This document shows positions 1 through 64,000 of a stretch of DNA of 64,000 nucleotides, piece after piece; position 1 is the first letter of the stretch, and each line of letters starts with the position of its first letter. Source of the stretch: Chloroflexota bacterium (GTDB taxonomy: Bacteria; Chloroflexota; Anaerolineae; Aggregatilineales; Phototrophicaceae); NCBI GenBank assembly GCA_016223085.1, contig JACRPS010000003.1, forward strand, positions 1,050,274 through 1,114,273. The letters run 5' to 3'. The notes below the pieces were generated by a model. That model worked only from the letters and a program-made list of their open reading frames with translations, was not told where the DNA came from and did no database searches. A program made the translations under genes and the position numbers.

Positions 1-288
1 CCACTTTCCACACGCTCCGCACCGGGGATTGCGCTGATCGGGCGTCTGTAATTCGCCTTCTACATTGTAATGGATTCCGTAGGCCGTTTTGCGGGTGCTG
101 GTGACTTCCTGCGTCAGGGCGTGCTGTTTCAGCGCCGCTGCCAGCACTTCCCAGGTGTCCAGTGTAAACCCAAAAGCGAGGAAGAAACGTGCTTTCGCTT
201 TTCCCTCTTTACTGGTCAGATCGAGCAGGTAATGGGTAATCTTCGACTCTGGCACAATCACCCTGTCGCCGTTAGGTAGTTTCGCCAT
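1..288 (-). pseudogene. DUF6883-like small protein, partial at window edge, probable frameshift
   Basis: Reading the minus strand from the ATG at 288 gives MAKLPNGDRVIVPESKITHY and continues to about position 25, about 88 residues in all. The 'LPNGDRVIVPESKITHYLL' opening and the later 'YGIHYNVEGELQTPD' look like DUF6883, small proteins of unknown role often found near toxin-type or phage-related genes. Near 21-27 (run ccgggg) the frame turns into a cysteine-rich, unlikely tail, while the next frame reads VRSVWKV, the usual continuation of this family. One missing base therefore seems to break the gene, or the base call is wrong. The 3' end is outside the window. Family assignment is from memory of the pattern only. 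Confidence 0.5.
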
Positions 289-425
289 CCAGTCCCAACT
301 CCATCCCATCTCTCGCCATGCGCGCTGTCACATCTTGCGCCGCCCGGGGACTGGAAGCCTCCAGGCTGAACCTGTTACGCAAGCCTGCTGGAAGCAGGCT
401 GAAATGCTGATCATTCGGTTGATCG

Positions 426-450
426 AGCCACCTTTAGGTGGCTTTCTTCG
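426..450 (+). terminator. hairpin with short T-rich tail
   Basis: AGCCACC (426-432) pairs with GGTGGCT (437-443), followed by ttcttc. Upstream, 382-400 holds a second perfect hairpin (AGCCTGCT/AGCAGGCT). The 194 bases between the two flanking minus-strand genes contain nothing else visible. The T tail lies on the plus strand although no plus-strand gene precedes it, so this may be a repeat rather than a working terminator. Confidence 0.35.
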
Positions 451-482
451 TTCAGCCGTCCGGCTTCCAGCGTCCGGCGTGA

Positions 483-2048
483 CTACCCCGGAATCCCCTC
501 TTTCGTCAGCCGTTCGTCTACGATGCGCCAGATGTCCAGCGGATTGGCATCCTTGAGCGCATCCGGCAGCAGCGCGTCCGGCATATTCTGGTAGGCCACT
601 GGGCGCATAAAGCGTTTGATCGCGGTCATGCCAACCGACGTGGTGGCAGGCGCGGTTGTCGCCGGATACGGCCCGCCATGTTGCATGGCGTAGACCACTT
701 CCACGCCGGTCGGGAAGCCGTTCCAGATCAGCCGACCGGCCTTCTCGCGCAAAATAGCGTAGACAGCAGCGGCTTCGTCCCGTTCGCTGTCATCGGCGTG
801 AACCGTCGCCGTCAGGTTGCCGTGCAGGGTTTCGAGTGTCGCCCGCAGATCGTCCAAAGAGGCGCAGGTGACAAACAGTGTCACCGGCCCAAAATGCTCC
901 GCCTGCAACTGTTCGTCGTCGCGGAAGGTGGCCGAATCGGTCAGCAGCACCGTATGGGCGTAGCCGCAGGCCGGTCCGTCCAGCGCCGCCCCGCCGGTGA
1001 GCACCGTCACACACGGGCGGTTAAGTGTACCCGCGACCGCCTGCACCAGCCCGCGCTGAATCTGCGGATTCAGCAGCACGCCCGGCTGCGCGGCCTGCAT
1101 CTTCGCCGTGACCGTTTCGATAAACCGGCGCGTGCTGTCGCTATCCACCACAAACACCAGCCCTGGATTGGTGCAGAACTGCCCCGTGCCAAGCGTGACC
1201 GACGCCGCCAGCCCCTCGGCCAGCGAGTCGGAGCACGCAGCCATCGCGCCGGGCAAAATCACGACCGGGTTGACACTGCCCATCTCGGCATACACGGGAA
1301 TCGGCACCGGACGCGCCGCCGCCGTGTCGTAAATCGCCCGCCCTGCCCGCAGCGAGCCGGTGAAACCGACCGCCGTGATGCCGGGATGTTTGACCAGCGC
1401 CTGCCCTACTTCGGCCTGGTCGCCCTGAATCAGCGAGAACACGCCCGCCGGAAAACCCTGCGCCTGCACCGCACGGTGGATGGCCTGCGCCGTTAATTCG
1501 GACGTGGCGGGGTGGCCGGGGTGCGCCTTCAGCACAACCGGGCAGCCGGCGGCCAGCGCGGAGGCAGTATCCCCGCCGGCGACGCTGAATGCCAACGGGA
1601 AGTTACTGGCGGCAAACACGGCGACCGGCCCGATAGGAACCAGCATCCGCCGAATCGAGGGGCGCGGGGCGGGCTGGCGGTCAGGCTGCGCCGTGTCAAT
1701 GATGGCCTCGACATACGAGCCTTCGCGCAGCAGCGCTGCGAACTTGCGGAGCTGGCCGGTCGTGCGCCCTCGTTCGCCTGTCAGGCGCGGCAGGCCGAGG
1801 CCGGTTTCCGCGTCGGCGGTGGTCAGCAGCGCGTCTCCAAGCGCCTCGATTTCGTCGGCGACTGCATCCAGCAGGGCAGCCAGTTTTGCCGCCGGATACT
1901 GGCGCATCGCCGCAAACGCAATCTGCGCGGCCTGTACCGCGGCGTCAATGTCGGCTGCCGTTGCGTTCGTAAACGCGGTTGTCCCCCGCTGGCCGGTGCG
2001 CGGGTTAAAGCTGTAAAAGCCCTGTGTCGGAATAGTGCCGTCCGTCAT
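483..2048 (-). CDS. aldehyde dehydrogenase, 2,5-dioxovalerate (ketoglutarate semialdehyde) type
   Basis: A 521-residue NAD(P)-dependent aldehyde dehydrogenase. Visible catalytic features: SNFP with the oxyanion Asn at about 149, the cofactor Lys in VVLKAHPGHP at about 174, the general base Glu in AEMGSVNP at about 255, and the catalytic Cys in TGQFCTNPGL at about 292. The HPGHP and GQFCTNPG signatures and the length match the alpha-ketoglutarate semialdehyde dehydrogenase group that finishes non-phosphorylated pentose and sugar-acid pathways. It is transcribed alone, divergent from a GntR regulator (TTG at 2291), with a 242-base shared control region, so it is probably part of the same sugar-acid regulon as the importer downstream. 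The substrate is inferred from subgroup and context, not proven. Ends with TAG. Confidence 0.88.
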   Translation of the reverse strand: MTDGTIPTQGFYSFNPRTGQRGTTAFTNATAADIDAAVQAAQIAFAAMRQYPAAKLAALLDAVADEIEALGDALLTTADAETGLGLPRLTGERGRTTGQLRKFAALLREGSYVEAIIDTAQPDRQPAPRPSIRRMLVPIGPVAVFAASNFPLAFSVAGGDTASALAAGCPVVLKAHPGHPATSELTAQAIHRAVQAQGFPAGVFSLIQGDQAEVGQALVKHPGITAVGFTGSLRAGRAIYDTAAARPVPIPVYAEMGSVNPVVILPGAMAACSDSLAEGLAASVTLGTGQFCTNPGLVFVVDSDSTRRFIETVTAKMQAAQPGVLLNPQIQRGLVQAVAGTLNRPCVTVLTGGAALDGPACGYAHTVLLTDSATFRDDEQLQAEHFGPVTLFVTCASLDDLRATLETLHGNLTATVHADDSERDEAAAVYAILREKAGRLIWNGFPTGVEVVYAMQHGGPYPATTAPATTSVGMTAIKRFMRPVAYQNMPDALLPDALKDANPLDIWRIVDERLTKEGIPG

Positions 2049-2230
2049 CGTGCATCCTTAATGGGTTTATAAACTGCCAGCCGGTTGATGCTGTTGGAAG
2101 ATACATCCCATTATACGGTTGGTGGTAGTTGCCATGCTCGGTGAGTCTGGAAAATCGTGCTGATATAGGTGGTAAGGACTGGCGGTGACATGTCCCTACT
2201 TGCTTTTCCGACTTCGCCACCTTCAGCTAC

Positions 2231-2259
2231 TTGACAATCGGCTAAAGCTGCGTTATCAA
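2231..2259 (+). promoter_or_regulatory. probable promoter of GntR gene
   Basis: TTGACA at 2231-2236 and TATCAA at 2254-2259 with 17 bases between them, about 30 bases before the TTG start. The surrounding stretch 2250-2280 is AT-rich against a GC-rich background, and a GAGAGGG at about 2271-2277 could serve as ribosome binding site. Confidence 0.5.
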
Positions 2260-2290
2260 TTATCAATAATGAGAGGGATATTAACGAAGA

Positions 2291-2992
2291 TTGGCCGTGA
2301 AGTCAAGCAATCAGCCTGAAGCGCGGGTGCGGCGGGGAGTTCTGCTGGGGTCGCTGGCCGAGCAGGTTTACCGGCGGCTGCGCACCATGATTATTCAGGG
2401 AGATCACGCCCCCGGCGGGAAGCTGGTGGAACTGGACATCGCTGCCGCGATGGGCACCAGCCAGGGCACGGTGCGCGACGCCCTGCATCGTCTGGAACGG
2501 GAAGGACTGGTTGAACGGCAGGCGCACCGGGGGACGCTGGTGACGGCGGTCGCGCCGGACGAAATCTATGAACTGTTTGTCATCCGCAGCACGATTGAAG
2601 GTTTTGCCGTCCGCCGCGCAGTTGTGCGCATCCAGCCCGACGACATTCAACGACTGGAAGACCTGCTCAGCGCCATGCGCCACGCCGCTGCCGAGCAGGA
2701 TATTATCCAACTGGCTGAGTACGACATGGCCTTTCACCGCACCATCTGCGAGTGGTCGGGCAGCCGGGTGCTACTGAATGCCTGGCTGCCGCTGTATTCG
2801 CAGATTCAGCGGTTTGTTGTCCAGACCCACCCGCACTATTTTCACGACCTCAATAATCTGGCGGACACCCATGTGCCGCTGCTGGACGCGATCAAACAGC
2901 GGGACGCTGACCGCGCGGCTGACCTGCTGCAGCAGCACATTATGCTGATCTGGTCATGGATTGAGGCGGAACACCGGACGAACAGGAAGTGA
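2291..2992 (+). CDS. GntR/FCD-family transcriptional regulator
   Basis: 233 residues from TTG at 2291; a GTG two codons later is an alternative. The N-terminal winged helix (about 18-85) contains the typical GntR pattern EQVYRRLRTMIIQG...KLVELDIAAAMGTSQGTVRDALHRLEREGLVER. The C-terminal FCD ligand domain shows DMAFHRTICEWSG and a final helix HVPLLDAIKQRDADRAADLLQQHI. FCD regulators usually sense sugar acids or short carboxylates. It sits between the divergent aldehyde dehydrogenase gene and the ABC importer, so it most likely controls both. Confidence 0.88.
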   Translation: MAVKSSNQPEARVRRGVLLGSLAEQVYRRLRTMIIQGDHAPGGKLVELDIAAAMGTSQGTVRDALHRLEREGLVERQAHRGTLVTAVAPDEIYELFVIRSTIEGFAVRRAVVRIQPDDIQRLEDLLSAMRHAAAEQDIIQLAEYDMAFHRTICEWSGSRVLLNAWLPLYSQIQRFVVQTHPHYFHDLNNLADTHVPLLDAIKQRDADRAADLLQQHIMLIWSWIEAEHRTNRK

Positions 2993-3137
2993 TAATTGCC
3001 ATCCTTACCCGGTGATGTTTGACAGATAAGACCGCTGCGAGATGGATTATGATTATACAGGCGCTTTAACCGCTGTATTAATTTTATTACGTAATAGACT
3101 GCACACAATATACGGTGTTTTTGCTGGAGAAAACGTT

Positions 3138-4172
3138 GTGACCACAACCGCACAGTCTACCGAAGCCGCCCGACGTTCCCCTCCCCTGCCGGCTCTGCGG
3201 CGTCTGCTGCAGATACGCGAAATCGGCGTGCTGCTGGCCTTCATCGTGTTATGTATCGTGATGTCCATCCTCAACCCCTCGTTTTTAACCGAACTCAACA
3301 TCTTTAACGTACTGCGCGGTATGTCCACTATCGGCATCATGTCCATCGGCGTCACGATGGTGATCGTCACCGGCGGCATTGATCTGTCCATCGGTTCGAT
3401 TCTGGCTGCCGCGTCCATCATGACCGCGCGGCTGATGTTTACGGAAGTCACCGACCCCTGGACGGCGGTGCTGCTGGGGCTGACCTTTGGCGGGGCGCTC
3501 GGTCTGGTGAACGGGCTGGTTATCACCAAGCTGAAGGTGAACCCGTTTATCACCACGCTGGGCATGATGACCATCGCGCGCGGTATCACCTACCTGCTGG
3601 CGTCCGGCCTGCAGGGCACGGTTGCCAGCAACGTCCCAATGCGCCATGAAGGTGTGTCCTTCCTCGGCAACGGCTACGTCTTCCAGCACACGGCGATCCT
3701 GGAGCGCGGCATCCCGTTTCCGGTGATTCTGATGTTCACGCTGGTCATCGTCTTCAGCCTGTTTCTGCGCTACACGGTGCTGGGTCGGCAGATTTACGCC
3801 GTCGGCAGCAACGAAGCCGCCGCCCGCCTCTCCGGCGTCCCGGCTGACCGGGTCAAGCTGTTTGTGTACACCCTCACCGGCATTCTGGCGGCGCTGGCCG
3901 GCATTATGACGGCGGGGCTGCTGCGGACAGCGGCCACCAACGCCGGTGTCGGTGTCGAACTGGACGTGATCGCCGCTGTTGTGATCGGTGGCGCCAGCCT
4001 GGTCGGTGGCGAAGGGACGATCCTCGGCGCGATCATCGGCGCAGCCATCATCGCTGTGGTGCAGAATGCATTTGTGCTGCTCAAAATCCCCAACTATGCC
4101 CAGCAGGTTACGATTGGCGCGGTCATCATCGCCGCCGTTGCCGCCGACCGCTGGCGCCGGCGCAACCGTTAA
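3138..4172 (+). CDS. ribose-type ABC importer permease
   Basis: GTG at 3138 is chosen because GGAG lies 9 bases upstream; a further in-frame start at 3042 has no ribosome site. The 344-residue product is an RbsC/AraH-like membrane permease (BPD_transp_2): after a charged N-terminus there are about ten hydrophobic segments and the family signature GVTMVIVTGGIDLSIGS at about 85, then TRLMFTEV-like loop and the AVGSNEAAARLSGVPADRVK coupling loop. It opens an operon with the broken binding protein and the ATPase that follow. Confidence 0.88.
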   Translation: MTTTAQSTEAARRSPPLPALRRLLQIREIGVLLAFIVLCIVMSILNPSFLTELNIFNVLRGMSTIGIMSIGVTMVIVTGGIDLSIGSILAAASIMTARLMFTEVTDPWTAVLLGLTFGGALGLVNGLVITKLKVNPFITTLGMMTIARGITYLLASGLQGTVASNVPMRHEGVSFLGNGYVFQHTAILERGIPFPVILMFTLVIVFSLFLRYTVLGRQIYAVGSNEAAARLSGVPADRVKLFVYTLTGILAALAGIMTAGLLRTAATNAGVGVELDVIAAVVIGGASLVGGEGTILGAIIGAAIIAVVQNAFVLLKIPNYAQQVTIGAVIIAAVAADRWRRRNR

Positions 4173-4295
4173 AGCCCTGCCGCACGGTTCATGGCAGGCT
4201 TGTTTCAGGAGAAGGGGGGTCACGGCTGAACAGTCCCAAATCGTCCGCAGGCAAATAAGCGAAAGATTTTTGCTCACTAGCAATGGAGACAGACC

Positions 4296-5247
4296 ATGAA
4301 AACGCTTAAACTTTTACTCGTTCTGCTCGTTTTACTCAGCACCACTGCGATGGTGATGGCCCAGGATGGCCCCGGCAGCGAAGGCTGGTTCGACTCGCAA
4401 TGCCAGCCGGAGGATGAGGGGGTGGTGAAGCCGGTGGATCAGCAGCCCGCCGAACCGCTGAAGATCGCGGTGCTGGGGCTGGAGAACAACCCGTTCTGGA
4501 TTCCGGTCAAGGAAGGCGCGCTGGCGGCTGCCGAATGGCGCAGGGGTACGACGCGATTGCCACGATTGCGGGCGACGCCGGTGTTGCCCCCTTCATTGAC
4601 GCCGCAGTCGAAGCCGGCATCCCGGTTGCCACCTTCAACAGCGAGACCGACGCGGAGAACAAGCGGCTGTTCTTCGTCGGCGCTGACCTGTACCTGCAGG
4701 GGCAGACGGCAGCCCGCGCCATGGCCGACGCCATCGGCGGTGAGGGCAAGGTCGCCATCATCACCGGCTTCTTCGCCGTCGAGGCGCACGAACTGCGCCG
4801 CACCGGCTTCGTGGACACCCTGGCCGCCGAGTTCCCCAACATCGAGATCGTCGGTGAGGTCGAGAACACCGATCAGGGTGACATCGCCTTCACCCAGGCG
4901 CAGGACTTCATGGCTGCCAACCCCGACCTGAAGGGCATCTACGTCACCGCGGGCGGCCCCTTCGGCGCTGCCGCTGCCGTCGAGGACGCCGGCAAGACGG
5001 GTGAGGTGCAGGTTGTCTCCTTCGACTTCGTGGACGAGACGATGGAGTACGTGCAGAAGGGCGTGATCTACGCCACCATCGGCCAGAACCCGTATGCCCA
5101 GGGCCACGACCCGGCGGTGCGGCTGTTCAACTACCTCGTCGCTGGCGAAGTCCCGCCCTGCGCGTCCCGCCCTGCGCCCGTCTCGTTACCGAGGCTGCTG
5201 TTGTCACTAAGGATAACATTGAACAGTACTGGAAACCGGCGCAGTAA
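4296..5247 (+). pseudogene. ribose-type sugar-binding protein, disrupted twice
   Basis: The first frame from ATG 4296 encodes a signal peptide (KTLKLLLVLLVLLSTTAMVMA) and the start of a periplasmic sugar-binding domain (KIAVLGLENNPFWIPVKEGA). At about 4530 the reading changes: EGALAAAE is followed in the +2 frame by MAQGYDAIATIAGDAG, and roughly 30 residues usually present between these motifs are missing, so a frame-changing deletion is likely. The middle part (4535-5149) is well conserved. At 5150-5177 a 14-bp direct duplication shifts the frame again; removing one copy restores RLVTEAAVVTKDNIEQYWKP and TAA at 5245-5247. As written no functional protein can be made. Assembly error in both places is an alternative. 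Confidence 0.85.
5150..5177. repeat. 14-bp tandem duplication causing a frameshift
   Basis: GTCCCGCCCTGCGC occurs twice back to back (5150-5163 and 5164-5177) inside the 3' part of the binding-protein gene. With one copy the reading frame runs EVPPCARLVTEAAVV to a normal end. Confidence 0.95.
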
Positions 5248-5260
5248 AACAATTCAACAC

Positions 5261-5346
5261 CCCCTCTCCCCCGAATTCAAGGGAGAGGGGGGTAAAGGCA
5301 AGGTCTTACACCACTCCCTGAATTCGGGGAGGGGACGGGGGAGAGG
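5261..5346. repeat. two CCCTCTCCC/GGGAGAGGGG palindromic repeats
   Basis: CCCCTCTCCC (5261-5270) faces GGGAGAGGGG (5281-5290) around ccgaattcaa, and a related copy built around CTGAATTCGGGG lies at about 5312-5346. Both are in the gap between the broken binding-protein gene and the ATPase gene. They differ in sequence from the GTAGGG palindromes in this window. Confidence 0.75.
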
Positions 5347-5365
5347 TCAAAATTTCAACATGATC

Positions 5366-5395
5366 TGTAGGGGCACAGCATGCTGTGCCCCTACA
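5366..5395. repeat. GTAGGG palindrome, perfect 15-bp arms
   Basis: TGTAGGGGCACAGCA pairs exactly with TGCTGTGCCCCTACA. It lies inside the importer operon, 55 bases before the ATPase start. Confidence 0.95.
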
Positions 5396-5450
5396 ACGCG
5401 GCAGATGTTTATTTACAGCCCGATTGACTGGCAAAAAAGGTTTTGGTTCG

Positions 5451-6974
5451 ATGGCTGAAGCGGCGAAACAGATTTTAAAGATCGAAGGGGTGTCCAAGCG
5501 TTACGGCGGCGTTCAGGCGCTGAACAGGGTCCAGTTCGACCTGAACTACGGCGAAGTTCACGCGCTGGTGGGCGAAAACGGCGCGGGCAAATCCACACTG
5601 ATTAAGGTGCTGGGCGGCATCGTGCCGCGTGATGCCGGGCGCATCTTTTTTGACGGGCGCGAGGTGCACTTTAATAACCCGGCGGAGGCGCAGGCCGCCG
5701 GTATCGCCATCATCCACCAGGAACTATCCATGCTGCCCACGCTTACGGTCATGGAAAACCTGTTTATGAGCCGCATGAGTGGTCGCTACGGGCTGGTGAA
5801 CTGGAAGGCGATGGAACGCCGCGCCCGCGAGGCGCTGGCGCTGGTAGACCTGCACGTTGACCCCTACGCGCTGGTCAAGGATTTATCCATCTCCCAGCGG
5901 CAGATGATCGAAATCGCGCGGGCGCTGTCCGCCAATGCCCGGCTGATCGTCATGGATGAGCCAAACTCGTCCCTGTCCGATACCGAAACCGACCGGTTGT
6001 TTGAGCTGATTCGCAGCCTGAAGGCGCGTGGCATCGCCATCATGTATGTCTCTCACAAGATTGATGAAGTCCTCGCCATCTCCGACCGGATTACTGCCTT
6101 CCGCGACGGAGCGTATGTTGGCACCATCACATCTGCTGGCGCGACCGAAGACATGGTGATTAACATGATGGTCGGGCGCGAGCTGGACCGCCGCGCCACC
6201 GTTGACCAGAACACTGGCGGCGAGGTGCTGCTGCACGTGCGCGGGCTGACCGGACGCGCCTTTCGGGATGTCAGCTTTGACGTTCGCAAGGGCGAAATCC
6301 TGGCTTTCTCCGGGCTGGTCGGCGCAGGCCGCAGCGAAGTGCTGCGCACGATCTTTGGCGCGGAGCGCGCCACATCCGGCGACATCCGGTTTGAGGGTAA
6401 GCCGGTTCGCTTTGCCTCCCCGACCGAGGCGATTAAACACGGTCTGGCGATGGTGCAGGAAGACCGCAAGGTGCTGAGCCTGTTTATGGGGATGCAGGTG
6501 ATGCACAACGTCTCGATGGCGCAGCTTCCCTTTATGACCCGCGCCGGCAACATTAACGACCGGCGCGAACAGCGGCTGGTGCAGGATTTTGTCCACAAAC
6601 TGGATATCCGGCTGGCTTCGATTGGCGACGCCGTGAGCAGCCTCAGCGGCGGCAACCAGCAAAAAACGGTGCTGGCACGCTGGCTGGCGACCGGCCCCAA
6701 ACTGCTGATTCTGGACGAGCCAACGCATGGCGTAGATGTGGGCGCGAAGGCCGAAATCTACGAACTGATTCGCAATCTGGCGCGCGAGGGCGTGGCGATT
6801 GTGCTGATTTCGTCGGAACTTCCGGAAGTGCTGGCGCTGGCGCACCGCATCGTTGTGATGCACGAAGGCCGCATCACCGGCGTGCTGAACCACGCCGACG
6901 CCAGCGAGGAGAAGCTCATGGCCTATGCCACCGGCGTGCTGGATGATTTTGCCCCGGCAGGAGCGACCTCATGA
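5451..6974 (+). CDS. ribose-type ABC importer ATPase, two nucleotide-binding domains
   Basis: 507 residues from ATG 5451; the upstream in-frame codons come from the palindrome region and are not likely coding. Domain 1 (about 8-245): Walker A GENGAGKST at 41-49, signature LSISQRQMIEIARAL, Walker B LIVMDEPNSS. Domain 2 (about 260-500): degenerate Walker A GLVGAGRSE, signature SLSGGNQQKTVLARWL, Walker B LLILDEPTHGVDVGAK. This is the RbsA/MglA/AraG architecture that energises sugar uptake at the inner face of the membrane. Its stop overlaps the next gene's ATG by 4 bases (ATGA at 6971), so translation is probably coupled. Confidence 0.93.
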   Translation: MAEAAKQILKIEGVSKRYGGVQALNRVQFDLNYGEVHALVGENGAGKSTLIKVLGGIVPRDAGRIFFDGREVHFNNPAEAQAAGIAIIHQELSMLPTLTVMENLFMSRMSGRYGLVNWKAMERRAREALALVDLHVDPYALVKDLSISQRQMIEIARALSANARLIVMDEPNSSLSDTETDRLFELIRSLKARGIAIMYVSHKIDEVLAISDRITAFRDGAYVGTITSAGATEDMVINMMVGRELDRRATVDQNTGGEVLLHVRGLTGRAFRDVSFDVRKGEILAFSGLVGAGRSEVLRTIFGAERATSGDIRFEGKPVRFASPTEAIKHGLAMVQEDRKVLSLFMGMQVMHNVSMAQLPFMTRAGNINDRREQRLVQDFVHKLDIRLASIGDAVSSLSGGNQQKTVLARWLATGPKLLILDEPTHGVDVGAKAEIYELIRNLAREGVAIVLISSELPEVLALAHRIVVMHEGRITGVLNHADASEEKLMAYATGVLDDFAPAGATS

Positions 6975-8254
6975 CGACACCATGCAGCGCAGCAAAAGGC
7001 GATTTTCGCGGCTGGGACGCCTGCTTCCTTGAGAACGGCATCGTGAGACTGGCCGCCGTGCCGGACATTGGCGGGCGCGTAATGGCGTACGACCTGGGGC
7101 CATATCCGTTTTTCTTCGTTGACCCCAATCTGGCGGGCAAACTGTTTTCGCCGGAAGAAAATCAGGGCGACGGCTCGCTGGCGGCGTGGAAAAATTACGG
7201 CGGCGACAAAACGTGGCCGTCACCCCAGGGCTGGGACACGGACGACCAGTGGCACGGCCCGCCCGACCCGGTGCTGGACACCGGGCGCTATACGCTGGAC
7301 GAACTGCGCGCCGATGGCGAAACCGCCGTCGTGCAGATGACCAGCCCCCCCGACCCGCGCACCGGCGTGCAGATCACTCGGCGGCTGACGCTGCAGCAGG
7401 GCAGCAGCCGGGTAAAACTGGACATTACATTCAAAAACATTAAAGATCATCCGGTGCGCTGGAGTATCTGGGACGTGGCGCAGCTTCGTGCCGAGCGCCG
7501 CCTGCCGGACGGGACAACGACTTACGAATCGGGCTGTATTGTCACGACGCCGGTTAACCCGAACAGCGTCTTCCCACGCGGCTTTAACGTCATGTTCGGC
7601 GCTCCGGATAACCCGCAGTGGCAGGTAGACCCGCAGACCGGCCTGTTCACCGCGCCGTACCTGTGGCAGATCGGCAAGGTCGGGCTGGACTCACCTGCCG
7701 GCTGGATTGCGTTCAGCAATACGACCGAAGGATACAATTTTGCCGAACGTTTCACCTACATCCCCGGTGCGCCCTACCCGGACGGTGGTGCGACGGTTGA
7801 AGTGTGGACGGTTGGCGCGGGACAGGTCGGCAACCTGAACTACGAGAACAGCGGCATTTACCTGATGGAAACCGAAGTCCTCAGCCCATTTTTTACGATG
7901 GAACCCGGTACAAGCGCCAGCTTCAGCATCGAATGGGGCGCGTGCCGTGCCGGTGGCATGGCGCTGGACGTGAGCGACGCCGGGGTAATTGTTGAACCTT
8001 TAACCGCGCAGGCCGACGGTGATTTCGTGCGGCTGACCGGGCAGTTCGGCGTATTCGACGCCGGCGACCTGCGCCTGCTGTGGCTGGACAAGAGCGGCCA
8101 CATCTTCGACATGCAGACACGCGGCAAGGTTGACCCGTTTGGCCTGGTGCGGATTGACCGCGTGCTGCCAAAACCGGCTGAGGCGCGCGCCGTCGAACTG
8201 CGCGTACTCGCACAGGGGCGCGAACAGCAGCTTGCCAGAGCGGAGATTAACTAA
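6971..8254 (+). CDS. DUF4380-like galactose-mutarotase-fold protein
   Basis: 427 residues with no signal peptide. The start GIVRLAAVPDIGGRVMAYDLG is the beta-sandwich opening shared by aldose-epimerase-like families, and the order GGDKTWPSPQGW, TRRLTLQQGSSRVKLDITFKN, VRWSIWDVAQL and YNFAERFTYIPGAPYPDGG matches what I recall of DUF4380. The last ~90 residues form a separate beta-rich tail. It may handle anomers of the imported sugar or bind sugar without catalysis. It is translationally coupled on both sides (4-base overlap before, TAATG overlap after), so it belongs to the importer operon. Confidence 0.6.
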   Translation: MTTPCSAAKGDFRGWDACFLENGIVRLAAVPDIGGRVMAYDLGPYPFFFVDPNLAGKLFSPEENQGDGSLAAWKNYGGDKTWPSPQGWDTDDQWHGPPDPVLDTGRYTLDELRADGETAVVQMTSPPDPRTGVQITRRLTLQQGSSRVKLDITFKNIKDHPVRWSIWDVAQLRAERRLPDGTTTYESGCIVTTPVNPNSVFPRGFNVMFGAPDNPQWQVDPQTGLFTAPYLWQIGKVGLDSPAGWIAFSNTTEGYNFAERFTYIPGAPYPDGGATVEVWTVGAGQVGNLNYENSGIYLMETEVLSPFFTMEPGTSASFSIEWGACRAGGMALDVSDAGVIVEPLTAQADGDFVRLTGQFGVFDAGDLRLLWLDKSGHIFDMQTRGKVDPFGLVRIDRVLPKPAEARAVELRVLAQGREQQLARAEIN

Positions 8255-9054
8255 TGCGTACCCGGCAAATGCAATACCTGCGACCTGACGAAATCTTGCA
8301 GGAGCTGCGGCAGACGCCGGTCGCCTACCTGCCGCTTGGGCTGCTGGAATGGCACGGCCCGCACCTGCCGCTGGGCGTGGACGCGCTCAACGCGGAGACG
8401 GTCTGCAAGCTGGCGGCGGACGACAGCGGCGGGTTGGTCTGGCCGACCCAGTACTTCGGCACGGAGCGCGAGCGCGGCCCGGAACTGCTGGATGCGCTCG
8501 GCTTTGAACGCGATACATATATTGTCGGCATGGACTTCCCGGCCAACAGCCTGCCGAGTCCCTACGCCTCGGAAGAAACGTTCGCCATCTTCGTCCGCGA
8601 ACAGTTCCGTCTGATCGCCCGCATGGGGTTTAAAGTGATCGTCGCGGTCAGCGGGCACGGCGCGACCAATCAACTGGAAACGCTCAAGCGCCTCGCGGCG
8701 GAAATCAATGCCGCCGGGCAGACGCGGGTGCTGGTGGAAATGCCGTTTGTGACCGACGACAGCGGCGTGATGGCGGTCGGCCATGCCTCGCGCATTGAAA
8801 CGGCGGTGATGCTGGCAATCGCGCCGGAAACGGTCAAACTTGACAACCTACCCGCCCTGCCCGAACCACTCAAAAACGCCGGGTTTGCGATTGTGGATTA
8901 CCTCACGTTTGGTGGCAAACCAACGCCGGAGCGCACCGTCCACGATTTTGACGACCCACGTATCGCAACGGGAGACGACGGCCACGATCACCTCCGGCGG
9001 GCAGCCGCCAACCTTGCCCGCGCCGTGACAGCAGCATTCCAGACACACGGTTAG
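8254..9054 (+). CDS. creatininase-family amidohydrolase
   Basis: 266 residues. Metal-binding motifs of the creatininase superfamily are visible: LLEWHGPHLPLGVDAL (Glu and His at about 30-35, Asp at about 41), FTE-like loop replaced by YFGTERERG, and VAVSGHGATN (His at about 133). Family members hydrolyse ring amides such as creatinine or formamidopyrimidine intermediates; some sit in sugar clusters as lactone or amide hydrolases. The start overlaps the previous stop (TAATG). A role as a sugar-lactone hydrolase beside the aldehyde dehydrogenase regulon is possible but unproven. Ends with TAG. Confidence 0.82.
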   Translation: MRTRQMQYLRPDEILQELRQTPVAYLPLGLLEWHGPHLPLGVDALNAETVCKLAADDSGGLVWPTQYFGTERERGPELLDALGFERDTYIVGMDFPANSLPSPYASEETFAIFVREQFRLIARMGFKVIVAVSGHGATNQLETLKRLAAEINAAGQTRVLVEMPFVTDDSGVMAVGHASRIETAVMLAIAPETVKLDNLPALPEPLKNAGFAIVDYLTFGGKPTPERTVHDFDDPRIATGDDGHDHLRRAAANLARAVTAAFQTHG

Positions 9055-9075
9055 TATCTTTCGGTAAACCATTCC

Positions 9076-9103
9076 GTAGGGGCACGGCATGCCGTGCCCC
9101 TAC
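9076..9103. repeat. GTAGGG palindrome, perfect
   Basis: GTAGGGGCACGGCA with exact complement, between the creatininase and URO-D/corrinoid genes; could end or stabilise the creatininase message. Confidence 0.95.
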
Positions 9104-9154
9104 AATCCAAAAAGGGTTTATGGATAGGCTTTATAGCTCAATGGAGTTTTCCTC

Positions 9155-11107
9155 ATGAATTCCCGCCAACGTTTACTCACCGCTCTGAATCACCAGGAGC
9201 CTGACCGTATCCCGTTTGACCTGGGCGGCACGGTGCTGACCAGCATCCACGTCAACGCCTACAAACGGCTGCGCCAGTATCTTGGTCTGCCGGAAAAAGA
9301 CATCGAAGTGATGGACATCTTCCAGCAGATCGCAGTTGTGGACGAGGATGTACGCCAGAAGCTCGGCGCGGACATCCGCAACGTCGCGCCGCGGTCGTCG
9401 GCCACCTTTAAGATTGTCATCAACACCACCGACCTGCCCGGCTACGACTTCTTCCACGACGAATGGAAAATCGGCTGGCGCAAGCCGAAAGAGGGCGGCT
9501 TCTTCTACGACATGTTCGATCACCCGCTGGCGAACGCCACCAGCATAAACGATATCAAAAACTTCCCCTGGCCCGACCCGGTAGACCCGGCGCGGTTTGA
9601 AGGGCTGGCCGAACGTGCCCGCTACGTCGCCGAAGACATGGGCGAGCCGGTCATTCTGGGCGGACTGGCGGCAGGGTTCTTTGAACTCACCTGCTGGACA
9701 CGCGGCTACGGCAAGGTCTACCCCGACCTCGTCAACAACGTGGAATGGGTCACGTATCTGATGGACAGGATCATTGACCTTAAGCTTCAATACTGGGAAG
9801 TGGCGCTGCCGATGGTCGGCCAGTATGCCGACGTGGTGCAGGAAGCGGACGACGTGGCCGGGCAGTTTGGCCTGCTCATCAGCCCGGAGGTCTACCGCAA
9901 GCTGATTAAGCCGCGCCACAAAAAGATCGTGGATTTCATCAAGGCGCGCAGCAACGCCAGAGTGTTTTATCACTGCTGCGGCGCCGTCCGCGACATCATC
10001 CCCGATCTGGTGGACATCGGCTTTGACATCATCAACCCGGTGCAGGTCAGCGCCAAGGGCATGGAGTCAAAGGCGCTCAAGCAGGACTTTGGCAGGGATA
10101 TTACCTTCTGGGGCGGGCTGGTGGATACGCAGGGCGTGTTCACCGACGGCACACCGCAGCAGGTGCGCGATGAAGTGCGGCGGCGGATTGACGACTTCGC
10201 GCCCGAAGGCGGCTTTGTTGCCGCGACGGTACATAACATCCAGTCGAATGTGCCGCCGGAAAATATCATGGCGATGTGGGAAGCCCTGCAGGAGTACGGC
10301 TGCTACGAGGCGGATAACGCCCCTGGCCGCCGGCCTCCCGACTACTGGCAGGATTACCCCGAAGCGCCCGCCCGCCCGGTGACGTTTAACACCAGCCCGG
10401 ACTCAATGGCAGGCCGCGCCCTGACGCCGGAAGAAGCTGCCGCGCTGTTTAACGAAGAACAGCCGCTGGCGCCGGTGCTAAACGAACTCAAGGACGCGAT
10501 CATCAACGGCAATCCGCCGGTGGCGCTGGACAAAGCCCGCCGCGCGCTGGACGCGGGCATTAACCCCGGCGTCATCATCAGCGACGTGGTGATGCCCGCC
10601 ATGCAGGTAGTCGGCAGCAAGTTCGAGTGCGGCGAATACTTCCTGCCGGAAATGATGGCCGCTGCGATTGGCACGCAGGGCGTAATGAAAGTGCTGCGAC
10701 CGAAGCTGATCGAGTCAGGCATCCAGCCGGTCGCCAAAGCGATCATCGGTACGGTTAAGGGTGATCTGCACGACATCGGCAAAAATCTGGTGGCGATGAT
10801 GTGGGAAGGCGCGGGCTTCAACGTGATTGACCTCGGCCCGGACGTGTCTGCCGACAAGTTCATCAAGGCGATTCAGGACAACCAGCCGCAGTTGGTGGGC
10901 ATGTCTGCCCTGCTGACCACAACCATGCCGATGATGGGTAAAATCATCAGGGCGCTGGAAGATGCCGGCGTGCGCGATCAGGTGAAAATCCTGATTGGCG
11001 GCGCGGGTGTGACCCAGGCATTTGCCGAACAGGTGGGCGCGGACGGTTACGCGCCGGACGCCAGCGCGGCGGTTCGTAAAGCGAAAGAGCTGCTGGCGCT
11101 GAATTGA
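9155..11107 (+). CDS. URO-D/MtaA-type methyltransferase fused to a corrinoid-binding protein
   Basis: 650 residues with two normally separate proteins in one chain. Residues about 1-345 are a uroporphyrinogen-decarboxylase-superfamily barrel; the HCCG at about 273-276 matches the zinc-binding His-x-Cys-Gly of MtaA/CmuA methyltransferases rather than true haem-pathway enzymes. Residues about 425-520 form the helical cap (B12-binding-2) of methanol/methylamine corrinoid proteins, and about 523-650 the cobalamin domain with DLHDIGKN (cobalt-ligand His), GMSALLTTTM and GGAGVT. Together they could move methyl groups from a methylated substrate to a carrier such as tetrahydrofolate. The gene follows the sugar importer operon, separated by a palindrome. 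Substrate unknown; O-methylated sugars are a guess from context. Confidence 0.87.
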   Translation: MNSRQRLLTALNHQEPDRIPFDLGGTVLTSIHVNAYKRLRQYLGLPEKDIEVMDIFQQIAVVDEDVRQKLGADIRNVAPRSSATFKIVINTTDLPGYDFFHDEWKIGWRKPKEGGFFYDMFDHPLANATSINDIKNFPWPDPVDPARFEGLAERARYVAEDMGEPVILGGLAAGFFELTCWTRGYGKVYPDLVNNVEWVTYLMDRIIDLKLQYWEVALPMVGQYADVVQEADDVAGQFGLLISPEVYRKLIKPRHKKIVDFIKARSNARVFYHCCGAVRDIIPDLVDIGFDIINPVQVSAKGMESKALKQDFGRDITFWGGLVDTQGVFTDGTPQQVRDEVRRRIDDFAPEGGFVAATVHNIQSNVPPENIMAMWEALQEYGCYEADNAPGRRPPDYWQDYPEAPARPVTFNTSPDSMAGRALTPEEAAALFNEEQPLAPVLNELKDAIINGNPPVALDKARRALDAGINPGVIISDVVMPAMQVVGSKFECGEYFLPEMMAAAIGTQGVMKVLRPKLIESGIQPVAKAIIGTVKGDLHDIGKNLVAMMWEGAGFNVIDLGPDVSADKFIKAIQDNQPQLVGMSALLTTTMPMMGKIIRALEDAGVRDQVKILIGGAGVTQAFAEQVGADGYAPDASAAVRKAKELLALN

Positions 11108-11118
11108 CGCAGAATCAG

Positions 11119-11149
11119 GAGGCGGTGGCATAACCGCCGCCTCTCGTTT
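11119..11149. terminator. hairpin between convergent genes
   Basis: GAGGCGGT (11119-11126) pairs with ACCGCC...GCCTC (11133-11143, 3-base bulge), followed by tcgttta. It lies in the 51 bases between the convergent URO-D/corrinoid and HxlR genes. Confidence 0.5.
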
Positions 11150-11158
11150 ATGCCGCTA

Positions 11159-11842
11159 TTATCTCTCGCCCGGCGCTGCCGGTTCGCCATCAGCGGGCAC
11201 GCTGGACAGCCGCAGGAAACGTTTCAAGGCGTCAGCATCTCCCTCGATCCGAATCAAACCGTCCACGACGGCTTCTTCCGGCGCAATCTGCCCGGCAAAG
11301 ACAGCGACAAACACCGGCATCTCGCCGTAAAATACGGCGTCCGGTTTCCAGGTCTGCCCCTGCTGCACCGTCAGGTCGCCATCCTGCACCCGCACCTGTA
11401 AGACTTCGTTCCCCAGGCGCAGTTCATAGGTTTCGTGAACCCCTGCTGCCGGTTCCGGGTGGAAAAAGGCTTTGATCGCCAGCGCAAATGCGCCGATGCT
11501 GGGCGGTGCGACCCCTTCCAGTGAATCCGGCAAAAACTGGCTGCCCCACCGGCCCAGTTCCAGTACTGCCGCTTCCAGCGCGCGGCCACGCGCGGTCAGT
11601 TCGTACACGGTTGAGCCGGCGGGCGGGGGTAACACCCGCTGGCGGAGAATCCCCTGCTGTTCCAGGGTTTTGAGGCGTTCGGCCAGCAAATTGGTGCTGA
11701 TACAGCGCAGTCCGTCCATCAGGTCGGTAAAGCGTCGCGGTCCGACCAGCAGTTCCCGCATGATGAGCAGCGTCCAGCGTTCGCCGATTACATCCAGGCC
11801 GACAGCCAGCGCGCAAAACTGTCTGTAGCTTCTGTTTTTCAT
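11159..11842 (-). CDS. HxlR-family regulator with C-terminal SCP2-like domain
   Basis: The start is placed at ATG 11842 because family members begin MKNRSYRQFC; a GTG at 11881 would add 13 residues. The 227-residue protein has an HxlR winged helix (1-100: ALAVGLDVIGERWTLLIMRE, RRFTDLMDGL, LAERLKTLEQQGIL) and a C-terminal part (about 125-215) with VDGLIRIEGDADALKRF, resembling SCP2-like ligand-binding domains. HxlR proteins sense electrophiles or aromatic compounds and repress divergent genes. It is divergent from an efflux MFS gene with an operator between, so it most likely represses that gene. Confidence 0.82.
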   Translation of the reverse strand: MKNRSYRQFCALAVGLDVIGERWTLLIMRELLVGPRRFTDLMDGLRCISTNLLAERLKTLEQQGILRQRVLPPPAGSTVYELTARGRALEAAVLELGRWGSQFLPDSLEGVAPPSIGAFALAIKAFFHPEPAAGVHETYELRLGNEVLQVRVQDGDLTVQQGQTWKPDAVFYGEMPVFVAVFAGQIAPEEAVVDGLIRIEGDADALKRFLRLSSVPADGEPAAPGER

Positions 11843-11910
11843 ATAACCAGTATACAGGAGGCTTCCGGCAAATTCAAGCACCGCATTACCAACTACTTAC
11901 ATTTGAATGG

Positions 11911-11944
11911 TTTACTTGACTTTTTGAAGTAAAGCTCATATTCT
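11911..11944 (+). promoter_or_regulatory. promoter with HxlR-type operator for the MFS gene
   Basis: TTGACT (11916-11921), 17 bases, then TATTCT (11939-11944). An inverted repeat TTTACTT (11911-11917) N9 AAGTAAA (11927-11933) covers the -35 box and part of the spacer. Its shape resembles known HxlR-family operators (TACT...AGTA halves). Binding there would block RNA polymerase on the MFS side. Confidence 0.7.
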
Positions 11945-12033
11945 AGAACATGTGTGTCATTCACCTGACACTCCGGTACGGGTTTACCGGAATACGGAAC
12001 GACTGTCCGATGGTCAAATCTGGGAGGGGACTT

Positions 12034-13653
12034 ATGACAGTAACGGAGCAAGCGCGTATCAACACCAAAGCACCACCCCGGGCGGGACGGAGAGAGTGGA
12101 TTGGGCTGGCGGTCCTGATGCTGCCCACCCTGCTGATTGCGATGGACCTGACGGTGCTGCATCTGGCCGTGCCGTCGCTCAGCGCCGACCTGCAGCCCAG
12201 CACCTCGCAGCTTCTGTGGATCACCGACATTTACGGCTTTATGATCGCCGGTTCGCTCATCACCATGGGAACGCTGGGCGACCGGATTGGCCGGCGGCGT
12301 CTGCTGCTCATGGGCGCGGCGGCCTTTGGCTTCGCCTCGGTGCTGGCTGCGTTCTCGACCAGCGCGGAGATGCTGATCGCGGCGCGGGCGCTGCTGGGTG
12401 TTGCTGGCGCGACGTTAATGCCCTCCACCATGTCCTTAATCCGCAACATGTTCCTGGACCCCCGTCAGCGTACTATCGCCATTGGCGTGTGGGTATCCGG
12501 TTTTTCGGTCGGCAGCGCCGTCGGCCCGCTGATCGGTGGGTTTCTGCTGGAACACTTCTGGTGGGGGTCGGTGTTCCTGCTCGGTGTGCCGGTGATGGCT
12601 GTACTGCTGATTACCGGCCCGCTGCTGCTGCCGGAATATCGAGACCCGCATCCAGGCCGGTTTGACCTGCTCAGCGCGGGTATGTCGCTGGCTGCCGTGC
12701 TGCTGGTCATCTACGGGCTGAAGCAGGTTGCGGAGAACGGCCTGGGCTGGCTGCCGGCGCTGTCGGTTCTCGCCGGCGTGCTGGTGGGTGTCCTGTTTGT
12801 CGCGCGGCAGCGCCGGCTGGCCGATCCGCTGATTGATCTGCGACTGTTCAGAGTACCCGCGTTCAGCGCCGCGCTGGCGACCTACACCTTCGGCATCTTC
12901 TTCGGGTTAGGGACATCCCTCTTTATCGCCCAGTATCTGCAACTGGTGCTGGGGCTATCCCCGCTGCAGGCCGGGCTGTGGTCAGCGCCGGGCGCGGTGG
13001 CCTTCATCATCGGCTCGAACCTGGCGCCAAAGGTGGTGCAGCGCATCCGACCGGCGTTTCTGGTGGCGGGCGGGCTGACGCTGGGCGCGGTGGGCATGGC
13101 ACTGCTCACTCAGGTCGGCAGCAGTTCGCTGGCGCTGATCGTCATCGGCAATCTCATCATGTCGGTGGGCTTCGGGTTTACTTTCACGCTGACGGTTGAT
13201 CTTGTGGTCGGCGCGGCCCCGCCGGAACGCGCTGGCGCGGCGTCCGCCATCGCGGAAACCGGCGCAGAGTTGGGCGGCGCGCTTGGCCTGGCGGTCCTCG
13301 GCAGTCTGGGAATGGCGATTTACCGCCAACAGGTGAGCGCGGCCATACCGCCGGACCTCGCACCGGACATCGCGCACGCCATCCGGGAAACGCTGGGCGG
13401 CGCAGTGGCCGCTGCTGCCCAGCTTCCCGATCCGGTAGGTTCGACCCTGCTGGAATCGGCGCATCAGGCCTTCATTCGCGGGCTGCACCTCAACGCGCTG
13501 CTTGCGGTCATCGGTTTCATCGGGCTGGCCGCCCTGACCACTACCATGCTGCGGCACATCCAGCCCCATGCCGAAGCTGCGACGGAACCTGAATTGAATC
13601 CCGGCCTGGCCGTCACCCCACTGCAACAGCCAGGTATGCAATCCGGGGACTGA
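12034..13653 (+). CDS. DHA2-family multidrug efflux MFS transporter
   Basis: 539 residues from ATG 12034, which has GGGAGGGG 4-10 bases upstream; in-frame codons back to 11950 lack a ribosome site. About 14 hydrophobic segments fit the DHA2 (QacA/SmvA/EmrB) group. Motif A appears as LGDRIGRRRLLLMG at about 90-103 and motif C-like GVWVSGFSVGSAVGPLIGGF at about 150. Likely exports cationic or hydrophobic compounds across the cytoplasmic membrane by proton antiport. Regulation by the divergent HxlR protein is indicated by the operator at 11911-11933. Confidence 0.9.
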   Translation: MTVTEQARINTKAPPRAGRREWIGLAVLMLPTLLIAMDLTVLHLAVPSLSADLQPSTSQLLWITDIYGFMIAGSLITMGTLGDRIGRRRLLLMGAAAFGFASVLAAFSTSAEMLIAARALLGVAGATLMPSTMSLIRNMFLDPRQRTIAIGVWVSGFSVGSAVGPLIGGFLLEHFWWGSVFLLGVPVMAVLLITGPLLLPEYRDPHPGRFDLLSAGMSLAAVLLVIYGLKQVAENGLGWLPALSVLAGVLVGVLFVARQRRLADPLIDLRLFRVPAFSAALATYTFGIFFGLGTSLFIAQYLQLVLGLSPLQAGLWSAPGAVAFIIGSNLAPKVVQRIRPAFLVAGGLTLGAVGMALLTQVGSSSLALIVIGNLIMSVGFGFTFTLTVDLVVGAAPPERAGAASAIAETGAELGGALGLAVLGSLGMAIYRQQVSAAIPPDLAPDIAHAIRETLGGAVAAAAQLPDPVGSTLLESAHQAFIRGLHLNALLAVIGFIGLAALTTTMLRHIQPHAEAATEPELNPGLAVTPLQQPGMQSGD

Positions 13654-13677
13654 ACACTACTGCTAACCTCTGCTCAC

Positions 13678-13699
13678 GGGGCGCGCTATGGTGCGCCCC
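13678..13699. repeat. degenerate relative of the GTAGGG palindrome
   Basis: GGGGCGC (13678-13684) faces GCGCCCC (13693-13699) and is followed by tacccc. The left GTA is lost. Lies just after the MFS gene and could act as its terminator. Confidence 0.55.
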
Positions 13700-13773
13700 T
13701 ACCCCTGTCCTTACCATTCCCCGGACAGCAATGATTTGGCGGGTGGCCTGATTTTCCGGTTACAATAGAAACC

Positions 13774-14976
13774 ATGCCACCTGAAACCGAGCTCACCCAG
13801 CACCTTCATCACCTCAGCGTTCACATCGGCCCGCGCATGATGGGGTCGCCGGGCGACCACGCCGCCGCCGCTTATATCCGGCAGGTGTTTGCTAACGCCG
13901 GATTGCAGGTCGAGGAACAGCGTTGGGACTGTCCATACTGGAGCAGCGAAGCCATCCGGCTTGAGGTCAACGGCCAGCCGCTGCCCGCCTACGCCAATAC
14001 CTACTCTCCGTCCTGTGATGTTACCGCGCCAACGGTAGCTATCGGAACGATCGCCGAACTGCAAGCCGCCGAACTGGTGGACAGGATAGGCATCCTCTAC
14101 GGCGATCTGGCGAGCGCGCCATTAACCAATATTGGCTATACCATCTACAACCCGGAACGCGACCGCCAGATTAATGCCCTGCTGCAAGCCAAACGTCCGG
14201 CGGCGCTGCTCACGCTGGAGCCGTTCAGCCGCGTCTACGAACCGCTGATTCAGGACTGGGATTTGGGCATCCCATCGGCCAGCGTCACGCATGAGGTTGG
14301 CCTGCGCCTGCTGCAAAACACCGGGCAGACGGCGCGCCTCATGATGACTAATCGCAGCACGCCCAGTTCGAGCGCCAGCATCATCGGCAGGACGACCAGC
14401 CGTTCACCCAACCGGCTTGTCCTGTGCGCGCACTACGATACCAAGCGGGACACGCCCGGCGCGGTGGACAACGGCGCGGGCGCGGCGGCACTGCTGGCGC
14501 TGGCTCACCGGCTGGCGCGCCTGCCGCTGGACATTGGTCTGGAGTTTGTCGCTTTTGGCGGCGAAGAATATTATGCCTCCGGTGATGTGGAATACGCGCG
14601 CCGCAACGATGGCCGCTTCGGGAATATACTTGCGGCGATCAATCTGGATGGCGTTGGGCAGCGGTTGGGTGCGAATACAGTCACTATGCTGGCGGAATCG
14701 GCGGCGTTCCATGATCTGGTGGCGGAGGTCGTCCAGCAGTACCCCGGCGTAACATGGGCCGAACCCTGGTACGCCAGCAACCATTACACCTTCTTCGCGC
14801 GCGGCGTGCCCAGCATCGCCCTGACCTCCGCTGGGACGATGAACATCTTGCACCGTCCGGCGGATACGATGGACTGGGTGAGTCCGGCGAAACTGGCCGA
14901 AGTGGTGTCGCTGGTGACGGTGCTGGTCGAGCGCCTGCACCCCCTGCCGCTGGCGTGGACGCGCCCGCCGGCGTAA
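13774..14976 (+). CDS. M28-family zinc aminopeptidase
   Basis: 400 residues, no evident signal peptide. The di-zinc ligands of M28 peptidases can be followed in order: LCAHYDT (His, about 221), AVDNGAGAAALL (bridging Asp, about 232), FGGEEYYASG (catalytic and ligand Glu, about 265), AINLDGVG (Asp, about 294) and a final His in TMNILHRPADT (about 353). An inserted protease-associated-type region lies between about 80 and 190. Predicted to remove N-terminal residues from peptides. No functional link to the flanking sugar genes is apparent. Confidence 0.88.
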   Translation: MPPETELTQHLHHLSVHIGPRMMGSPGDHAAAAYIRQVFANAGLQVEEQRWDCPYWSSEAIRLEVNGQPLPAYANTYSPSCDVTAPTVAIGTIAELQAAELVDRIGILYGDLASAPLTNIGYTIYNPERDRQINALLQAKRPAALLTLEPFSRVYEPLIQDWDLGIPSASVTHEVGLRLLQNTGQTARLMMTNRSTPSSSASIIGRTTSRSPNRLVLCAHYDTKRDTPGAVDNGAGAAALLALAHRLARLPLDIGLEFVAFGGEEYYASGDVEYARRNDGRFGNILAAINLDGVGQRLGANTVTMLAESAAFHDLVAEVVQQYPGVTWAEPWYASNHYTFFARGVPSIALTSAGTMNILHRPADTMDWVSPAKLAEVVSLVTVLVERLHPLPLAWTRPPA

Positions 14977-15033
14977 CAGGCCGCCGCACGGTAGCATTTT
15001 TTAATAGAAATGTCTCAAAAAGGATGATGAATC

Positions 15034-16023
15034 ATGCAAGCCAAAGCGATTGTGGCAACCGCCGAACAGCAGGTGGCGCTCCAGACGGTTGAGGTTCCCG
15101 CGCCCGGTCCCGGCGAAGTGCTGGTTGAGGCCGCGTATACCGCCATCAGCCCCGGCACGGAGTTGCGCTGTCTGGCGGGCAAACAGGAAGGGGTGCGCTT
15201 TCCGTTTGTGCCCGGCTATTCGATGGTCGGGCGAATTATCGCGCGTGGCGACGGCGTTTCTGTGCCAGAAGGCACGCTGGTGTACTGTGCCGGTACGACC
15301 AAAGCGAATGTCAGCCTGGGTTGGGGCGGGCACGTCAGCCATGCGGTGATGCCCGCCGCCAATGCCTACCCGCTGCCGGACAATGTTCATCCGCTGGACG
15401 GTCTGACCGCGCATCTGGCGGCAATTGCCTACCGCGGCGTCCGCCTGAGCAAGGCGCAGCCGCACGAACATGTCGCCGTCGTGGGCCTGGGGGTGATCGG
15501 CCAGTTGGCCGCCCGCCTGCACGCGCTGACCGGTGCGCGGGTTGTCTGCGCCGATCTGGCGCCGGCGCGCGTAGAAGTAGCGCGGCAGGTGGGGCTGGAA
15601 GCGTTTGTACCGCAGTCCAGCCTGGCCGACTCGTTCCGCGCGGTTTTCCCGCAGGGGGCCGACGTGGTGGTGGATGCCACTGGCGTCGCGGCAGTGCTGC
15701 CGCAGGCGATCGGCATCGCACGAGACGTGGGTTGGGACGATACGCCGCGCGTCGGCGCGCGTTACATCATTCAGGGCAGCTACCCCGGCGATTTCTGCAT
15801 CCCCTACCAGCCCGCTTTCCTGAAGGAGATGTCATTCTGGCTGCCGCGCGACGTGCAACCGGCAGATGTTCGCGTGGTGCTGAACCTGATGGCGCGCGGC
15901 AAACTTCCCGCGCGCGATCTCATCTCGGAGATTCGGTCGCCGGAGGAAGCGCAGCGCACCTACGACCAACTGCGCGACCCGGCCTGCGGGCTGCTGACGG
16001 TGGCGTTCCGCTGGGTGGATTGA
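15034..16023 (+). CDS. medium-chain (MDR) dehydrogenase without catalytic zinc motif
   Basis: 329 residues from ATG 15034 with AGGA upstream. GroES-like N-terminal half (VEVPAPGPGEVLVEAAYTAISPGTE) and Rossmann half with VAVVGLGVIGQLAARLHAL at about 150-168. The usual Cys and GHE zinc residues are replaced (AISPGTELRC, VPGYSMVGRI), the pattern seen in the BchC-like and sugar-linked branch of MDR enzymes. Substrate unknown; an NAD-linked sugar or polyol oxidoreductase would fit the neighbourhood. Convergent with the next gene across a palindrome. Confidence 0.78.
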   Translation: MQAKAIVATAEQQVALQTVEVPAPGPGEVLVEAAYTAISPGTELRCLAGKQEGVRFPFVPGYSMVGRIIARGDGVSVPEGTLVYCAGTTKANVSLGWGGHVSHAVMPAANAYPLPDNVHPLDGLTAHLAAIAYRGVRLSKAQPHEHVAVVGLGVIGQLAARLHALTGARVVCADLAPARVEVARQVGLEAFVPQSSLADSFRAVFPQGADVVVDATGVAAVLPQAIGIARDVGWDDTPRVGARYIIQGSYPGDFCIPYQPAFLKEMSFWLPRDVQPADVRVVLNLMARGKLPARDLISEIRSPEEAQRTYDQLRDPACGLLTVAFRWVD

Positions 16024-16030
16024 GGCAAAC

Positions 16031-16060
16031 CGTAGGGACACGATATATCGTGTCCCTACG
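16031..16060. repeat. GTAGGG palindrome overlapping a stop codon
   Basis: CGTAGGGACACGATA with exact complement, between convergent genes. Its right-hand CTA (16056-16058) is the TAG stop of the minus-strand gene that starts at 18140. Confidence 0.95.
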
Positions 16061-18140
16061 TCAGGACCACCACCGTATACAGCGGCACGTTCCGCAGGCG
16101 CAGGTGATGCAGGCCGTCATTGTGCGTCAGCGTCACGTCGGGATTCCCGTTCGGGCAGTACATCGTCGCCGTTTCAAACCGCTGCGGCAGGCGCAGCGAC
16201 AGCGATAATTCCGGCAGCACCGGCACGGCGTCCTGCGACTCATCGTAATCATACCGAATGAGATGCACCGCCGCCCCCTCGCTGACCCGCTGCACGTGCA
16301 GCGCCAGATTGGCCGCCGGTTCGATCTGCGCCTGCGGGCCATCCGGCAGTTGCGCCAGTGTGAAACCATCGTTGATCTGTGTTACGCCGGGATGTGACAG
16401 CAGCGCCTGCCGGTCGCTTTCCGGCAGGTTATGGCCCAGCCCGCCGATGACCAACAAACGCCCGCCCTGTTCCAGGCAGGCCGCCAGCAGCCGCGCCTGC
16501 TCCGCCGTCAGAAAGCGGCTGTCCGGCAGAATCAGTGTCCGGTACTGGCGCAGGTCGTCTGGTTGAAGTTCGTCTTCGCGCAGCGTGCCATCCGGGAAAA
16601 ACAGCACGTCGAACGGCTGCGCGGCGTCCGCCAGTGTCTCGCACACGTCCCAGAACGGTACGCTGCCGCCGCCGGAAACATTGGTACGGTTGTCCGCGAA
16701 CAAATCCCGGCGCGAGACAAGCTGGAAATTGCTCTCGACGCTGTAAACAACCGCCGTTTCCGAATACGTCTGCTGACTGTAAAGATGATCGTGGTCGGCA
16801 AGAAAGTTCTGAATTTCCACACACAGTTCATGTGGCGCGTAAAACGAGTCCTCGATCACGCTGCCCATCCACGAGCCATATGGTACGCTCATGTTCGCGC
16901 CCAGCGCGGCGGCTTCGTACAGCGACAGACGAAACAGGTCGTAACCCTTGCCAACCTTCAGCCTGTCCACCAGTTCGGGGATGACGCCGCCATAGGGATT
17001 TTCGACCACCACCACCGGCTTGTCGCCGGCGAACCCGGCGACGTAGTGATACCAGGCGGGCTGGCGGTAGCGGGTATTGCGCATTTCCGTAATCATCAGA
17101 TCAACGGAAGGCGCAAGCGAATAATACTGGTCGAACAGGTTAAAGAAGTTGCCGGATACCAGCACGCTTCGCCCTTTCGACACGGCGTAATCGCGGGCAT
17201 AGTCGGCCAGTTCCTTAAAATAGCGGGTGATCGCGCCGCGCTGGAAGCGGATGTAATCCCAGAACAGCGGCGAGTCCTCGCGGTTTTCCTGAAAATCGTA
17301 GCCCCGTTCGCGCAGCCAGTGGCCGTAATGAAAGGTGCTGAGGTCTACGCCGCGCAGGTCGGCAGGGTGTTGGTCAGGCGGGAGCGCCTGTAAATACTCG
17401 CGGAACAGGCGCATACAATCGTCGCAGAAGCAGCCGCCGTATTGCAGGCTGGTCAGGGGCAGTTCGGCCTCGTCAAGCTGCACACCGTCCACGCCGGCGT
17501 CAATCTGGATGCGGATGATCGCTTTCAGGTACTCGCGCCAGGCCGGGTTGTTCCGGTCCATCAGATAGGCCTGATGCTCCCGGTCAGGGCATTCGACCCA
17601 GCGGGCGTGCAGCGCGTTGCCAAAAATATCACGCGAACAGCACTGCTCCGGTAAATCGGTGATTTCCTCGCCCTGACCGTTGTACAGCCCGTTCGGGAAG
17701 TAGCGTTCAAACGGCGGCCACAGCTTTGGATAGCGGTTCTGCGCAAATTCCCGCAGGCCAAGCCAGCCCGGTTTGCCGGCGCCGCGCAGTTCGTTCATGG
17801 AAAGAACGGCATCTTCGGCATCGTTGAGTTCAACCGGGAATTCCCAGCCCTGGACTTCGAACACGATGCCGAACACTTTGATGCCGTGTTTCTGGCATTC
17901 GCGGATAAACTCGCTGTCGTTAACAAAGCCGTAGAAGCGGAAGCGCGGGTCAATCGCGCCAAAGGCTTCCTGTTCCAGATAGGGCAGCGAGATCGAACCG
18001 CCGCCCAGCGCCGACCACACCAGCACGGTGGTGCGGTAGGCTTGCAGGTCATCCACCATTTTCAGCCGCCGCGCCGGTAAACTGGGATGGTAACAATGCT
18101 GGCGCGGAAACCAGGCGTCAAAATAACAGCCGCGTTCCAT
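16056..18140 (-). CDS. glycoside hydrolase-like TIM-barrel protein with beta-galactosidase trimerisation-type domain
   Basis: 694 residues, no signal peptide, so cytoplasmic. The N-terminal ~400 residues look like a clan-A barrel: TTVLVWSALGGG, NDSEFIRECQKHGIKVFGIVFE, AGVDGVQLDEAELPLTSLQYG (possible catalytic DE), CFCDDCMRLFREYL with a Cys pair, and ITEMRNTRY. The middle-to-C-terminal part (FPDGTLREDELQ...LILPDSRFLTAEQARLLAACLEQGGRLLVIGG) is the glutamine-amidotransferase-like trimerisation domain known from GH42 enzymes. Probably a glycosidase on plant oligosaccharides, but I cannot name the family. It is the last gene of a long minus-strand series; its stop codon comes from the palindrome at 16031-16060. 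Confidence 0.6.
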   Translation of the reverse strand: MERGCYFDAWFPRQHCYHPSLPARRLKMVDDLQAYRTTVLVWSALGGGSISLPYLEQEAFGAIDPRFRFYGFVNDSEFIRECQKHGIKVFGIVFEVQGWEFPVELNDAEDAVLSMNELRGAGKPGWLGLREFAQNRYPKLWPPFERYFPNGLYNGQGEEITDLPEQCCSRDIFGNALHARWVECPDREHQAYLMDRNNPAWREYLKAIIRIQIDAGVDGVQLDEAELPLTSLQYGGCFCDDCMRLFREYLQALPPDQHPADLRGVDLSTFHYGHWLRERGYDFQENREDSPLFWDYIRFQRGAITRYFKELADYARDYAVSKGRSVLVSGNFFNLFDQYYSLAPSVDLMITEMRNTRYRQPAWYHYVAGFAGDKPVVVVENPYGGVIPELVDRLKVGKGYDLFRLSLYEAAALGANMSVPYGSWMGSVIEDSFYAPHELCVEIQNFLADHDHLYSQQTYSETAVVYSVESNFQLVSRRDLFADNRTNVSGGGSVPFWDVCETLADAAQPFDVLFFPDGTLREDELQPDDLRQYRTLILPDSRFLTAEQARLLAACLEQGGRLLVIGGLGHNLPESDRQALLSHPGVTQINDGFTLAQLPDGPQAQIEPAANLALHVQRVSEGAAVHLIRYDYDESQDAVPVLPELSLSLRLPQRFETATMYCPNGNPDVTLTHNDGLHHLRLRNVPLYTVVVLT

Positions 18141-18275
18141 ATGGACTCCTTAAGCGCTACCGGAGGCTGAAGCCATCCGGCTAGTTGTTCCGGCGGGAAG
18201 TCGGCTCAAGCCGACTCAAACCCGCCGGGTTACGTTCGTAATGGCCGGAATGGAGTGATACATGCCGGACTTCCT

Positions 18276-18440
18276 GTCATTTCCTCTGTGTCTCTGAACC
18301 TCTGTGTTATGCTTTTCTCTGATTCCTTTGCGTCTTTGTTTCATTGCGCCTTTGCGTTAATTATTTTCTCGGCGCCTCTGGGTTATGCTTTCTGCTTTCT
18401 CCGCGCCTTTGCCCCTTTGCGCGCTTTGCGTTAAGTCTTT
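18276..18440. repeat. purine/pyrimidine-biased periodic repeat in a 311-base gap
   Basis: On the minus strand this stretch runs as variants of 'ACGCAAAG' (units ACGCAAAG, GCGCAAAG, GACGCAAAG) and then 'CACAGAGG' (AACACAGAGG, GACACAGAGG), about 9-12 bases apart. Part of the same 311-base gap (18141-18275) holds a hairpin AGTCGGCT/AGCCGACT near 18200-18220. No gene or promoter is visible. Confidence 0.7.
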
Positions 18441-18451
18441 TAACTCGGAAC

Positions 18452-19618
18452 TCAGCCATAGCGGCCATACGTCTGCGCCACTTCAACCAGCTTAAACAGG
18501 TTGGCGTCCGGCGTGTCGCGCCCGCACTGGTCGCCGGTGGACAGCACGAAGCCCCCGCCCGCCGCACAGGTGTCTATCAGACGCTTGGCCTTCTCCTCGA
18601 TCTGCGCCGGAGTCGCCCGCAGCATGTACTCAAACGTGTTGATGTTGCCTTTCAGACATAGTTTGTGGCCGTAACGCTTTTTCACGTCGGCCAGATCAAC
18701 GTCGCCGCCGGGCGGCTCTTCCATCGGCTCCATCACGTCCACGTCGGTTTCCTGCGCCACCATGTCCACGACTTTGCGCGAACGTCCACAGACATGAAGA
18801 TGCGAAAACACGCCGGCTTCCTTGCAGATTTCCGCTGCCGCCTGAATGAACGGTAGATCGAACCTGCGGAAGTTGGCCGGGCTGCTGGCGCTCAGGCTGG
18901 ACACCGACCCGCCGAGCATGATCTCGTCCGGTTTGGCCTGCACCAGCGCGCGCAGCCGCGCCAGCGCGTAGCGGGTGTAAAAGGCAAACACTTCGCTCAG
19001 CATGAAATCTTCTTCGTCGGCGAAGTCGAAGAACATGGTGTTATAGCCACCTTCGCGCTGGAAGAACCACCAGTCCTGCGGGATGCCGATGCAGACCGAA
19101 TACACACCACACTCGCCAATCCGTTCCCGGTCGGGGAAGGTATCGCCCCACTGCCAGTTCTCATCCTCGCCCATGACGGCCTTCAGGCGCGGCCAGTCCC
19201 GGCGCAGGTCTTTAATTGGCTTCTCCGCTTCCCAGGGCGGCTCGTCAGTGGGGTATAACACGCGGGCGGTGAGTTCGCCGTAGGGCGTATAGGCAGTGTT
19301 GTAACGCATCTGCCCGCCGTCCGGCAGGTGTTCAAAACGCGACTGCCAGCGCGGACGGTCATCCGGCGCGATCTCCGGCAGGCCGCCGTAGATGTACCAG
19401 CCATCCATGCCGTAATACTTCACCGCGTCCACGTAAGCCTGCGCCACGCTGGCGGAGGCATAGCCGTGATGCGGCTGACCGTCCAGAAACATCTCGTCGA
19501 ACGGTCGCCCGGACAGGCGCACCGGCACCATCGCGGAAATATCCGGCGATACCGGCACGTAGTCCGGCTCCTGATGCGCGAAGGCGGCTAACATCCGTTC
19601 GCGGCTGGTCATGGGCAT
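18452..19618 (-). CDS. URO-D-superfamily (MtaA-like) protein
   Basis: Start placed at ATG 19618 because GGAGAG lies 7 bases upstream; a TTG at 19633 would overlap the preceding gene. 388 residues. It begins MTSRERMLAAFAHQEPDYVPV, typical of the superfamily, and contains HVCG (FSHLHVCGRSRKVV, about 278), the His-x-Cys-Gly seen in zinc-dependent corrinoid methyltransferases. The end AGGGFVLSTGDQCGRDTPDANL is also typical. Follows the ferritin-like gene after 4 bases, so the two are co-translated. Substrate unknown; no corrinoid protein is adjacent, but the fused one at 9155-11107 could serve. Confidence 0.83.
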   Translation of the reverse strand: MPMTSRERMLAAFAHQEPDYVPVSPDISAMVPVRLSGRPFDEMFLDGQPHHGYASASVAQAYVDAVKYYGMDGWYIYGGLPEIAPDDRPRWQSRFEHLPDGGQMRYNTAYTPYGELTARVLYPTDEPPWEAEKPIKDLRRDWPRLKAVMGEDENWQWGDTFPDRERIGECGVYSVCIGIPQDWWFFQREGGYNTMFFDFADEEDFMLSEVFAFYTRYALARLRALVQAKPDEIMLGGSVSSLSASSPANFRRFDLPFIQAAAEICKEAGVFSHLHVCGRSRKVVDMVAQETDVDVMEPMEEPPGGDVDLADVKKRYGHKLCLKGNINTFEYMLRATPAQIEEKAKRLIDTCAAGGGFVLSTGDQCGRDTPDANLFKLVEVAQTYGRYG

Positions 19619-19622
19619 GATG

Positions 19623-21002
19623 TCACTCTCCAATAATCGGGCTGGCGGGTTCGTTAGCCGCTTCTTCCGACCCGCGCACGAACGAAAAACGCGGTTCGGA
19701 CTGTGCCGACGACCCGTAGACGCTGCCGTAAAACCCTTCGATGCGACGAACCGCCTGGCGGCTCCAGTCCAGCAGGTGTTCCAGATACTCCGGCTTATCC
19801 TCGGTGAGCTGTCGCACCCACCGCGTCGCCAGTTTGACGTGCGTCAGTTCGTCCGCCTGGAGATAATCCGACAGCTCCGCGATGCGGTCATAGCCGCGCT
19901 GTTCGGCCTGTTCGCGCCACTGGCGCAGCGTACTCATCAGGTTGGCTTCCGCCCAACTATTGGTGACGGAGATGCGCCGCAGCGGGTCGTCCTCGTTCTG
20001 CATCCACCACCAGGCCAGCGGCCAGGGGCCATAACCGAGCGTCGCGCCCAGTTCTTCTTCACACGCTTTGGCGACGATTTCGATGTGCCGCGCTTCGTCC
20101 CACATCTGATGCGCCAGTTCCATCCGCATTTCCCAGGGCAGTTCGGGGCATTCCGCCAGCATTTTGCCCATGCGGTCGGTCGTTTCGACTTCGCCGTACA
20201 GCAGTTGGTGGAACTTGTGGCGGAAGCCTTCCAGCGACCACTCGTCTTCGGCAGAATACGCCCGCTTAAAATCGTCGGGATTGTCCGAGAACCAGAACGG
20301 CGCTTCCACCACCGAATGTTCCAGCGGCGGGCAGCGTTTGGTATAACGATAGGCGCGGGTACTCAGGCGCAGCCGTTTGGCGGGTTTATCCTCGGCGCGG
20401 GCGCTGTGAAACGTCAGCCAGTGCGACTCGATGCCCTGTCCGGTCACGCCGCCACATTCGACCAGCCGCGTTTCCAGATCGGCCTGCACTTCGATGGCCC
20501 GGCGGCGTTCGTCCGCCGTTTTTGCCAGTGTTTCCAGCACCGCCTGCCCCCAGGCGACGTGTGATTGCCCCATCGCGGCCAACTGCCGCAGCAGGCGCAC
20601 GGTCGGCGTATCGGTCAGCGGGTCGGTCGCGTCGGCATGATACACGTAGGTGCTGACGAGGTGCGGCTCCAGCACGCGGTAAACGGCCACCAGCCGTTCC
20701 AGCGTCGTCGGCAGATTCCAGATGTACTCACACAGCCTGCCGAAGGCTTCCGTCGCCGGTTCCTGGCTGTCGCGCCCGGAGCGAAGCTGTTCCAGCCGTT
20801 CCCCCAGCAGGTCAGCCGCCTGCGCATGGTCATAGACGTGGTAGCCAAACGTCGCCTTGTAGGCGATCTGCGGCGTGGTATGGCACCAGCCGCCGAGCAT
20901 TTCCATCAGTTGAATTTCCAGGTAACGGTAATTGGCAAGGCGCTGCGCGTTTTCCCGCACGGTAAAGCGCCCGCCAAATTCGCGCCGGTCTACGATTGGC
21001 AT
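19623..21002 (-). CDS. ferritin-like di-iron protein (DUF455-like)
   Basis: 459 residues. The second half holds a clear di-iron four-helix pattern: Glu in YGEVETTDRM (about 271-273), DEARHIE (302-308), Glu in SWAEANLM (352) and DELTHVK (384-390), i.e. two ExxH motifs. The first half (ENAQRLANYRYLEIQLMEML, YDHAQAADLLGERL, GQSHVAWGQ) looks like a second helical bundle with less complete ligands. DUF455/MiaE-like members are thought to be oxygen- or hydroxylation-related. Lying directly before a URO-D/MtaA-like gene, it may oxidise a carbohydrate or aglycone, but no substrate can be read from sequence. Confidence 0.65.
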   Translation of the reverse strand: MPIVDRREFGGRFTVRENAQRLANYRYLEIQLMEMLGGWCHTTPQIAYKATFGYHVYDHAQAADLLGERLEQLRSGRDSQEPATEAFGRLCEYIWNLPTTLERLVAVYRVLEPHLVSTYVYHADATDPLTDTPTVRLLRQLAAMGQSHVAWGQAVLETLAKTADERRRAIEVQADLETRLVECGGVTGQGIESHWLTFHSARAEDKPAKRLRLSTRAYRYTKRCPPLEHSVVEAPFWFSDNPDDFKRAYSAEDEWSLEGFRHKFHQLLYGEVETTDRMGKMLAECPELPWEMRMELAHQMWDEARHIEIVAKACEEELGATLGYGPWPLAWWWMQNEDDPLRRISVTNSWAEANLMSTLRQWREQAEQRGYDRIAELSDYLQADELTHVKLATRWVRQLTEDKPEYLEHLLDWSRQAVRRIEGFYGSVYGSSAQSEPRFSFVRGSEEAANEPASPIIGE

Positions 21003-21046
21003 AAAACTCTCCTCAACATTCGGCCTGCAATTCCGTCAAAACGGGT

Positions 21047-21074
21047 GTAGGGACGAGGCATGCCTCGTCCCTAC
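21047..21074. repeat. GTAGGG palindrome, perfect
   Basis: GTAGGGACGAGGCA with exact complement, between the GH106-like and ferritin-like genes, both minus strand. Confidence 0.95.
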
Positions 21075-21084
21075 GAAACAAATT

Positions 21085-24000
21085 CTACTCAAGCTGGAAC
21101 GTAAACTGCGGATACGGCACAAGCTGCGGCGCGCCGGCCAGTCCCGATGGGCGCGGCGTGGCTTCCAGCAGGTTGACCAGTGTATTGGCGACCACCAGTT
21201 CCAGTACGTTGTCGCCCAGCTGCAACAGCTCGGTCACTTCCACCGTGTACGGCGTCCACAGCCGTATCCCGGCAGTCTGGCCGTTGACGCGCACTTCCAG
21301 CGCGTCGTCAAACAGGCGCGGTTCGAGAAACACCCGCTGCCCGGCGAACGCCGCCGGAACATCAAAACGCAGGCGATAGAGGCCGCGCCCGGAGAAAAAC
21401 GGATAACCCTGCGCGGTCCAGTCGTCGGGCTGCACCGTCCGGCGCGGTTCGACCAGCGTATAACTACTGTCCCGGCTTTCCAGCGCGAAGTCGCCCATCA
21501 GCTTCAGCAGGTCAAGCAGACCGTCGGTGGCGTTGGTCACAACCAGCCGCAGCGCGATCAGGTTGTCGCCCGGGCGAATGTAGGGCGTGATGTCTACCGC
21601 TTTCATCTGGGCGTCTATCGCGCTGCGCTCCGGCGTGGAGTCGACGCGCAGGCCGTTGACAAACACCTGCCACTCCGACCCGGCGAATCCGTCCACGATC
21701 AGATCGAAGCGCGGCGGCACGTACCCGGCGGTGAACGCCGCGCGATACCAGACCGGAATCGGATACGGCCTATCCGGCTCGGCGGGTAGCTGGTATGACC
21801 ACGCGCCGGGCACCATCGGCAGCCAGCCGGACGTGTCGGCGTCCGCTGCCGAGTACTTCTCCGGCGGCGCGCCGTCGGCCTCGTCCGTCACCATCCACTG
21901 GCCCATTACCAGCGCGTTGGTGCTCTGCGGTTCAAACTCCCATTCCCCGTTTAGCTCAAGTGGGTCAGTAAGCGGCTGGTAGTCGCTTTCAAAATCGCGC
22001 CCGTTCAGGTTAACAAAGCCGCGTTCGACGCGCCCATAGCCGGTGATTGCCTGATCCGTGAAACGCTCAATTGTCAGGTTGGTCCGGCTGATCAGACCGT
22101 CGCTGGCGGGCTGCGTCAGCACAAACGCCGACCCGACCGGCGGCAGTTCGATCTCAAAGCGCGTCCGCCCGGCTTCGATCTGCACCGGCGCGATCAACTG
22201 CTGCTCGCCGGTGGAGGGATTCCACAGGAAGGGCTGCACTTCCCCGGTCAGCGTGACCGAAGCGACCTGAACGCTGCCGGTTGAGTTAACGAGGAAATAA
22301 ATATCCCGGTTGTCGTTGACGCGGTGCAGGTAAAACACTTCCGGGTTATCAATCGTCACGTCTGGCGGCAGCAGCGCCCGCAGCGCAGCTTCAACCGCCG
22401 CCATCACCGCCTGCCGTTCCGCGCTGACCTCGGTGGTGATGTCCTGCCGCGTTCCGCCCTCCGGCGCGAAGAAGTAGCGGGTATCATCGCCGTTGGGTTC
22501 AACCACAAACAGCGGACTCTCACTGCGCCCCGGCGTGCCGAGGAACTGCTGCAGGCGCGCCGGAAGCTGGCGGAACAGGCCGTAAGACCGCAGGAAGGCG
22601 GTTTTGCCCGCGCCGCGCTCCTGGGTAATCAGATCAAGATCGGTCTGCCGGAGATAGTCGCGCTGCGCGGCAGTTGGCTCGACACCGAACAGCCTTTGAA
22701 TGCGGTCGGAGATGTCCACCAGCCCTCTATCGGCAAAGGCGCGGTCGGGCAGGAACACCACGCCCAGCGCGCGGCCTCCGGCGCTGACAAACGCTTCCAG
22801 CCGTTCCAGCGTTTCGATCCTGAGATGGGTCATCGGCGGCAGAATGAGGAGTTCGTAAGCCTCGTTGTGCACTCTGATCTGCCCGCCGGATATATCCGCC
22901 CCTGCCAGCACGTCCTCGTCCAGATAATCGTAATCGTAGTGCGCGCGCAGCAGCAGGTCGGTCAGCGCGTTGAAGTCGTTGACGGTACGTTCCGCCAGCG
23001 GCGTGTTCGCCTGTGGGGTGAAGTTCGCCATCAGCGCGTTCAACGGCCACAGCACCGCCACCTTGGCGACGTGCCGCCCGCCGGACAGCAGGTGACTCAG
23101 ACGGCTGACGTACTCGGAGAACGCACCGTAATAGCTCCACCAGGGATACTGGTAAAACATGGATGGCGGCCAGTCGCGCTTGCGCGGCCCTTCCAGGGTA
23201 TAGTGGAAGCCGTGCGGGTTGAGCAGATTCACCCCCAGCACGTATTCCCAGTCGGTAATCCACTTCATGCGCTGCATCGTCGCGTCCATGAAGATGCCGC
23301 CGAAGGACTCGCACAGCAGGCGCGGGCTGCCATAGTGGTGCGCCGCCGAACTGCCCAGTTTCATGGCGACGTGTTCGTCAGGGCGGTCACGGTTGCCGAT
23401 AAACGGGTAGAGATGGTCAACGCCGGTCACGTCCAGATGGCGGTAATGTTTAAACGCATTGCCTTCGACGCGGATCAGCCGCCGCAGCCATTCTTCGTAG
23501 AGCAGGTGGCCGGTGAACAGCACGCTGCGCTGCTGGCACCACTCATGAATCTGCCGGTAATAGGCATCGCTGTAGAAGTCGGTCAGCGTGTTGTAGAAGT
23601 CGTAGCGGACGCGGGCGCTGTCCGGCGAGATGTCAAAAAACAGGTGCGGCAGGCAGGGGCGCAGGTTGTAACCGTTGCGCTGCTGGAAGCGCCGCAGCAT
23701 GTCCTTCGTCCAGGGCACAATCGGGTTGTCGCCGGCGGTAACATAATAGTGCATGGCCGGTTCGTCGGTGTAAAAGCCAAGCATCTGCGACGACAGATTG
23801 TTACCGACGGCGCGCGCGTAGGGTTCGTAGCCCAGGCGCAGGAATTCCGCCGTTGCTTCGGGGTTCAGCGCGTCTATGTAGTAGTCGGCTTCTTTTTCGA
23901 CGATGAACATGATGCGCCAGTTGCCGGGCGGCGCCTGCCAGGGGATAACGTTCTCAAACGACAGATTGGGCGTCAGGTCTACGATTTGCCCCTCGCTGCC

Positions 24001-24465
24001 GATCGCAAACGCGGCCAGCGGGCGCGACCGTTCAAAGTCGTTATAACGGCTGTCCGCGCCGGTCATGTAGGTGAACCAGGGGCCGCGCATCGGGAAATTC
24101 AGGCACTCGATGTATTTCTGCGTCAGGTCAGGCCGCGCTTGCAGCACGCGCTTGTTCGCTGTGCCGGAAGGCCAGTTCATCTCGTCGTAAATCCAGGTTT
24201 GCAGGCCGATCTTTCTGGCTTCCTCGACGGCGAAGGCGATTCGTTCCAGGTACCTGTCGCCGATATACGGCATTTCCAGCCCGTAACGCGCGTGCAGGAT
24301 GATGCCCGGCATACCCTTGTCGCGGAACTCGCGCAGTTGGTAGCGCATCTCATCGGGGTCAAGTTCGCCGTTCAAGAACCAGAACGGCAGGATGCCATAT
24401 TCGCGCGGTGGGCGCTGGAAATTATCAAGGGTGACAGGCCGTTCCGGCCAGGGTTTAGGCTGCAT
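21085..24465 (-). CDS. large glycoside hydrolase, GH106-like
   Basis: 1126 residues from ATG 24465 (GGAGTC upstream). N-terminal barrel: YGILPFWFLNGELDPDEMRY, GIILHARYGLEMPY and IYDEMNWPSGTANK (about 20-120) are the signature blocks of GH106-type alpha-L-rhamnosidases and relatives. Around 450-560 is an amidotransferase-like region (YELLILPPMTHLRIETLERLEAFVSAGG). The C-terminal ~350 residues hold two jelly-roll sugar-binding modules (LNGEWEFEP..., FVNGLRVDSTPE, LEVRVNGQTAGIRLW). No signal peptide is seen, so it may act on imported oligosaccharides. Rhamnosidase activity on pectin side chains would fit the apiose genes nearby, but the catalytic residues were not checked against a structure. 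Confidence 0.7.
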   Translation of the reverse strand: MQPKPWPERPVTLDNFQRPPREYGILPFWFLNGELDPDEMRYQLREFRDKGMPGIILHARYGLEMPYIGDRYLERIAFAVEEARKIGLQTWIYDEMNWPSGTANKRVLQARPDLTQKYIECLNFPMRGPWFTYMTGADSRYNDFERSRPLAAFAIGSEGQIVDLTPNLSFENVIPWQAPPGNWRIMFIVEKEADYYIDALNPEATAEFLRLGYEPYARAVGNNLSSQMLGFYTDEPAMHYYVTAGDNPIVPWTKDMLRRFQQRNGYNLRPCLPHLFFDISPDSARVRYDFYNTLTDFYSDAYYRQIHEWCQQRSVLFTGHLLYEEWLRRLIRVEGNAFKHYRHLDVTGVDHLYPFIGNRDRPDEHVAMKLGSSAAHHYGSPRLLCESFGGIFMDATMQRMKWITDWEYVLGVNLLNPHGFHYTLEGPRKRDWPPSMFYQYPWWSYYGAFSEYVSRLSHLLSGGRHVAKVAVLWPLNALMANFTPQANTPLAERTVNDFNALTDLLLRAHYDYDYLDEDVLAGADISGGQIRVHNEAYELLILPPMTHLRIETLERLEAFVSAGGRALGVVFLPDRAFADRGLVDISDRIQRLFGVEPTAAQRDYLRQTDLDLITQERGAGKTAFLRSYGLFRQLPARLQQFLGTPGRSESPLFVVEPNGDDTRYFFAPEGGTRQDITTEVSAERQAVMAAVEAALRALLPPDVTIDNPEVFYLHRVNDNRDIYFLVNSTGSVQVASVTLTGEVQPFLWNPSTGEQQLIAPVQIEAGRTRFEIELPPVGSAFVLTQPASDGLISRTNLTIERFTDQAITGYGRVERGFVNLNGRDFESDYQPLTDPLELNGEWEFEPQSTNALVMGQWMVTDEADGAPPEKYSAADADTSGWLPMVPGAWSYQLPAEPDRPYPIPVWYRAAFTAGYVPPRFDLIVDGFAGSEWQVFVNGLRVDSTPERSAIDAQMKAVDITPYIRPGDNLIALRLVVTNATDGLLDLLKLMGDFALESRDSSYTLVEPRRTVQPDDWTAQGYPFFSGRGLYRLRFDVPAAFAGQRVFLEPRLFDDALEVRVNGQTAGIRLWTPYTVEVTELLQLGDNVLELVVANTLVNLLEATPRPSGLAGAPQLVPYPQFTFQLE

Positions 24466-24512
24466 CGTCAAAAAAGACTCCTGAATTCAATCGTCGAAAA
24501 ATGGATTTGTTT

Positions 24513-24540
24513 GTAGGGACACGATAGTTCGTGTCCCTAC
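24513..24540. repeat. GTAGGG palindrome, central 4 bases unpaired
   Basis: GTAGGGACACGA...TCGTGTCCCTAC around TAGT. First of a pair in the 140-base gap between the Zn dehydrogenase and GH106-like genes. Confidence 0.92.
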
Positions 24541-24564
24541 GCCGCAGATTCAATTATGAAATCT

Positions 24565-24594
24565 GTAGGGGCGAGTTTATAAACCCGCCCCTAC
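24565..24594. repeat. GTAGGGGCG palindrome, GGTTT/AAACC core subfamily
   Basis: GTAGGGGCGAGTTTA faces TAAACCCGCCCCTAC, one mismatched pair. It shares its core with the copies at 44031 and 45150. Confidence 0.92.
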
Positions 24595-24605
24595 GGCCAT
24601 GCCCA

Positions 24606-25559
24606 TTATGTCTCCGAAAACGTGATGACCGACTTCAAGAACCCTGCCGGCTTCTCGTGGGCGGTCTGGAACGCCTGGTTGATCTGTTCCAGTGGAAAAC
24701 GGTGTGTCACCAGATCGGCCAGGCTCAGCCGTCCGGACGTAAGCAGCCGCATCCCAATGGACATTCCGCGCATGATCGTCGCTTCCTCGCGGAAGTGCGC
24801 GTTGTGAATCTGGAACGCCATCCAGTTCCAGTAACCCAGCGGAATCTGGCGCGGTTCGCCCTGGTGATAGCCGACGATCACCACTTTGCCACTCATGCGG
24901 GTCACATCGCCCAGCATGGTCAGCGGCGCCTGTCTGCCGGTTACTTCAAAACTCACATCCGCGCCCCGGCCCTCGGTCAGGCTTTTCACCACGTCCGGCA
25001 GCGACTCCTCATTGACGTTGACGGTGCGCGTCGCGCCGGCGCGGGCGGCGCAGGCCAGCGCGTCTGGGCGGCTGTCGGCCACGATCAGGTGGCGCGGGCC
25101 TTGCAGCAGCGCCAGCCGCTGCACCAGCGCGCCCATAAAACCCGCACCGATCATCACCACGTCGTCGCCGAGCGAGATGTTTGCCATCTCAACCGTGTTG
25201 ACGGCGCAGGCCAGCGGTTCGGCCAGGGCTTCGTCCAGCGGCAGCTCACCCGCCGGGAACACGTAGTCGCCTTTCACGGCAACGTAATCGGCATAGCCGC
25301 GCCCCGTCACCCACGCCGCCACCCGGTCGCCCGGCTTGAAGCGGCTGGCCGACGTTCCGGCGGCTTCAACAATGCCGCTGACTTCGTGCCCCAGGTAGCG
25401 CGGGTAGGTCTGCCCCTGCCCGCCGAGAAACGGCTCCATATCCGACGTGCAGACGCCGCAGGCGGCCACGCGCAGCAGCACTTCGTCGTCGGCAATGTCC
25501 GGTATCGGTTGTTCGATCACTTCAAACTGGCGCGGCGCGCGCAGCACCGAGATTTTCAT
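24606..25559 (-). CDS. zinc-dependent alcohol/polyol dehydrogenase (MDR)
   Basis: 317 residues. Catalytic zinc ligands visible: Cys in ACGVCTSD (about 34-38), LGHEVSG (His-Glu, about 56-57) and later Glu in ALAEPLACAVN (about 113-114). Cofactor domain VVMIGAGFMGALVQRLAL at about 132. The four-Cys structural zinc loop is missing, so the chain is shorter than usual (about 340-350). Groups with sorbitol/threonine dehydrogenase-like sugar oxidoreductases. It ends the alpha-glucan operon on the minus strand, separated from the GH13 gene by a palindrome. Confidence 0.85.
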   Translation of the reverse strand: MKISVLRAPRQFEVIEQPIPDIADDEVLLRVAACGVCTSDMEPFLGGQGQTYPRYLGHEVSGIVEAAGTSASRFKPGDRVAAWVTGRGYADYVAVKGDYVFPAGELPLDEALAEPLACAVNTVEMANISLGDDVVMIGAGFMGALVQRLALLQGPRHLIVADSRPDALACAARAGATRTVNVNEESLPDVVKSLTEGRGADVSFEVTGRQAPLTMLGDVTRMSGKVVIVGYHQGEPRQIPLGYWNWMAFQIHNAHFREEATIMRGMSIGMRLLTSGRLSLADLVTHRFPLEQINQAFQTAHEKPAGFLKSVITFSET

Positions 25560-25583
25560 CCGTGTATTCCCTAAAAACGTAAT

Positions 25584-25611
25584 GTAGGGACATGATATAT
25601 CGTGTCCCTAC
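25584..25611. repeat. GTAGGG palindrome with one C/T arm difference
   Basis: GTAGGGACATGATA faces TATCGTGTCCCTAC; CAT versus GTG gives a G-T pair in RNA. Between the GH13 and Zn dehydrogenase genes. Confidence 0.92.
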
Positions 25612-25616
25612 AGTCA

Positions 25617-27491
25617 TTACCGTAAAATCATCGGCTGCGATGGCTGCATCCTGATTCGTAAAGGCGCGCTGCCGCTCGGCGTGATGGTTTCGCCGGATAG
25701 CAGGTCGTCAAACGACGGTTTCTCCGCCAGCGCAGCGAATGTTTCCGGTAGCGTCACTTCCACGTCCTGCGCCTCGCTGGAGAAGTTCAGCAGTACAAGG
25801 ATAGGTTCGCTGCCGTCGGCCAGGTGGCGCAGGTAGCCATACACCTGCTGGTGCGGCTCAACGTCTACAATTGTCCAGTGACGTGAATACAGGCTGGGCG
25901 TGCCGCGCCGCAACGCGATCAGCTTTTTGTGATAGTCCAGAAGGCCATACTGGTCTTTCCAGACCAGCGGCGCGGGGTCGGAATACGGCTGGAAGGCTTC
26001 GCCCACCTCATCGCCGGTATAGACGCAGGGGATGCCCGGCAGCGTCAGCAGCAGCGCCGTCGCCACCCGCGTCATATCCAGCCCGTATTTGGTGATAAAA
26101 CGCGGGCCGGTGTCGTTGTTGTTCAGGAAACGGAAGATGAGCGCGTCCGGGTGGAAACCGCCGGCGCGCCGGTTGGTCAGCGCCGAGTGCAGGTTGAAGG
26201 TGAGCAGTTTTTCATCTTCAAACACCAGCTCCCACGCCCAATGACCAAGCTGCGCCGTCCAGTCGTAAGCGGCGTCGTAGCCGTTGTCGAAGTAATACTC
26301 ATCGCGCGCGCTGGCTTCCGCCAGCAGCAGCAAATCCGGCTTGATGCGTTTGAGCGTCCGCCGCCACTCCGGCCAGAAATCCGGCCTGCGTTCGCGGATA
26401 CCCCAGGCCACGTCCACGCGGAAACCATCCACGTCGAACTCGCGCACCCAGTAAGAAAATGCCTCCAGCATCCAGCGCCGCACCTCCGGGTTTTCGTAGT
26501 TCAGGTTTGGCAGGTGCGTCCAGTTGAAATAATAGGTGTACATGCCGCTGTCGTCGCGGTCGTAAAAATTCCAGTAGGGCGACTGCTGGCCGTGACGCAG
26601 CGCGTCCTGAAAATACGGGTGATGCTCCGACGAGTGATTCGGCACGAAGTCCATCAGCACGCGGATACCACGTTCGTGCGCGGCCTGCACCATACGGCGG
26701 AAATCGTCTTTCGTGCCGTAGCGTTTGTCCACGTCGAAGTAATCCACCACCGCGTAGCCGTAATCACCGGGCGGCGACTGGTTAATCGGCGCGAGCCACA
26801 GCGCGTTAACGCCCAGGTCTTTCAGGTAATCCAGCCGGTCAATGATGCTCTGGAAACCCTCGCTGCCGAAGTTGCGCGGAATGACGCCGTACACGACGGT
26901 GTTTTCCACCCAGGCCGGGTTTTCGATGTCGTAGTTGGGGATGGTGGCCTTACCGTCTTTGACAACAAAATACGTTTCACTTCGGTCGCTGCGGCCCTGC
27001 TCGTCGGTCACGGTTTCGCCCCAGGCAAAGCCGACAATCGGTGCGCCGGCCTGTTCCGCTGGCTGGCTGCCGCTGCCATCCAGTACGATGCGGTCGCCGT
27101 CCAGCAACACGGTGATGCGCGCGGTGGGTACGTCGCGCAATTTTCCGGTGTAAACAAGGGGGTCGGACATAGTTTCCTTTCCGTCGGTTGCCTGGCAGGC
27201 CGCCGTAATGGTATTGTCGCCTTCAACAAGCGGCACGTTCAGGTAAAACCGGTCACCTTCGAGCAGGGCCATCACCTCGGTCTGGTTGACCGTCACCGTC
27301 ACGGATTGGCACCGCAAATCGGTGACGGTGCCGGACAGGCTGCGCTGCCAGGCCCACACGTCCGCATGACCGCCGTTCAGCGTGATCTTATTGCCGTTTT
27401 GTGCCGCGAGGCTGCCGTAACGTGCCGCCCATACGCCGGCGGCCGCCGCGCTGGAGAGGCGGATGAACTGTCGTCTTGAAAGTTTCGCCAT
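25617..27491 (-). CDS. exported alpha-amylase-family (GH13) enzyme with Tat-type signal
   Basis: 624 residues. The start KLSRRQFIRLSSAAAAGVWA is a twin-arginine signal. Residues about 35-190 form an N-terminal beta-rich region, then the GH13 barrel: DFVPNHSS (region I), GFRVDVAWG (nucleophile Asp), LLLAEASARDEYY (general acid Glu) and FLNNNDTGPRF (third Asp, with Asn in the usual His position). A C-terminal beta domain (PILVLLNFSSEAQDVEVTLPE) closes it. Likely cleaves alpha-1,4-glucans or cyclodextrins outside the membrane for the importer encoded by the three genes upstream, which lie 10-45 bases apart on the same strand. Confidence 0.9.
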   Translation of the reverse strand: MAKLSRRQFIRLSSAAAAGVWAARYGSLAAQNGNKITLNGGHADVWAWQRSLSGTVTDLRCQSVTVTVNQTEVMALLEGDRFYLNVPLVEGDNTITAACQATDGKETMSDPLVYTGKLRDVPTARITVLLDGDRIVLDGSGSQPAEQAGAPIVGFAWGETVTDEQGRSDRSETYFVVKDGKATIPNYDIENPAWVENTVVYGVIPRNFGSEGFQSIIDRLDYLKDLGVNALWLAPINQSPPGDYGYAVVDYFDVDKRYGTKDDFRRMVQAAHERGIRVLMDFVPNHSSEHHPYFQDALRHGQQSPYWNFYDRDDSGMYTYYFNWTHLPNLNYENPEVRRWMLEAFSYWVREFDVDGFRVDVAWGIRERRPDFWPEWRRTLKRIKPDLLLLAEASARDEYYFDNGYDAAYDWTAQLGHWAWELVFEDEKLLTFNLHSALTNRRAGGFHPDALIFRFLNNNDTGPRFITKYGLDMTRVATALLLTLPGIPCVYTGDEVGEAFQPYSDPAPLVWKDQYGLLDYHKKLIALRRGTPSLYSRHWTIVDVEPHQQVYGYLRHLADGSEPILVLLNFSSEAQDVEVTLPETFAALAEKPSFDDLLSGETITPSGSAPLRIRMQPSQPMILR

Positions 27492-27501
27492 ATGGACTGT
27501 A

Positions 27502-28434
27502 TTACCCCTTCAGGCCGGTGAGCGCGATGCCGCGAATGAAATACCGTTGGAACAGCAGGAAGATAATCAGAATCGGCAGCGTCGCCACCACCGAACCGGC
27601 CATCACCAGGTCCCACACGGTGCGGTTTTTAACGACAAACAGCGCCAGCCCCAGCGGCAGCGTGCGTAAATCCGGGCTGCTGATGGTAATCAACGGCCAG
27701 AAGAAATCGTTCCAGACGTAAGTGAAGGTAAAAATGCCCATCGCCGCCAGCGCCGGCCCGCTGAGGGGCACGATCACCTGCGCGTAGATGCGGAACTCCG
27801 ACGCGCCGTCAATCTTCGCCGCGTCAATCAGCTCGTCGGGAATCGACTTCATGTACTGCCGCAGCAGGAAGATGCCGTAGATGCTGGACATGGCCGGGAT
27901 AATCAGCCCCCAGTAGGAGTCCAGCCAGCCGTGACCGCCCTGACCAAAAATGTCGTTGCCGCCAAACAACGGGATATGCTGCAAAATCAGATACGCCGGG
28001 ATGAGTGTCACCTGCCCCGGAATCATCAGCGTGCTGAGCAGGATGATGAAGATGATGTCCCGCCCCGGAAAGCGGCGCTTGGCGAAGGTATAGGCCGCCA
28101 GCGAGTTAAAGAAAAGCTGCAAGCCGGTTATAGTCAGGGCGAGGAAGGCGCTGTTAAAAAACAGCCGTCCCAGTCCTGCCGTCTCAAAGAAGCCGGTGTA
28201 GTTCTCCAGCGTGAAGTGTTCCGGTATCCAGGTCGGCGGCCAGTTGAAGATGTCGCCGAGAGGCTGGAAAGAAGCCGATACCATCCACGCCCAGGGCGCG
28301 ATAAAGATGATCGCACCGGCGGTCGTTAACGCATAGATCACGGCCTTGCCCAGCGCATCCATCACCTTCCGGTTGTTGATGAAGGGGCGGGAGGCCGGTT
28401 TGGCGATTGGTTGTCCGCGTTGTGCCAGTTCCAT
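27502..28434 (-). CDS. carbohydrate ABC importer permease (MalG type)
   Basis: 310 residues with about six membrane segments and the EAA coupling loop LIDAAKIDGASEFRIYAQVIVPLSGPALAAMG at about 200-232. N-terminal cytoplasmic lead, then GAIIFIAPWAWMVSASFQPLGD. Pairs with the MalF-type permease 11 bases upstream. No ATPase gene is found near; such importers often share an MsmX-like ATPase encoded elsewhere. Confidence 0.92.
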   Translation of the reverse strand: MELAQRGQPIAKPASRPFINNRKVMDALGKAVIYALTTAGAIIFIAPWAWMVSASFQPLGDIFNWPPTWIPEHFTLENYTGFFETAGLGRLFFNSAFLALTITGLQLFFNSLAAYTFAKRRFPGRDIIFIILLSTLMIPGQVTLIPAYLILQHIPLFGGNDIFGQGGHGWLDSYWGLIIPAMSSIYGIFLLRQYMKSIPDELIDAAKIDGASEFRIYAQVIVPLSGPALAAMGIFTFTYVWNDFFWPLITISSPDLRTLPLGLALFVVKNRTVWDLVMAGSVVATLPILIIFLLFQRYFIRGIALTGLKG

Positions 28435-28445
28435 TTCCGCCTCCG

Positions 28446-29393
28446 TTAATACTGAATTTCCCGGCGCATGATACGCAGTTGGATGATGGTGAACACCAGA
28501 ATCATCGCAAACAGCGCGTAAGCCATCGCCGAAGCATAGCCCATGTCAAAGTGACGGAAGGCTTTTTCGTACAGGTAAAAACCGATGGTGGTGGTGCGGT
28601 TCAGCGGGCCGCCGTTGGTCATGATATAAATCTGGGTGAAGACCTGGAACGAGCCGATCACGGACGTGATAAACAGGAACAGCGTCGTCGGCGTCAGCAG
28701 CGGGAGGGTGATGTGGCGCAGCCGCTGGAAGCCGTTGGCGCCGTCCACCTTGGCGGCGTCGTAATACTCCTCTGGAATGGCCTGCAAACCGGCCAGGTAA
28801 ATCACCATCTGGTAGCCGGCGCCGCCCCAGACGCCCATCAGGATGACGGCGGGCATCGCCAGGTTCGGGTCAGACAGCCACTTCAGCGGCTCTCGAATGA
28901 TACCCAACTGAATCAGGTAATAATTTAGCAGGCCGTAGTCGCCCTGGTAAACCCACTTCCAGATGATGGCCGACACCACCAGCGGGGTGATGTTGGGGAT
29001 GTAATACAGCGTGCGGTAAATGCCGCGAAAACGGATTTTGTTGTTCAGCAGCAGGGCAATAGACAGCCCCGCGCCCATCGTCAGCGGCACACCCACCACC
29101 GTGAACAAAAAGGTGTTGATGACAGCGCGGTGAAACCGTTCGTCTTCGATCAACCGCACGTAGTTCGCCAGCCCGACAAATGGCTTGTCCGGTTCGAGGA
29201 TGTTCCACTTGTGGAAGCTGATGTAAAACGAAAACAGGACGGCAAACACCGTAAAAATGGAAAACAGAATCAGCGTGGGTGATATGAACAGGTAGGCTGT
29301 CCACTCCTTACGCATCCGGTACAGCGTTGCGCGGATCCCCGTTTCCGGGGGACGGCGGAACGGCTGGGACACGTTTTTTGCGGCAACGGCCAT
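28446..29393 (-). CDS. carbohydrate ABC importer permease (MalF type)
   Basis: Start at ATG 29393 is preferred over 29414/29420 because AAGGAG sits 7 bases before it. 315 residues, about six membrane segments, EAA loop EEYYDAAKVDGANGFQRLRHITLPLLTPTT at about 215-245. Opens with RKEWTAYLFISPTLILFSIFTVFAVLFSFY, normal for the UgpA/MalF family. Confidence 0.92.
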   Translation of the reverse strand: MAVAAKNVSQPFRRPPETGIRATLYRMRKEWTAYLFISPTLILFSIFTVFAVLFSFYISFHKWNILEPDKPFVGLANYVRLIEDERFHRAVINTFLFTVVGVPLTMGAGLSIALLLNNKIRFRGIYRTLYYIPNITPLVVSAIIWKWVYQGDYGLLNYYLIQLGIIREPLKWLSDPNLAMPAVILMGVWGGAGYQMVIYLAGLQAIPEEYYDAAKVDGANGFQRLRHITLPLLTPTTLFLFITSVIGSFQVFTQIYIMTNGGPLNRTTTIGFYLYEKAFRHFDMGYASAMAYALFAMILVFTIIQLRIMRREIQY

Positions 29394-29484
29394 AACATCA
29401 CTCCTTACAGCCATAAGCATCAGCCCACGTCTGGCGGATGCTCAGATACGGAATTACAGCCTATCCTGAAGTGGATTCGGGATT

Positions 29485-29512
29485 GTAGGGACGAGATATA
29501 TCTCGTCCCTAC
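29485..29512. repeat. GTAGGG palindrome, perfect
   Basis: GTAGGGACGAGATA with exact complement, between the binding-protein and MalF-type permease genes; such a hairpin could let more binding protein than permease be made. Confidence 0.95.
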
Positions 29513-29538
29513 AGGCGTTGCGGATAGGTTTGATGGGG

Positions 29539-30864
29539 TTACTGTTTGAGCAGGTCTTCGGCCTCCTGCGCCGCCTCGGTGATGGCGGTGGCTGCGTCCA
29601 CCTCGCCGTAAATGGCACGACCGAGCGCCTCGTTCAAAAGCTGCTCCATCTCCGGATAACGCGGCTGTACCACCGGGCTGACCACCGCACAGTCCATGTT
29701 GGCGGCGAAGCCTTCGATCACCGGGTTGTTTTTAAAGGTTTCCGGGTCTTCCAGCAGCGACCGGCGCGGCGGCAGCAGGGTGGCCGGGGCATCTGGCGTG
29801 CCCAGGTTCAGCAGCGCCATGTTCTGCGGCGCGGACACAAACTCAATCCACTTCCAGGCCGCGTCCGGGTTTTTGCTGCCCTTGAAGATCACCAGCGCGT
29901 CGCCGGCAATCGTCGTGGCGCAGCGTTGATCTTTCGGCAGCGGCGCCATCGCCCATTTACCCTGAATGTCGGGGAATTCGTTTTGCAGCACGCCGGCAAA
30001 CCAGGCGCCAGCCACGTACATGCCCACCGTGCCTTCGGCAAAGGCGACGCGGCCATCCCAGGAGTTGGAGTTCCAGAAGTCCGGCGGGGTGAAGTCACGC
30101 AGGCCAACGTAGAATTCAGCCGCGCGTTTGCCTTCCTCGCTGTCCCAGATCACGTCCGTGCCGTCCGGCCCCAGCGTATCACCGCCCGCCTGCCACAGCC
30201 AGGGATACCAGTAGTAGGCCGCTTCCGGCGCGAACAGGATGAAGCCGTACTGCTTCTTTTCCGGGATGGTCAGCTTTTCCGCCGCCGCGCGGAATTCTTC
30301 CCAGGTCGTGGGCGGGCCTTCGATACCGGCTTCTTCGAACAGGTCGGTGCGGTAGAACAGGCCGGTCGTTTCCGCGTCAATCGGCAGGCCGTAGGTGCTG
30401 CCTTCGATTTGCGCGGCCTGCAGGAAAGCCGGGATATAGTCCGACAGGTCTACCATCAGGCTCTTTTCCAGGTATGGGTCGAGGTTCACCAGCGCATTAC
30501 GCGAGGCAAACTCACCGACGGTGCTGGTATCGAGATAGGCGGTGTCCGGCGGGTTGTTGGCCGCGACCTGCGTCAGCAGCTTGGTGCGGATCTCTTCAAA
30601 CGGCACATCCTGGAATTCGATGGTGATGGTGGGGTAAATCTGGTGGAACTGCTCCGCCATCATCTGCCAGGCCGGGCTGCCACCTACCCACGACGCAAAC
30701 GAGATCGTCACCGGCTCGGTCGGCGCGGGAATATCAGGGCTGAGCTGGCTGGCATCAATCGGCTCCGGCGTGGCTTCCTGCGCCAGCGCCGGCCCAAGCC
30801 ACACCACCAGGGTGAAGATCAGTACCAGAACTGGCACCGCACGGTAAAACTTGTTGGTTTTCAT
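29539..30864 (-). CDS. extracellular sugar-binding protein (family 1)
   Basis: 441 residues from ATG 30864; the longer reading frame upstream overlaps the LacI gene end and lacks a start context. Signal peptide KTNKFYRAVPVLVLIFTLVVWLGPALA, then a family 1 solute-binding fold (PVTISFASWVGGSPAWQMMAEQFHQ, TAYLDTSTVGEFASRNALV, AAEKLTIPEKKQYGFIL, MALLNLGTPDAPATLLPPR). No lipobox Cys. Binds the sugar or oligosaccharide for the two permeases downstream, plausibly maltodextrin given the GH13 gene in the series. Confidence 0.92.
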   Translation of the reverse strand: MKTNKFYRAVPVLVLIFTLVVWLGPALAQEATPEPIDASQLSPDIPAPTEPVTISFASWVGGSPAWQMMAEQFHQIYPTITIEFQDVPFEEIRTKLLTQVAANNPPDTAYLDTSTVGEFASRNALVNLDPYLEKSLMVDLSDYIPAFLQAAQIEGSTYGLPIDAETTGLFYRTDLFEEAGIEGPPTTWEEFRAAAEKLTIPEKKQYGFILFAPEAAYYWYPWLWQAGGDTLGPDGTDVIWDSEEGKRAAEFYVGLRDFTPPDFWNSNSWDGRVAFAEGTVGMYVAGAWFAGVLQNEFPDIQGKWAMAPLPKDQRCATTIAGDALVIFKGSKNPDAAWKWIEFVSAPQNMALLNLGTPDAPATLLPPRRSLLEDPETFKNNPVIEGFAANMDCAVVSPVVQPRYPEMEQLLNEALGRAIYGEVDAATAITEAAQEAEDLLKQ

Positions 30865-30911
30865 CGCCTCAAAATCCTCCTCAAGAAGCACTTCTTTACG
30901 AATGAAACAGC

Positions 30912-31997
30912 TTATCGGCCCGCGCCGGCGAACTCCACCGGACGCGAACCGGATAAGGGCGCACAACTTTCGCGCAGGATGAGTTCCGGCTCCATGACAA
31001 TTTTCATCGGGGCCTGCGCGTTGCCCTGCCGGGCCTCCTGAATCCGCTGGTCAAGCAGCTTCAGACTGACATAACCCAGGCTGCGGGTGGGCTGGCTGAC
31101 CACACTCACGCTTGGGGTGGTCAGCGCCGCCCAGGGCGAGTCGTCAAACATGATAAAGGAAAGGTCGCCGGGAATCTGGAGGCCGCGCGCACGAATGGCG
31201 GAAAAAGCGACTTCACCGAGGATATTGCTGGACGCAAAAATGGCCGTCGGCGGCTCTGGCAGCGTCAGCAGCGCCTCCAGCGCGCGCCGACCGCTGTCCG
31301 GGTTATACGAATCGCCCTGCATCAGATCGGGCGCGACAGGCAGGTTGGCCGACTGGTGGGCGTCGTAATAGCCCTGCACCCGCGCCTTGCCGGTGGTGGT
31401 GCTGCTGGAACCGCAGATCATGCCGATACGCCGGTGGCCGATGCCGATCAGATACGTAATCGCGGCGCACGCACCTTTCACGTTGTCCACCAGCACCGCG
31501 TCCACCTGCGGCACCCCCTGAATCTCGCGGTCAACCAGCACCAGCCGCGTGTGCATGTCCACCGCCTCGCGCCACAAGGTCTGGTTCTGCCCGGTGGGCA
31601 CGGCGATAATGCCATCCACACGCTGTTCCAGCAACACTTTCAGGCTGACCCGTTCGAGGTCCGGGTCTTCGTTGGTCACACCTAACAGCACACGGTAGCC
31701 CAGTTCGTTGGCGCAGTCCAGCACACCGTTAGCGAGGTGGGAATAAAACGGATTGATGATGTTGGTGATAATCAGGCCGATGGTGTTGGTGCGCTGCACC
31801 TTGAGATTGCGCGCCGGGGCGTTCATACGGTAGTGCAGGTCACGCGCGGCGCGGCGCACCCGTTCCTTGACGGCGTCGCTGGCATAACCCCGACCACTCA
31901 GCGCGCGTGACGCTGTTGCGACCGAAACCCCGGCTCGTTCGGCCACGTCCACAATCGTAATGGATTTTTTACTGCGTCGCGTTTTGTTCTGGTTCAC
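30912..31997 (-). CDS. LacI-family regulator of the alpha-glucan operon
   Basis: 361 residues from GTG 31997; a TTG at 32045 is possible but would put the operator inside the gene. Helix-turn-helix ITIVDVAERAGVSVATASRALSGRGYAS at about 14-40, hinge, then a periplasmic-binding-like sensor domain (IGLIITNIINPFYSHLANGV, VDGIIAVPTGQN, GHRRIGMICGSSS, PTAIFASSNILGEVAFSAI). First gene of the minus-strand operon with the binding protein 47 bases later. Two palindromic sites upstream suggest autoregulation. Confidence 0.92.
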   Translation of the reverse strand: MNQNKTRRSKKSITIVDVAERAGVSVATASRALSGRGYASDAVKERVRRAARDLHYRMNAPARNLKVQRTNTIGLIITNIINPFYSHLANGVLDCANELGYRVLLGVTNEDPDLERVSLKVLLEQRVDGIIAVPTGQNQTLWREAVDMHTRLVLVDREIQGVPQVDAVLVDNVKGACAAITYLIGIGHRRIGMICGSSSTTTGKARVQGYYDAHQSANLPVAPDLMQGDSYNPDSGRRALEALLTLPEPPTAIFASSNILGEVAFSAIRARGLQIPGDLSFIMFDDSPWAALTTPSVSVVSQPTRSLGYVSLKLLDQRIQEARQGNAQAPMKIVMEPELILRESCAPLSGSRPVEFAGAGR

Positions 31998-32003
31998 AAA
32001 ATA

Positions 32004-32019
32004 TGTAAACGTTTTCTTA
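32004..32019. promoter_or_regulatory. LacI-type operator near the regulator start
   Basis: TGTAAACGTTTTCTTA carries the AAACGTTT core typical of LacI-family operators, 7 bases before the GTG start, so binding would block initiation of the operon. Confidence 0.6.
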
Positions 32020-32140
32020 TCTGATATGTTTGAAACACACAACAAAAGACCATCATCAAGGCAAAGTCATCCATTTTGATTGTTTTTATGGTGGCTTTGT
32101 GGATGTCTCGCCTCGATTACCCGCACCATTCGATCAACAG

Positions 32141-32158
32141 TGTGTAAACGTATTCACA
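32141..32158. promoter_or_regulatory. second LacI-type operator
   Basis: TGTGTAAAC|GTATTCACA, 7 of 9 positions paired around a central CG, about 135 bases upstream of the first site. The gap 31998-32326 holds these two sites, an AT-rich patch at about 32040-32100, the palindrome at 32226 and no gene. Confidence 0.6.
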
Positions 32159-32225
32159 TGCTAACACGGAGTAAAATTTCTGTCAAACAGGAAAAATAAG
32201 CGGGTGTGAAAAACATCGCGGTTCC

Positions 32226-32253
32226 GTAGGGACACGATAGATCGTGTCCCTAC
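32226..32253. repeat. GTAGGG palindrome, perfect but for two central bases
   Basis: GTAGGGACACGAT faces ATCGTGTCCCTAC around AG. Downstream of the broken oiaK gene. Confidence 0.94.
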
Positions 32254-32326
32254 AGCGGTATGTTCTTAATCATCCCCCGAAACGTGTGCCATCGGTCGCG
32301 CGGGTTGATGGCGGGGACATGAATGC

Positions 32327-33685
32327 CTATCCACCCTCGCGGATTTTGACGAAGTAATCGGCCACGCCGTTCTGACCGCCCTTGAGCGAGATTTCCAGCC
32401 CGTCGAAGGCCGGGTTGTTGGAACTGGCGCGGCACAGCGGCGCACCGGGCGCAATCGGCACGATCACTTCCAGCGCGTAGATGCCAAGCTGCTTCGACGT
32501 GTAGCCGCAGGTATCACCGCCGGCGACGCAGGCGCGTTTCAGGCCGGTTTTTTCCAGCAGGTCGCGCAGGATGAGTCCCTGCTGCGTCCCTAACCGACTG
32601 CCGACCGTTTGCGGGTCGAGGCCGATGGACTGCATGTACTGTTTGGTCTGTTCAACTGCCGGGTCATCCGGGCCAGGCGCCGAATACAGCAGCGGGCGGC
32701 GCCCCTAATTCAGCACATCCAGCGCCTGCGCGACGGCTTTGGCACGGGCAGCGTCCGCCTGCTGCGGGTCCACCAGACAAGGCGCATCCAGCCGGATGCC
32801 GACGAAGCCGCGTTCGAGGGCGTAGTCAATCTGTTCGGCGGTGGGCGGCGCAGCGCTGCCGGACACAACGACTAACTGCTCCACCCGCCCCGGCGATTGC
32901 AGCGCGTCCGGTTTCGCCACCACGCCGACCTTCTGCCAGTGACTGGTCAGCGCGTATTCCAGCCCGGACGAGCCGACGATAAACACGGGCTTCTCGCCCC
33001 GCAAATTCCAGACCACACGCCCGATGTGCGCCAGATGGCGCTGGTCAAAGGTGTCAAAAAACACAATTTCGGTGCCGTCGTCCACCAGCTTCTTAAAGCG
33101 CGCGTCAATCTGCTCGTCGCTTTCTTCCATGTGCCAGATGTCAATCAGCCCCATGCTGCGCATTGTCTGCCTGCCCAGATGCAGGCGCAGGTCACTTTCG
33201 TTCATGGGGGTGATCGGGTGTTTGCTCATGGTGGGATGGCGGTCGAGGCGGTAGGTCACGTCGCCGACGCGGGCAAACAGATTGCCGAAGATCATGTATC
33301 GCCGCAGCACCGGCGCGCCCACGATCAGCGGTACTACCGGCGGGTCAAACACGTCGCAGCCGATGTCAATCGCGTGGCCGATGCTGCCGACGGTTGGCGA
33401 CGAATCGAAGGTTGAGCAGATTTTGTAATGCACAAACGGCGCGCCCAACGCCTTCAGCGCCCGGAACTTCGGATACAGTTCCGCGTCCATCTGCGCCGGG
33501 GACATGGACCGGCTGACGCCAGCCACGCCGACGGCGCGCACATTGGCAAAGCGCCCGGTTAGCTGTTCCGGCGTCGGCGGTTCGAGAAACAGCACCGTTG
33601 GCACGCCGTTGATTTGCAGCGACTCCATCACGTCGGTTGAGCCGGTGAAGTCGTCGCCATAAAAGGTTAATAACAGATCGTTCAT
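32327..33685 (-). pseudogene. oiaK: 3-oxo-isoapionate kinase (DUF1537 family) with in-frame amber codon
   Basis: From ATG 33685 the frame encodes LLLTFYGDDFTGSTDVMESL, the substrate-domain opening of four-carbon acid sugar kinases, to residue 326. Codon 327 (32707-32705) is TAG, after which the same frame continues GRRPLLYSAPGPDD...GLILRDLLEKTGLKRACVAGGDTCGY...LEISLKGGQ, the ATP-binding domain with its glycine-rich motif, to the true end at 32327. Without read-through the kinase loses its nucleotide site. In D-apiose loci the DUF1537 member OiaK phosphorylates 3-oxo-isoapionate for OiaX, and here oiaX lies 53 bases upstream on the same strand. Identity rests on family plus context. Confidence 0.72.
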
Positions 33686-33731
33686 GAGGTTTCCTTTTTT
33701 GTTTGTCCTGTTTCGAGGGTCATAGCGGCGC

Positions 33732-33742
33732 CATGTCCCTAC
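33732..33742. repeat. half copy of the GTAGGG palindrome supplying oiaX stop
   Basis: CATGTCCCTAC remains of a right arm; its CTA at 33739-33741 is read on the minus strand as the TAG that ends oiaX. No left arm is visible. Confidence 0.6.
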
Positions 33743-35010
33743 GCCGTTGCCGTTTTTTTGCCAAATTTGTCGAGCGCCTGCCGCAGCGCCGGATGATCGG
33801 CGGCGTAGTCGTCCAGCGATAGACCGCGCACCGCCGCTTCCCATGCCTGTTTGAGCGACTCCACGCCGGCAGCCGGGCCGCCCGGATGCCCCTGAATGCC
33901 GCCGCCGGCGATGTACATAAAATCCGCCGTACCGGTCAGCCGGTAGGTATCCGGCAACTGCCCCGCCCACATGCCAGAACCGATGACGGGCAGCACGCGG
34001 TCGGCGGGCGCGAACAGCGGCGTCAAACACTGGCTGACCGCGTTCACGACCGAGTCGTCCGACTCCCAGTATTTGTTGCGGATACCGTTCACATGCAGTT
34101 GGTCAACGCCGACCAGCCGCCAGAATTTGTTGTAGGCATTAAACTCCAGCCCCAGCAGCGGGCAGCGGGTCAACATTCCCCAGCCGTTGCGGTGGGCATG
34201 AATCGGCAGTGAACACCGTTGGCGTAAATAGCGCACGCCGGCATAACCGACCTGATTGATGTTGACCATCACGCACGTGCCGCCGGCCTGCACCACCGCA
34301 TCATGGCGGCGCACCATCTGTTCCGGGTCGTCGCTGCTGACGTTGAAGGCGTACATCACCGGTTTGCCGGTGCGGGCGGCCACGTCGTGAATCACAGCCA
34401 TCACGGCGGCCACGCGCTGTTCCACCGTCGAATACGGCGGATTGGTCATCTTCTCGTCGTCCTTGATGAAGTCCACGCCCGCTTCTGCCAGCGTGCGGAC
34501 GATGGCGGCAGTCTGTTCCGGCAGCAGGCCGACATTCGGTTTGATGATCGAGGCGATTACGGGACGGTCGTGGACGTTCGTCAGGCGGCGCGTGCCGGCC
34601 ACGCCAAACTGCGGGCCGGGGTGCGCGTCGGCGAAGGCGGGCGGCAGCTCGATGTCCACCAGCCGGATGCCGGACAGCTCTTTGAGTTCCATCACCCCGC
34701 CCGCGACGACGGCCAGCAGGGTTGCCAGTTCCGTGCCGGTCACGTCCAGCGGGACGGTTATCACCACTTCGGCGCGGTGGTGCGGCTGGCTGACGGCCTC
34801 ACGGTAGGGCAGCGTTGGCAATTCGACCGTTTCCAGCGCGCGGACGGAGTCGACGGCAGCCGAAAAGCGCCGTTTGAGCGCCTCGGTTTCGCCCGGCACT
34901 CTGGTGAACGTCCCGGCGGACATGGCAGCAGCGACCATGCCGGCGGCCTGTTCGGGCGGATAGGGTGACTCGATCAGATAGGTGCAGCGGATTATGTCAG
35001 CGGTGGTCAT
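33739..35010 (-). CDS. oiaX: RuBisCO-like protein, 3-oxo-isoapionate-4-phosphate transcarboxylase/hydrolase
   Basis: 423 residues from ATG 35010 (GGGGGG upstream; an upstream frame to 35049 is not supported). RuBisCO large-subunit fold: SIIKPNVGL (Lys157; the second Lys of KPK is Asn), FIKDDEKMTNPPYS (carbamate Lys183 with Asp185 and Glu186), LPIHAHRNGWGML (His271/273), loop NGIRNKYWES and AGGGIQGHPGG phosphate loop. The changes rule out CO2 fixation and place it among RuBisCO-like proteins. The neighbours apnL and oiaK point to OiaX, which splits 3-oxo-isoapionate 4-phosphate into 3-phosphoglycerate and glycolate. Other RuBisCO-like roles (methionine salvage, tetronate) lack supporting neighbours. 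Confidence 0.8.
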   Translation of the reverse strand: MTTADIIRCTYLIESPYPPEQAAGMVAAAMSAGTFTRVPGETEALKRRFSAAVDSVRALETVELPTLPYREAVSQPHHRAEVVITVPLDVTGTELATLLAVVAGGVMELKELSGIRLVDIELPPAFADAHPGPQFGVAGTRRLTNVHDRPVIASIIKPNVGLLPEQTAAIVRTLAEAGVDFIKDDEKMTNPPYSTVEQRVAAVMAVIHDVAARTGKPVMYAFNVSSDDPEQMVRRHDAVVQAGGTCVMVNINQVGYAGVRYLRQRCSLPIHAHRNGWGMLTRCPLLGLEFNAYNKFWRLVGVDQLHVNGIRNKYWESDDSVVNAVSQCLTPLFAPADRVLPVIGSGMWAGQLPDTYRLTGTADFMYIAGGGIQGHPGGPAAGVESLKQAWEAAVRGLSLDDYAADHPALRQALDKFGKKTATA

Positions 35011-35034
35011 AGGCTTGTCATTCCCCCCTATGAG

Positions 35035-35062
35035 GTAGGGACACGACATATCGTGTCCCTAC
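35035..35062. repeat. GTAGGG palindrome with one mismatched pair
   Basis: GTAGGGACACGACA faces TATCGTGTCCCTAC, in the 57-base gap between apnL and oiaX. Confidence 0.93.
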
Positions 35063-35067
35063 GTCGG

Positions 35068-36996
35068 TTATCCATCCAGCCGCGCGACCGCGAACGGCGG
35101 CAGCGTCAGGCGCAGGCCGTTAGCATCGGCAGTAACAGTCTGCCCCGGCTGCGTGCGGTAGCTGTCCGGCGCGGACATGGCGGACTCAGCGTTATTCGCG
35201 TCCAGCAGCTTGAGCGACCACGTTCCTGGCACGCCAGGCAGGCGCACGGTCTGTTCATACGGCGTGTAGTTCGCCAGCAGCAGCCGCGTCTGATTGCCCT
35301 GCCGCAGCGCCAGGCCGTTCACACGCAGGATGTCGCTGGATTGGCTGGCGATCACGTCGCCGCCACGAAACTCGCCCACGTCCGCCAGCACGTGATACAT
35401 GGGATACACACCGCCAGGGACGGAATGGAACTTCTCCGGCACGGGCGACCCCGCCGCCGTTTCCATCACGCCGCGCCAGCCGGTCGTTTCGTAATATGTG
35501 ACCGAGGCCGCGCCGCTTTCGGCCAGATACCTGATGCTGCCCAGCGTCCAGCCCGCGCCGTACAGCGACGGCTGCCGCGCGTCCACCTGCGGCGGCAGTT
35601 CGCCGGGCGGTGTGGCCGGTTCCGGGCCCGTCGCGTTGGGATTCCAGCGCATCTTAAATGTCACCGGGCTAACCATGACCGGCTTGCCGCCGGAAAAGGC
35701 ACGTGCGCTTTTGACGGTTTCCGCCTGCACCGCCAGTGTTTCCGTCACCGAAGCGTTGTCTACGGCGTGAACGGTGCTGCACAGCGAATAGGTGACAAAA
35801 TCCACCACGTCCAGCGGCGGGCGCTCGCGGTTCAGTTCAGTGAAAAAGGCGTCCGTACCCGCGCCAACCGGCGCGTGTTCCGCCCAGGCGCCAAGCGCCT
35901 GCCGCGCCAGCGTCACCCACCGGGCGGTCGTGGATTTCTCGCACCGGTGGAACACCAGCCACCGGCTGATGGCCGGCTGCACCTCGTCCAGCAGCGCGTG
36001 GAAGGCCGCGAGTTCGGCTTCCGCCGCGTCGGTCAGGAACAGCGCCACTTCCAGCCCCCCGCCAATCGCTGCCGTCTCCAGTGCCGCCTGCCGGAACTTC
36101 GCCGCGTAATCCGCCGTGCCGAAACGCACGTCCACCCGCAGGTGCGCCAGATGCAGCGCTTTCAGCCGTTCGAGTTCGGTGGCAGACAGCGACGCACCGT
36201 GACTGGCAACGCCGAGACCCAGCGGCGGCAGCGGCGTTGTATGTTGAAACAGGGTGAACGTCAGATCGTCAGCGGCGCTCTCAATACGCGGCGGCGCGCC
36301 GATCAGCCGCAGCGTGATCGTCTGGCTGATCTTCGTCCCGGCCTCGACCGTCACCGGGAACGGTAGCCCCAGCGGCGTGCAGTAGGTCTTAAACGAAGCG
36401 TCCGTCCAGTTGCGCTGGTCTTCCATCTCAAACGTGTCACCGTCCATGCGGACTTCGACGCGCACGCCCGGCAGAGCTTCATGGGTGACGGCGCGCAGAT
36501 CGTAAAATGGCTGGTGAGGTGAGATTTCGACGGGGAACTGGCTGTCGTAGCGGTCGCCGGACACGGTTTCGATGGTGCATGGCTGCCCGGCGCAGTCCAT
36601 CGGATGCAGCACGCAGAAGCCGATGCGGTTGCGCTTGAAGGTGGACAGCGCCGCACCGTCCATGCGGAAGGTGATCGTGCCATCCGCCGCGCCGGTGATG
36701 TCGCCGATCCAGTCAAACTGCACCGCGCCGCGCCGGTGTTCGGAACGGTAGCGGATGTGGAATGAATCCGGCTGCCGGTCCATCTGCACGTCATGGAGCT
36801 GCCCTGGCACCGTGCCCCAGTTATGGTCGCGCACCGCAGCATAAATCTGGTGCAGCACTTCCCGGCTGCCCAGCCGAATGTAACGCAGGCTGCCCGCTTC
36901 GTAAGTGAGTGTCAGTGGGCCGGCGCACAGGCTAAGGGATTCAGGGGGTGGCGTGCGGCTACCATCAAAAACAGGATGATAGGCTGAAGGTTGCAT
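35068..36996 (-). CDS. apnL: D-apionate lactonase
   Basis: 642 residues, no signal peptide. The blocks LTLTYEAGSLRYIRLGSREV, IYAAVRDHNWGT, RNRIGFCVLHPMD, FPVEISPHQPFYDLRA and FEMEDQRNWTDASFKTYC fit what I recall of the ApnL lactonase family, which opens D-apionolactone to D-apionate. A barrel-like central region (about 270-520) and a beta domain at the end (LLLANYTPYEQTVRLPG) follow. First gene of the minus-strand group apnL-oiaX-oiaK, divergent from the GntR regulator. Assignment is by motif memory and by the matching neighbours. Confidence 0.75.
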   Translation of the reverse strand: MQPSAYHPVFDGSRTPPPESLSLCAGPLTLTYEAGSLRYIRLGSREVLHQIYAAVRDHNWGTVPGQLHDVQMDRQPDSFHIRYRSEHRRGAVQFDWIGDITGAADGTITFRMDGAALSTFKRNRIGFCVLHPMDCAGQPCTIETVSGDRYDSQFPVEISPHQPFYDLRAVTHEALPGVRVEVRMDGDTFEMEDQRNWTDASFKTYCTPLGLPFPVTVEAGTKISQTITLRLIGAPPRIESAADDLTFTLFQHTTPLPPLGLGVASHGASLSATELERLKALHLAHLRVDVRFGTADYAAKFRQAALETAAIGGGLEVALFLTDAAEAELAAFHALLDEVQPAISRWLVFHRCEKSTTARWVTLARQALGAWAEHAPVGAGTDAFFTELNRERPPLDVVDFVTYSLCSTVHAVDNASVTETLAVQAETVKSARAFSGGKPVMVSPVTFKMRWNPNATGPEPATPPGELPPQVDARQPSLYGAGWTLGSIRYLAESGAASVTYYETTGWRGVMETAAGSPVPEKFHSVPGGVYPMYHVLADVGEFRGGDVIASQSSDILRVNGLALRQGNQTRLLLANYTPYEQTVRLPGVPGTWSLKLLDANNAESAMSAPDSYRTQPGQTVTADANGLRLTLPPFAVARLDG

Positions 36997-37027
36997 AAGG
37001 AAAACCTTTCAAAAAGCAGTTATTCTA

Positions 37028-37045
37028 TTGTGAAAATAATCACAA
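37028..37045. promoter_or_regulatory. perfect TTGTGA-N6-TCACAA palindrome in the apiose divergent promoter
   Basis: TTGTGAAAATAATCACAA has the form of a CRP/FNR-family site (TGTGA-N6-TCACA). It covers GATTAT (37041-37036, minus strand), the likely -10 box of apnL, which pairs at 16 bases with TTGTCA (37063-37058). Occupation there could repress apnL or serve an activator acting on gntR. Confidence 0.65.
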
Positions 37046-37056
37046 TTGTAGACATC

Positions 37057-37085
37057 TTGACAATATACTGCATACTGTATACAAT
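37057..37085 (+). promoter_or_regulatory. near-consensus promoter of the apiose gntR with operator
   Basis: TTGACA (37057-37062), 17 bases, TACAAT (37080-37085). The palindrome TGTATACA (37076-37083) overlaps the -10 box and has the GTATAC core common for FCD-type GntR regulators, suggesting autorepression. The -35 hexamer is shared, on the opposite strand, with the apnL promoter. Confidence 0.75.
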
Positions 37086-37149
37086 CTCATTATACATTCA
37101 TCTTTGGTGACCGCAACAAGTAATTTTTAGGCCATTTTTAAGAGCATTC

Positions 37150-37878
37150 ATGAAAGTTTTTTCCCAGATTCGACCGATTAACCTGCGCGAGCAGGTAGCG
37201 GACCAGATTCGCACCGCCATCATCGAAGGCCGCCTGAAACCGAACGACCATATCGCCGAGGCGGCGCTGACACAGCAGCTTGGCGTCAGCCGGACGCCCG
37301 TCCGCGAAGCCCTGATTATCCTCGAACGTGAATCCCTGATTGTCTCGGTCCCCAATCGCGGCTGCTTTGTACGCGCCTTTAACGAAGATGATGTGGAAGC
37401 GCTCTTTTCCATGCGCACGACGCTGGAAAACTTCGCCGCCGAACTCATCATTGACCGGCTGAGCGATACCGACATCGCCCACCTGCGCGACCTGATTGAC
37501 CTCCAGCGCCGCCACATTGACCGCGCCGACTTCAAGGAGGTGCGCAGCGTGGACATGGCCTTCCACCAGTATCTGATTAACCTCAGCCAGCATCCGATGC
37601 TGATGCGGAACTGGCAGGAAATCGTGGCGCAGATCGCCGCCGTGCTGTATCTGCGCGCCGAAGCGGAACCTGATTACGACGAATATCTGGCGATCCGCGA
37701 CCATGAATGTATCGTGGACGCCTATCATGCCCGCAATCTGGAGCGGGTCAAGCAGGAAAACCGGCGCATCAACGAGCGTGTCGCCGGCGAATGCAAGGCC
37801 GCCGTCCGGCGGCTGCAAAAGCGGCGCAACGGCAAACCGCGCCGTACCAGACAGCGGCTTCAACATCCGGTTGGATGA
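37150..37878 (+). CDS. GntR/FCD-family regulator of the apiose locus
   Basis: 242 residues. Winged helix about 10-75 (NLREQVADQIRTAIIEGRLK, EAALTQQLGVSRTPVREALI), FCD domain with VDMAFHQYLINLSQHPML and HECIVDAYHARNLERVKQE carrying the His metal/ligand positions. Divergent from apnL and directly before the importer genes, so it probably senses an apionate-pathway intermediate. The operator-like TGTATACA on its own promoter fits autoregulation. Confidence 0.9.
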   Translation: MKVFSQIRPINLREQVADQIRTAIIEGRLKPNDHIAEAALTQQLGVSRTPVREALIILERESLIVSVPNRGCFVRAFNEDDVEALFSMRTTLENFAAELIIDRLSDTDIAHLRDLIDLQRRHIDRADFKEVRSVDMAFHQYLINLSQHPMLMRNWQEIVAQIAAVLYLRAEAEPDYDEYLAIRDHECIVDAYHARNLERVKQENRRINERVAGECKAAVRRLQKRRNGKPRRTRQRLQHPVG

Positions 37879-37990
37879 TAAGCACTTTCGGATTGACCGC
37901 AGTATCAAGGAGGGGGAACGGCACATTCGCAATCGGTTTTTCCACCATACCATTGTCATTTATTTACTTAGTTAAGGGATAAAAACACCC

Positions 37991-39025
37991 ATGTTCAATA
38001 AGTTGAATCGCTACAGTCTGGTGCTGGTCGTGCTGGCGCTGCTGCTGACGATGGTTGTCACCGTCAGCGCGCAGGACGGCATGACAATCTGCTTCGGCTT
38101 CCAGGACCTGGAAACGGAATTCTGGGTGGCCGGTCACAAGGCGATCACCGAAACGCTGCGCGGGCAGGGCATCGAGGTGCTGGAATACAACGCCAATGAG
38201 AACCCGGACCGCCAACTAGAACAGGTGCGCGAGTGCATCGCCCAGGGCGTGGACGGCATCATCATCATCCCGCAGGATGGTGACAGCGCCGTGACCATCA
38301 TCGGCGAAGCCCAGGCCGCCGACATCCCGATCGCGGTTTTCAACCGCCCGCCGAATGATCGCAGCAAGGGCATCACGGTCGTGGCCGACAACGTGAGCGC
38401 CACCGAACAGGCCGTTGAATTTATCGCCCAGAAGGCGCTGGCGAAGTGGGAAGCTACCGGCACGCCGATCAAGCCGCTGATCGTCGTCGGCGCGCTGCAG
38501 GACACCAACGCCATTGGCCGTCGTGAAGGTTTCTTCAACGTCATCAACCGCTACAACGAAAAGTACCCCGGCATGTTCGCCGAGCCGATTGAAGTGGCAA
38601 GCGAATGGGACGCCGCGACCGCGCTGGCGAACCTGGAAGCCGCCATCACTGCCAACCCGGATGTGGACTTCCTGTACACATCGTCGGACTTCCTGTTCCC
38701 CACCATCCGTTCGGTGCTGGAACCGCGCGGCAAGTGGGTGCCGATGGGTGACAAGAATCACGTGCTGATGGCCGGCCTCGACGGCGACGCGACCGCCTGT
38801 ATGCTGATCGAGCAGGGTTACGTGGACGCCACCGGCGTGCAGAACCTGTTCTACGAAGCCGAACTGACGATGAACCGCCTGCTCCAGGCCATCGAAGAGG
38901 GCGACACGCAGCCAAATGAAGTGCTGCTCGACCCCGGCTTCGCGCTGACCGCCGGCAACTTCATCTGGCAGAGCGACGACATGTGGGGCTGCAAGCTCTA
39001 TCGTGAAGGCTTCCTCGATCAATAG
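37991..39025 (+). CDS. ribose-type sugar-binding protein of the apiose locus
   Basis: 344 residues. Signal peptide FNKLNRYSLVLVVLALLLTMVVTVSA, then a two-lobe sugar-binding fold (Peripla_BP_4): ICFGFQDLETEFWVAGHKA, CIAQGVDGIIIIPQDGD, DIPIAVFNRPP, ITVVADNVSATEQAV, VGALQDTNAIGRREGF, MAGLDGDATACMLIEQGYV. Delivers the sugar to the permeases at 39149 and 41859. Co-location with apionate genes suggests D-apiose or a related branched sugar as ligand. Ends with TAG. Confidence 0.9.
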   Translation: MFNKLNRYSLVLVVLALLLTMVVTVSAQDGMTICFGFQDLETEFWVAGHKAITETLRGQGIEVLEYNANENPDRQLEQVRECIAQGVDGIIIIPQDGDSAVTIIGEAQAADIPIAVFNRPPNDRSKGITVVADNVSATEQAVEFIAQKALAKWEATGTPIKPLIVVGALQDTNAIGRREGFFNVINRYNEKYPGMFAEPIEVASEWDAATALANLEAAITANPDVDFLYTSSDFLFPTIRSVLEPRGKWVPMGDKNHVLMAGLDGDATACMLIEQGYVDATGVQNLFYEAELTMNRLLQAIEEGDTQPNEVLLDPGFALTAGNFIWQSDDMWGCKLYREGFLDQ

Positions 39026-39064
39026 TCCTGTTTGACGTGGGGACGCCGGTTTTCCGACGATCTC

Positions 39065-39092
39065 GTAGGGGCGCGGCGCGCCGTGCCCCTAC
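39065..39092. repeat. GTAGGGGCGCGG palindrome with one G-T pair
   Basis: GTAGGGGCGCGGCG faces CGCCGTGCCCCTAC, between the binding-protein and first permease genes. Confidence 0.93.
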
Positions 39093-39148
39093 CTCCAGGC
39101 CGCCTTCCCCATGCGGATGTCAGTTGTGCATGGAAATAGAGGCAGAAC

Positions 39149-40336
39149 GTGTCCACGATAGATGAACGGTTAACCCCCACCGTCAGCCTGGCGCCCGCCA
39201 CCCCGGTTGAAACCGCGCCGCGCCGCGCCGCGCGTCCGGTGCTGGGCTTCTTACAGCGGGTGCTGCTGTCTGACTACTTTATTCTGTACCTGACCATAAT
39301 CTTTTTTGTGGTTGCTTCCGCTTCCTTCCCGACGCTGTCCGCGCCGGGGAATATCAGCAACCAGCTATCCAACATGTGGCCGCTGCTCGCCGTCGCGGTC
39401 GGCCAGACGTTTGTGTTGATTCTGGGCGGCATTGACCTGTCGCAAACCTCGATTATGGCGATCACCAGCGTGGTCGGCGCGCTGTTTATTACGCAAACGC
39501 TCGATGCTCCCACCTTCGACAAAAGCCCGCTGTGGGGCACGCTCATTTCCGACAAGGGCGGCATCCTCGCCGGCAACCCCAACGCTGTTTTAATCGGCGT
39601 GATCGTGATGCTGCTGCTGGGCACGCTGATCGGTCTGTGGAACGGCTTCGCCATCACGCGCTTCAAGATGGCGCCGTTTATGGTGACGCTCGTCTCCATG
39701 ATCTTCTTCAGCGCGCTGGCGCTGTGGCTGACCGCGTCGCGCAATGTCTCCGGTCTGCCGGAGGACTTCCTGCTGCTGGGCAAAGGGGACATCGTATCGG
39801 TTTACTTTGGACCGAAGCTGACGCCGGAAATCGCCCGGCGCGACATCCTGCCGTTGATTACGTATCCGTTTATGATCGCGGTGGGGCTGGCGGTGGCCGG
39901 GCAGTTTATCCTCAGCCGGACGGTGTTTGGCCGCCAGATGTTCTCCATCGGCACCAACCGCCGCGCGTCGGAAGTCTCCGGCGTGCCGGGCAGCCGCGTG
40001 ATTATGCTGGTGTACGCCTTCAGCGGTTTCTGCGCGGCAGTCTCTGCCATCCTGTACTCGGCCCGGCTGGAAATTGGCCGCCCGTCACTGGGGGACGGCC
40101 TGCTGATGGACATTGTAGGCGCAGCGGTCATCGGCGGCACCAGCCTGTTCGGCGGCAAGGGTTCGATCAAGGGCACGTTCTTCGGCGTGGCGTTTTTTGT
40201 GCTGCTGCTGAACATCCTCAACGCCATGAAGCTGTCGCCGTTTGTGATTGACGCCACCAAAGGCATCGTCATCCTGATCGCCGCGCTGCTGGACATCACC
40301 CGCACCCGCCTGATTAACCGGGAGGCGCGTTCATGA
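39149..40336 (+). CDS. ribose-type ABC importer permease 1, apiose locus
   Basis: 395 residues from GTG 39149, longer than most RbsC relatives because of a ~45-residue proline/arginine-rich lead and an extra loop (TLDAPTFDKSPLWGTLISDKGG). Membrane core with VGQTFVLILGGIDLSQTS signature and SIGTNRRASEVSGVPGSRVIMLVYAF coupling loop. Its stop overlaps the ATPase start by 4 bases (ATGA at 40333). Confidence 0.9.
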   Translation: MSTIDERLTPTVSLAPATPVETAPRRAARPVLGFLQRVLLSDYFILYLTIIFFVVASASFPTLSAPGNISNQLSNMWPLLAVAVGQTFVLILGGIDLSQTSIMAITSVVGALFITQTLDAPTFDKSPLWGTLISDKGGILAGNPNAVLIGVIVMLLLGTLIGLWNGFAITRFKMAPFMVTLVSMIFFSALALWLTASRNVSGLPEDFLLLGKGDIVSVYFGPKLTPEIARRDILPLITYPFMIAVGLAVAGQFILSRTVFGRQMFSIGTNRRASEVSGVPGSRVIMLVYAFSGFCAAVSAILYSARLEIGRPSLGDGLLMDIVGAAVIGGTSLFGGKGSIKGTFFGVAFFVLLLNILNAMKLSPFVIDATKGIVILIAALLDITRTRLINREARS

Positions 40337-41862
40337 CCGCCGTGCTAGAAACGCAGAACCTCAACAAATCGTTCTTCGGCATTGCTGCCGTGAAGGACGT
40401 GAGCATCAAGGTCAACGCGGGTGAAGTGCTGGGGCTGATCGGGCAGAACGGCGCGGGCAAAAGCACGCTGATGAACCTGATCGGCGGCGTGGTGCAGCCG
40501 GACAGTGGTACGATGCTGTACCAGGGCAAACCCTACGCGCCGCGCAGCCCGGCGGACGCGACCCACGCGCGCATCGCCTTCATCCACCAGGAACTGAACC
40601 TGTTCACCAACCTGACGATTGCCGAAAACATCTTCATCGAAGGTTTCCCGACCAGGGGGCGCGGGCCGTTCCGGGTGATTGACCGCGCCGCCGTGCGCCG
40701 CCGCACCCGCGAAGTGCTGGAGGCGGTAGGCCTCGATCTGTCGCCGGACATGCAGGTGGACCGCATGTCGCCCGGCGAGCGGCAGTTGGCGGAAATCGCA
40801 AAGGCGCTGTATCTCGACGCCTCGCTTATCATTCTCGACGAACCGACCACCTCGCTGACCAACCGCGAGACGGAAAAGCTGTTTGACATCATGCGCCGCC
40901 TGCGCGAACAGGGCAAGGCGCTGATCTACATCTCGCACATCCTGACCGACGTGCTGGCGGTATCCGACCAGATCGCGGTCATGCGCGACGGCCATCTGGT
41001 GACGCAGGAGCCGACGGCGAACTTTGACGTGAATCGCATGATCGCGCTGATGGTGGGGCGCAGCATCGAGCAGTTGTATCCGCCGCGCACGTCCGTTCCG
41101 AAAGACGAACCCCTGCTGGAAGTACGCGGTGTGTCGGCCAAAGGCATTGTTGAGGACGTAAATTTCGAAGTGTGCCGGGGCGAAGTCGTCGGCCTGTTCG
41201 GGTTAATGGGTTCCGGGCGCACCGAACTGGCGCGGATGCTGTTCGGGCTGGACTCGTTTGAGCGCGGCGAAATCGTAGTTAACGGCCAGGCCATCCGCCG
41301 CACGTCCGCGCGGTAGAGCATCCGCAACAATATCGCTTTTGTCACCGAAAACCGGCGCGAGGAAGGTCTGCTGATGAACATCAACATCGCGGACAACATC
41401 GCGCTGGTGTCGCTGCCGTCGTTCGCGTCGAAGATGACGCAGGTCATCCGCCAGCGCGACATGGTGACGTCGGCGGGACAGGTCGCCGGCCAGTTGCAGC
41501 TTAAAAGCGGCAACATCGTCGAGCAGCCGGCCAAGAGCCTGAGCGGCGGCAACCAGCAGAAAGTGGTGCTGGCGAAGTGGCTGCTGTCGAAGCCGTCGGT
41601 GTTTGTGATGGACGAGCCAACACGCGGCATTGACGTGGGCGCGAAGTACGAAATCTACAGCATCATTGACCAACTGGCAGCCAGCGGCAGCGGCGTGCTA
41701 TTCATCTCCTCCGAACTGGAAGAACTGATGGGCATGTGCGACCGGATTCTGGTGATGAGCCGGGGGGAAATCTTCGGCCACTTCACGCGGGAGGAATTCG
41801 ACCAGGAGGCTATCCTGCGGGCGGCCTTCCGTGAACATGGCAACGGGAGTAACGGCGCATGA
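40333..41862 (+). pseudogene. ribose-type ABC importer ATPase with in-frame amber codon
   Basis: The frame from ATG 40333 to TGA 41862 encodes a complete 509-codon RbsA-like protein except that codon 328 (41314-41316) is TAG. Before it: Walker A GQNGAGKST, signature MSPGERQLAEIAKAL, Walker B LIILDEPTTSL, and the second degenerate Walker A GLMGSGRTE. After it: NNIAFVTENRREEGLLMNIN, SLSGGNQQKVVLAKWL and VFVMDEPTRGIDVGAKYE. Relatives have an ordinary residue (often Glu or Ala) at this place. The truncated product lacks the second active site; a re-start at ATG 41374 would give a fragment. Read-through, point mutation and base-call error cannot be separated here. Confidence 0.88.
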
Positions 41863-42905
41863 ATGTCAGCATCCTGAAAACCAACCGCAGCGCGGCCAAC
41901 GGGCGAACGAATATCACCCAACTGCTGCTGAACAATTCGACCCTCATCCTGTTTGTGGCCGTGTTCCTGATCTTTGGCCTGTCGTCGCCCAAGCTGTTTG
42001 AAGGCAATAACCTGGTCAACAGCCTGATTAACATCATCAAGCAGGCGTCGTTCACCGGCATCATCGCCGTTGGTATGACGTTTGTGCTGCTAACCGGCGG
42101 CATTGACCTGTCGGTTGGCTCGAACATGTACCTGTCGTCGGTGGTGGCCGGCCTGCTGATGCGCCAGCAGGGCTTTGAAGTGCTGCCGGCGCTGCTGGCG
42201 GCGCTGGTGACGGGCACGCTGGTGGGCGCGTTTAACGCCGTCTGCGTCGTCAAGCTGAAGATCGTGCCGTTTATGGTCACGCTCGGCACACTGGTGGTGG
42301 CGCGCGGCATCGGCACGTTCCTGACCGACTCGAAGCAGATTGACTTCCCGCAGCGCATGTTGGACTTCGGGCAGATCCACGTCACCTTCGGCGCGATCCA
42401 GATTCAGATCGTGCCGATCATCGCCTTCTTCATCATCATTGCGCTGGCCTACATCATCCTAACGCGAACGCCTGTCGGGCGGCAGGTATACGCCGTTGGC
42501 AACGACATCGAAGTGGCGAAGAAGGCCGGTATCAACGCCGACCGCGTCACGGCGATGGTATACATCGTCTCCGGCTTCTGCGCGGCGCTGGCCGGGTTTA
42601 TCCTGATCGCGCAGATCGGGCGGCTCGACCGCAGCTTCGCGGAAGGCAAGGAGTTCGACGCGATTGCCGCGGCGGTGCTGGGCGGCACGAGTCTGTTCGG
42701 CGGCGTGGGCAACGTGCTGGGGACGGTCATCGGCGCGCTGCTGATCCAGATGGTGCAGTACATGCTCCAGTTCAACAACGTCAACCTGTATATCCAGCCG
42801 ATGGTGCGCGCGGCCATCATCTTTATCGCGGTGTTTTTTGACAGCCTGCGCGAGGCCAACCTCGCCAAGCTGAAACGGCGGTTTATCCGCCCCGTCGAAA
42901 GCTAA
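41859..42905 (+). CDS. ribose-type ABC importer permease 2, apiose locus
   Basis: 348 residues, start overlapping the ATPase stop (ATGA). RbsC-like core: ASFTGIIAVGMTFVLLTGGIDLSVGS at about 67-92 and AVGNDIEVAKKAGINADRVTAMVYIVSGF. The importer therefore has two different permeases, expected to form a heterodimer with 39149-40336. Confidence 0.9.
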   Translation: MNVSILKTNRSAANGRTNITQLLLNNSTLILFVAVFLIFGLSSPKLFEGNNLVNSLINIIKQASFTGIIAVGMTFVLLTGGIDLSVGSNMYLSSVVAGLLMRQQGFEVLPALLAALVTGTLVGAFNAVCVVKLKIVPFMVTLGTLVVARGIGTFLTDSKQIDFPQRMLDFGQIHVTFGAIQIQIVPIIAFFIIIALAYIILTRTPVGRQVYAVGNDIEVAKKAGINADRVTAMVYIVSGFCAALAGFILIAQIGRLDRSFAEGKEFDAIAAAVLGGTSLFGGVGNVLGTVIGALLIQMVQYMLQFNNVNLYIQPMVRAAIIFIAVFFDSLREANLAKLKRRFIRPVES

Positions 42906-42916
42906 CGACCAGAGCC

Positions 42917-42945
42917 GTAGGGGCGAACCGGCGGTTCGCCCCTAC
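42917..42945. repeat. GTAGGGGCGAACC palindrome, odd centre
   Basis: GTAGGGGCGAACCG faces CGGTTCGCCCCTAC around a single G; just after the permease 2 gene. Confidence 0.94.
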
Positions 42946-43037
42946 AAAAGTCGGCAACATAACAATCTGTATCTCTGCGTTACAGCACGAGAAACCTGGT
43001 GTTTAGCACCTATCCGTAAACCTCTTTTTTTACGCCT

Positions 43038-43064
43038 GTAGGGGCACGGCAGGCCGTGCCCTAC
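43038..43064. repeat. GTAGGG palindrome with one base lost from an arm
   Basis: GTAGGGGCACGGC faces GCCGTGCCCTAC (one C fewer). Second copy in the 256-base gap before apnO, which otherwise holds no visible gene. Confidence 0.9.
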
Positions 43065-43161
43065 GAAAGGGTTTACGGATGAACACTTAAACAAAGCCGT
43101 CGTTTTTGAACGACTTTGCAGAATATCCAATTTTCCAGTTACCCAAACAGGAGTTTCAATC

Positions 43162-44022
43162 ATGTTGAAGGTTGCTTTGATGGGCGCGGGCGGCAAAATG
43201 GGCTGCCGCATCACCGACAATCTGATGAAGATGCCGGACAAATACGACATGCGCTATGTCGAAGTCAGCGAGCCGGGCATTGCCAACCTTGCCAAGCGCG
43301 GCCTGAAGACGACGCCGCAGACGGAAGCGCTGGCCGACGCCGACGCCGTGATTCTGGCGCTGCCGGACAAGCTGATCGGCAGGATCACGCATGAAATCGT
43401 CCCGACGCTGCGCCCCGGCACGATGGTGATCGGCCTCGACCCGGCGGCAGCCTACGCCGAAGTGATGCCGGTGCGGGAAGACCTGACCTACTTCGTCAGC
43501 CACCCATGCCATCCACCCATGTTTAACGATGAAGTGACGGAAGAAGCCCGCACCGACTGGTTCGGCGGCGTGAAGGCCAAACACCACATCGTCAACGCGC
43601 TGTATCATGGCCCGGACAGCGATTACGAGAAGGGCAACCAGATCGCCCGCGATATGTACGCGCCGGTGATGACCTCGTTCCGCATCACCGTTGAGCAGAT
43701 GGCAATCCTCGAACCGGCGCTGGTGGAAACCTTCGCCGCGACCTGCATCAGCGCGATCAAGGAAGCGTATGACAAGGCGGTTGAGATGGGTGTACCGGCG
43801 GACGCCGCCTGGGAGTTCCTCAGCGGCCACGCGCGGATTGAGTTTGCCATCATCTTCGGCTTCTCTGGCTTCCCGTTCTCCGACGGCGCGAAACTGGCGA
43901 TTGCGCGCGCCTACGAGAAAATCTTCAAGCCGGACTGGAAAGAGCAGATCATGAACCTTGACGCGCTCAAGCAAAGCGTCCGGGAAATCACCGACAGCCT
44001 GAACCAGCCGGTGAAGGCGTAA
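43162..44022 (+). CDS. apnO: D-apionate oxidoisomerase
   Basis: 286 residues. Rossmann start KVALMGAGGKMGCRITDNLM (GAGGKMG at 8-14), then DADAVILALPDKLIGRI, and the family block TYFVSHPCHPPMFNDE (about 111-126) followed by WFGGVKAKHHIVNALYHGP and TVEQMAILEPALVETFAATC. This fits ApnO, an NAD-dependent enzyme with a 6-phosphogluconate-dehydrogenase-like C-terminus that oxidises and rearranges D-apionate to 3-oxo-isoapionate. Its neighbours (apnL, apsD, oiaC, oiaX) are exactly the pathway partners. Ribosome site CAGGAG precedes the ATG. Confidence 0.8.
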   Translation: MLKVALMGAGGKMGCRITDNLMKMPDKYDMRYVEVSEPGIANLAKRGLKTTPQTEALADADAVILALPDKLIGRITHEIVPTLRPGTMVIGLDPAAAYAEVMPVREDLTYFVSHPCHPPMFNDEVTEEARTDWFGGVKAKHHIVNALYHGPDSDYEKGNQIARDMYAPVMTSFRITVEQMAILEPALVETFAATCISAIKEAYDKAVEMGVPADAAWEFLSGHARIEFAIIFGFSGFPFSDGAKLAIARAYEKIFKPDWKEQIMNLDALKQSVREITDSLNQPVKA

Positions 44023-44030
44023 CATTCTCT

Positions 44031-44060
44031 GTAGGGGCGGGTTTAGAAACCCGCCCCTAC
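44031..44060. repeat. GTAGGGGCGGGTTT palindrome, near perfect
   Basis: GTAGGGGCGGGTTT faces AAACCCGCCCCTAC around AG; 8 bases after the apnO stop. Confidence 0.95.
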
Positions 44061-44079
44061 CCCACCAGGGACTTTGACC

Positions 44080-45153
44080 ATGCCCACCCTCTCACAACTG
44101 CGGCAGACGTTGGACGGCGCGGGCGAGTTGTATCACGTGCTGCCCTTGCAGGGCGACGCCTGCGCGCTAATCACACAGCGCGGCGCGCGCGTGCTGGGTC
44201 TGTTCCCCACGCCCGACGCCGACAACCTGCTGTGGACGAACGACGCGGCGCTGGAATCGGTCGAGAGCTTTCAGCAGTTTGTGGCTGAGGGCGGCTGGAA
44301 TCTGGGCGGCGAACGCTGCTGGATTGCGCCGGAGATTCAGTACAACGTGCGTGACCGCAGCGACTTCTGGGGTACGCTGTCCGTTCCTTCGGCAATAGAC
44401 CCTGGCAGCTACCGGATGGACGTGTCCGGCGCGGCGGTCACGTTCCAGCAGCAAATCAGCCTAAGCGCCTATAACACCGCCACTGGCACGAAGCAGCTTG
44501 ATGTGCGCCGCACCGTTCGTCCGATAGCGAACCCGCTGCGGGCGTATGACACGTTGCTACGTGGCGTCATCTATGCCGGTTACGAACAGACAGCCACGCT
44601 GGCCGAGTTAAACGATGCGCCGATACTCAGTGAAATCTGGAATCTGGTGCAGGTGAACGCCGGCGGCCACCTCATCATCCCCTGCGCGCCGGAGATTCGC
44701 GCCTCAGACTACTGCGGCGACGTGCCGGATAAAGCGCGGGCGGTGTGTTTCGGTGACGTGCCGCACCTGCGGCTGACCATCACCGGGCAGCGCCAGTACA
44801 AAATCGGCTATCAGGCGACCAGCATGACCGGGCGCATGGCCTACCATCACCGCCTGCCCGATGGCCGCGACTATCTGTTGGTTCGCAGTTTCTTCAACAA
44901 CCCGTCCAGCATCTATGCCGAAGAACCACCGGACCAACCGGGCGCGACCGGCCATTCCGTCCACGTTTACAATGACGGCGGGCAGTTCGGCGCGGGCGGC
45001 GTTGGCTTTGGCGAAATGGAATGCAGCGGCCAAACCATCGGCGGGCGCTCCGGGCGTTCTGGCAGCAGCGATACGTTCCTGCTGTGGGCGTACGTCGGCG
45101 CGCCGGAGGCCATCCGGCGGATCGTATACCTTTTGCTGGGAGTCAAGTTGTAG
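44080..45153 (+). CDS. galactose-mutarotase-fold protein of the apiose locus
   Basis: 357 residues from ATG 44080 (AGGGA upstream). Pattern DACALITQRGARVLGLFPTPDADNLLW at the start and ERCWIAPEIQYNVRDRSDFWG, VTFQQQISLSAYNTATGTKQ and LSEIWNLVQVNAGGHLIIP further on resemble aldose-epimerase-like beta-sandwich families (DUF6786/DUF4432 type), though I cannot fix the family. It lies between apnO and oiaC. A role in interconverting apiose anomers before oxidation is plausible; a second lactonase is another option. Its TAG stop (45151-45153) is the left end of the next palindrome. Confidence 0.55.
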   Translation: MPTLSQLRQTLDGAGELYHVLPLQGDACALITQRGARVLGLFPTPDADNLLWTNDAALESVESFQQFVAEGGWNLGGERCWIAPEIQYNVRDRSDFWGTLSVPSAIDPGSYRMDVSGAAVTFQQQISLSAYNTATGTKQLDVRRTVRPIANPLRAYDTLLRGVIYAGYEQTATLAELNDAPILSEIWNLVQVNAGGHLIIPCAPEIRASDYCGDVPDKARAVCFGDVPHLRLTITGQRQYKIGYQATSMTGRMAYHHRLPDGRDYLLVRSFFNNPSSIYAEEPPDQPGATGHSVHVYNDGGQFGAGGVGFGEMECSGQTIGGRSGRSGSSDTFLLWAYVGAPEAIRRIVYLLLGVKL

Positions 45154-45178
45154 GGGCGGGTTTCTAAACCCGCCCCTA
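45150..45178. repeat. GTAGGGGCGGGTTT palindrome overlapping a stop codon
   Basis: GTAGGGGCGGGTTT faces AAACCCGCCCCTA around CT; last base of the right arm changed. TAG at 45151-45153 ends the preceding gene. Confidence 0.94.
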
Positions 45179-45195
45179 TGTATGGAGACAACACC

Positions 45196-46014
45196 ATGAC
45201 CGTTTTAGGACTGGGTACGTATGGCGTCGCCTGGGCGATTGGCGTACCCGGCTACGAGCAGCCGAAAGCGCCGATGGATGCGTTCGGCCTGCTGCGTTTT
45301 GCCGATGATCTCGGCCTGCGGCTGGTGCAGATCGCGGACAATCTGCCGCTGCACACGCTGACCGACGAGCAGCGCCGCGACGTACGGGACGAAGCGCAAA
45401 AACGCGGCATCGCTATCGAAGTCGGCACGCGCGGCATCCAGACCGACCACCTGCGCCAGTACCTCGAAATCGCCAGATTCTTCAACTCACCGATTCTGCG
45501 CGTGGTGGTGGATACCAAAGACCATCACCCGTCGCCGGAAGAAGTCGTCAGCCTGATTCGCGTCGTGCTGCCGGAACTGGAAGCGGCGGGCATCACGCTG
45601 GCGATAGAGAACCACGACCGCTTTAAGGTCAACCAACTGGCCGGCATTATTCAGGCGCTGAACAGCCCGTATGTGGGCATCTGCCTCGACACAGTGAACT
45701 CGTTCGGGTCGCTGGAAGGGCCGGAAGTGGTGGTGGAAACGCTCGGCTGCCACGTGGTTAACCTGCACGTCAAGGAATTTGTCGTCAAACGCGCCGGCCA
45801 CGCGATGGGCTTTGAAATCACCGGGCGGCCTACCGGACAGGGCATGATGAACGTCCCCTGGCTGCTGGGCCGGCTGGACGGCTTCGGGCGCAGCTACAAC
45901 GCGATCATCGAAGCCTGGCTGCCGATGCAGATCACGATTGACGAAACGGTGGCGATGGAAGCGCGCTGGGCGCGTGAAAGCGTCACCTATTTACGACAGT
46001 TCATCAAGGAATAA
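45196..46014 (+). CDS. oiaC: 3-oxo-isoapionate decarboxylase (sugar-isomerase-like TIM barrel)
   Basis: 272 residues from ATG 45196, which has GGAG 8 bases upstream. Xylose-isomerase-like barrel with metal-site blocks LAIENHDRFK (Glu, about 140), GICLDTVNSFG (Asp, about 172), VVNLHVKEF (His, about 200) and AIIEAWLP (Glu, about 236); opening GLGTYGVAWAIGVPGY and RLVQIADNLPL. This fits OiaC, which removes CO2 from 3-oxo-isoapionate to give L-erythrulose. With oiaK broken, this would be the working outlet of the pathway. Erythrulose kinase genes are not in the window. Confidence 0.72.
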   Translation: MTVLGLGTYGVAWAIGVPGYEQPKAPMDAFGLLRFADDLGLRLVQIADNLPLHTLTDEQRRDVRDEAQKRGIAIEVGTRGIQTDHLRQYLEIARFFNSPILRVVVDTKDHHPSPEEVVSLIRVVLPELEAAGITLAIENHDRFKVNQLAGIIQALNSPYVGICLDTVNSFGSLEGPEVVVETLGCHVVNLHVKEFVVKRAGHAMGFEITGRPTGQGMMNVPWLLGRLDGFGRSYNAIIEAWLPMQITIDETVAMEARWARESVTYLRQFIKE

Positions 46015-46017
46015 ATC

Positions 46018-47070
46018 ATGTCGAAGCTGAAATTTGCCATGTTCGGCACCGGCTTCTGGTCGTATTTCCAGCTTCCCGGCTGGAACGAAACCGGCGAAGT
46101 CGAATGTGTCGCGCTGTACAACCGTACCAAAGCAAAGGCGGAAAAGCTGGCCGCCCAGTTTGGCATCCCGCAGGATAAAGTCTACGACGACCCCGAAGCC
46201 CTGCTTGACGCCGAACGTGACAACCTCGACTTTGTGGACATCTGCACTGCCGTCGAACTGCATTACTCGCACACCAAAATGGCAGCGGAACGTGGCCTGC
46301 CGGTGGTCTGCCAGAAGCCGATGGCGACCTCACTGGCAGAAGCCGAGGCGCTGGTCAACGTGTGCAGGCAGCATAACGTGCCGCTGTACATCAACGAAAA
46401 CTGGCGCTGGCAGTACCCGATTCGGCAGTTTAAGCAGGCGCTGAATACCGGGCGCATCGGCAAAATCTTCCGCGCCCATATTGACTACCGCAACAGCTTC
46501 CCGGTGTTTGACAACCAGCCGTTTCTGAAAGAACTGGAACAGTTCATCCTGACCGACATCGGCAGCCACATTCTGGACACGGCGCGTTTCCTGTTCGGTG
46601 ATGCGACTTCGCTCTACGCCACCACCTACCGCGTCCACCCGGACATCAAGGGCGAGGACGTGGCAACGGTGATGATGACGATGGGCGACGGCGCGACGGT
46701 CGTCTGCGACATGAGCTACGCCAGCAAACGCGAGCATGACCGCTTCCCGGAAACCTATATCCAGGTGGAAGGCGACCGGGGTTTCCTTGAACTGGGGCCG
46801 GATTACTGGATTCGGGAGACAACCGATGCCGGCACGCTGGCGACGCGCCACAAACCGCCGCGTTACCCCTGGGCGGACCCGGCCTATGATCTGGCCCATT
46901 CCAGCATCGTGCCGGAACAGCTCAACATCGCCCGCGCGCTCAAGGGGCTTGAACCCGGCGAAACCAGCGGCGACGATAACCTGAAAACCGTGCGCCTCGT
47001 CTTCGGCGCGTATGAATCCGCCCGCACCGGCAGGGTGCTGGGTCAGGACGTGCTGCTGCCGGGGTGCTGA
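46018..47070 (+). CDS. apsD: D-apiose dehydrogenase (Gfo/Idh/MocA family)
   Basis: 350 residues; the ribosome site AAGGA overlaps the end of oiaC. NAD-binding opening KFAMFGTGFWSYFQLPGW, conserved Lys in VVCQKPMATS (about 102), INENWRWQYPIRQ, and the catalytic pair region LTDIGSHILDTARFLFGDA (His about 183, Asp about 187), then GEDVATVMMTMGDGATVVCDMSYAS. The general pattern and position match ApsD, which oxidises D-apiose to D-apionolactone, the first step of the pathway. Other Gfo/Idh sugar dehydrogenases share the fold, so the specificity rests on context. Confidence 0.77.
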   Translation: MSKLKFAMFGTGFWSYFQLPGWNETGEVECVALYNRTKAKAEKLAAQFGIPQDKVYDDPEALLDAERDNLDFVDICTAVELHYSHTKMAAERGLPVVCQKPMATSLAEAEALVNVCRQHNVPLYINENWRWQYPIRQFKQALNTGRIGKIFRAHIDYRNSFPVFDNQPFLKELEQFILTDIGSHILDTARFLFGDATSLYATTYRVHPDIKGEDVATVMMTMGDGATVVCDMSYASKREHDRFPETYIQVEGDRGFLELGPDYWIRETTDAGTLATRHKPPRYPWADPAYDLAHSSIVPEQLNIARALKGLEPGETSGDDNLKTVRLVFGAYESARTGRVLGQDVLLPGC

Positions 47071-47085
47071 ACGCACGTTATTTCA

Positions 47086-47111
47086 TAGGGACACGGCATG
47101 CCGTGTCCCTA
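47086..47111. repeat. TAGGG palindrome, left G changed
   Basis: TAGGGACACGGCA with exact complement; first base of the left arm is A instead of G. Between apsD and the URO-D-like gene. Confidence 0.93.
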
Positions 47112-47154
47112 CAACCAAAATGGTTTGTGGATAAATGACCTGCGAAAAGAGTTG

Positions 47155-48228
47155 ATGATGCTGCCTGTAAAAGTCAAACACGAAGCCAATTTTGACGAAC
47201 TGCACCGGGTGCTGCTGCGGCAGGGGGAAATCGGGCGCGTGCCGGTGATGGAAATGCTGGTGGACCGCGAGATCATCGCCGCGCTGATGAACACAAATGG
47301 CACGCCGACCAACATGATTGAAGAAGCGCGCTGGACGCGGATGCAGGTGGAGTTGTGGGTGAACCTGGGCGCGGATGCGATTTCGATGCGCCCGATCTAC
47401 AATCTGCCGTTTGGCCGCGAGAAAGCCGAGGACACCGCCGGCCTGAACCGGGGCAACCGCGAATGGGCGACAATGGAAGCCGGCCTCATCAAGTCGTGGG
47501 ATGATTTTGAACGCTATCCCTGGCCGGACCCCAAAACCTACGACTATTCGCAGATCGAACTGGCGGGCAAAATCATGCCGCCGGGGATGAAGGTGTTCGG
47601 TTACATCCGGGGCGTGCTGGAGCCGACCATGTGGATCATGAGCTACGAGGCGTTTGCCTTCGCGCTCTACGACGACCCGGCGCTGGTGAAGGCCGTGTGC
47701 GACAAGGTGGCGGAAATCCACGTGCCAATGGCGCAAACGCTGCTGGATATGCCCTGGGTCGGCGGCCTGTGGGGGTCAGACGATATGGGCTTCCGTACCG
47801 GCACACTGGCCTCACCCAAACACCTGCGCGAGATGTTCCTGCCGCATCATAAACGGCTGGCGCGGCTGGCGCACGACGCCGGCAAACTGTACCTGCTGCA
47901 CTCCTGCGGCAACCTCGAAACGATCATGGACGACCTGATCGAAGACGTGAAGATTGACGGCAAACATTCCTACGAGGACGCGATTATCCCGGTCGGTCAG
48001 TTCAAGAAAAAATACGGCGACCGCGTGGCTGTGCTGGGCGGCATTGACATTGACGTGCTGACGCGCCGGTCAGAGGACGAGGTGCGGGCCTACGTGCGTC
48101 ACGTGCTGGACGAGTGTATGCCCGGTGGCGGTTACGTGCTGGGGACGGGCAACAGCGTTGCCAATTACGTGCCGCCGCGCAACTTTTTGGCGATGATAGA
48201 CGAGGGCCACCGCTGGCAGCCGGCCTGA
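47155..48228 (+). CDS. URO-D-superfamily (MtaA-like) protein at the end of the apiose locus
   Basis: 357 residues from ATG 47155 (AAAGAG upstream; ATG 47158 equally possible). NFDELHRVLLRQGEIGRVPV opening, LHSCGNLETIMDDLIE at about 266 with the His-x-Cys-Gly zinc pattern, and CMPGGGYVLGTGNSVANYVPPRNF at the end. It is the third member of this superfamily in the window. Function in sugar breakdown unknown; corrinoid-dependent methyl transfer from O-methylated plant sugars is a possible reading. Confidence 0.82.
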   Translation: MMLPVKVKHEANFDELHRVLLRQGEIGRVPVMEMLVDREIIAALMNTNGTPTNMIEEARWTRMQVELWVNLGADAISMRPIYNLPFGREKAEDTAGLNRGNREWATMEAGLIKSWDDFERYPWPDPKTYDYSQIELAGKIMPPGMKVFGYIRGVLEPTMWIMSYEAFAFALYDDPALVKAVCDKVAEIHVPMAQTLLDMPWVGGLWGSDDMGFRTGTLASPKHLREMFLPHHKRLARLAHDAGKLYLLHSCGNLETIMDDLIEDVKIDGKHSYEDAIIPVGQFKKKYGDRVAVLGGIDIDVLTRRSEDEVRAYVRHVLDECMPGGGYVLGTGNSVANYVPPRNFLAMIDEGHRWQPA

Positions 48229-48240
48229 CGCGGTTCAGGC
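48223..48240. terminator. hairpin containing both stop codons of convergent genes
   Basis: GCCTGA (48223-48228) and TCAGGC (48235-48240) pair perfectly. The left TGA ends the URO-D-like gene on the plus strand; the right TCA is the TGA of the LacI gene on the minus strand. Only 6 bases separate the genes. No T run follows, so termination is unproven. Confidence 0.6.
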
Positions 48241-49260
48241 GGACTGCCGTTCCACCAGCGGACAGTCAATCGTGTGGTGCAGCAGCGGGGGTGAGCCGTC
48301 CTTAGCCGACAGCAGGTATTCGACCGCCCACCGACCCATCTCGTAGTGGGGCAGTTGAACGGTTGTCAGCGGCGGCCACAGCCCCTGCGCGATGTCAAGC
48401 TGATTGTCGAACCCGATCACGGCCACGTCGTCGGGAATGCGCAGCCCCAGGTCGGAGAGCGCGCCGTAACAGCCCAGCGCCGTCCGGTCGTTGCCGCAGA
48501 AGATCGCGGTTGGCGGGTCGGGAAGCTGCATCAGTTCGTGGGCCAGCCGGTAGTTGGTCTGCGGCTGGCCGTTGGTGTAGCACAGCAACGTTTTATCAAA
48601 CGGGACGTCGTATTCCATCAGGGCGTTTTTATACCCCTGAAGCCGTCCGTTGGCGGCAGGCAGCGGCGGGGGCGTACCAAGTCCCGGGTCACCCAGGTTG
48701 ATGAAGCCAATGCGGCGGTGTCCCTTCGACAGCAGCCGTTTGGTGGCCGCATAGCCTCCCGCCACCTCGTCGGGCACAACCGAGGTGTAGCGGCCATCTG
48801 GCGCGAAACAGTTCGCCAGCACCACCGGCACCTGCGCCGTTTGCGGCGGCAGTTCCACCGGGCGGTGGTACATGGCTGCGTAGATGATGCCTTCCACCCG
48901 CCGTTCCAGCAGCGCCTCCAGCGAGGCTTCCGTCATTTCCCTGGCGTAGCCGGCGTTAACCACCAGCATGACCTTGCCCTGCTTCCACAGCGTTTCCTGC
49001 GCGCCGCGAATCATGTCCACTGCGTAAGGCGTGGTAATCACCTCGTCGGTCAGCAGGCCAAAGCCCACCAGATTGGAACTGTCGGTGCGCATGTGGCGGG
49101 CGCTGAAGTTGGGGCGGTAGCTCAGTTTTTCAATCACCTCGGTCACGCGCTGGCGCGTCTGCGCGTTCACCGCCGGGTGATTGTTCAATACGCGGGACAC
49201 CGTCCCCCGGCTGACCCCGGCAAGCTGCGCGATGTCTTCAATGGTGGGTTTTTGTGGCAT
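48235..49260 (-). CDS. LacI-family regulator of the fructan operon
   Basis: 341 residues. Helix-turn-helix TIEDIAQLAGVSRGTVSRVLNNHPAV at 5-30 and hinge YRPNFSARHMRT, then sensor domain (LVGFGLLTDEVITTPYAVDM, VEGIIYAAMYH, GHRRIGFINLGDPG, PTAIFCGNDRTALGCYGAL, DDVAVIGFDNQLDIAQGLWPPLTTVQ). Divergent from the GH32 gene; two related operator-like sites lie near the GH32 promoter. Confidence 0.92.
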   Translation of the reverse strand: MPQKPTIEDIAQLAGVSRGTVSRVLNNHPAVNAQTRQRVTEVIEKLSYRPNFSARHMRTDSSNLVGFGLLTDEVITTPYAVDMIRGAQETLWKQGKVMLVVNAGYAREMTEASLEALLERRVEGIIYAAMYHRPVELPPQTAQVPVVLANCFAPDGRYTSVVPDEVAGGYAATKRLLSKGHRRIGFINLGDPGLGTPPPLPAANGRLQGYKNALMEYDVPFDKTLLCYTNGQPQTNYRLAHELMQLPDPPTAIFCGNDRTALGCYGALSDLGLRIPDDVAVIGFDNQLDIAQGLWPPLTTVQLPHYEMGRWAVEYLLSAKDGSPPLLHHTIDCPLVERQSA

Positions 49261-49483
49261 GGCACTGACCCCCTCCGGTCAACCTCAGGATTGCTCCGCG
49301 CCTCACTCCGAAATCTCATTTAACCACATTCCAGCAACCGCTGGAAGTGCCACTTTTATCGTTAGCCGCCGGATTACTCTGCTGGCGTAATGGCCCGCGC
49401 TTTGCTCTGTTTCGGCTGATTGGGGTCAGGTACAACCGACGTCTTTTAGTCCTGTTCCAATCGAGCACAGGCAGGCGAACTAC

Positions 49484-49566
49484 TTGCGCAGCATCACAAA
49501 CAATGTTATAGTATGGCAGGTTATGGGATCGTTCACAATGGCACAAACCGTAATTGGGAACGATTT
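49484..49566 (+). promoter_or_regulatory. GH32 promoter with two LacI-type sites
   Basis: TTGCGC (49484-49489), 17 bases, TATAGT (49507-49512). Downstream are TGGGATCGTTCACA (49524-49537) and TTGGGAACGATTTAA (about 49552-49566), sharing TGGGA(T/A)CG(T/A)T, with centres 31 bases apart, about three helical turns. The rest of the 342-base gap (49261-49480) shows only a short hairpin CCAGC/GCTGG at 49331-49344. Confidence 0.6.
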
Positions 49567-49602
49567 AATCGTTATATTATTTGTTGCTGAACTGAAAAAA
49601 AC

Positions 49603-51027
49603 ATGCTCCCAAAAGAACCTGCACTGACAACGCGGCAGCGCCTGGCCGGCGACCGGCACCGCCCCCGCTATCACTTCCAGCCGCCGTCGAACTGGATGAA
49701 CGACCCCAACGGTCTGATTCAGTGGAACGGCCAGTATCATCTGTTTTACCAGCATAACCCCAACGGCCCGCTGTGGGCGGACATGCACTGGGGCCACGCC
49801 GTCAGCGACGATTTGCTCCACTGGACGGATTTGCCGGTTGCGCTGGCGCCGACGCCGGGCGGCCCGGATGAAGCCGGCGTTTTCTCCGGCTGCGCCGTAA
49901 ATAACAACGGCGTGCCAACGCTGATTTACACCGGCACGCGCGGTGAACACAACGAGATACAAACGCAGTGTATCGCCAGCAGCGACGATGCCCTGCTGAC
50001 CTGGCGCAAGTATCCCGGCAACCCGGTGCTTGACCGCATGCCGGACGAAGCAGGGCAGACGCGCGATTTCCGCGACCCATTTGTCTGGCAGGACGGCGAC
50101 ACCTGGTACATGGCACTTGGCTCGCGGATTCAGGATGTCGGCGGCGCGGTGTTCCTGTATCGTTCGCCCGATCTCATTCACTGGGAATACCTGAATCCCC
50201 TGCTCGTCGGCGACATCCACCGTCACGGCGTCACCTGGGAATGCCCGAACTTTTTTAAGCTGGGCGACCAGTGGGTGCTGATTATCTCGTCGCACATGGG
50301 GAACTACACCGCCAGCGTGCTGTACTTCGCGGGCAGCTACGAAAATCATCGCTTCACGCCGAGGTGTGAAGGCGTGCTGGATTACGGCACGCTGTACGCG
50401 CCGCTGACGCTGCTGGATGACCGCGAACGCCGCATCCTGTTTGGCTGGCTGCGGGAAGACCGCCCGGCAGAGGCGCAGAAAGCGGCGGGCTGGTCCGGCG
50501 TGCAGTCCATCCCGCGCGTGCTGTCGCTGGACGCGCACAACCGCCTGAACACCGCCCCGATCCCCGAACTCGCCACCCTGCGCGGCAGGCATTACCACTA
50601 TGGCCCGCAGGACGGGGCGGCGCTGGCTGTCAGCGGCCTGGCGCTGGATATAGTCGCGGCGTTTGAGACTACAGCCGCCGGACTCTGCGGCATCAGCGTG
50701 GCCTGCTCTGGCGACGGCAGAAAACGAACGGACATCGTTTACGACGTTGCCACCCAGCGTCTGGCCGTGCGGAAAATAACCCCCGAACTGTTTGACATCA
50801 CCACCACGCAGGCGCGTGATGTCCCGCACCCGTTGGCGGCGGGCGAACCGCTGCAACTGCGGATACTGCTGGATGGCTCGGTGGTCGAGATCATCGCCAA
50901 TGGCCGCACCAGCCTGACCAGCCGGATTTACCCGTTACCGACGGACGGCGACCACGTGCAGGTGATCGGCGCGCCGGCGTTGCAGTCCCTTGATATCTGG
51001 GAAATGTCGTCCATCTGGCACCTGTAG
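49603..51027 (+). CDS. GH32 fructan/sucrose hydrolase, intracellular
   Basis: 474 residues without signal peptide. Five-bladed GH32 propeller: WMNDPNGL (nucleophile Asp, about 30), DFRDPFVW (about 148) and VTWECPNFF (acid Glu, about 212), then a C-terminal beta-sandwich (about 340-474). Expected to hydrolyse imported sucrose or small fructans to fructose. First gene of the fructan operon; the ribosome site is weak. Ends with TAG. Confidence 0.93.
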   Translation: MLPKEPALTTRQRLAGDRHRPRYHFQPPSNWMNDPNGLIQWNGQYHLFYQHNPNGPLWADMHWGHAVSDDLLHWTDLPVALAPTPGGPDEAGVFSGCAVNNNGVPTLIYTGTRGEHNEIQTQCIASSDDALLTWRKYPGNPVLDRMPDEAGQTRDFRDPFVWQDGDTWYMALGSRIQDVGGAVFLYRSPDLIHWEYLNPLLVGDIHRHGVTWECPNFFKLGDQWVLIISSHMGNYTASVLYFAGSYENHRFTPRCEGVLDYGTLYAPLTLLDDRERRILFGWLREDRPAEAQKAAGWSGVQSIPRVLSLDAHNRLNTAPIPELATLRGRHYHYGPQDGAALAVSGLALDIVAAFETTAAGLCGISVACSGDGRKRTDIVYDVATQRLAVRKITPELFDITTTQARDVPHPLAAGEPLQLRILLDGSVVEIIANGRTSLTSRIYPLPTDGDHVQVIGAPALQSLDIWEMSSIWHL

Positions 51028-51117
51028 CCAGCGTGCAACCATAAAGGAGGGGAAAGCGAACGATCCAGACCATGTCTGACTGACGAGGGTTCATTGATTA
51101 TTATGGAGGAATAAACG

Positions 51118-52515
51118 ATGTCCGGAAAAATGAGCCGTCGTGAGCTGTTGAAGCTCACCGCCTTCAGCGCCGCTGCCGTGAGCGCGAACCTCGTGCCGTC
51201 CATCTCGATCTTCGCGCGTCCTGCCTCGCAGGATGCGACGGTTGTGCTGCGCTTCCAGGAAAATGAAACGGAATACGCCAAGGTGGTTGAGGCGTTTAAG
51301 GAAAAATTCCCCAACGTCAATATTGAATACGTGAACGTGACCGGCCTCGACCACGCCGAGGTCGCCACCAAGATTCTGGCGCAGTTGGCCGCCGGGCAGC
51401 CGGTGGACATCGGTTATGCCGCGACGGAAGCGACGCAGTTGTATGCCGGCGAGGGACTGGCACTGCCGCTGACCCAGCGCGTGCTGGACTCGAAGGAAGA
51501 ACTCGCTGAGTACTTCTCCGACGTCAGCCCGGTGCTGACCGAAACCATGATGTACGAGGGCGACCTGTACCAGCTCCCGCGTGACTTCAACGCCGCCAAT
51601 ATGTACTTCAACACGGCGCTGCTGCAGGAAGCCGGGCTGGAAGTGCCGGGCGAAGAGTGGACCAGGGACGACTTCCTGGAATATGCCAAGGCCATGACCG
51701 GCATTGGCGGCGGCGATTCCTTCGGCTATGGCTGGACAAACCGCCTGTGGGGGAGTTGGACACCCTGGTTCTTCGTCAACGACACCAACCTGCTGATGGA
51801 GGAGCGCGCGCCGGGCGGCGAGTGGATGTGGGAAACCTTCTACGCCGATGACCCCAACGCCGAGGGTCGCGGCGGCGGCTGGCGCTGGCCGGCCCCGCAG
51901 GCCAATAACCCCAAGATGGTGGAGGCGCTGGAATTTGTTGTGTCGCTCACCAGAGACGGCATCACCCCCGAAGCGGCGCTCGGCACGGGCGAAACGCTCC
52001 AGGGTTTCTTCACCAGCGGCAAACTGGGCATGACCCCGGCAGGCGGCTTCTGGTCGGGCGGCCTCATCAACGCCGGCATGAAACCGGGCGACTTCGACGT
52101 GCAGTTCTGGCCGAAGTGGGCGTCGCAGCGGCATCAACTGGGCGTGGGCGCGGCCTGGATTCTGAACGGGACGGCCTATGAAAACGAAGCCTGGGAATTT
52201 GTCAAATTCTCGACGGCCAGGGAAATCATGGAACTGGTTGGCTTCTTCGGCGAGCTGACCCGCACGACGCCGGTGCGCCGTTCGATGAATAACGAACAGC
52301 GGTATTCGAAGTCCGGCCCGCCGAACTGGCACGTGTTCTACGACACGCTGGACAAGCGGTCGGATACCGGCCCGATTCCCGCGCCCGTGTTCTCGGTTGA
52401 ACTGACGAACATCTACACCCGCTATACCGCGCTGGCGACCAGCCTTGAGCAGACGCCGCAGCAGGCGCTGGACGGGATGCAGGCGGAACTTGAGGCGCTC
52501 TACGCGCGCCAGTAG
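51118..52515 (+). CDS. extracellular sugar-binding protein with Tat-type signal
   Basis: 465 residues; GGAGG 8 bases before the ATG. Opening SGKMSRRELLKLTAFSAAAVSA has the twin-arginine SRRELLK motif, suggesting folded export. Family 1 binding fold: VVLRFQENETEYAKVVEAFKE, QPVDIGYAATEATQLYAGEG, LPRDFNAANMYFNTALLQEAG, GETLQGFFTSGKLGMTPAGG. Supplies the permeases at 52669 and 53642. The flanking GH32 genes suggest fructo-oligosaccharide or sucrose as ligand. Ends with TAG. Confidence 0.92.
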   Translation: MSGKMSRRELLKLTAFSAAAVSANLVPSISIFARPASQDATVVLRFQENETEYAKVVEAFKEKFPNVNIEYVNVTGLDHAEVATKILAQLAAGQPVDIGYAATEATQLYAGEGLALPLTQRVLDSKEELAEYFSDVSPVLTETMMYEGDLYQLPRDFNAANMYFNTALLQEAGLEVPGEEWTRDDFLEYAKAMTGIGGGDSFGYGWTNRLWGSWTPWFFVNDTNLLMEERAPGGEWMWETFYADDPNAEGRGGGWRWPAPQANNPKMVEALEFVVSLTRDGITPEAALGTGETLQGFFTSGKLGMTPAGGFWSGGLINAGMKPGDFDVQFWPKWASQRHQLGVGAAWILNGTAYENEAWEFVKFSTAREIMELVGFFGELTRTTPVRRSMNNEQRYSKSGPPNWHVFYDTLDKRSDTGPIPAPVFSVELTNIYTRYTALATSLEQTPQQALDGMQAELEALYARQ

Positions 52516-52563
52516 TCTGACGGGCAGCCGGTTCAGGCTGCAAGGTTCCATCCGATAAAAGCC

Positions 52564-52592
52564 GTAGGGACGAGGACATGCCTCGTCCCTAC
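52564..52592. repeat. GTAGGG palindrome with one extra central base
   Basis: GTAGGGACGAGG...CCTCGTCCCTAC around ACATG; between the binding-protein and first permease genes of the fructan operon. Confidence 0.93.
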
Positions 52593-52655
52593 CAAACTGT
52601 TTAAGGCCAGACTATCGGTTGAAGGCGGGGCAGTTCCCGGCCCCCGCCAGAGTGC

Positions 52656-52666
52656 AGGAGGTGATC
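52656..52666 (+). promoter_or_regulatory. extended Shine-Dalgarno sequence
   Basis: AGGAGGTGATC is complementary over 11 bases to the conserved 3' end of bacterial 16S rRNA, with 7 bases between AGGAGG and the ATG at 52669. Most other genes here have only 4-6 matching bases. Confidence 0.8.
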
Positions 52667-52668
52667 GC

Positions 52669-53628
52669 ATGGGCAGTCAGGTAATGCATCTTTCCTCACC
52701 TCGGCGACGGAATCCGGTCAGCCGGTGGCTGGCCGCCGATACCCTGCAGGGCATTCAGCGGCAGCGCGCCCTGCTGGGTTATCTTTTTCTGGCGCCGACC
52801 ATCATCGGTCTGCTGCTCTTTATCGTTGGCCCCATGCTAGGTTCGTTAGCCCTCAGTTTTTACAAATGGAACGTGTTTCGCCCGCCAGAGTTCATCGGCT
52901 TTGCAAACTTCGAACGGCTGTTTGCCGACCCACGGGTGTTCACCGGCTTCAAAAACACCTTTATTCTGGTGGTGATGACCGTCACCATCCTTGAGGTGGT
53001 CGCGTTTTTGCTGGCGCTGCTGGTGAACCGGCTGGCAAGCCGCACGCTGTCCACCTTTTTCCGCACCGCCTATTTCCTGCCGGTGCTGCTGTCCGGGGCA
53101 TCGGTTGCCGTAACGCTGGGCTACATGTTCCACAAGGATTTTGGCGTCATCAATTATTATCTGGGCTTTCTGGGTATCGAAAAAATCCCCTGGCTGAACT
53201 CCAGCGATTGGGTGTTAATCGCGGTGTCGTTAACAACCGTGTGGCGTAACCTCGGTTTCACCTTCATCATTTACCTGGGCGGCATCAGCAGCCTGCCCAC
53301 CGAAGTGCTGGAAGCGGCGGAAGTGGATGGCGCGCAGGGCTGGCGCAAGATCACCAAAATCGTGCTGCCCCTGCTCAGCCCGACGATTCTGTTTGCCACC
53401 GTGACCGACATCATCAAGATGCTTCAGTTCTTCGATGAACCGTTCATCATGACCCGTGGCGGCCCCGGCGATGCCAGCCGCACCGCCGTCATGCTGCTGT
53501 ACGAAAGTGGCTTCGGCAATCTGGAGTTCGGCTATGGTTCGGCGATTGCGCTGGTGCTGTTTATCGTCATTCTGGCGGTAACCGCCTTCCAGTTCGTGAT
53601 GAGCCGGCGCTGGGTCTTCTATCGCTAG
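52669..53628 (+). CDS. carbohydrate ABC importer permease (MalF type), fructan operon
   Basis: 319 residues, six or so membrane segments: LLGYLFLAPTIIGLLLFIVGP, ILEVVAFLLALLVNRLAS, and EAA loop EVLEAAEVDGAQGWRKITKIVLPLLSPTI at about 212-240. Pairs with the next gene 13 bases later. Uses TAG. Confidence 0.93.
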   Translation: MGSQVMHLSSPRRRNPVSRWLAADTLQGIQRQRALLGYLFLAPTIIGLLLFIVGPMLGSLALSFYKWNVFRPPEFIGFANFERLFADPRVFTGFKNTFILVVMTVTILEVVAFLLALLVNRLASRTLSTFFRTAYFLPVLLSGASVAVTLGYMFHKDFGVINYYLGFLGIEKIPWLNSSDWVLIAVSLTTVWRNLGFTFIIYLGGISSLPTEVLEAAEVDGAQGWRKITKIVLPLLSPTILFATVTDIIKMLQFFDEPFIMTRGGPGDASRTAVMLLYESGFGNLEFGYGSAIALVLFIVILAVTAFQFVMSRRWVFYR

Positions 53629-53641
53629 AGGGGAAAGACGT

Positions 53642-54538
53642 ATGGCTACTTTGAATCAAACCACCGCCGTAGGCCGGGTGCAGGCTTCTTCCAGCTACCG
53701 GATGGACTGGTTCCGGCACAACCTGGGCCGCTGGGTATCCATGACCTTTCTGGTTGTGATGGCAATCCTGACCCTGATGCCGTTCATCTGGGTTGTGTCC
53801 ACCTCGCTGCGAACCCCGGCGCAATCGTTCACACTGCCGCCGAAGTGGATTCCGACCGATATGGATTTCAGCAACTATAGCCAGGTCTTTGAACGTATCC
53901 CCTTCTGGAATCAGATCGCCAACAGCTTCATTGTTACGCTGTCGGTAGTCGCGGGGCAGTTGATTACGGCATCGCTGGCGGGTTACGCCTTCGCCCGGCT
54001 GCGATTTCGCGGGCGCAACGTGCTGTTCTGGATTGTACTGGCGACGATGATGATCCCCGGACAGGCGACCATCATCCCGTTGTTTATCATGGTCTCGCGC
54101 TTCTTCCAGATCAACGATACGCTGTACGCGCTGATCGTCCCCAGCCTGGCGACCGCGTTTGGCACGTTCCTGCTGCGGCAGTATTTTATGAGCATCCCGG
54201 ATGACTTCGAGGAAGCGGCGCTGGTGGAAGGCGCCAACCAGTGGCAGATTTTCCGTCAGATTTACCTGCCGCTGGCCTCACCGGGGCTGGCAATCCTGGC
54301 CGTGCTGACCTTCAACGCCAAGTGGAATGATTACTTCACGCCGCTGATCTTCATGAATACCAAAGAACGCTTCCCGATCACGCTCGGTATTGTTGATCTG
54401 CAAGGCTACATGGCGACCGGCAGCATTTCGGTAGTGCTGGCGGGCATCGTCCTGTCCACCCTCCCGGTCATTGTGATCTACATCTTCGGCCAGCGGTATT
54501 TAGTTGAAGGGCTGATGATGGGCGGGGTGAAAGGCTGA
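53642..54538 (+). CDS. carbohydrate ABC importer permease (MalG type), fructan operon
   Basis: 298 residues; AGGGGA before the ATG. EAA loop DDFEEAALVEGANQWQIFRQIYLPLASPGL at about 183-212, and IYIFGQRYLVEGLMMGGVKG as the standard MalG-type end. Its TGA overlaps the next ATG by one base (TGATG), so the chaperonin-like gene is translated with it. No ATPase gene is present in this operon. Confidence 0.93.
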   Translation: MATLNQTTAVGRVQASSSYRMDWFRHNLGRWVSMTFLVVMAILTLMPFIWVVSTSLRTPAQSFTLPPKWIPTDMDFSNYSQVFERIPFWNQIANSFIVTLSVVAGQLITASLAGYAFARLRFRGRNVLFWIVLATMMIPGQATIIPLFIMVSRFFQINDTLYALIVPSLATAFGTFLLRQYFMSIPDDFEEAALVEGANQWQIFRQIYLPLASPGLAILAVLTFNAKWNDYFTPLIFMNTKERFPITLGIVDLQGYMATGSISVVLAGIVLSTLPVIVIYIFGQRYLVEGLMMGGVKG

Positions 54539-56169
54539 TGAAGGCACGGCAAAAACCGGGCGTGGTGTTCCAACCCCGCGTCCACCAATCGCTCCAGCGC
54601 GGCATCGCCAAACTGGTCGGCGCCATCCGTCCCACGCTGGGGCCGATCTCGTGCGGGGTGGCGATTGACCCGCTGAACAGCGCCGAAACCCTGCCGGAAT
54701 ACCTCGACGATGGCGGCGTGATCGCGCGCCGCATCATCGAACTATCGAACCGCGATGAGGACATGGGCGCAATGCTGGCGCGTTCGATGATTATCCGCCA
54801 GCACGAACGGCTGGGTGACGGCACGGCGACGGTGGCGGTGCTGTTCGAGGCGATCTTTAACGCCGGGCTGCGGTATATCGCTGCCGGCGGCAACGCGGTG
54901 ATGCTGCGCCGCCATCTGGAATGTGCCCTGCCCGTGATTCTCGATGCGCTGGACCGCATGGTTACGCCGCTGGCAGGACAGGCCGCGCTGACGAAAATGG
55001 CGCTGACCCTGTGCCACGATGAGGAGATGGCGGCGCTGCTGGGTGAAATCTTTGACCTGATCGGCGAGTACGGGCGGCTCGAAATCCGCGAGGATTACGG
55101 GCGCGGGCTGCGGCGGGAATATGTGGAAGGCACGTATTATTACACCGGCCTGATGTCGCGCGCCCTGCTGCCGGACGATGCCGTAACGACCCTCTCGTTT
55201 GACCAGCCGGCGATCTTCGTGTGCGATTTTGAAGTGGACGATCACCGGGAGCTGTTCCCCGTGTTACAGGCGGCGCACAGCAGCGGCGTCCGGGCGCTGG
55301 TGATCGTCGCGCGCAACCTGTCAGAAAAAGCGGTGTCGCTGCTGGTTGCCAACAACCGCATGGATACCTTCAAGGTGATGGCCGTAAAGCTGCCGGGGCT
55401 GAACCCGACCGAACGCATGGAAGCGCTGGAGGATTTGGGCCGGCTGACCGGCGCGACCCCCGTGCTGAGTGTGACCGGCGACAGGCTGGACACTGTGACA
55501 GCCAACCACTTCGGGCAGGCGCGGCGCGTGTGGGCGGATTTACGCACGTTCACCATCATCGGCGGGCAGGGTGACCCGCGCCGCCTGCGGGAGCATCTAC
55601 AGAAACTTCAGGCGGCGTATCGCAACGCGCCGGACGTGGACGACCGCAAGCGGGTACAGCAGCGTATCGGCACGTTGCTCGGCGGCTCGGTGACGCTGTG
55701 GATTGGCGGCTTCACCGAACCGGAAATCAACGCCCGCAAGAGCCGGGCGGAGCGCGCGGCGCTGGCGCTGCGGTCGGCGGTGGAAGGTGGCGTGGTGCCG
55801 GGGGCGGGAATCGCCCTGCTCAACTGCGGTCAACTGCTCAAACAACGGCTGGCGCAGGCGACCGATGCCGACGAACGCGCCGCCTGTAACATCCTGATCG
55901 AAGCGCTGGGCGTGCCGGCGCGCACCATTCTCCGCAACGCCGGTTACGACCCCAGCGCCGTCCTGGCCGACGTTCAGTATGAAGGCCCGGACGCGGCCTT
56001 TGACGTGCTGACCGACCGGCTGGTGAACACGCGCGAGGCGGGGATTCTGGACAGCGTGCAGGTGCTGAAAGCCAGCGTACGCAACGCTATCAGTACCGCC
56101 GGCATGGCGCTCACGATTGATTCGCTGGTGCATCTGTCCCGGCCTGAGATCATCGGAAAGCCAGAATGA
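54538..56169 (+). CDS. divergent GroEL-like chaperonin paralogue within a sugar operon
   Basis: 543 residues, full GroEL length, alignable nearly end to end. Kept: TLGP at 33-36 (phosphate-binding start), DGGVIAR with Asp58 (GroEL Asp52), GDGTAT with Asp94 (Asp87), GGVVPGAGIAL at 417-427. Changed: the GroEL KARVEDALHATRAAVEEG block reads KSRAERAALALRSAVEGG, so the ATPase residue Asp398 is Arg406, and GILDP is preceded by Glu instead of the nucleotide-contacting Asp495. The Gly-Gly-Met tail is absent. No GroES gene is near. Start and stop overlap neighbours (TGATG at 54538, ATGA at 56166). Probably a specialised paralogue that binds rather than folds; its role is unknown. Confidence 0.85.
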   Translation: MKARQKPGVVFQPRVHQSLQRGIAKLVGAIRPTLGPISCGVAIDPLNSAETLPEYLDDGGVIARRIIELSNRDEDMGAMLARSMIIRQHERLGDGTATVAVLFEAIFNAGLRYIAAGGNAVMLRRHLECALPVILDALDRMVTPLAGQAALTKMALTLCHDEEMAALLGEIFDLIGEYGRLEIREDYGRGLRREYVEGTYYYTGLMSRALLPDDAVTTLSFDQPAIFVCDFEVDDHRELFPVLQAAHSSGVRALVIVARNLSEKAVSLLVANNRMDTFKVMAVKLPGLNPTERMEALEDLGRLTGATPVLSVTGDRLDTVTANHFGQARRVWADLRTFTIIGGQGDPRRLREHLQKLQAAYRNAPDVDDRKRVQQRIGTLLGGSVTLWIGGFTEPEINARKSRAERAALALRSAVEGGVVPGAGIALLNCGQLLKQRLAQATDADERAACNILIEALGVPARTILRNAGYDPSAVLADVQYEGPDAAFDVLTDRLVNTREAGILDSVQVLKASVRNAISTAGMALTIDSLVHLSRPEIIGKPE

Positions 56170-57059
56170 CAACAACGACAAATATCAACATCCAACCGGA
56201 TGCAGTCTATGCGCTGGCGCGCTCCGGCGCGAACCTGTACGCGGCGCGCGCATCCGGCTGCTACCGGTCACAGGACGGCGGCGTGACCTGGCGCAATCTG
56301 TTTGCGACGCTGGACACGCCGCTGGCAGCGACAGCGGTGGTCGCTGCCGGTGATACCGTGTTAGCCGGCGTCAAAGGCGCGGTGCTGCGCTCCGACGACG
56401 CAGGAGAAAGCTGGCAAACCGTCGGGCTATCCGCGCCGCCGCCGCTGGTGGCCGCGCTGGCCGTTTCCCCCAACTATGCCGAGGACGGCATCGTCGCTGC
56501 TGGAACGTCGGACGCGGGCGTGTTTGTGTCAACCGACCGGGGGGCAAGCTGGATACCGTGGAACTTCGGGCTGGTGGACCAGCACGTCTACACGCTGGCG
56601 TTTTCGCCGGACTTCGCCGCCGACGGCACCCTGTTCGCCGGTACGGAAAGCGGCATCTTCCGCAGCCACAACGGCGGGCGTTCCTGGCGCGAAGTCCCGT
56701 TCCCGATGGACGCCGCGCCGGTGCTGAGCCTGAGCATCTCGCCGGCCTTCCGGCGCGATGGCCGCCTGTACGCCGGCACGGAGGCGCATGGTCTGTGGCT
56801 GTCCGATGACGGCGGTTCGACCTGGCAGCGGATCCTGCGCGACCGGGCGACAGCAGCGGTGAACGCGATTCAGGTCACGCCGGCGGGCGTGGTCTGGCTG
56901 CTACTGGAAGATGGCCTGATTGGCTCATCCGACGCAGGGCACACCTGGGACAGGTCGTATTCTTTCCCGCCCGACCGGCTGGCCCTGACGCTGCTGGCTG
57001 GTGAACCTTCGACGATGCTGGTCGGCTTTTCAAATGGTGATGTCCTGCCGGCAGGTTGA
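56166..57059 (+). CDS. six-Asp-box (BNR) beta-propeller protein
   Basis: 297 residues, no signal peptide. Six Asp-box repeats of the form S-x-D-x-G-x-x-W: SQDGGVTW 35-42, SDDAGESW 76-83, STDRGASW 122-129, SHNGGRSW 167-174, SDDGGSTW 213-220, SSDAGHTW 254-261, spaced 41-46 residues. This predicts a cytoplasmic six- or seven-bladed propeller like the VPS10/Ycf48/sialidase-type folds, without sialidase arginines that I can see. Start overlaps the chaperonin-like stop by 4 bases, so the two proteins may be made in equal amounts and act together. Confidence 0.82.
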   Translation: MTTTTNINIQPDAVYALARSGANLYAARASGCYRSQDGGVTWRNLFATLDTPLAATAVVAAGDTVLAGVKGAVLRSDDAGESWQTVGLSAPPPLVAALAVSPNYAEDGIVAAGTSDAGVFVSTDRGASWIPWNFGLVDQHVYTLAFSPDFAADGTLFAGTESGIFRSHNGGRSWREVPFPMDAAPVLSLSISPAFRRDGRLYAGTEAHGLWLSDDGGSTWQRILRDRATAAVNAIQVTPAGVVWLLLEDGLIGSSDAGHTWDRSYSFPPDRLALTLLAGEPSTMLVGFSNGDVLPAG

Positions 57060-57092
57060 ATGTCCGGCGCTCTCGCTAAACCGGGATATTCG

Positions 57093-58601
57093 ATGTTTAA
57101 AACAGCCGTTTTGTTTGCGTGCTTCCTTCTCCTTTTCGCGACAACGAGTGTAACCATGTCCAACGACGATGCCCTGTACCGCGAACCCTACCGTCCGCAG
57201 TATCACTTCAGCCCGCCCTGCGGCTGGCTGAATGACCCCAACGGACTGGTATACTACGAGGGTGAATATCATCTGTTTTACCAGTATTACCCGCACGACA
57301 TTGACCAGGGGCCAAAACACTGGGGGCACGCCGTCAGCGACGACCTGATTCACTGGCAGAATCTGCCCATCGCGCTCTACCCCGACAGCCTGGGGGCGAT
57401 CTGGTCGGGCAGCATCGTCGTGGATGACCGCAACACCAGCGGCCTCGTGCCGGGCGGCGGGCTGGTCGCCATCTATACCTATGAAAATCAGACCCAGGCA
57501 ATTGCCTACAGTAGCGATCTTGGGCGCACCTGGACCAAATACAGCGGCAACCCGGTGATCGAGGCGCGCGCCAGAGACTTCCGCGACCCGAAAGTGTTCT
57601 GGCACGATGCCACCGGGCAGTGGGTGATGGTGCTGGCCGCCGGAAAAGAAGTTCAGGTGTTTACGTCACCCAATTTGCGGGACTGGGACTACCGAAGCCG
57701 GTTTACCGGCGGGCATCGGGAGGGAGTCTGGGAAGTGCCGGACCTGTTCCCGCTGGAGCTTGACGGCGAAACCAAGTGGGTGATGCTGGTCAGCGTCAGC
57801 GCGCTGGCGCCGGCGGGTGGCAGCGGGATTCAGTATTTTATCGGCGATTTTGACGGCTTCACCTACACCGCCGACAACCCCGATGCCGTGCTGTGGCTGG
57901 ATTACGGCCCGGACAATTATGCCGGCACAACCTGGAACAATACGCCTGACGAGCAGCGGGTGTATATCGGCTGGATGAGCAACTGGCTCTACGCCTCATT
58001 AACGCCCACCTCGACCTGGCGCGGCGCGACTACCCTGCCGCGTGAATTTAAGCTGGTGCGCACGGCGGATGGCCTGCGACTGGCGCAGCAACCGGTCGCC
58101 GGTATCACTACGCTGCGCCACCCGATTGGCACATGGGAGCAACAGACGCTTGACGGCGAACTGCTACTACCGGAAGTGCAGGGCCGCACGCTGGAAATCA
58201 TCGCGGAATTTGAGGCCGGCAGCGCCGAACGGTTTGGTATGGATGTGCATCGTGGCGGCAGCGGCCAGACACGCATCGTCTACAACACACGGCACGAGCA
58301 GCTTCTCATCAGCCGGACGGATACAACCGAGGCGGGCACGATCAACGGCTTTACCCCTGCCTTCGGCGCGCCCGCAAAGCTGGACAACAACCGGCTGCGG
58401 CTACACATCTTCGTAGACGAGTCGTCGGTCGAAGTGCTGGCGCAGGATGGGCTGATCGCCCTGACCAGCCAGACCTTCGCCAACCCTGCCGATGATAGCG
58501 TCGCCCTGTTCACTCACAACGGCAGCGCCACGCTGGCGCATCTGGAAATTTACGCGCTGGACAGCATCTGGACGGACAGCGCCTCCGGCGGCTGCGATTA
58601 A
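57093..58601 (+). CDS. GH32 fructan hydrolase, exported
   Basis: 502 residues from ATG 57093, chosen because it begins a signal peptide FKTAVLFACFLLLFATTSVT; ATG 57060, touching the previous stop, adds 11 residues. GH32 residues: WLNDPNGL (nucleophile Asp), DFRDPKVF and VWEVPDLF (acid Glu), then a beta-sandwich module. The levanase/inulinase-like active-site spacing and the export signal suggest that it cuts fructans outside, while the GH32 at 49603 works inside. Confidence 0.9.
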   Translation: MFKTAVLFACFLLLFATTSVTMSNDDALYREPYRPQYHFSPPCGWLNDPNGLVYYEGEYHLFYQYYPHDIDQGPKHWGHAVSDDLIHWQNLPIALYPDSLGAIWSGSIVVDDRNTSGLVPGGGLVAIYTYENQTQAIAYSSDLGRTWTKYSGNPVIEARARDFRDPKVFWHDATGQWVMVLAAGKEVQVFTSPNLRDWDYRSRFTGGHREGVWEVPDLFPLELDGETKWVMLVSVSALAPAGGSGIQYFIGDFDGFTYTADNPDAVLWLDYGPDNYAGTTWNNTPDEQRVYIGWMSNWLYASLTPTSTWRGATTLPREFKLVRTADGLRLAQQPVAGITTLRHPIGTWEQQTLDGELLLPEVQGRTLEIIAEFEAGSAERFGMDVHRGGSGQTRIVYNTRHEQLLISRTDTTEAGTINGFTPAFGAPAKLDNNRLRLHIFVDESSVEVLAQDGLIALTSQTFANPADDSVALFTHNGSATLAHLEIYALDSIWTDSASGGCD

Positions 58602-58702
58602 CCCCTGTTAACCACGCCACACCACAGCGAGACCAGTTGAAGGATTTCCCATCCCAATTGGCCCCGCTGCTGGCATAAGTCATGCTTAAACCGCGCCCGT
58701 TT

Positions 58703-58725
58703 CGGGTGTATACTCCGTACACCCG
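58703..58725. promoter_or_regulatory. 8-bp inverted repeat before the MFS gene
   Basis: CGGGTGTA (58703-58710) and TACACCCG (58718-58725) pair exactly over a 7-base gap, followed by tattaaag. Could be a repressor operator for the MFS gene 117 bases downstream, or a terminator of the fructan operon. Confidence 0.5.
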
Positions 58726-58842
58726 TATTAAAGCGCCCTCATGGCAAGTGAATACGGTTTCTCCGGGCAGCCATCCCTGTTGTGGTCGAGGGCTGTGCGG
58801 ATTTACCGTTGTCTGTACCGATCAATTCAGGAACGTGAGTTT

Positions 58843-60048
58843 ATGGATCGCCGCCGGTTAATCGTCATTTTTCTGATCGTGTTTGTGAACTTCCTGGGCG
58901 GCACGATTGTGCTGCCGATTCTGCCCCTGTACGCCCAGCGCCACTTTAACGCGCCGCCGGAACTCATCACCCTGCTGAACTCATCCTTCTTTCTGGCGCA
59001 GTTCCTGGCCGGGCCGATACTGGGGCGCTGGTCGGACAAATACGGGCGCGTGCCGCTGCTCATCATCAGCCAGATCGGCACCGTCATCAGCTTTATCATG
59101 CTCGGCACGGCAGGCAGCCTGACGATGCTGTTCGCGGCGCGGATTCTGGACGGCATCACCGGCGGCAACGTGATCGTCGCGCAGGCGTACATCACCGACG
59201 TAACGCCGCGCGACCAGCGCACGCGGGCGCTGGGGCTGATCTTTATGGCGTTTGGCCTCGGTTTTATCTTCGGGCCGGGGCTGGGCGGCACCCTGGCGGC
59301 ATTCTTCGGCGAAACCGCGCCGTTTTACGTCGGCGCGGCGGTCACGTCCATCACCGTGCTGCTGTCGTGGCTGGTGCTGAAGGAATCACTGACACCGGAA
59401 GAACGCGCCGCCCGCCGGGCGCATGGTCGCAGCATGACCCCCGCCGATGTCACCGGCAACCTGCCGCTGCTGCTGGTGCTGGTCATCGGCTTCGCGGCGC
59501 AGTTCAGCTTTTCGATGTTCCAGTCTACGTTCGCGCTGTTTGGCGAAGCGGTGCTGTTCACCGGGCGCAGCGCGCAGGAAACCAACCTGGGCGTTGGCCT
59601 GCTGCTCAGCGGCATCGGCATCGGGCAGTTTTTTACGCAGTTATTCCTGATTCAACGGCTGGTCAAACGTCTGGGCGAGGCCAATCTGGTGCTGCTCGGC
59701 GATGTGCTGCGGGCGTTTGGTGTGCTGACGCTGACCGTGTTTACGTCCCCCTGGCTGGTCGGGCCGGTGTCGCTAATCGCCTTCGCCGTTGGGTCGGGGC
59801 TGATGATGCCGTCGCTGCAATCGCTGGCGACCGTCACGGTTCACGACGAACTGCGGGGCGGGGTGCTGGGCGTGTACCAGTCGGCCACCAGCCTGGGCGT
59901 GATTCTGGGCAGCGCGCTGGGCGGCATATTGTTTAAGCTGGCGCCGACCACGCCGTTTCTCGTGGGTGGACTTCTGTTTATCCTGATTCTGCTGCCGGCG
60001 GCGCTGCTGCGCCGTTCGCCGGCGCCAGCGGTCGTAGCGGGGGATTAA
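58843..60048 (+). CDS. MFS transporter, TetA-like (12 segments)
   Basis: 401 residues from ATG 58843 (AGGAACG upstream; an in-frame start 34 codons earlier is not membrane-like). Opening IVIFLIVFVNFLGGTIVLPI, motif A GRWSDKYGRVPLLI at about 65-78, and GLGFIFGPGLGGTLAAFFG in segment 5 (motif C of antiporters). Likely a drug or sugar proton antiporter; the substrate cannot be told. A central cytoplasmic loop (PEERAARRAHGRS) splits two six-helix halves. Confidence 0.88.
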   Translation: MDRRRLIVIFLIVFVNFLGGTIVLPILPLYAQRHFNAPPELITLLNSSFFLAQFLAGPILGRWSDKYGRVPLLIISQIGTVISFIMLGTAGSLTMLFAARILDGITGGNVIVAQAYITDVTPRDQRTRALGLIFMAFGLGFIFGPGLGGTLAAFFGETAPFYVGAAVTSITVLLSWLVLKESLTPEERAARRAHGRSMTPADVTGNLPLLLVLVIGFAAQFSFSMFQSTFALFGEAVLFTGRSAQETNLGVGLLLSGIGIGQFFTQLFLIQRLVKRLGEANLVLLGDVLRAFGVLTLTVFTSPWLVGPVSLIAFAVGSGLMMPSLQSLATVTVHDELRGGVLGVYQSATSLGVILGSALGGILFKLAPTTPFLVGGLLFILILLPAALLRRSPAPAVVAGD

Positions 60049-60054
60049 TAAACT

Positions 60055-60082
60055 GTAGGGACATGATAGATCGTGTCCCTAC
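60055..60082. repeat. GTAGGG palindrome between convergent genes
   Basis: GTAGGGACATGAT faces ATCGTGTCCCTAC, one wobble pair. Lies 6 bases after the MFS stop and 6 before the rhomboid stop. Confidence 0.94.
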
Positions 60083-60088
60083 ACCCCG

Positions 60089-60823
60089 TTACAGGTTGAT
60101 ATTATTCCCGCGCTGCGCCCGGCGGTACAGCATCTGCCGTCGTTCCGTCGGTGGCGGCTGCGGCACAAGCTGCATAAAAATCCACGTCAGCACCACCCCG
60201 GCAACAAAGCCGCCGATGTGCGCGAAGAAGGCCACACCGCCGCCATACTCCGCCGGCACACCCAGCGAACCAAAGCCCTGCACCAGTTGCAGCACGAACC
60301 ACAGCCCCAGCACGGTCCAGGCCGGCCATTCCGCCATGCGCGAGAAGTACCCCAGCGGCACGATGCCGCGCACCCGAACGCCCGGGAACATGATGAGATA
60401 GCTGCCCAGCACCCCGGCAATCGCGCCGCTGGCACCGATCATCGGGATGCGGGAGGCCGGGTCAATCAACGTCTGGGCAATCGCCGCCACAAACCCGCTG
60501 CCGAAGTACAGCACCAGATACAGCAGGCTGCCCAGCCGGTCTTCGACATTATCCCCGAACAGCCACAGGTACAGCATATTGCCCAGGATGTGCTCCCAGC
60601 CGCCATGCATGAACATGCTGCGCATGATGTCCATAAACGCTTCCAGCGAAATTGGATCGCGCGTCAGGTTGGCGGGCACGGACGCCAGGTCGAGGAAGGC
60701 GTTTTGCAGCGCCTGGTCGCTCAGGCTCAACTCCCAGAAAAACACCAGCACGTTCAGGATAATGAGGGTGTAGGTGATAATCGGCATCCGTTTCCGGGGA
60801 TTGATGTCTTGCAGCGGAAACAT
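60089..60823 (-). CDS. rhomboid-family intramembrane serine protease
   Basis: 244 residues, about six membrane segments. SMFMHGGWEHILGNMLYLW (structural HGGxxHxxxN at about 70-85), catalytic Ser in IGASGAIAGVLG (about 141) and catalytic His in FFAHIGGFVAGVVL (about 203). Cuts membrane-anchored proteins within the membrane. No operon partner. Confidence 0.92.
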   Translation of the reverse strand: MFPLQDINPRKRMPIITYTLIILNVLVFFWELSLSDQALQNAFLDLASVPANLTRDPISLEAFMDIMRSMFMHGGWEHILGNMLYLWLFGDNVEDRLGSLLYLVLYFGSGFVAAIAQTLIDPASRIPMIGASGAIAGVLGSYLIMFPGVRVRGIVPLGYFSRMAEWPAWTVLGLWFVLQLVQGFGSLGVPAEYGGGVAFFAHIGGFVAGVVLTWIFMQLVPQPPPTERRQMLYRRAQRGNNINL

Positions 60824-60897
60824 ACACTCACCTCTTTCCAGCCATCACATTCAACCGTATCCAGTCGTTTGTCATTAGCCTTTAGTCGAAAACATTT

Positions 60898-60930
60898 ACT
60901 ATAGACTAAAGACTCCAGACTATAGACTTA
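60898..60930. repeat. ACTATAGACT direct repeat
   Basis: ACTATAGACT at 60898-60907 and again at 60919-60928, separated by AAAGACTCCAG. The rest of the 245-base gap (60824-61068) shows nothing recognisable. Confidence 0.7.
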
Positions 60931-61068
60931 GCTGTATTGTAAGGTGAACCGGACGCGAGCGTTTGAGGCAGGTGGCTTATCTCGTTATCCACCGGATAGC
61001 CTATTTCCGGCGGTTGCGGCTACCATACCACTCGTTATTATCCGCCCTGGAGCCAAAAGTGACCGATC

Positions 61069-61854
61069 ATGGCGATGCAGCCCACCCCCTACCCGCACGT
61101 CAATGACCTGCTGAAGCGCCTGCTGACCGACATGCAGGCCATACTGGACGCAAAGCTGGTCGGCCTGTATCTGTACGGGTCGCTGGTGACCGGCGATTTT
61201 GATGATGCCAGCAGCGACGTGGACCTGCTGGCAGTGGTGTCGGCAGACCTGACGCTGCCTGAGTTTGACGCGCTCGACCGGATGCAGTTAAACGCCGTCC
61301 AGCAGCAACCGCATTGGGAACACCGATTGGAGATCGCTTACCTGTCCGTGAAGGGCTTAACCACGTTCAAAACGCAGATCAGCCCGATTGCGATCATCAG
61401 CCCAGGCGAACCGTTTCACACCAAGCCCGCCGGGCGCGAGTGGTTAATCAACTGGTACATGGTGCGCGAAAAAGGCCGGACGCTCTATGGTCCGCCGCCG
61501 CAAACGCTGATCGTACCGGTATCACGGGAAGAATTTGTTGCGGCGGTGCGGGAACACGTGCGGATGTGGCGCGACTGGATGGGCGACTTCCGCACCCGAC
61601 CCGCGCAGGCTTACGCCATTATTACCCTGTGCCGGGCGCTGTATACCTGTACCTGCGGCGAACAGGTGTCGAAGAAGCAGGCAGCCGGATGGGCGGCGGA
61701 CCATCTGCCGGAATGGTCATCCCTCATTCAAAATGCCCTGCTCTGGCGCAAACACTGGCGCGATAACACCGTTGACCACGATGCCACCCTGCCGGAAACG
61801 CAGCGGTTTGTGACGATGATGATTGAGCGCATCCTCGCCGATCAGACCGATTAG
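61069..61854 (+). CDS. aminoglycoside-adenylyltransferase-like nucleotidyltransferase
   Basis: 261 residues from ATG 61069 (61075 also possible). YLYGSLVTGDFDDASSDVDLL at about 38-58 is the GS...SDxD nucleotidyltransferase core, and the C-terminal helical part ending in HLPEWSSLIQNALLWRKHW is DUF4111-like, as in ANT(3'')/ANT(9) enzymes. It might adenylylate an aminoglycoside or another small molecule; resistance is not shown. Single gene. Confidence 0.78.
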   Translation: MAMQPTPYPHVNDLLKRLLTDMQAILDAKLVGLYLYGSLVTGDFDDASSDVDLLAVVSADLTLPEFDALDRMQLNAVQQQPHWEHRLEIAYLSVKGLTTFKTQISPIAIISPGEPFHTKPAGREWLINWYMVREKGRTLYGPPPQTLIVPVSREEFVAAVREHVRMWRDWMGDFRTRPAQAYAIITLCRALYTCTCGEQVSKKQAAGWAADHLPEWSSLIQNALLWRKHWRDNTVDHDATLPETQRFVTMMIERILADQTD

Positions 61855-61861
61855 TGACGGC

Positions 61862-62647
61862 TTACCCCGACGGCGCGGGTGGCGCGCTGCGCGTCACGCC
61901 GGGCACTTCCAGCGCGATGTGGTACTGGTTCTCGCCTTCGACAAACTGGGTGCGGGGCGGCGAGGTGCGCAGCATGTTCCAAAGCACCGGCACGTTGCGG
62001 TCGGTAATCCACTTGCGTTCGCCGCTGGCCGCCAGTTCCGCCAGGTTAAGCTGGCTGGCCGGCGAATCCCAGGGGAGAATCGGCGCGTTGGGGTCATACT
62101 CAACCGCAACCACCGACACCCAGGCCGCCGTCGGCTCGAACAGCACTGGCGCGGTACTGATCTGCTTGCAGGAATCCATCACGCGGCGGTAATAGTCAAT
62201 ATCCCAGCCGCCGAAGGCATCCGTCTTATAATTCTTCCCGTTCACAAACAGCGTGAGTGTTTCCACCACCGGCGAGGTCGAACTGGGGGGTTCGAGGTTC
62301 GCTTTGGCGCTGTAGTTGTAAAACTGCTTGTTGATTTGCAGATCGGTGACAAACTGCCGAATCTGGTCATCGGTCACTTTATCCCACAACACCTGTGTCT
62401 CAAACGGGCCGAGTTCGTTGGTCCAGACCACGCGGTTGTCGCCGTAGACCGTGCAGGGCGGAATCTCGTTGCGCGCCAGGAAATCGTCCTGCGAACTGCC
62501 GCCTTCCACGTCGGCGCGGAACACAATTGTGGCCGGGCTGCGGTCCCACTCAATCGGACTGACGTTGGCGACCGGCGTGCCGGTATCGCCCCCGCCGCCG
62601 CACGCCGCCAGAATCAGCCCGCCTAACAGGTAAACCAGTCGCTTCAT
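61862..62647 (-). CDS. predicted lipoprotein of unknown function
   Basis: 261 residues from ATG 62647, where GGAG lies 10 bases upstream and a lipoprotein signal follows (KRLVYLLGGLILAACGGGG; lipid-modified Cys at about 16). The rest is soluble: SPATIVFRADVEGGSSQ, WDKVTDDQIRQFVTDLQINKQFYNY and LTLFVNGKNYKTDAFGGW suggest a beta-rich domain. I do not recognise a family. Confidence 0.75.
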   Translation of the reverse strand: MKRLVYLLGGLILAACGGGGDTGTPVANVSPIEWDRSPATIVFRADVEGGSSQDDFLARNEIPPCTVYGDNRVVWTNELGPFETQVLWDKVTDDQIRQFVTDLQINKQFYNYSAKANLEPPSSTSPVVETLTLFVNGKNYKTDAFGGWDIDYYRRVMDSCKQISTAPVLFEPTAAWVSVVAVEYDPNAPILPWDSPASQLNLAELAASGERKWITDRNVPVLWNMLRTSPPRTQFVEGENQYHIALEVPGVTRSAPPAPSG

Positions 62648-62690
62648 CACTGTGACGCTCCTTGGAGTTGGCATTGTCCCGCGAAACGAG

Positions 62691-63023
62691 TCACTCCCCC
62701 TGCCCATCCAGACTGCCGTAGCGCAGTACCAGATGGGTATGGCCGACGCTGACCACCTGGTCAGGCAGCCAGTGCATGGAGTCGCCGGGAAACAGGTCGC
62801 GGCCTTCCAGCGCCGACCCATTGGCGCTGTGCATGTCCATCACGGTCACGCCGGTATCGTCCGCATAGCCGATGCGCAGATGCACGCGGGACACCCGCGC
62901 GTCATCCACCACCAGCCCGCAGCTTCGCGGGCTGCGTCCTACCAGCGTCCAGCCGCTTGCCAGCGGCTCCCGGCGCACCGGGCAGTCTGGTGTGATTATT
63001 TCCACGTAATAACCGTATGGCAT
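62691..63023 (-). CDS. small FHA-domain protein
   Basis: 110 residues from ATG 63023 (GGGGG 5 bases upstream; ATG 63035 adds 4). FHA phosphothreonine-binding pattern: LVGRSPRSCGLVVDDARVSRVHLRI at about 28-52 (Gly-Arg-Ser and Ser-Arg-x-His) and SANGSALEG (Asn-Gly-Ser, about 70). Reads phosphorylated proteins, so a Ser/Thr kinase should exist elsewhere in the genome. Confidence 0.88.
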   Translation of the reverse strand: MPYGYYVEIITPDCPVRREPLASGWTLVGRSPRSCGLVVDDARVSRVHLRIGYADDTGVTVMDMHSANGSALEGRDLFPGDSMHWLPDQVVSVGHTHLVLRYGSLDGQGE

Positions 63024-63163
63024 CGTCGCCCCCATCTGTTATCGTACCAGATATTTTCCCGTGCGTATGTGGTACGTTTGTTAATTCTTTTTCCGGCTGC
63101 GTTTGTGATTTTTGTCACCTAACGCGGCGACACTTGACACTTGAAGAAAAGTATGAGAATCCT

Positions 63164-63192
63164 TTGGCAAAAGGAGAAGTCTTGTGTAAAAT
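63164..63192 (+). promoter_or_regulatory. strong promoter of the cytochrome oxidase operon
   Basis: TTGGCA (63164-63169), 17 bases, TAAAAT (63187-63192), about 138 bases before the ATG, so a long leader is expected. Confidence 0.65.
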
Positions 63193-63264
63193 GTAACAAT
63201 ACGCCAATCGGGTTTGATCTCTCGCAGCTCATGGAACTGTAAACTGGCTCTGGTAGGTTTTCAT

Positions 63265-63298
63265 CCTTCAAGCGGCTGCCCCGTTGCCGCCATGAAGG
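63265..63298 (+). promoter_or_regulatory. leader hairpin before cytochrome oxidase gene
   Basis: CCTTCAAGCGGC (63265-63276) can pair with GCCGC...TGAAGG (63286-63298) around tgccccgtt, 31 bases before the start codon, leaving the ribosome site free. Function unknown. Confidence 0.45.
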
Positions 63299-63329
63299 GG
63301 TGATTCGGGTGCACGAGTAGGATAACTGC

Positions 63330-64000
63330 ATGAATTCCACGAAGGTTGGTCCGCGTACCGTTGTTACTTTAATCATTGTCGGTGTTCTTCTGATCGTCGG
63401 CGGCTTCCTGATCTCGCAGGCGACACCGCTGATCTTCCCCGTTGAAGCGTCTGCCGAAGCCCGGCAGATTGACCAGTTGTTCCGGATTGCCCTCTTGATC
63501 GGCGGCGCGATCTTCCTGCTGGTGCAGGGGCTGCTGGCCTATTCGGTCTGGCGCTTCCGCGCCCGCGCCGGCGATTTAAGCGATGGGCCGAACATTCACG
63601 GCAATACCACGCTCGAAATCGTCTGGACGGCGATTCCGGCGGTGATCGTGGTGGTGCTCACGGTGCTTAGTTACAGTGTATGGACGAGCATCCAGAGCGT
63701 CAAGCCGGACGAGCAGGCGGTGGAAGTCCAGGGGGCGCGCTTTAACTGGGCCTTCACCTATTCAACGCCCGACCCGCGTGACTCCAGCAAAACGCTGTCG
63801 TTTAAATCCACCGAACTGCACACCTATATCGGACGCCCGGTGCGGCTGGAAATGCGGACGCAGGACGTGATACATTCGTTCTGGGTGCCGGCCATGCGCA
63901 TCAAGCAGGACGTGATTCCGGGGCGCGTGACCGAGTACCGCTTTACGCCGGTGGAAGCCGCCGGCGAAACCTACCCGGCGCGGTATCCGATCCAATGCGC
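63330..64000 (+). CDS. cytochrome c oxidase subunit II, partial
   Basis: ATG 63330 with AGGA upstream; 223 codons are visible and the 3' end is outside. Two membrane segments (VVTLIIVGVLLIVGGFLI, IALLIGGAIFLLVQGLLAYSVW) and the TTLEIVWTAIPAVIVVVLTV block, then the CuA domain start with QDVIHSFWVPAMRIKQDVIP (first CuA ligand His) and YPARYPIQCA just before the expected Cys ligands. Passes electrons from cytochrome c to the haem-copper centre, so the host can respire oxygen. Confidence 0.93.
   Translation, partial: MNSTKVGPRTVVTLIIVGVLLIVGGFLISQATPLIFPVEASAEARQIDQLFRIALLIGGAIFLLVQGLLAYSVWRFRARAGDLSDGPNIHGNTTLEIVWTAIPAVIVVVLTVLSYSVWTSIQSVKPDEQAVEVQGARFNWAFTYSTPDPRDSSKTLSFKSTELHTYIGRPVRLEMRTQDVIHSFWVPAMRIKQDVIPGRVTEYRFTPVEAAGETYPARYPIQC

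Follow-up and report, generated by a model that had tools for sequence, protein, structure and literature searches.

Within the window, by which we mean the whole 64,000-nucleotide stretch of DNA from an environmental Chloroflexota-type genome that was analysed, an oiaK gene on the minus strand, a kinase gene for the plant sugar D-apionate, is interrupted by an amber codon. The frame opens with an ATG (33685) and encodes 326 residues (32708–33685) before it meets an in-frame TAG at codon 327 (32705–32707, that is 32707–32705 as read on the minus strand), and then continues for another 125 codons (32327–32704) to its natural stop, which is itself a TAG (32329–32327, minus strand). The part before the amber comprises the sugar-binding domain (PF07005, E = 1e-55) and the first third of the nucleotide-binding domain, with the match to Pfam NBD_C confined to profile positions 1–54, and the 125 residues after it match NBD_C on their own over positions 60–168 (E = 8e-19); SBD_N and NBD_C are thus both encoded and the TAG splits NBD_C. 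An open run of 125 codons alone has a ∼2% chance of occurring at the local G+C, and it is because of the homology to NBD_C rather than the length of the run that we read the frame after the TAG as coding and not as a chance one. The GGDT glycine motif (389–392), which is invariant in the alignment, lies beyond the TAG and is kept, and termination at codon 327 deprives the protein of over half of its ATP-binding domain, this motif included. These results bear out the preliminary description, which had placed an amber codon at position 327 of oiaK and a conserved open frame of 125 codons with the ATP-binding glycine motif behind it. When read through, the frame matches the NCBIfam OiaK model NF042436 over positions 8–451 of 451 with 529 bits, which is below the curated equivalog cut-off of 700 but makes OiaK the best family by far over the full profile. 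As judged from the sequence, the name OiaK, which stands for a DUF1537-type four-carbon acid sugar kinase expected to phosphorylate 3-oxo-isoapionate, is therefore owed to the best match and to a gene neighbourhood in which OiaX, ApnO and ApnL are present, and not to the standard of NF042436 itself. The 6.03-Mb genome assembly holds one SBD_N (PF07005) kinase gene, and no second copy of an oiaK-type kinase was found in it.

On the minus strand oiaK is accompanied by an oiaX-like gene for a RuBisCO-like protein (33739–35049; 3-oxo-isoapionate-4-phosphate decarboxylase, NF042437, 583 bits, cut-off 700), which is intact and constrained and adjoins oiaK in relatives, and by an apnL-like D-apionate lactonase gene (35068–36996; NF049900, 333 bits, cut-off 750), which is without stops and 72% identical to that of the related genome G007. 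The plus strand carries genes for a GntR-family regulator of the cluster (37150–37878; 74% identical in G007, where an apparent stop is the natural end of that gene), a sugar ABC transporter substrate-binding protein (37991–39025; 89% identical in G007), a sugar ABC transporter permease (39149–40336) and a second such permease (41859–42905; family taken from its position and a reading of its translation). They are joined by an apnO-like gene that is a candidate for the D-apionate oxidoisomerase (43162–44022; PF16896) and by a Gfo/Idh/MocA dehydrogenase gene (46018–47070; Pfam) that its position makes a D-apiose dehydrogenase candidate. In Halalkalicoccus and Microvirga an apnO-like gene likewise stands beside the kinase and RuBisCO-like genes oiaK and oiaX. 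A gene set with the same named functions accompanies growth on D-apiose in a Rhodobacteraceae strain (PMC11747546, which also gives the D-apionate degradation gene set and its EC numbers), and the OiaK/OiaX branch belongs to the D-apionate pathway of Carter et al. 2018 (cited in PMC6302742). Our locus resembles this branch in that candidates for the lactonase, the oxidoisomerase, the kinase and the RuBisCO-like decarboxylase lie near one another in a single cluster. It differs from the branch in scores that do not reach the NCBIfam equivalog cut-offs and in the break in its kinase frame.

Several other genes of this region deserve mention. A 359-codon frame (44074–45153) between the apnO-like gene and a TIM-barrel gene has no Pfam, NCBIfam or PDB match. 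A GH106-type alpha-L-rhamnosidase-like gene lies near the apionate cluster (21085–24471), and together with a GH32 gene (57060–58601) it suggests a plant-polysaccharide region. Three URO-D/MtaA-like methyltransferase-type genes (9155–11107, 18452–19633 and 47098–48228), one of them fused to B12-binding domains, are also found in this sugar-catabolism region.

The comparison with related genomes that had been proposed earlier shows that all full-length oiaK relatives found are intact. A stop is absent from 12 of 12 such relatives from the genus and family (54–85% identity), and from nine relatives in public genomes (48–85% identity), which partly overlap with the 12 and of which the named ones are Chloroflexota/Anaerolineae and others. 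At codon 327 these relatives have D, N, A, K, T, Q, E, V or R (nine kinds of residue), and in the predicted structure (mean pLDDT 81) the codon falls in the turn between helix 310–326 and strand 330–334 of the ATP-binding domain. Since the site is variable among relatives and lies in a turn, no special residue is implied: codon 327 is a variable surface turn that tolerates nearly any residue. OiaK and OiaX occur together in seven genomes of the genus, the source genome included. In a further congener, G016, nothing is left of oiaK but its final 41 codons (84% identical DNA, L021:1504–1626) between unrelated genes, a remnant that by its sequence we take to be a deletion scar, indicating that loss of the pathway does occur in the genus.

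When the entire 1.47-Mb contig was scanned for coding potential, a single further TAG within a clearly coding frame came to light, at 41314–41316 and thus 8.6 kb from the TAG of oiaK. It is codon 328 of 509 in a plus-strand sugar ABC transporter ATPase gene with two ABC_tran domains (40333–41862), where both nearest relatives have CAG, and no orthologue in the relatives has a stop at this site. The orthologue clusters with oiaK and oiaX in seven genomes (G007, G009, G012, G013, G014, G015 and G022), which points to the ATPase as a conserved partner of the pathway and, by synteny, likely part of its uptake system. This second TAG had been missed by the preliminary description. For many of the other in-frame stops on its list, the scan had picked up either a neighbouring gene that lies in the same frame and starts directly behind the stop, or a shadow frame.

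Compared with its nearest relatives oiaK has a dN/dS of about 0.14–0.23, which is alike before and after the TAG. On the branch of the source genome, oiaK has accumulated 8 amino-acid and 11 synonymous changes after the TAG versus 15 and 33 before it (p = 0.41), and the ATPase gene 4 and 20 after versus 15 and 25 before. Free drift can thus have lasted no longer than about a third of the branch in the oiaK remainder, which is a rough bound, and no longer than about 4% of it in the ATPase remainder. Of the two marks of a pseudogene considered here, a premature stop in a gene that is intact in relatives is therefore present, and relaxed constraint after the stop is seen in neither oiaK nor the ATPase gene, although the latter is not required of a nonsense pseudogene whose stop is very young. 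The constraint after the TAGs rules out an old pseudogene in both cases and, with no relaxation after either TAG, marks both changes as young; the nonsense change in oiaK is young, or ineffective, or not real.

How often genes are broken in this genome was surveyed in 2.51 Mb (five contigs), using coding potential and, for those checked, Pfam, an approach that may overlook short or diverged cases. Four credible nonsense-broken genes were found, namely oiaK and the ATPase gene (TAG) and two others (both TAA), a GNAT acetyltransferase gene (L170:7869-8459, C12:1368261) and a maltose-acetyltransferase-like gene (L122:2157-3335, C12:402466), both of which are probable nonsense alleles. About 4% of trials with four randomly placed sites have a pair no more than 8.6 kb apart, and the chance that at least one of the other three broken genes lies inside the 13.7-kb cluster is 1.6%. 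Two ambers in one pathway are thus mildly unlikely by chance (1.6–4%), and their clustering mildly favours a common cause, a relaxed need for the pathway. The survey also met in-frame TGA codons in genes for a DsbA-like thioredoxin (TGA-P-A-C; L105:17695-18429, C12:77959) and an AhpD-like CMD protein (C-H-Y-TGA; L136:1618-2250, C12:681918), both probable selenoproteins because a tRNA-Sec with anticodon TCA is found at C12:479614.

The best reading of these data, and one that we hold somewhat more probable than all others combined, is that the source strain carries very recent loss-of-function alleles in the uptake and kinase steps of the pathway, that is young amber mutations in oiaK and in the gene for the associated ABC transporter ATPase. 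Ribosomes would stop at codon 327 of oiaK and release a 326-residue protein with most of its nucleotide-binding domain gone, which would have no kinase activity, and stopping at codon 328 of the ATPase gene would leave a broken second ATPase domain. That the TAGs are really in the DNA of the cell, that they are not read through and that the D-apiose/D-apionate pathway is being lost are steps that we infer from the sequence.

The chief rival is that the TAGs are a sequence artefact or reflect a strain mixture, with a consensus error or a minor allele having entered a metagenome-type assembly while the genes of the cell are intact. It owes this place to the fact that sequence cannot separate a very young mutation from an error, and the unrelaxed constraint downstream of both stops is what it would predict. 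The assembly consists of 37 contigs, contains N gaps and has an estimated contamination of 4.4%, two other genes have single TAA interruptions, and the remaining genes of the cluster look intact with oiaX not relaxed, an observation that counts against the loss of the pathway. On the other hand, four nonsense-broken genes in 2.51 Mb is a low rate, two of the four fall in one pathway, and random errors would not pick one cluster. We therefore regard an artefact as a serious but clearly less probable explanation than recent loss.

It is also conceivable that the ambers are read through by a near-cognate glutamine tRNA or a suppressor, which would give a kinase and an ATPase of full length, perhaps in smaller amounts. 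Constraint continues past both TAGs, both stops are in one pathway, and the nearest relatives have glutamine at the ATPase position, where a glutamine tRNA could supply it. However, none of the 43 tRNAs detected in the genome has a CUA anticodon, the genome encodes release factor 1 (RF1) and has no match to PylS over the model cut-off, and TAG is not avoided as a terminator, as it is the stop codon of 341 among the 1073 called genes that have 150 codons or more; relatives have no stop at either site, with sense codons at that of oiaK. A suppressor tRNA could have escaped the tRNA search, because the commonly present Arg-UCU, Thr-CGU and Glu-CUC tRNAs were not seen and the assembly is about 98% complete, but we consider this unlikely, and read-through as a whole is improbable. 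Taken together, the tRNAs, PylS, RF1, stop usage and the sense codons in relatives lead us to reject recoding of TAG. With pyrrolysine or TAG reassignment the locus shares an in-frame TAG followed by coding sequence, and it differs from such systems in that the TAG is not conserved at its site, no CUA tRNA or PylS was found and TAG is a common terminator. The sequence thus lends no support to a new genetic code and would fit an ordinary kind of gene loss. Still less probable is a variant in which the ambers are functional, kinase and uptake ATPase being made only via UAG read-through and the pathway throttled or switched by suppression with UAG otherwise a normal stop. Least probable of all are split genes, each yielding two assembling polypeptides with the second started at an internal ATG, as such ATGs do occur 24 codons after the TAG of oiaK and 20 after that of the ATPase gene and the downstream parts are conserved, but the one in oiaK is without a clear ribosome-binding site and a start there would omit strand 330–334 of the ATP-binding domain in the predicted structure, and no relative shows such a split.

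If the alleles are recent losses of function, the RuBisCO-like decarboxylase would be left without substrate unless a second candidate decarboxylase bypasses the kinase. This candidate is the product of the plus-strand gene at 45178–46014, a xylose-isomerase-like TIM barrel (PF01261) that we regard as a candidate for OiaC, the 3-oxo-isoapionate decarboxylase. Within the genus this gene and the apnO-like one are found together in 9 of 9 genomes, and G003 and G004 have both genes without OiaK/OiaX (the G003 assembly being incomplete), the pattern to be expected of an OiaC route. Searches with the protein returned no match in NCBIfam, which may contain no OiaC model, and a weak match only in PDB. 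Its plasmid relatives (33–34%) lie beside transketolase genes in apiose-transketolase-type clusters, a setting in which one would also expect a D-apiose isomerase. The earlier suggestion that OiaC could make the kinase dispensable is plausible from gene content, although a bypass leaves the TAG in the transporter ATPase gene unexplained. The same TAG qualifies the proposal of an early-stage loss of the OiaK/OiaX branch: a broken oiaK with a constrained remainder and intact relatives is consistent with it, but the damage is wider and not confined to this branch, because the transporter ATPase is also hit and oiaX is intact.

With its conserved genes, each with a single in-frame stop and intact relatives, and a pathway of patchy distribution, the locus resembles the unitary nonsense pseudogenes of bacterial catabolic operons, from which it differs in having two stops in one small cluster and frames that have not decayed. 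At this locus, automatic gene calling would yield a shortened kinase and an ATPase in two halves, and the true state of the pathway would go unnoticed. If the two alleles are real, a catabolic pathway would have been caught at the moment of its loss, its uptake and kinase steps hit before decay elsewhere, in a genus in which the pathway is patchy and one member, G016, has only 41 codons of oiaK left.
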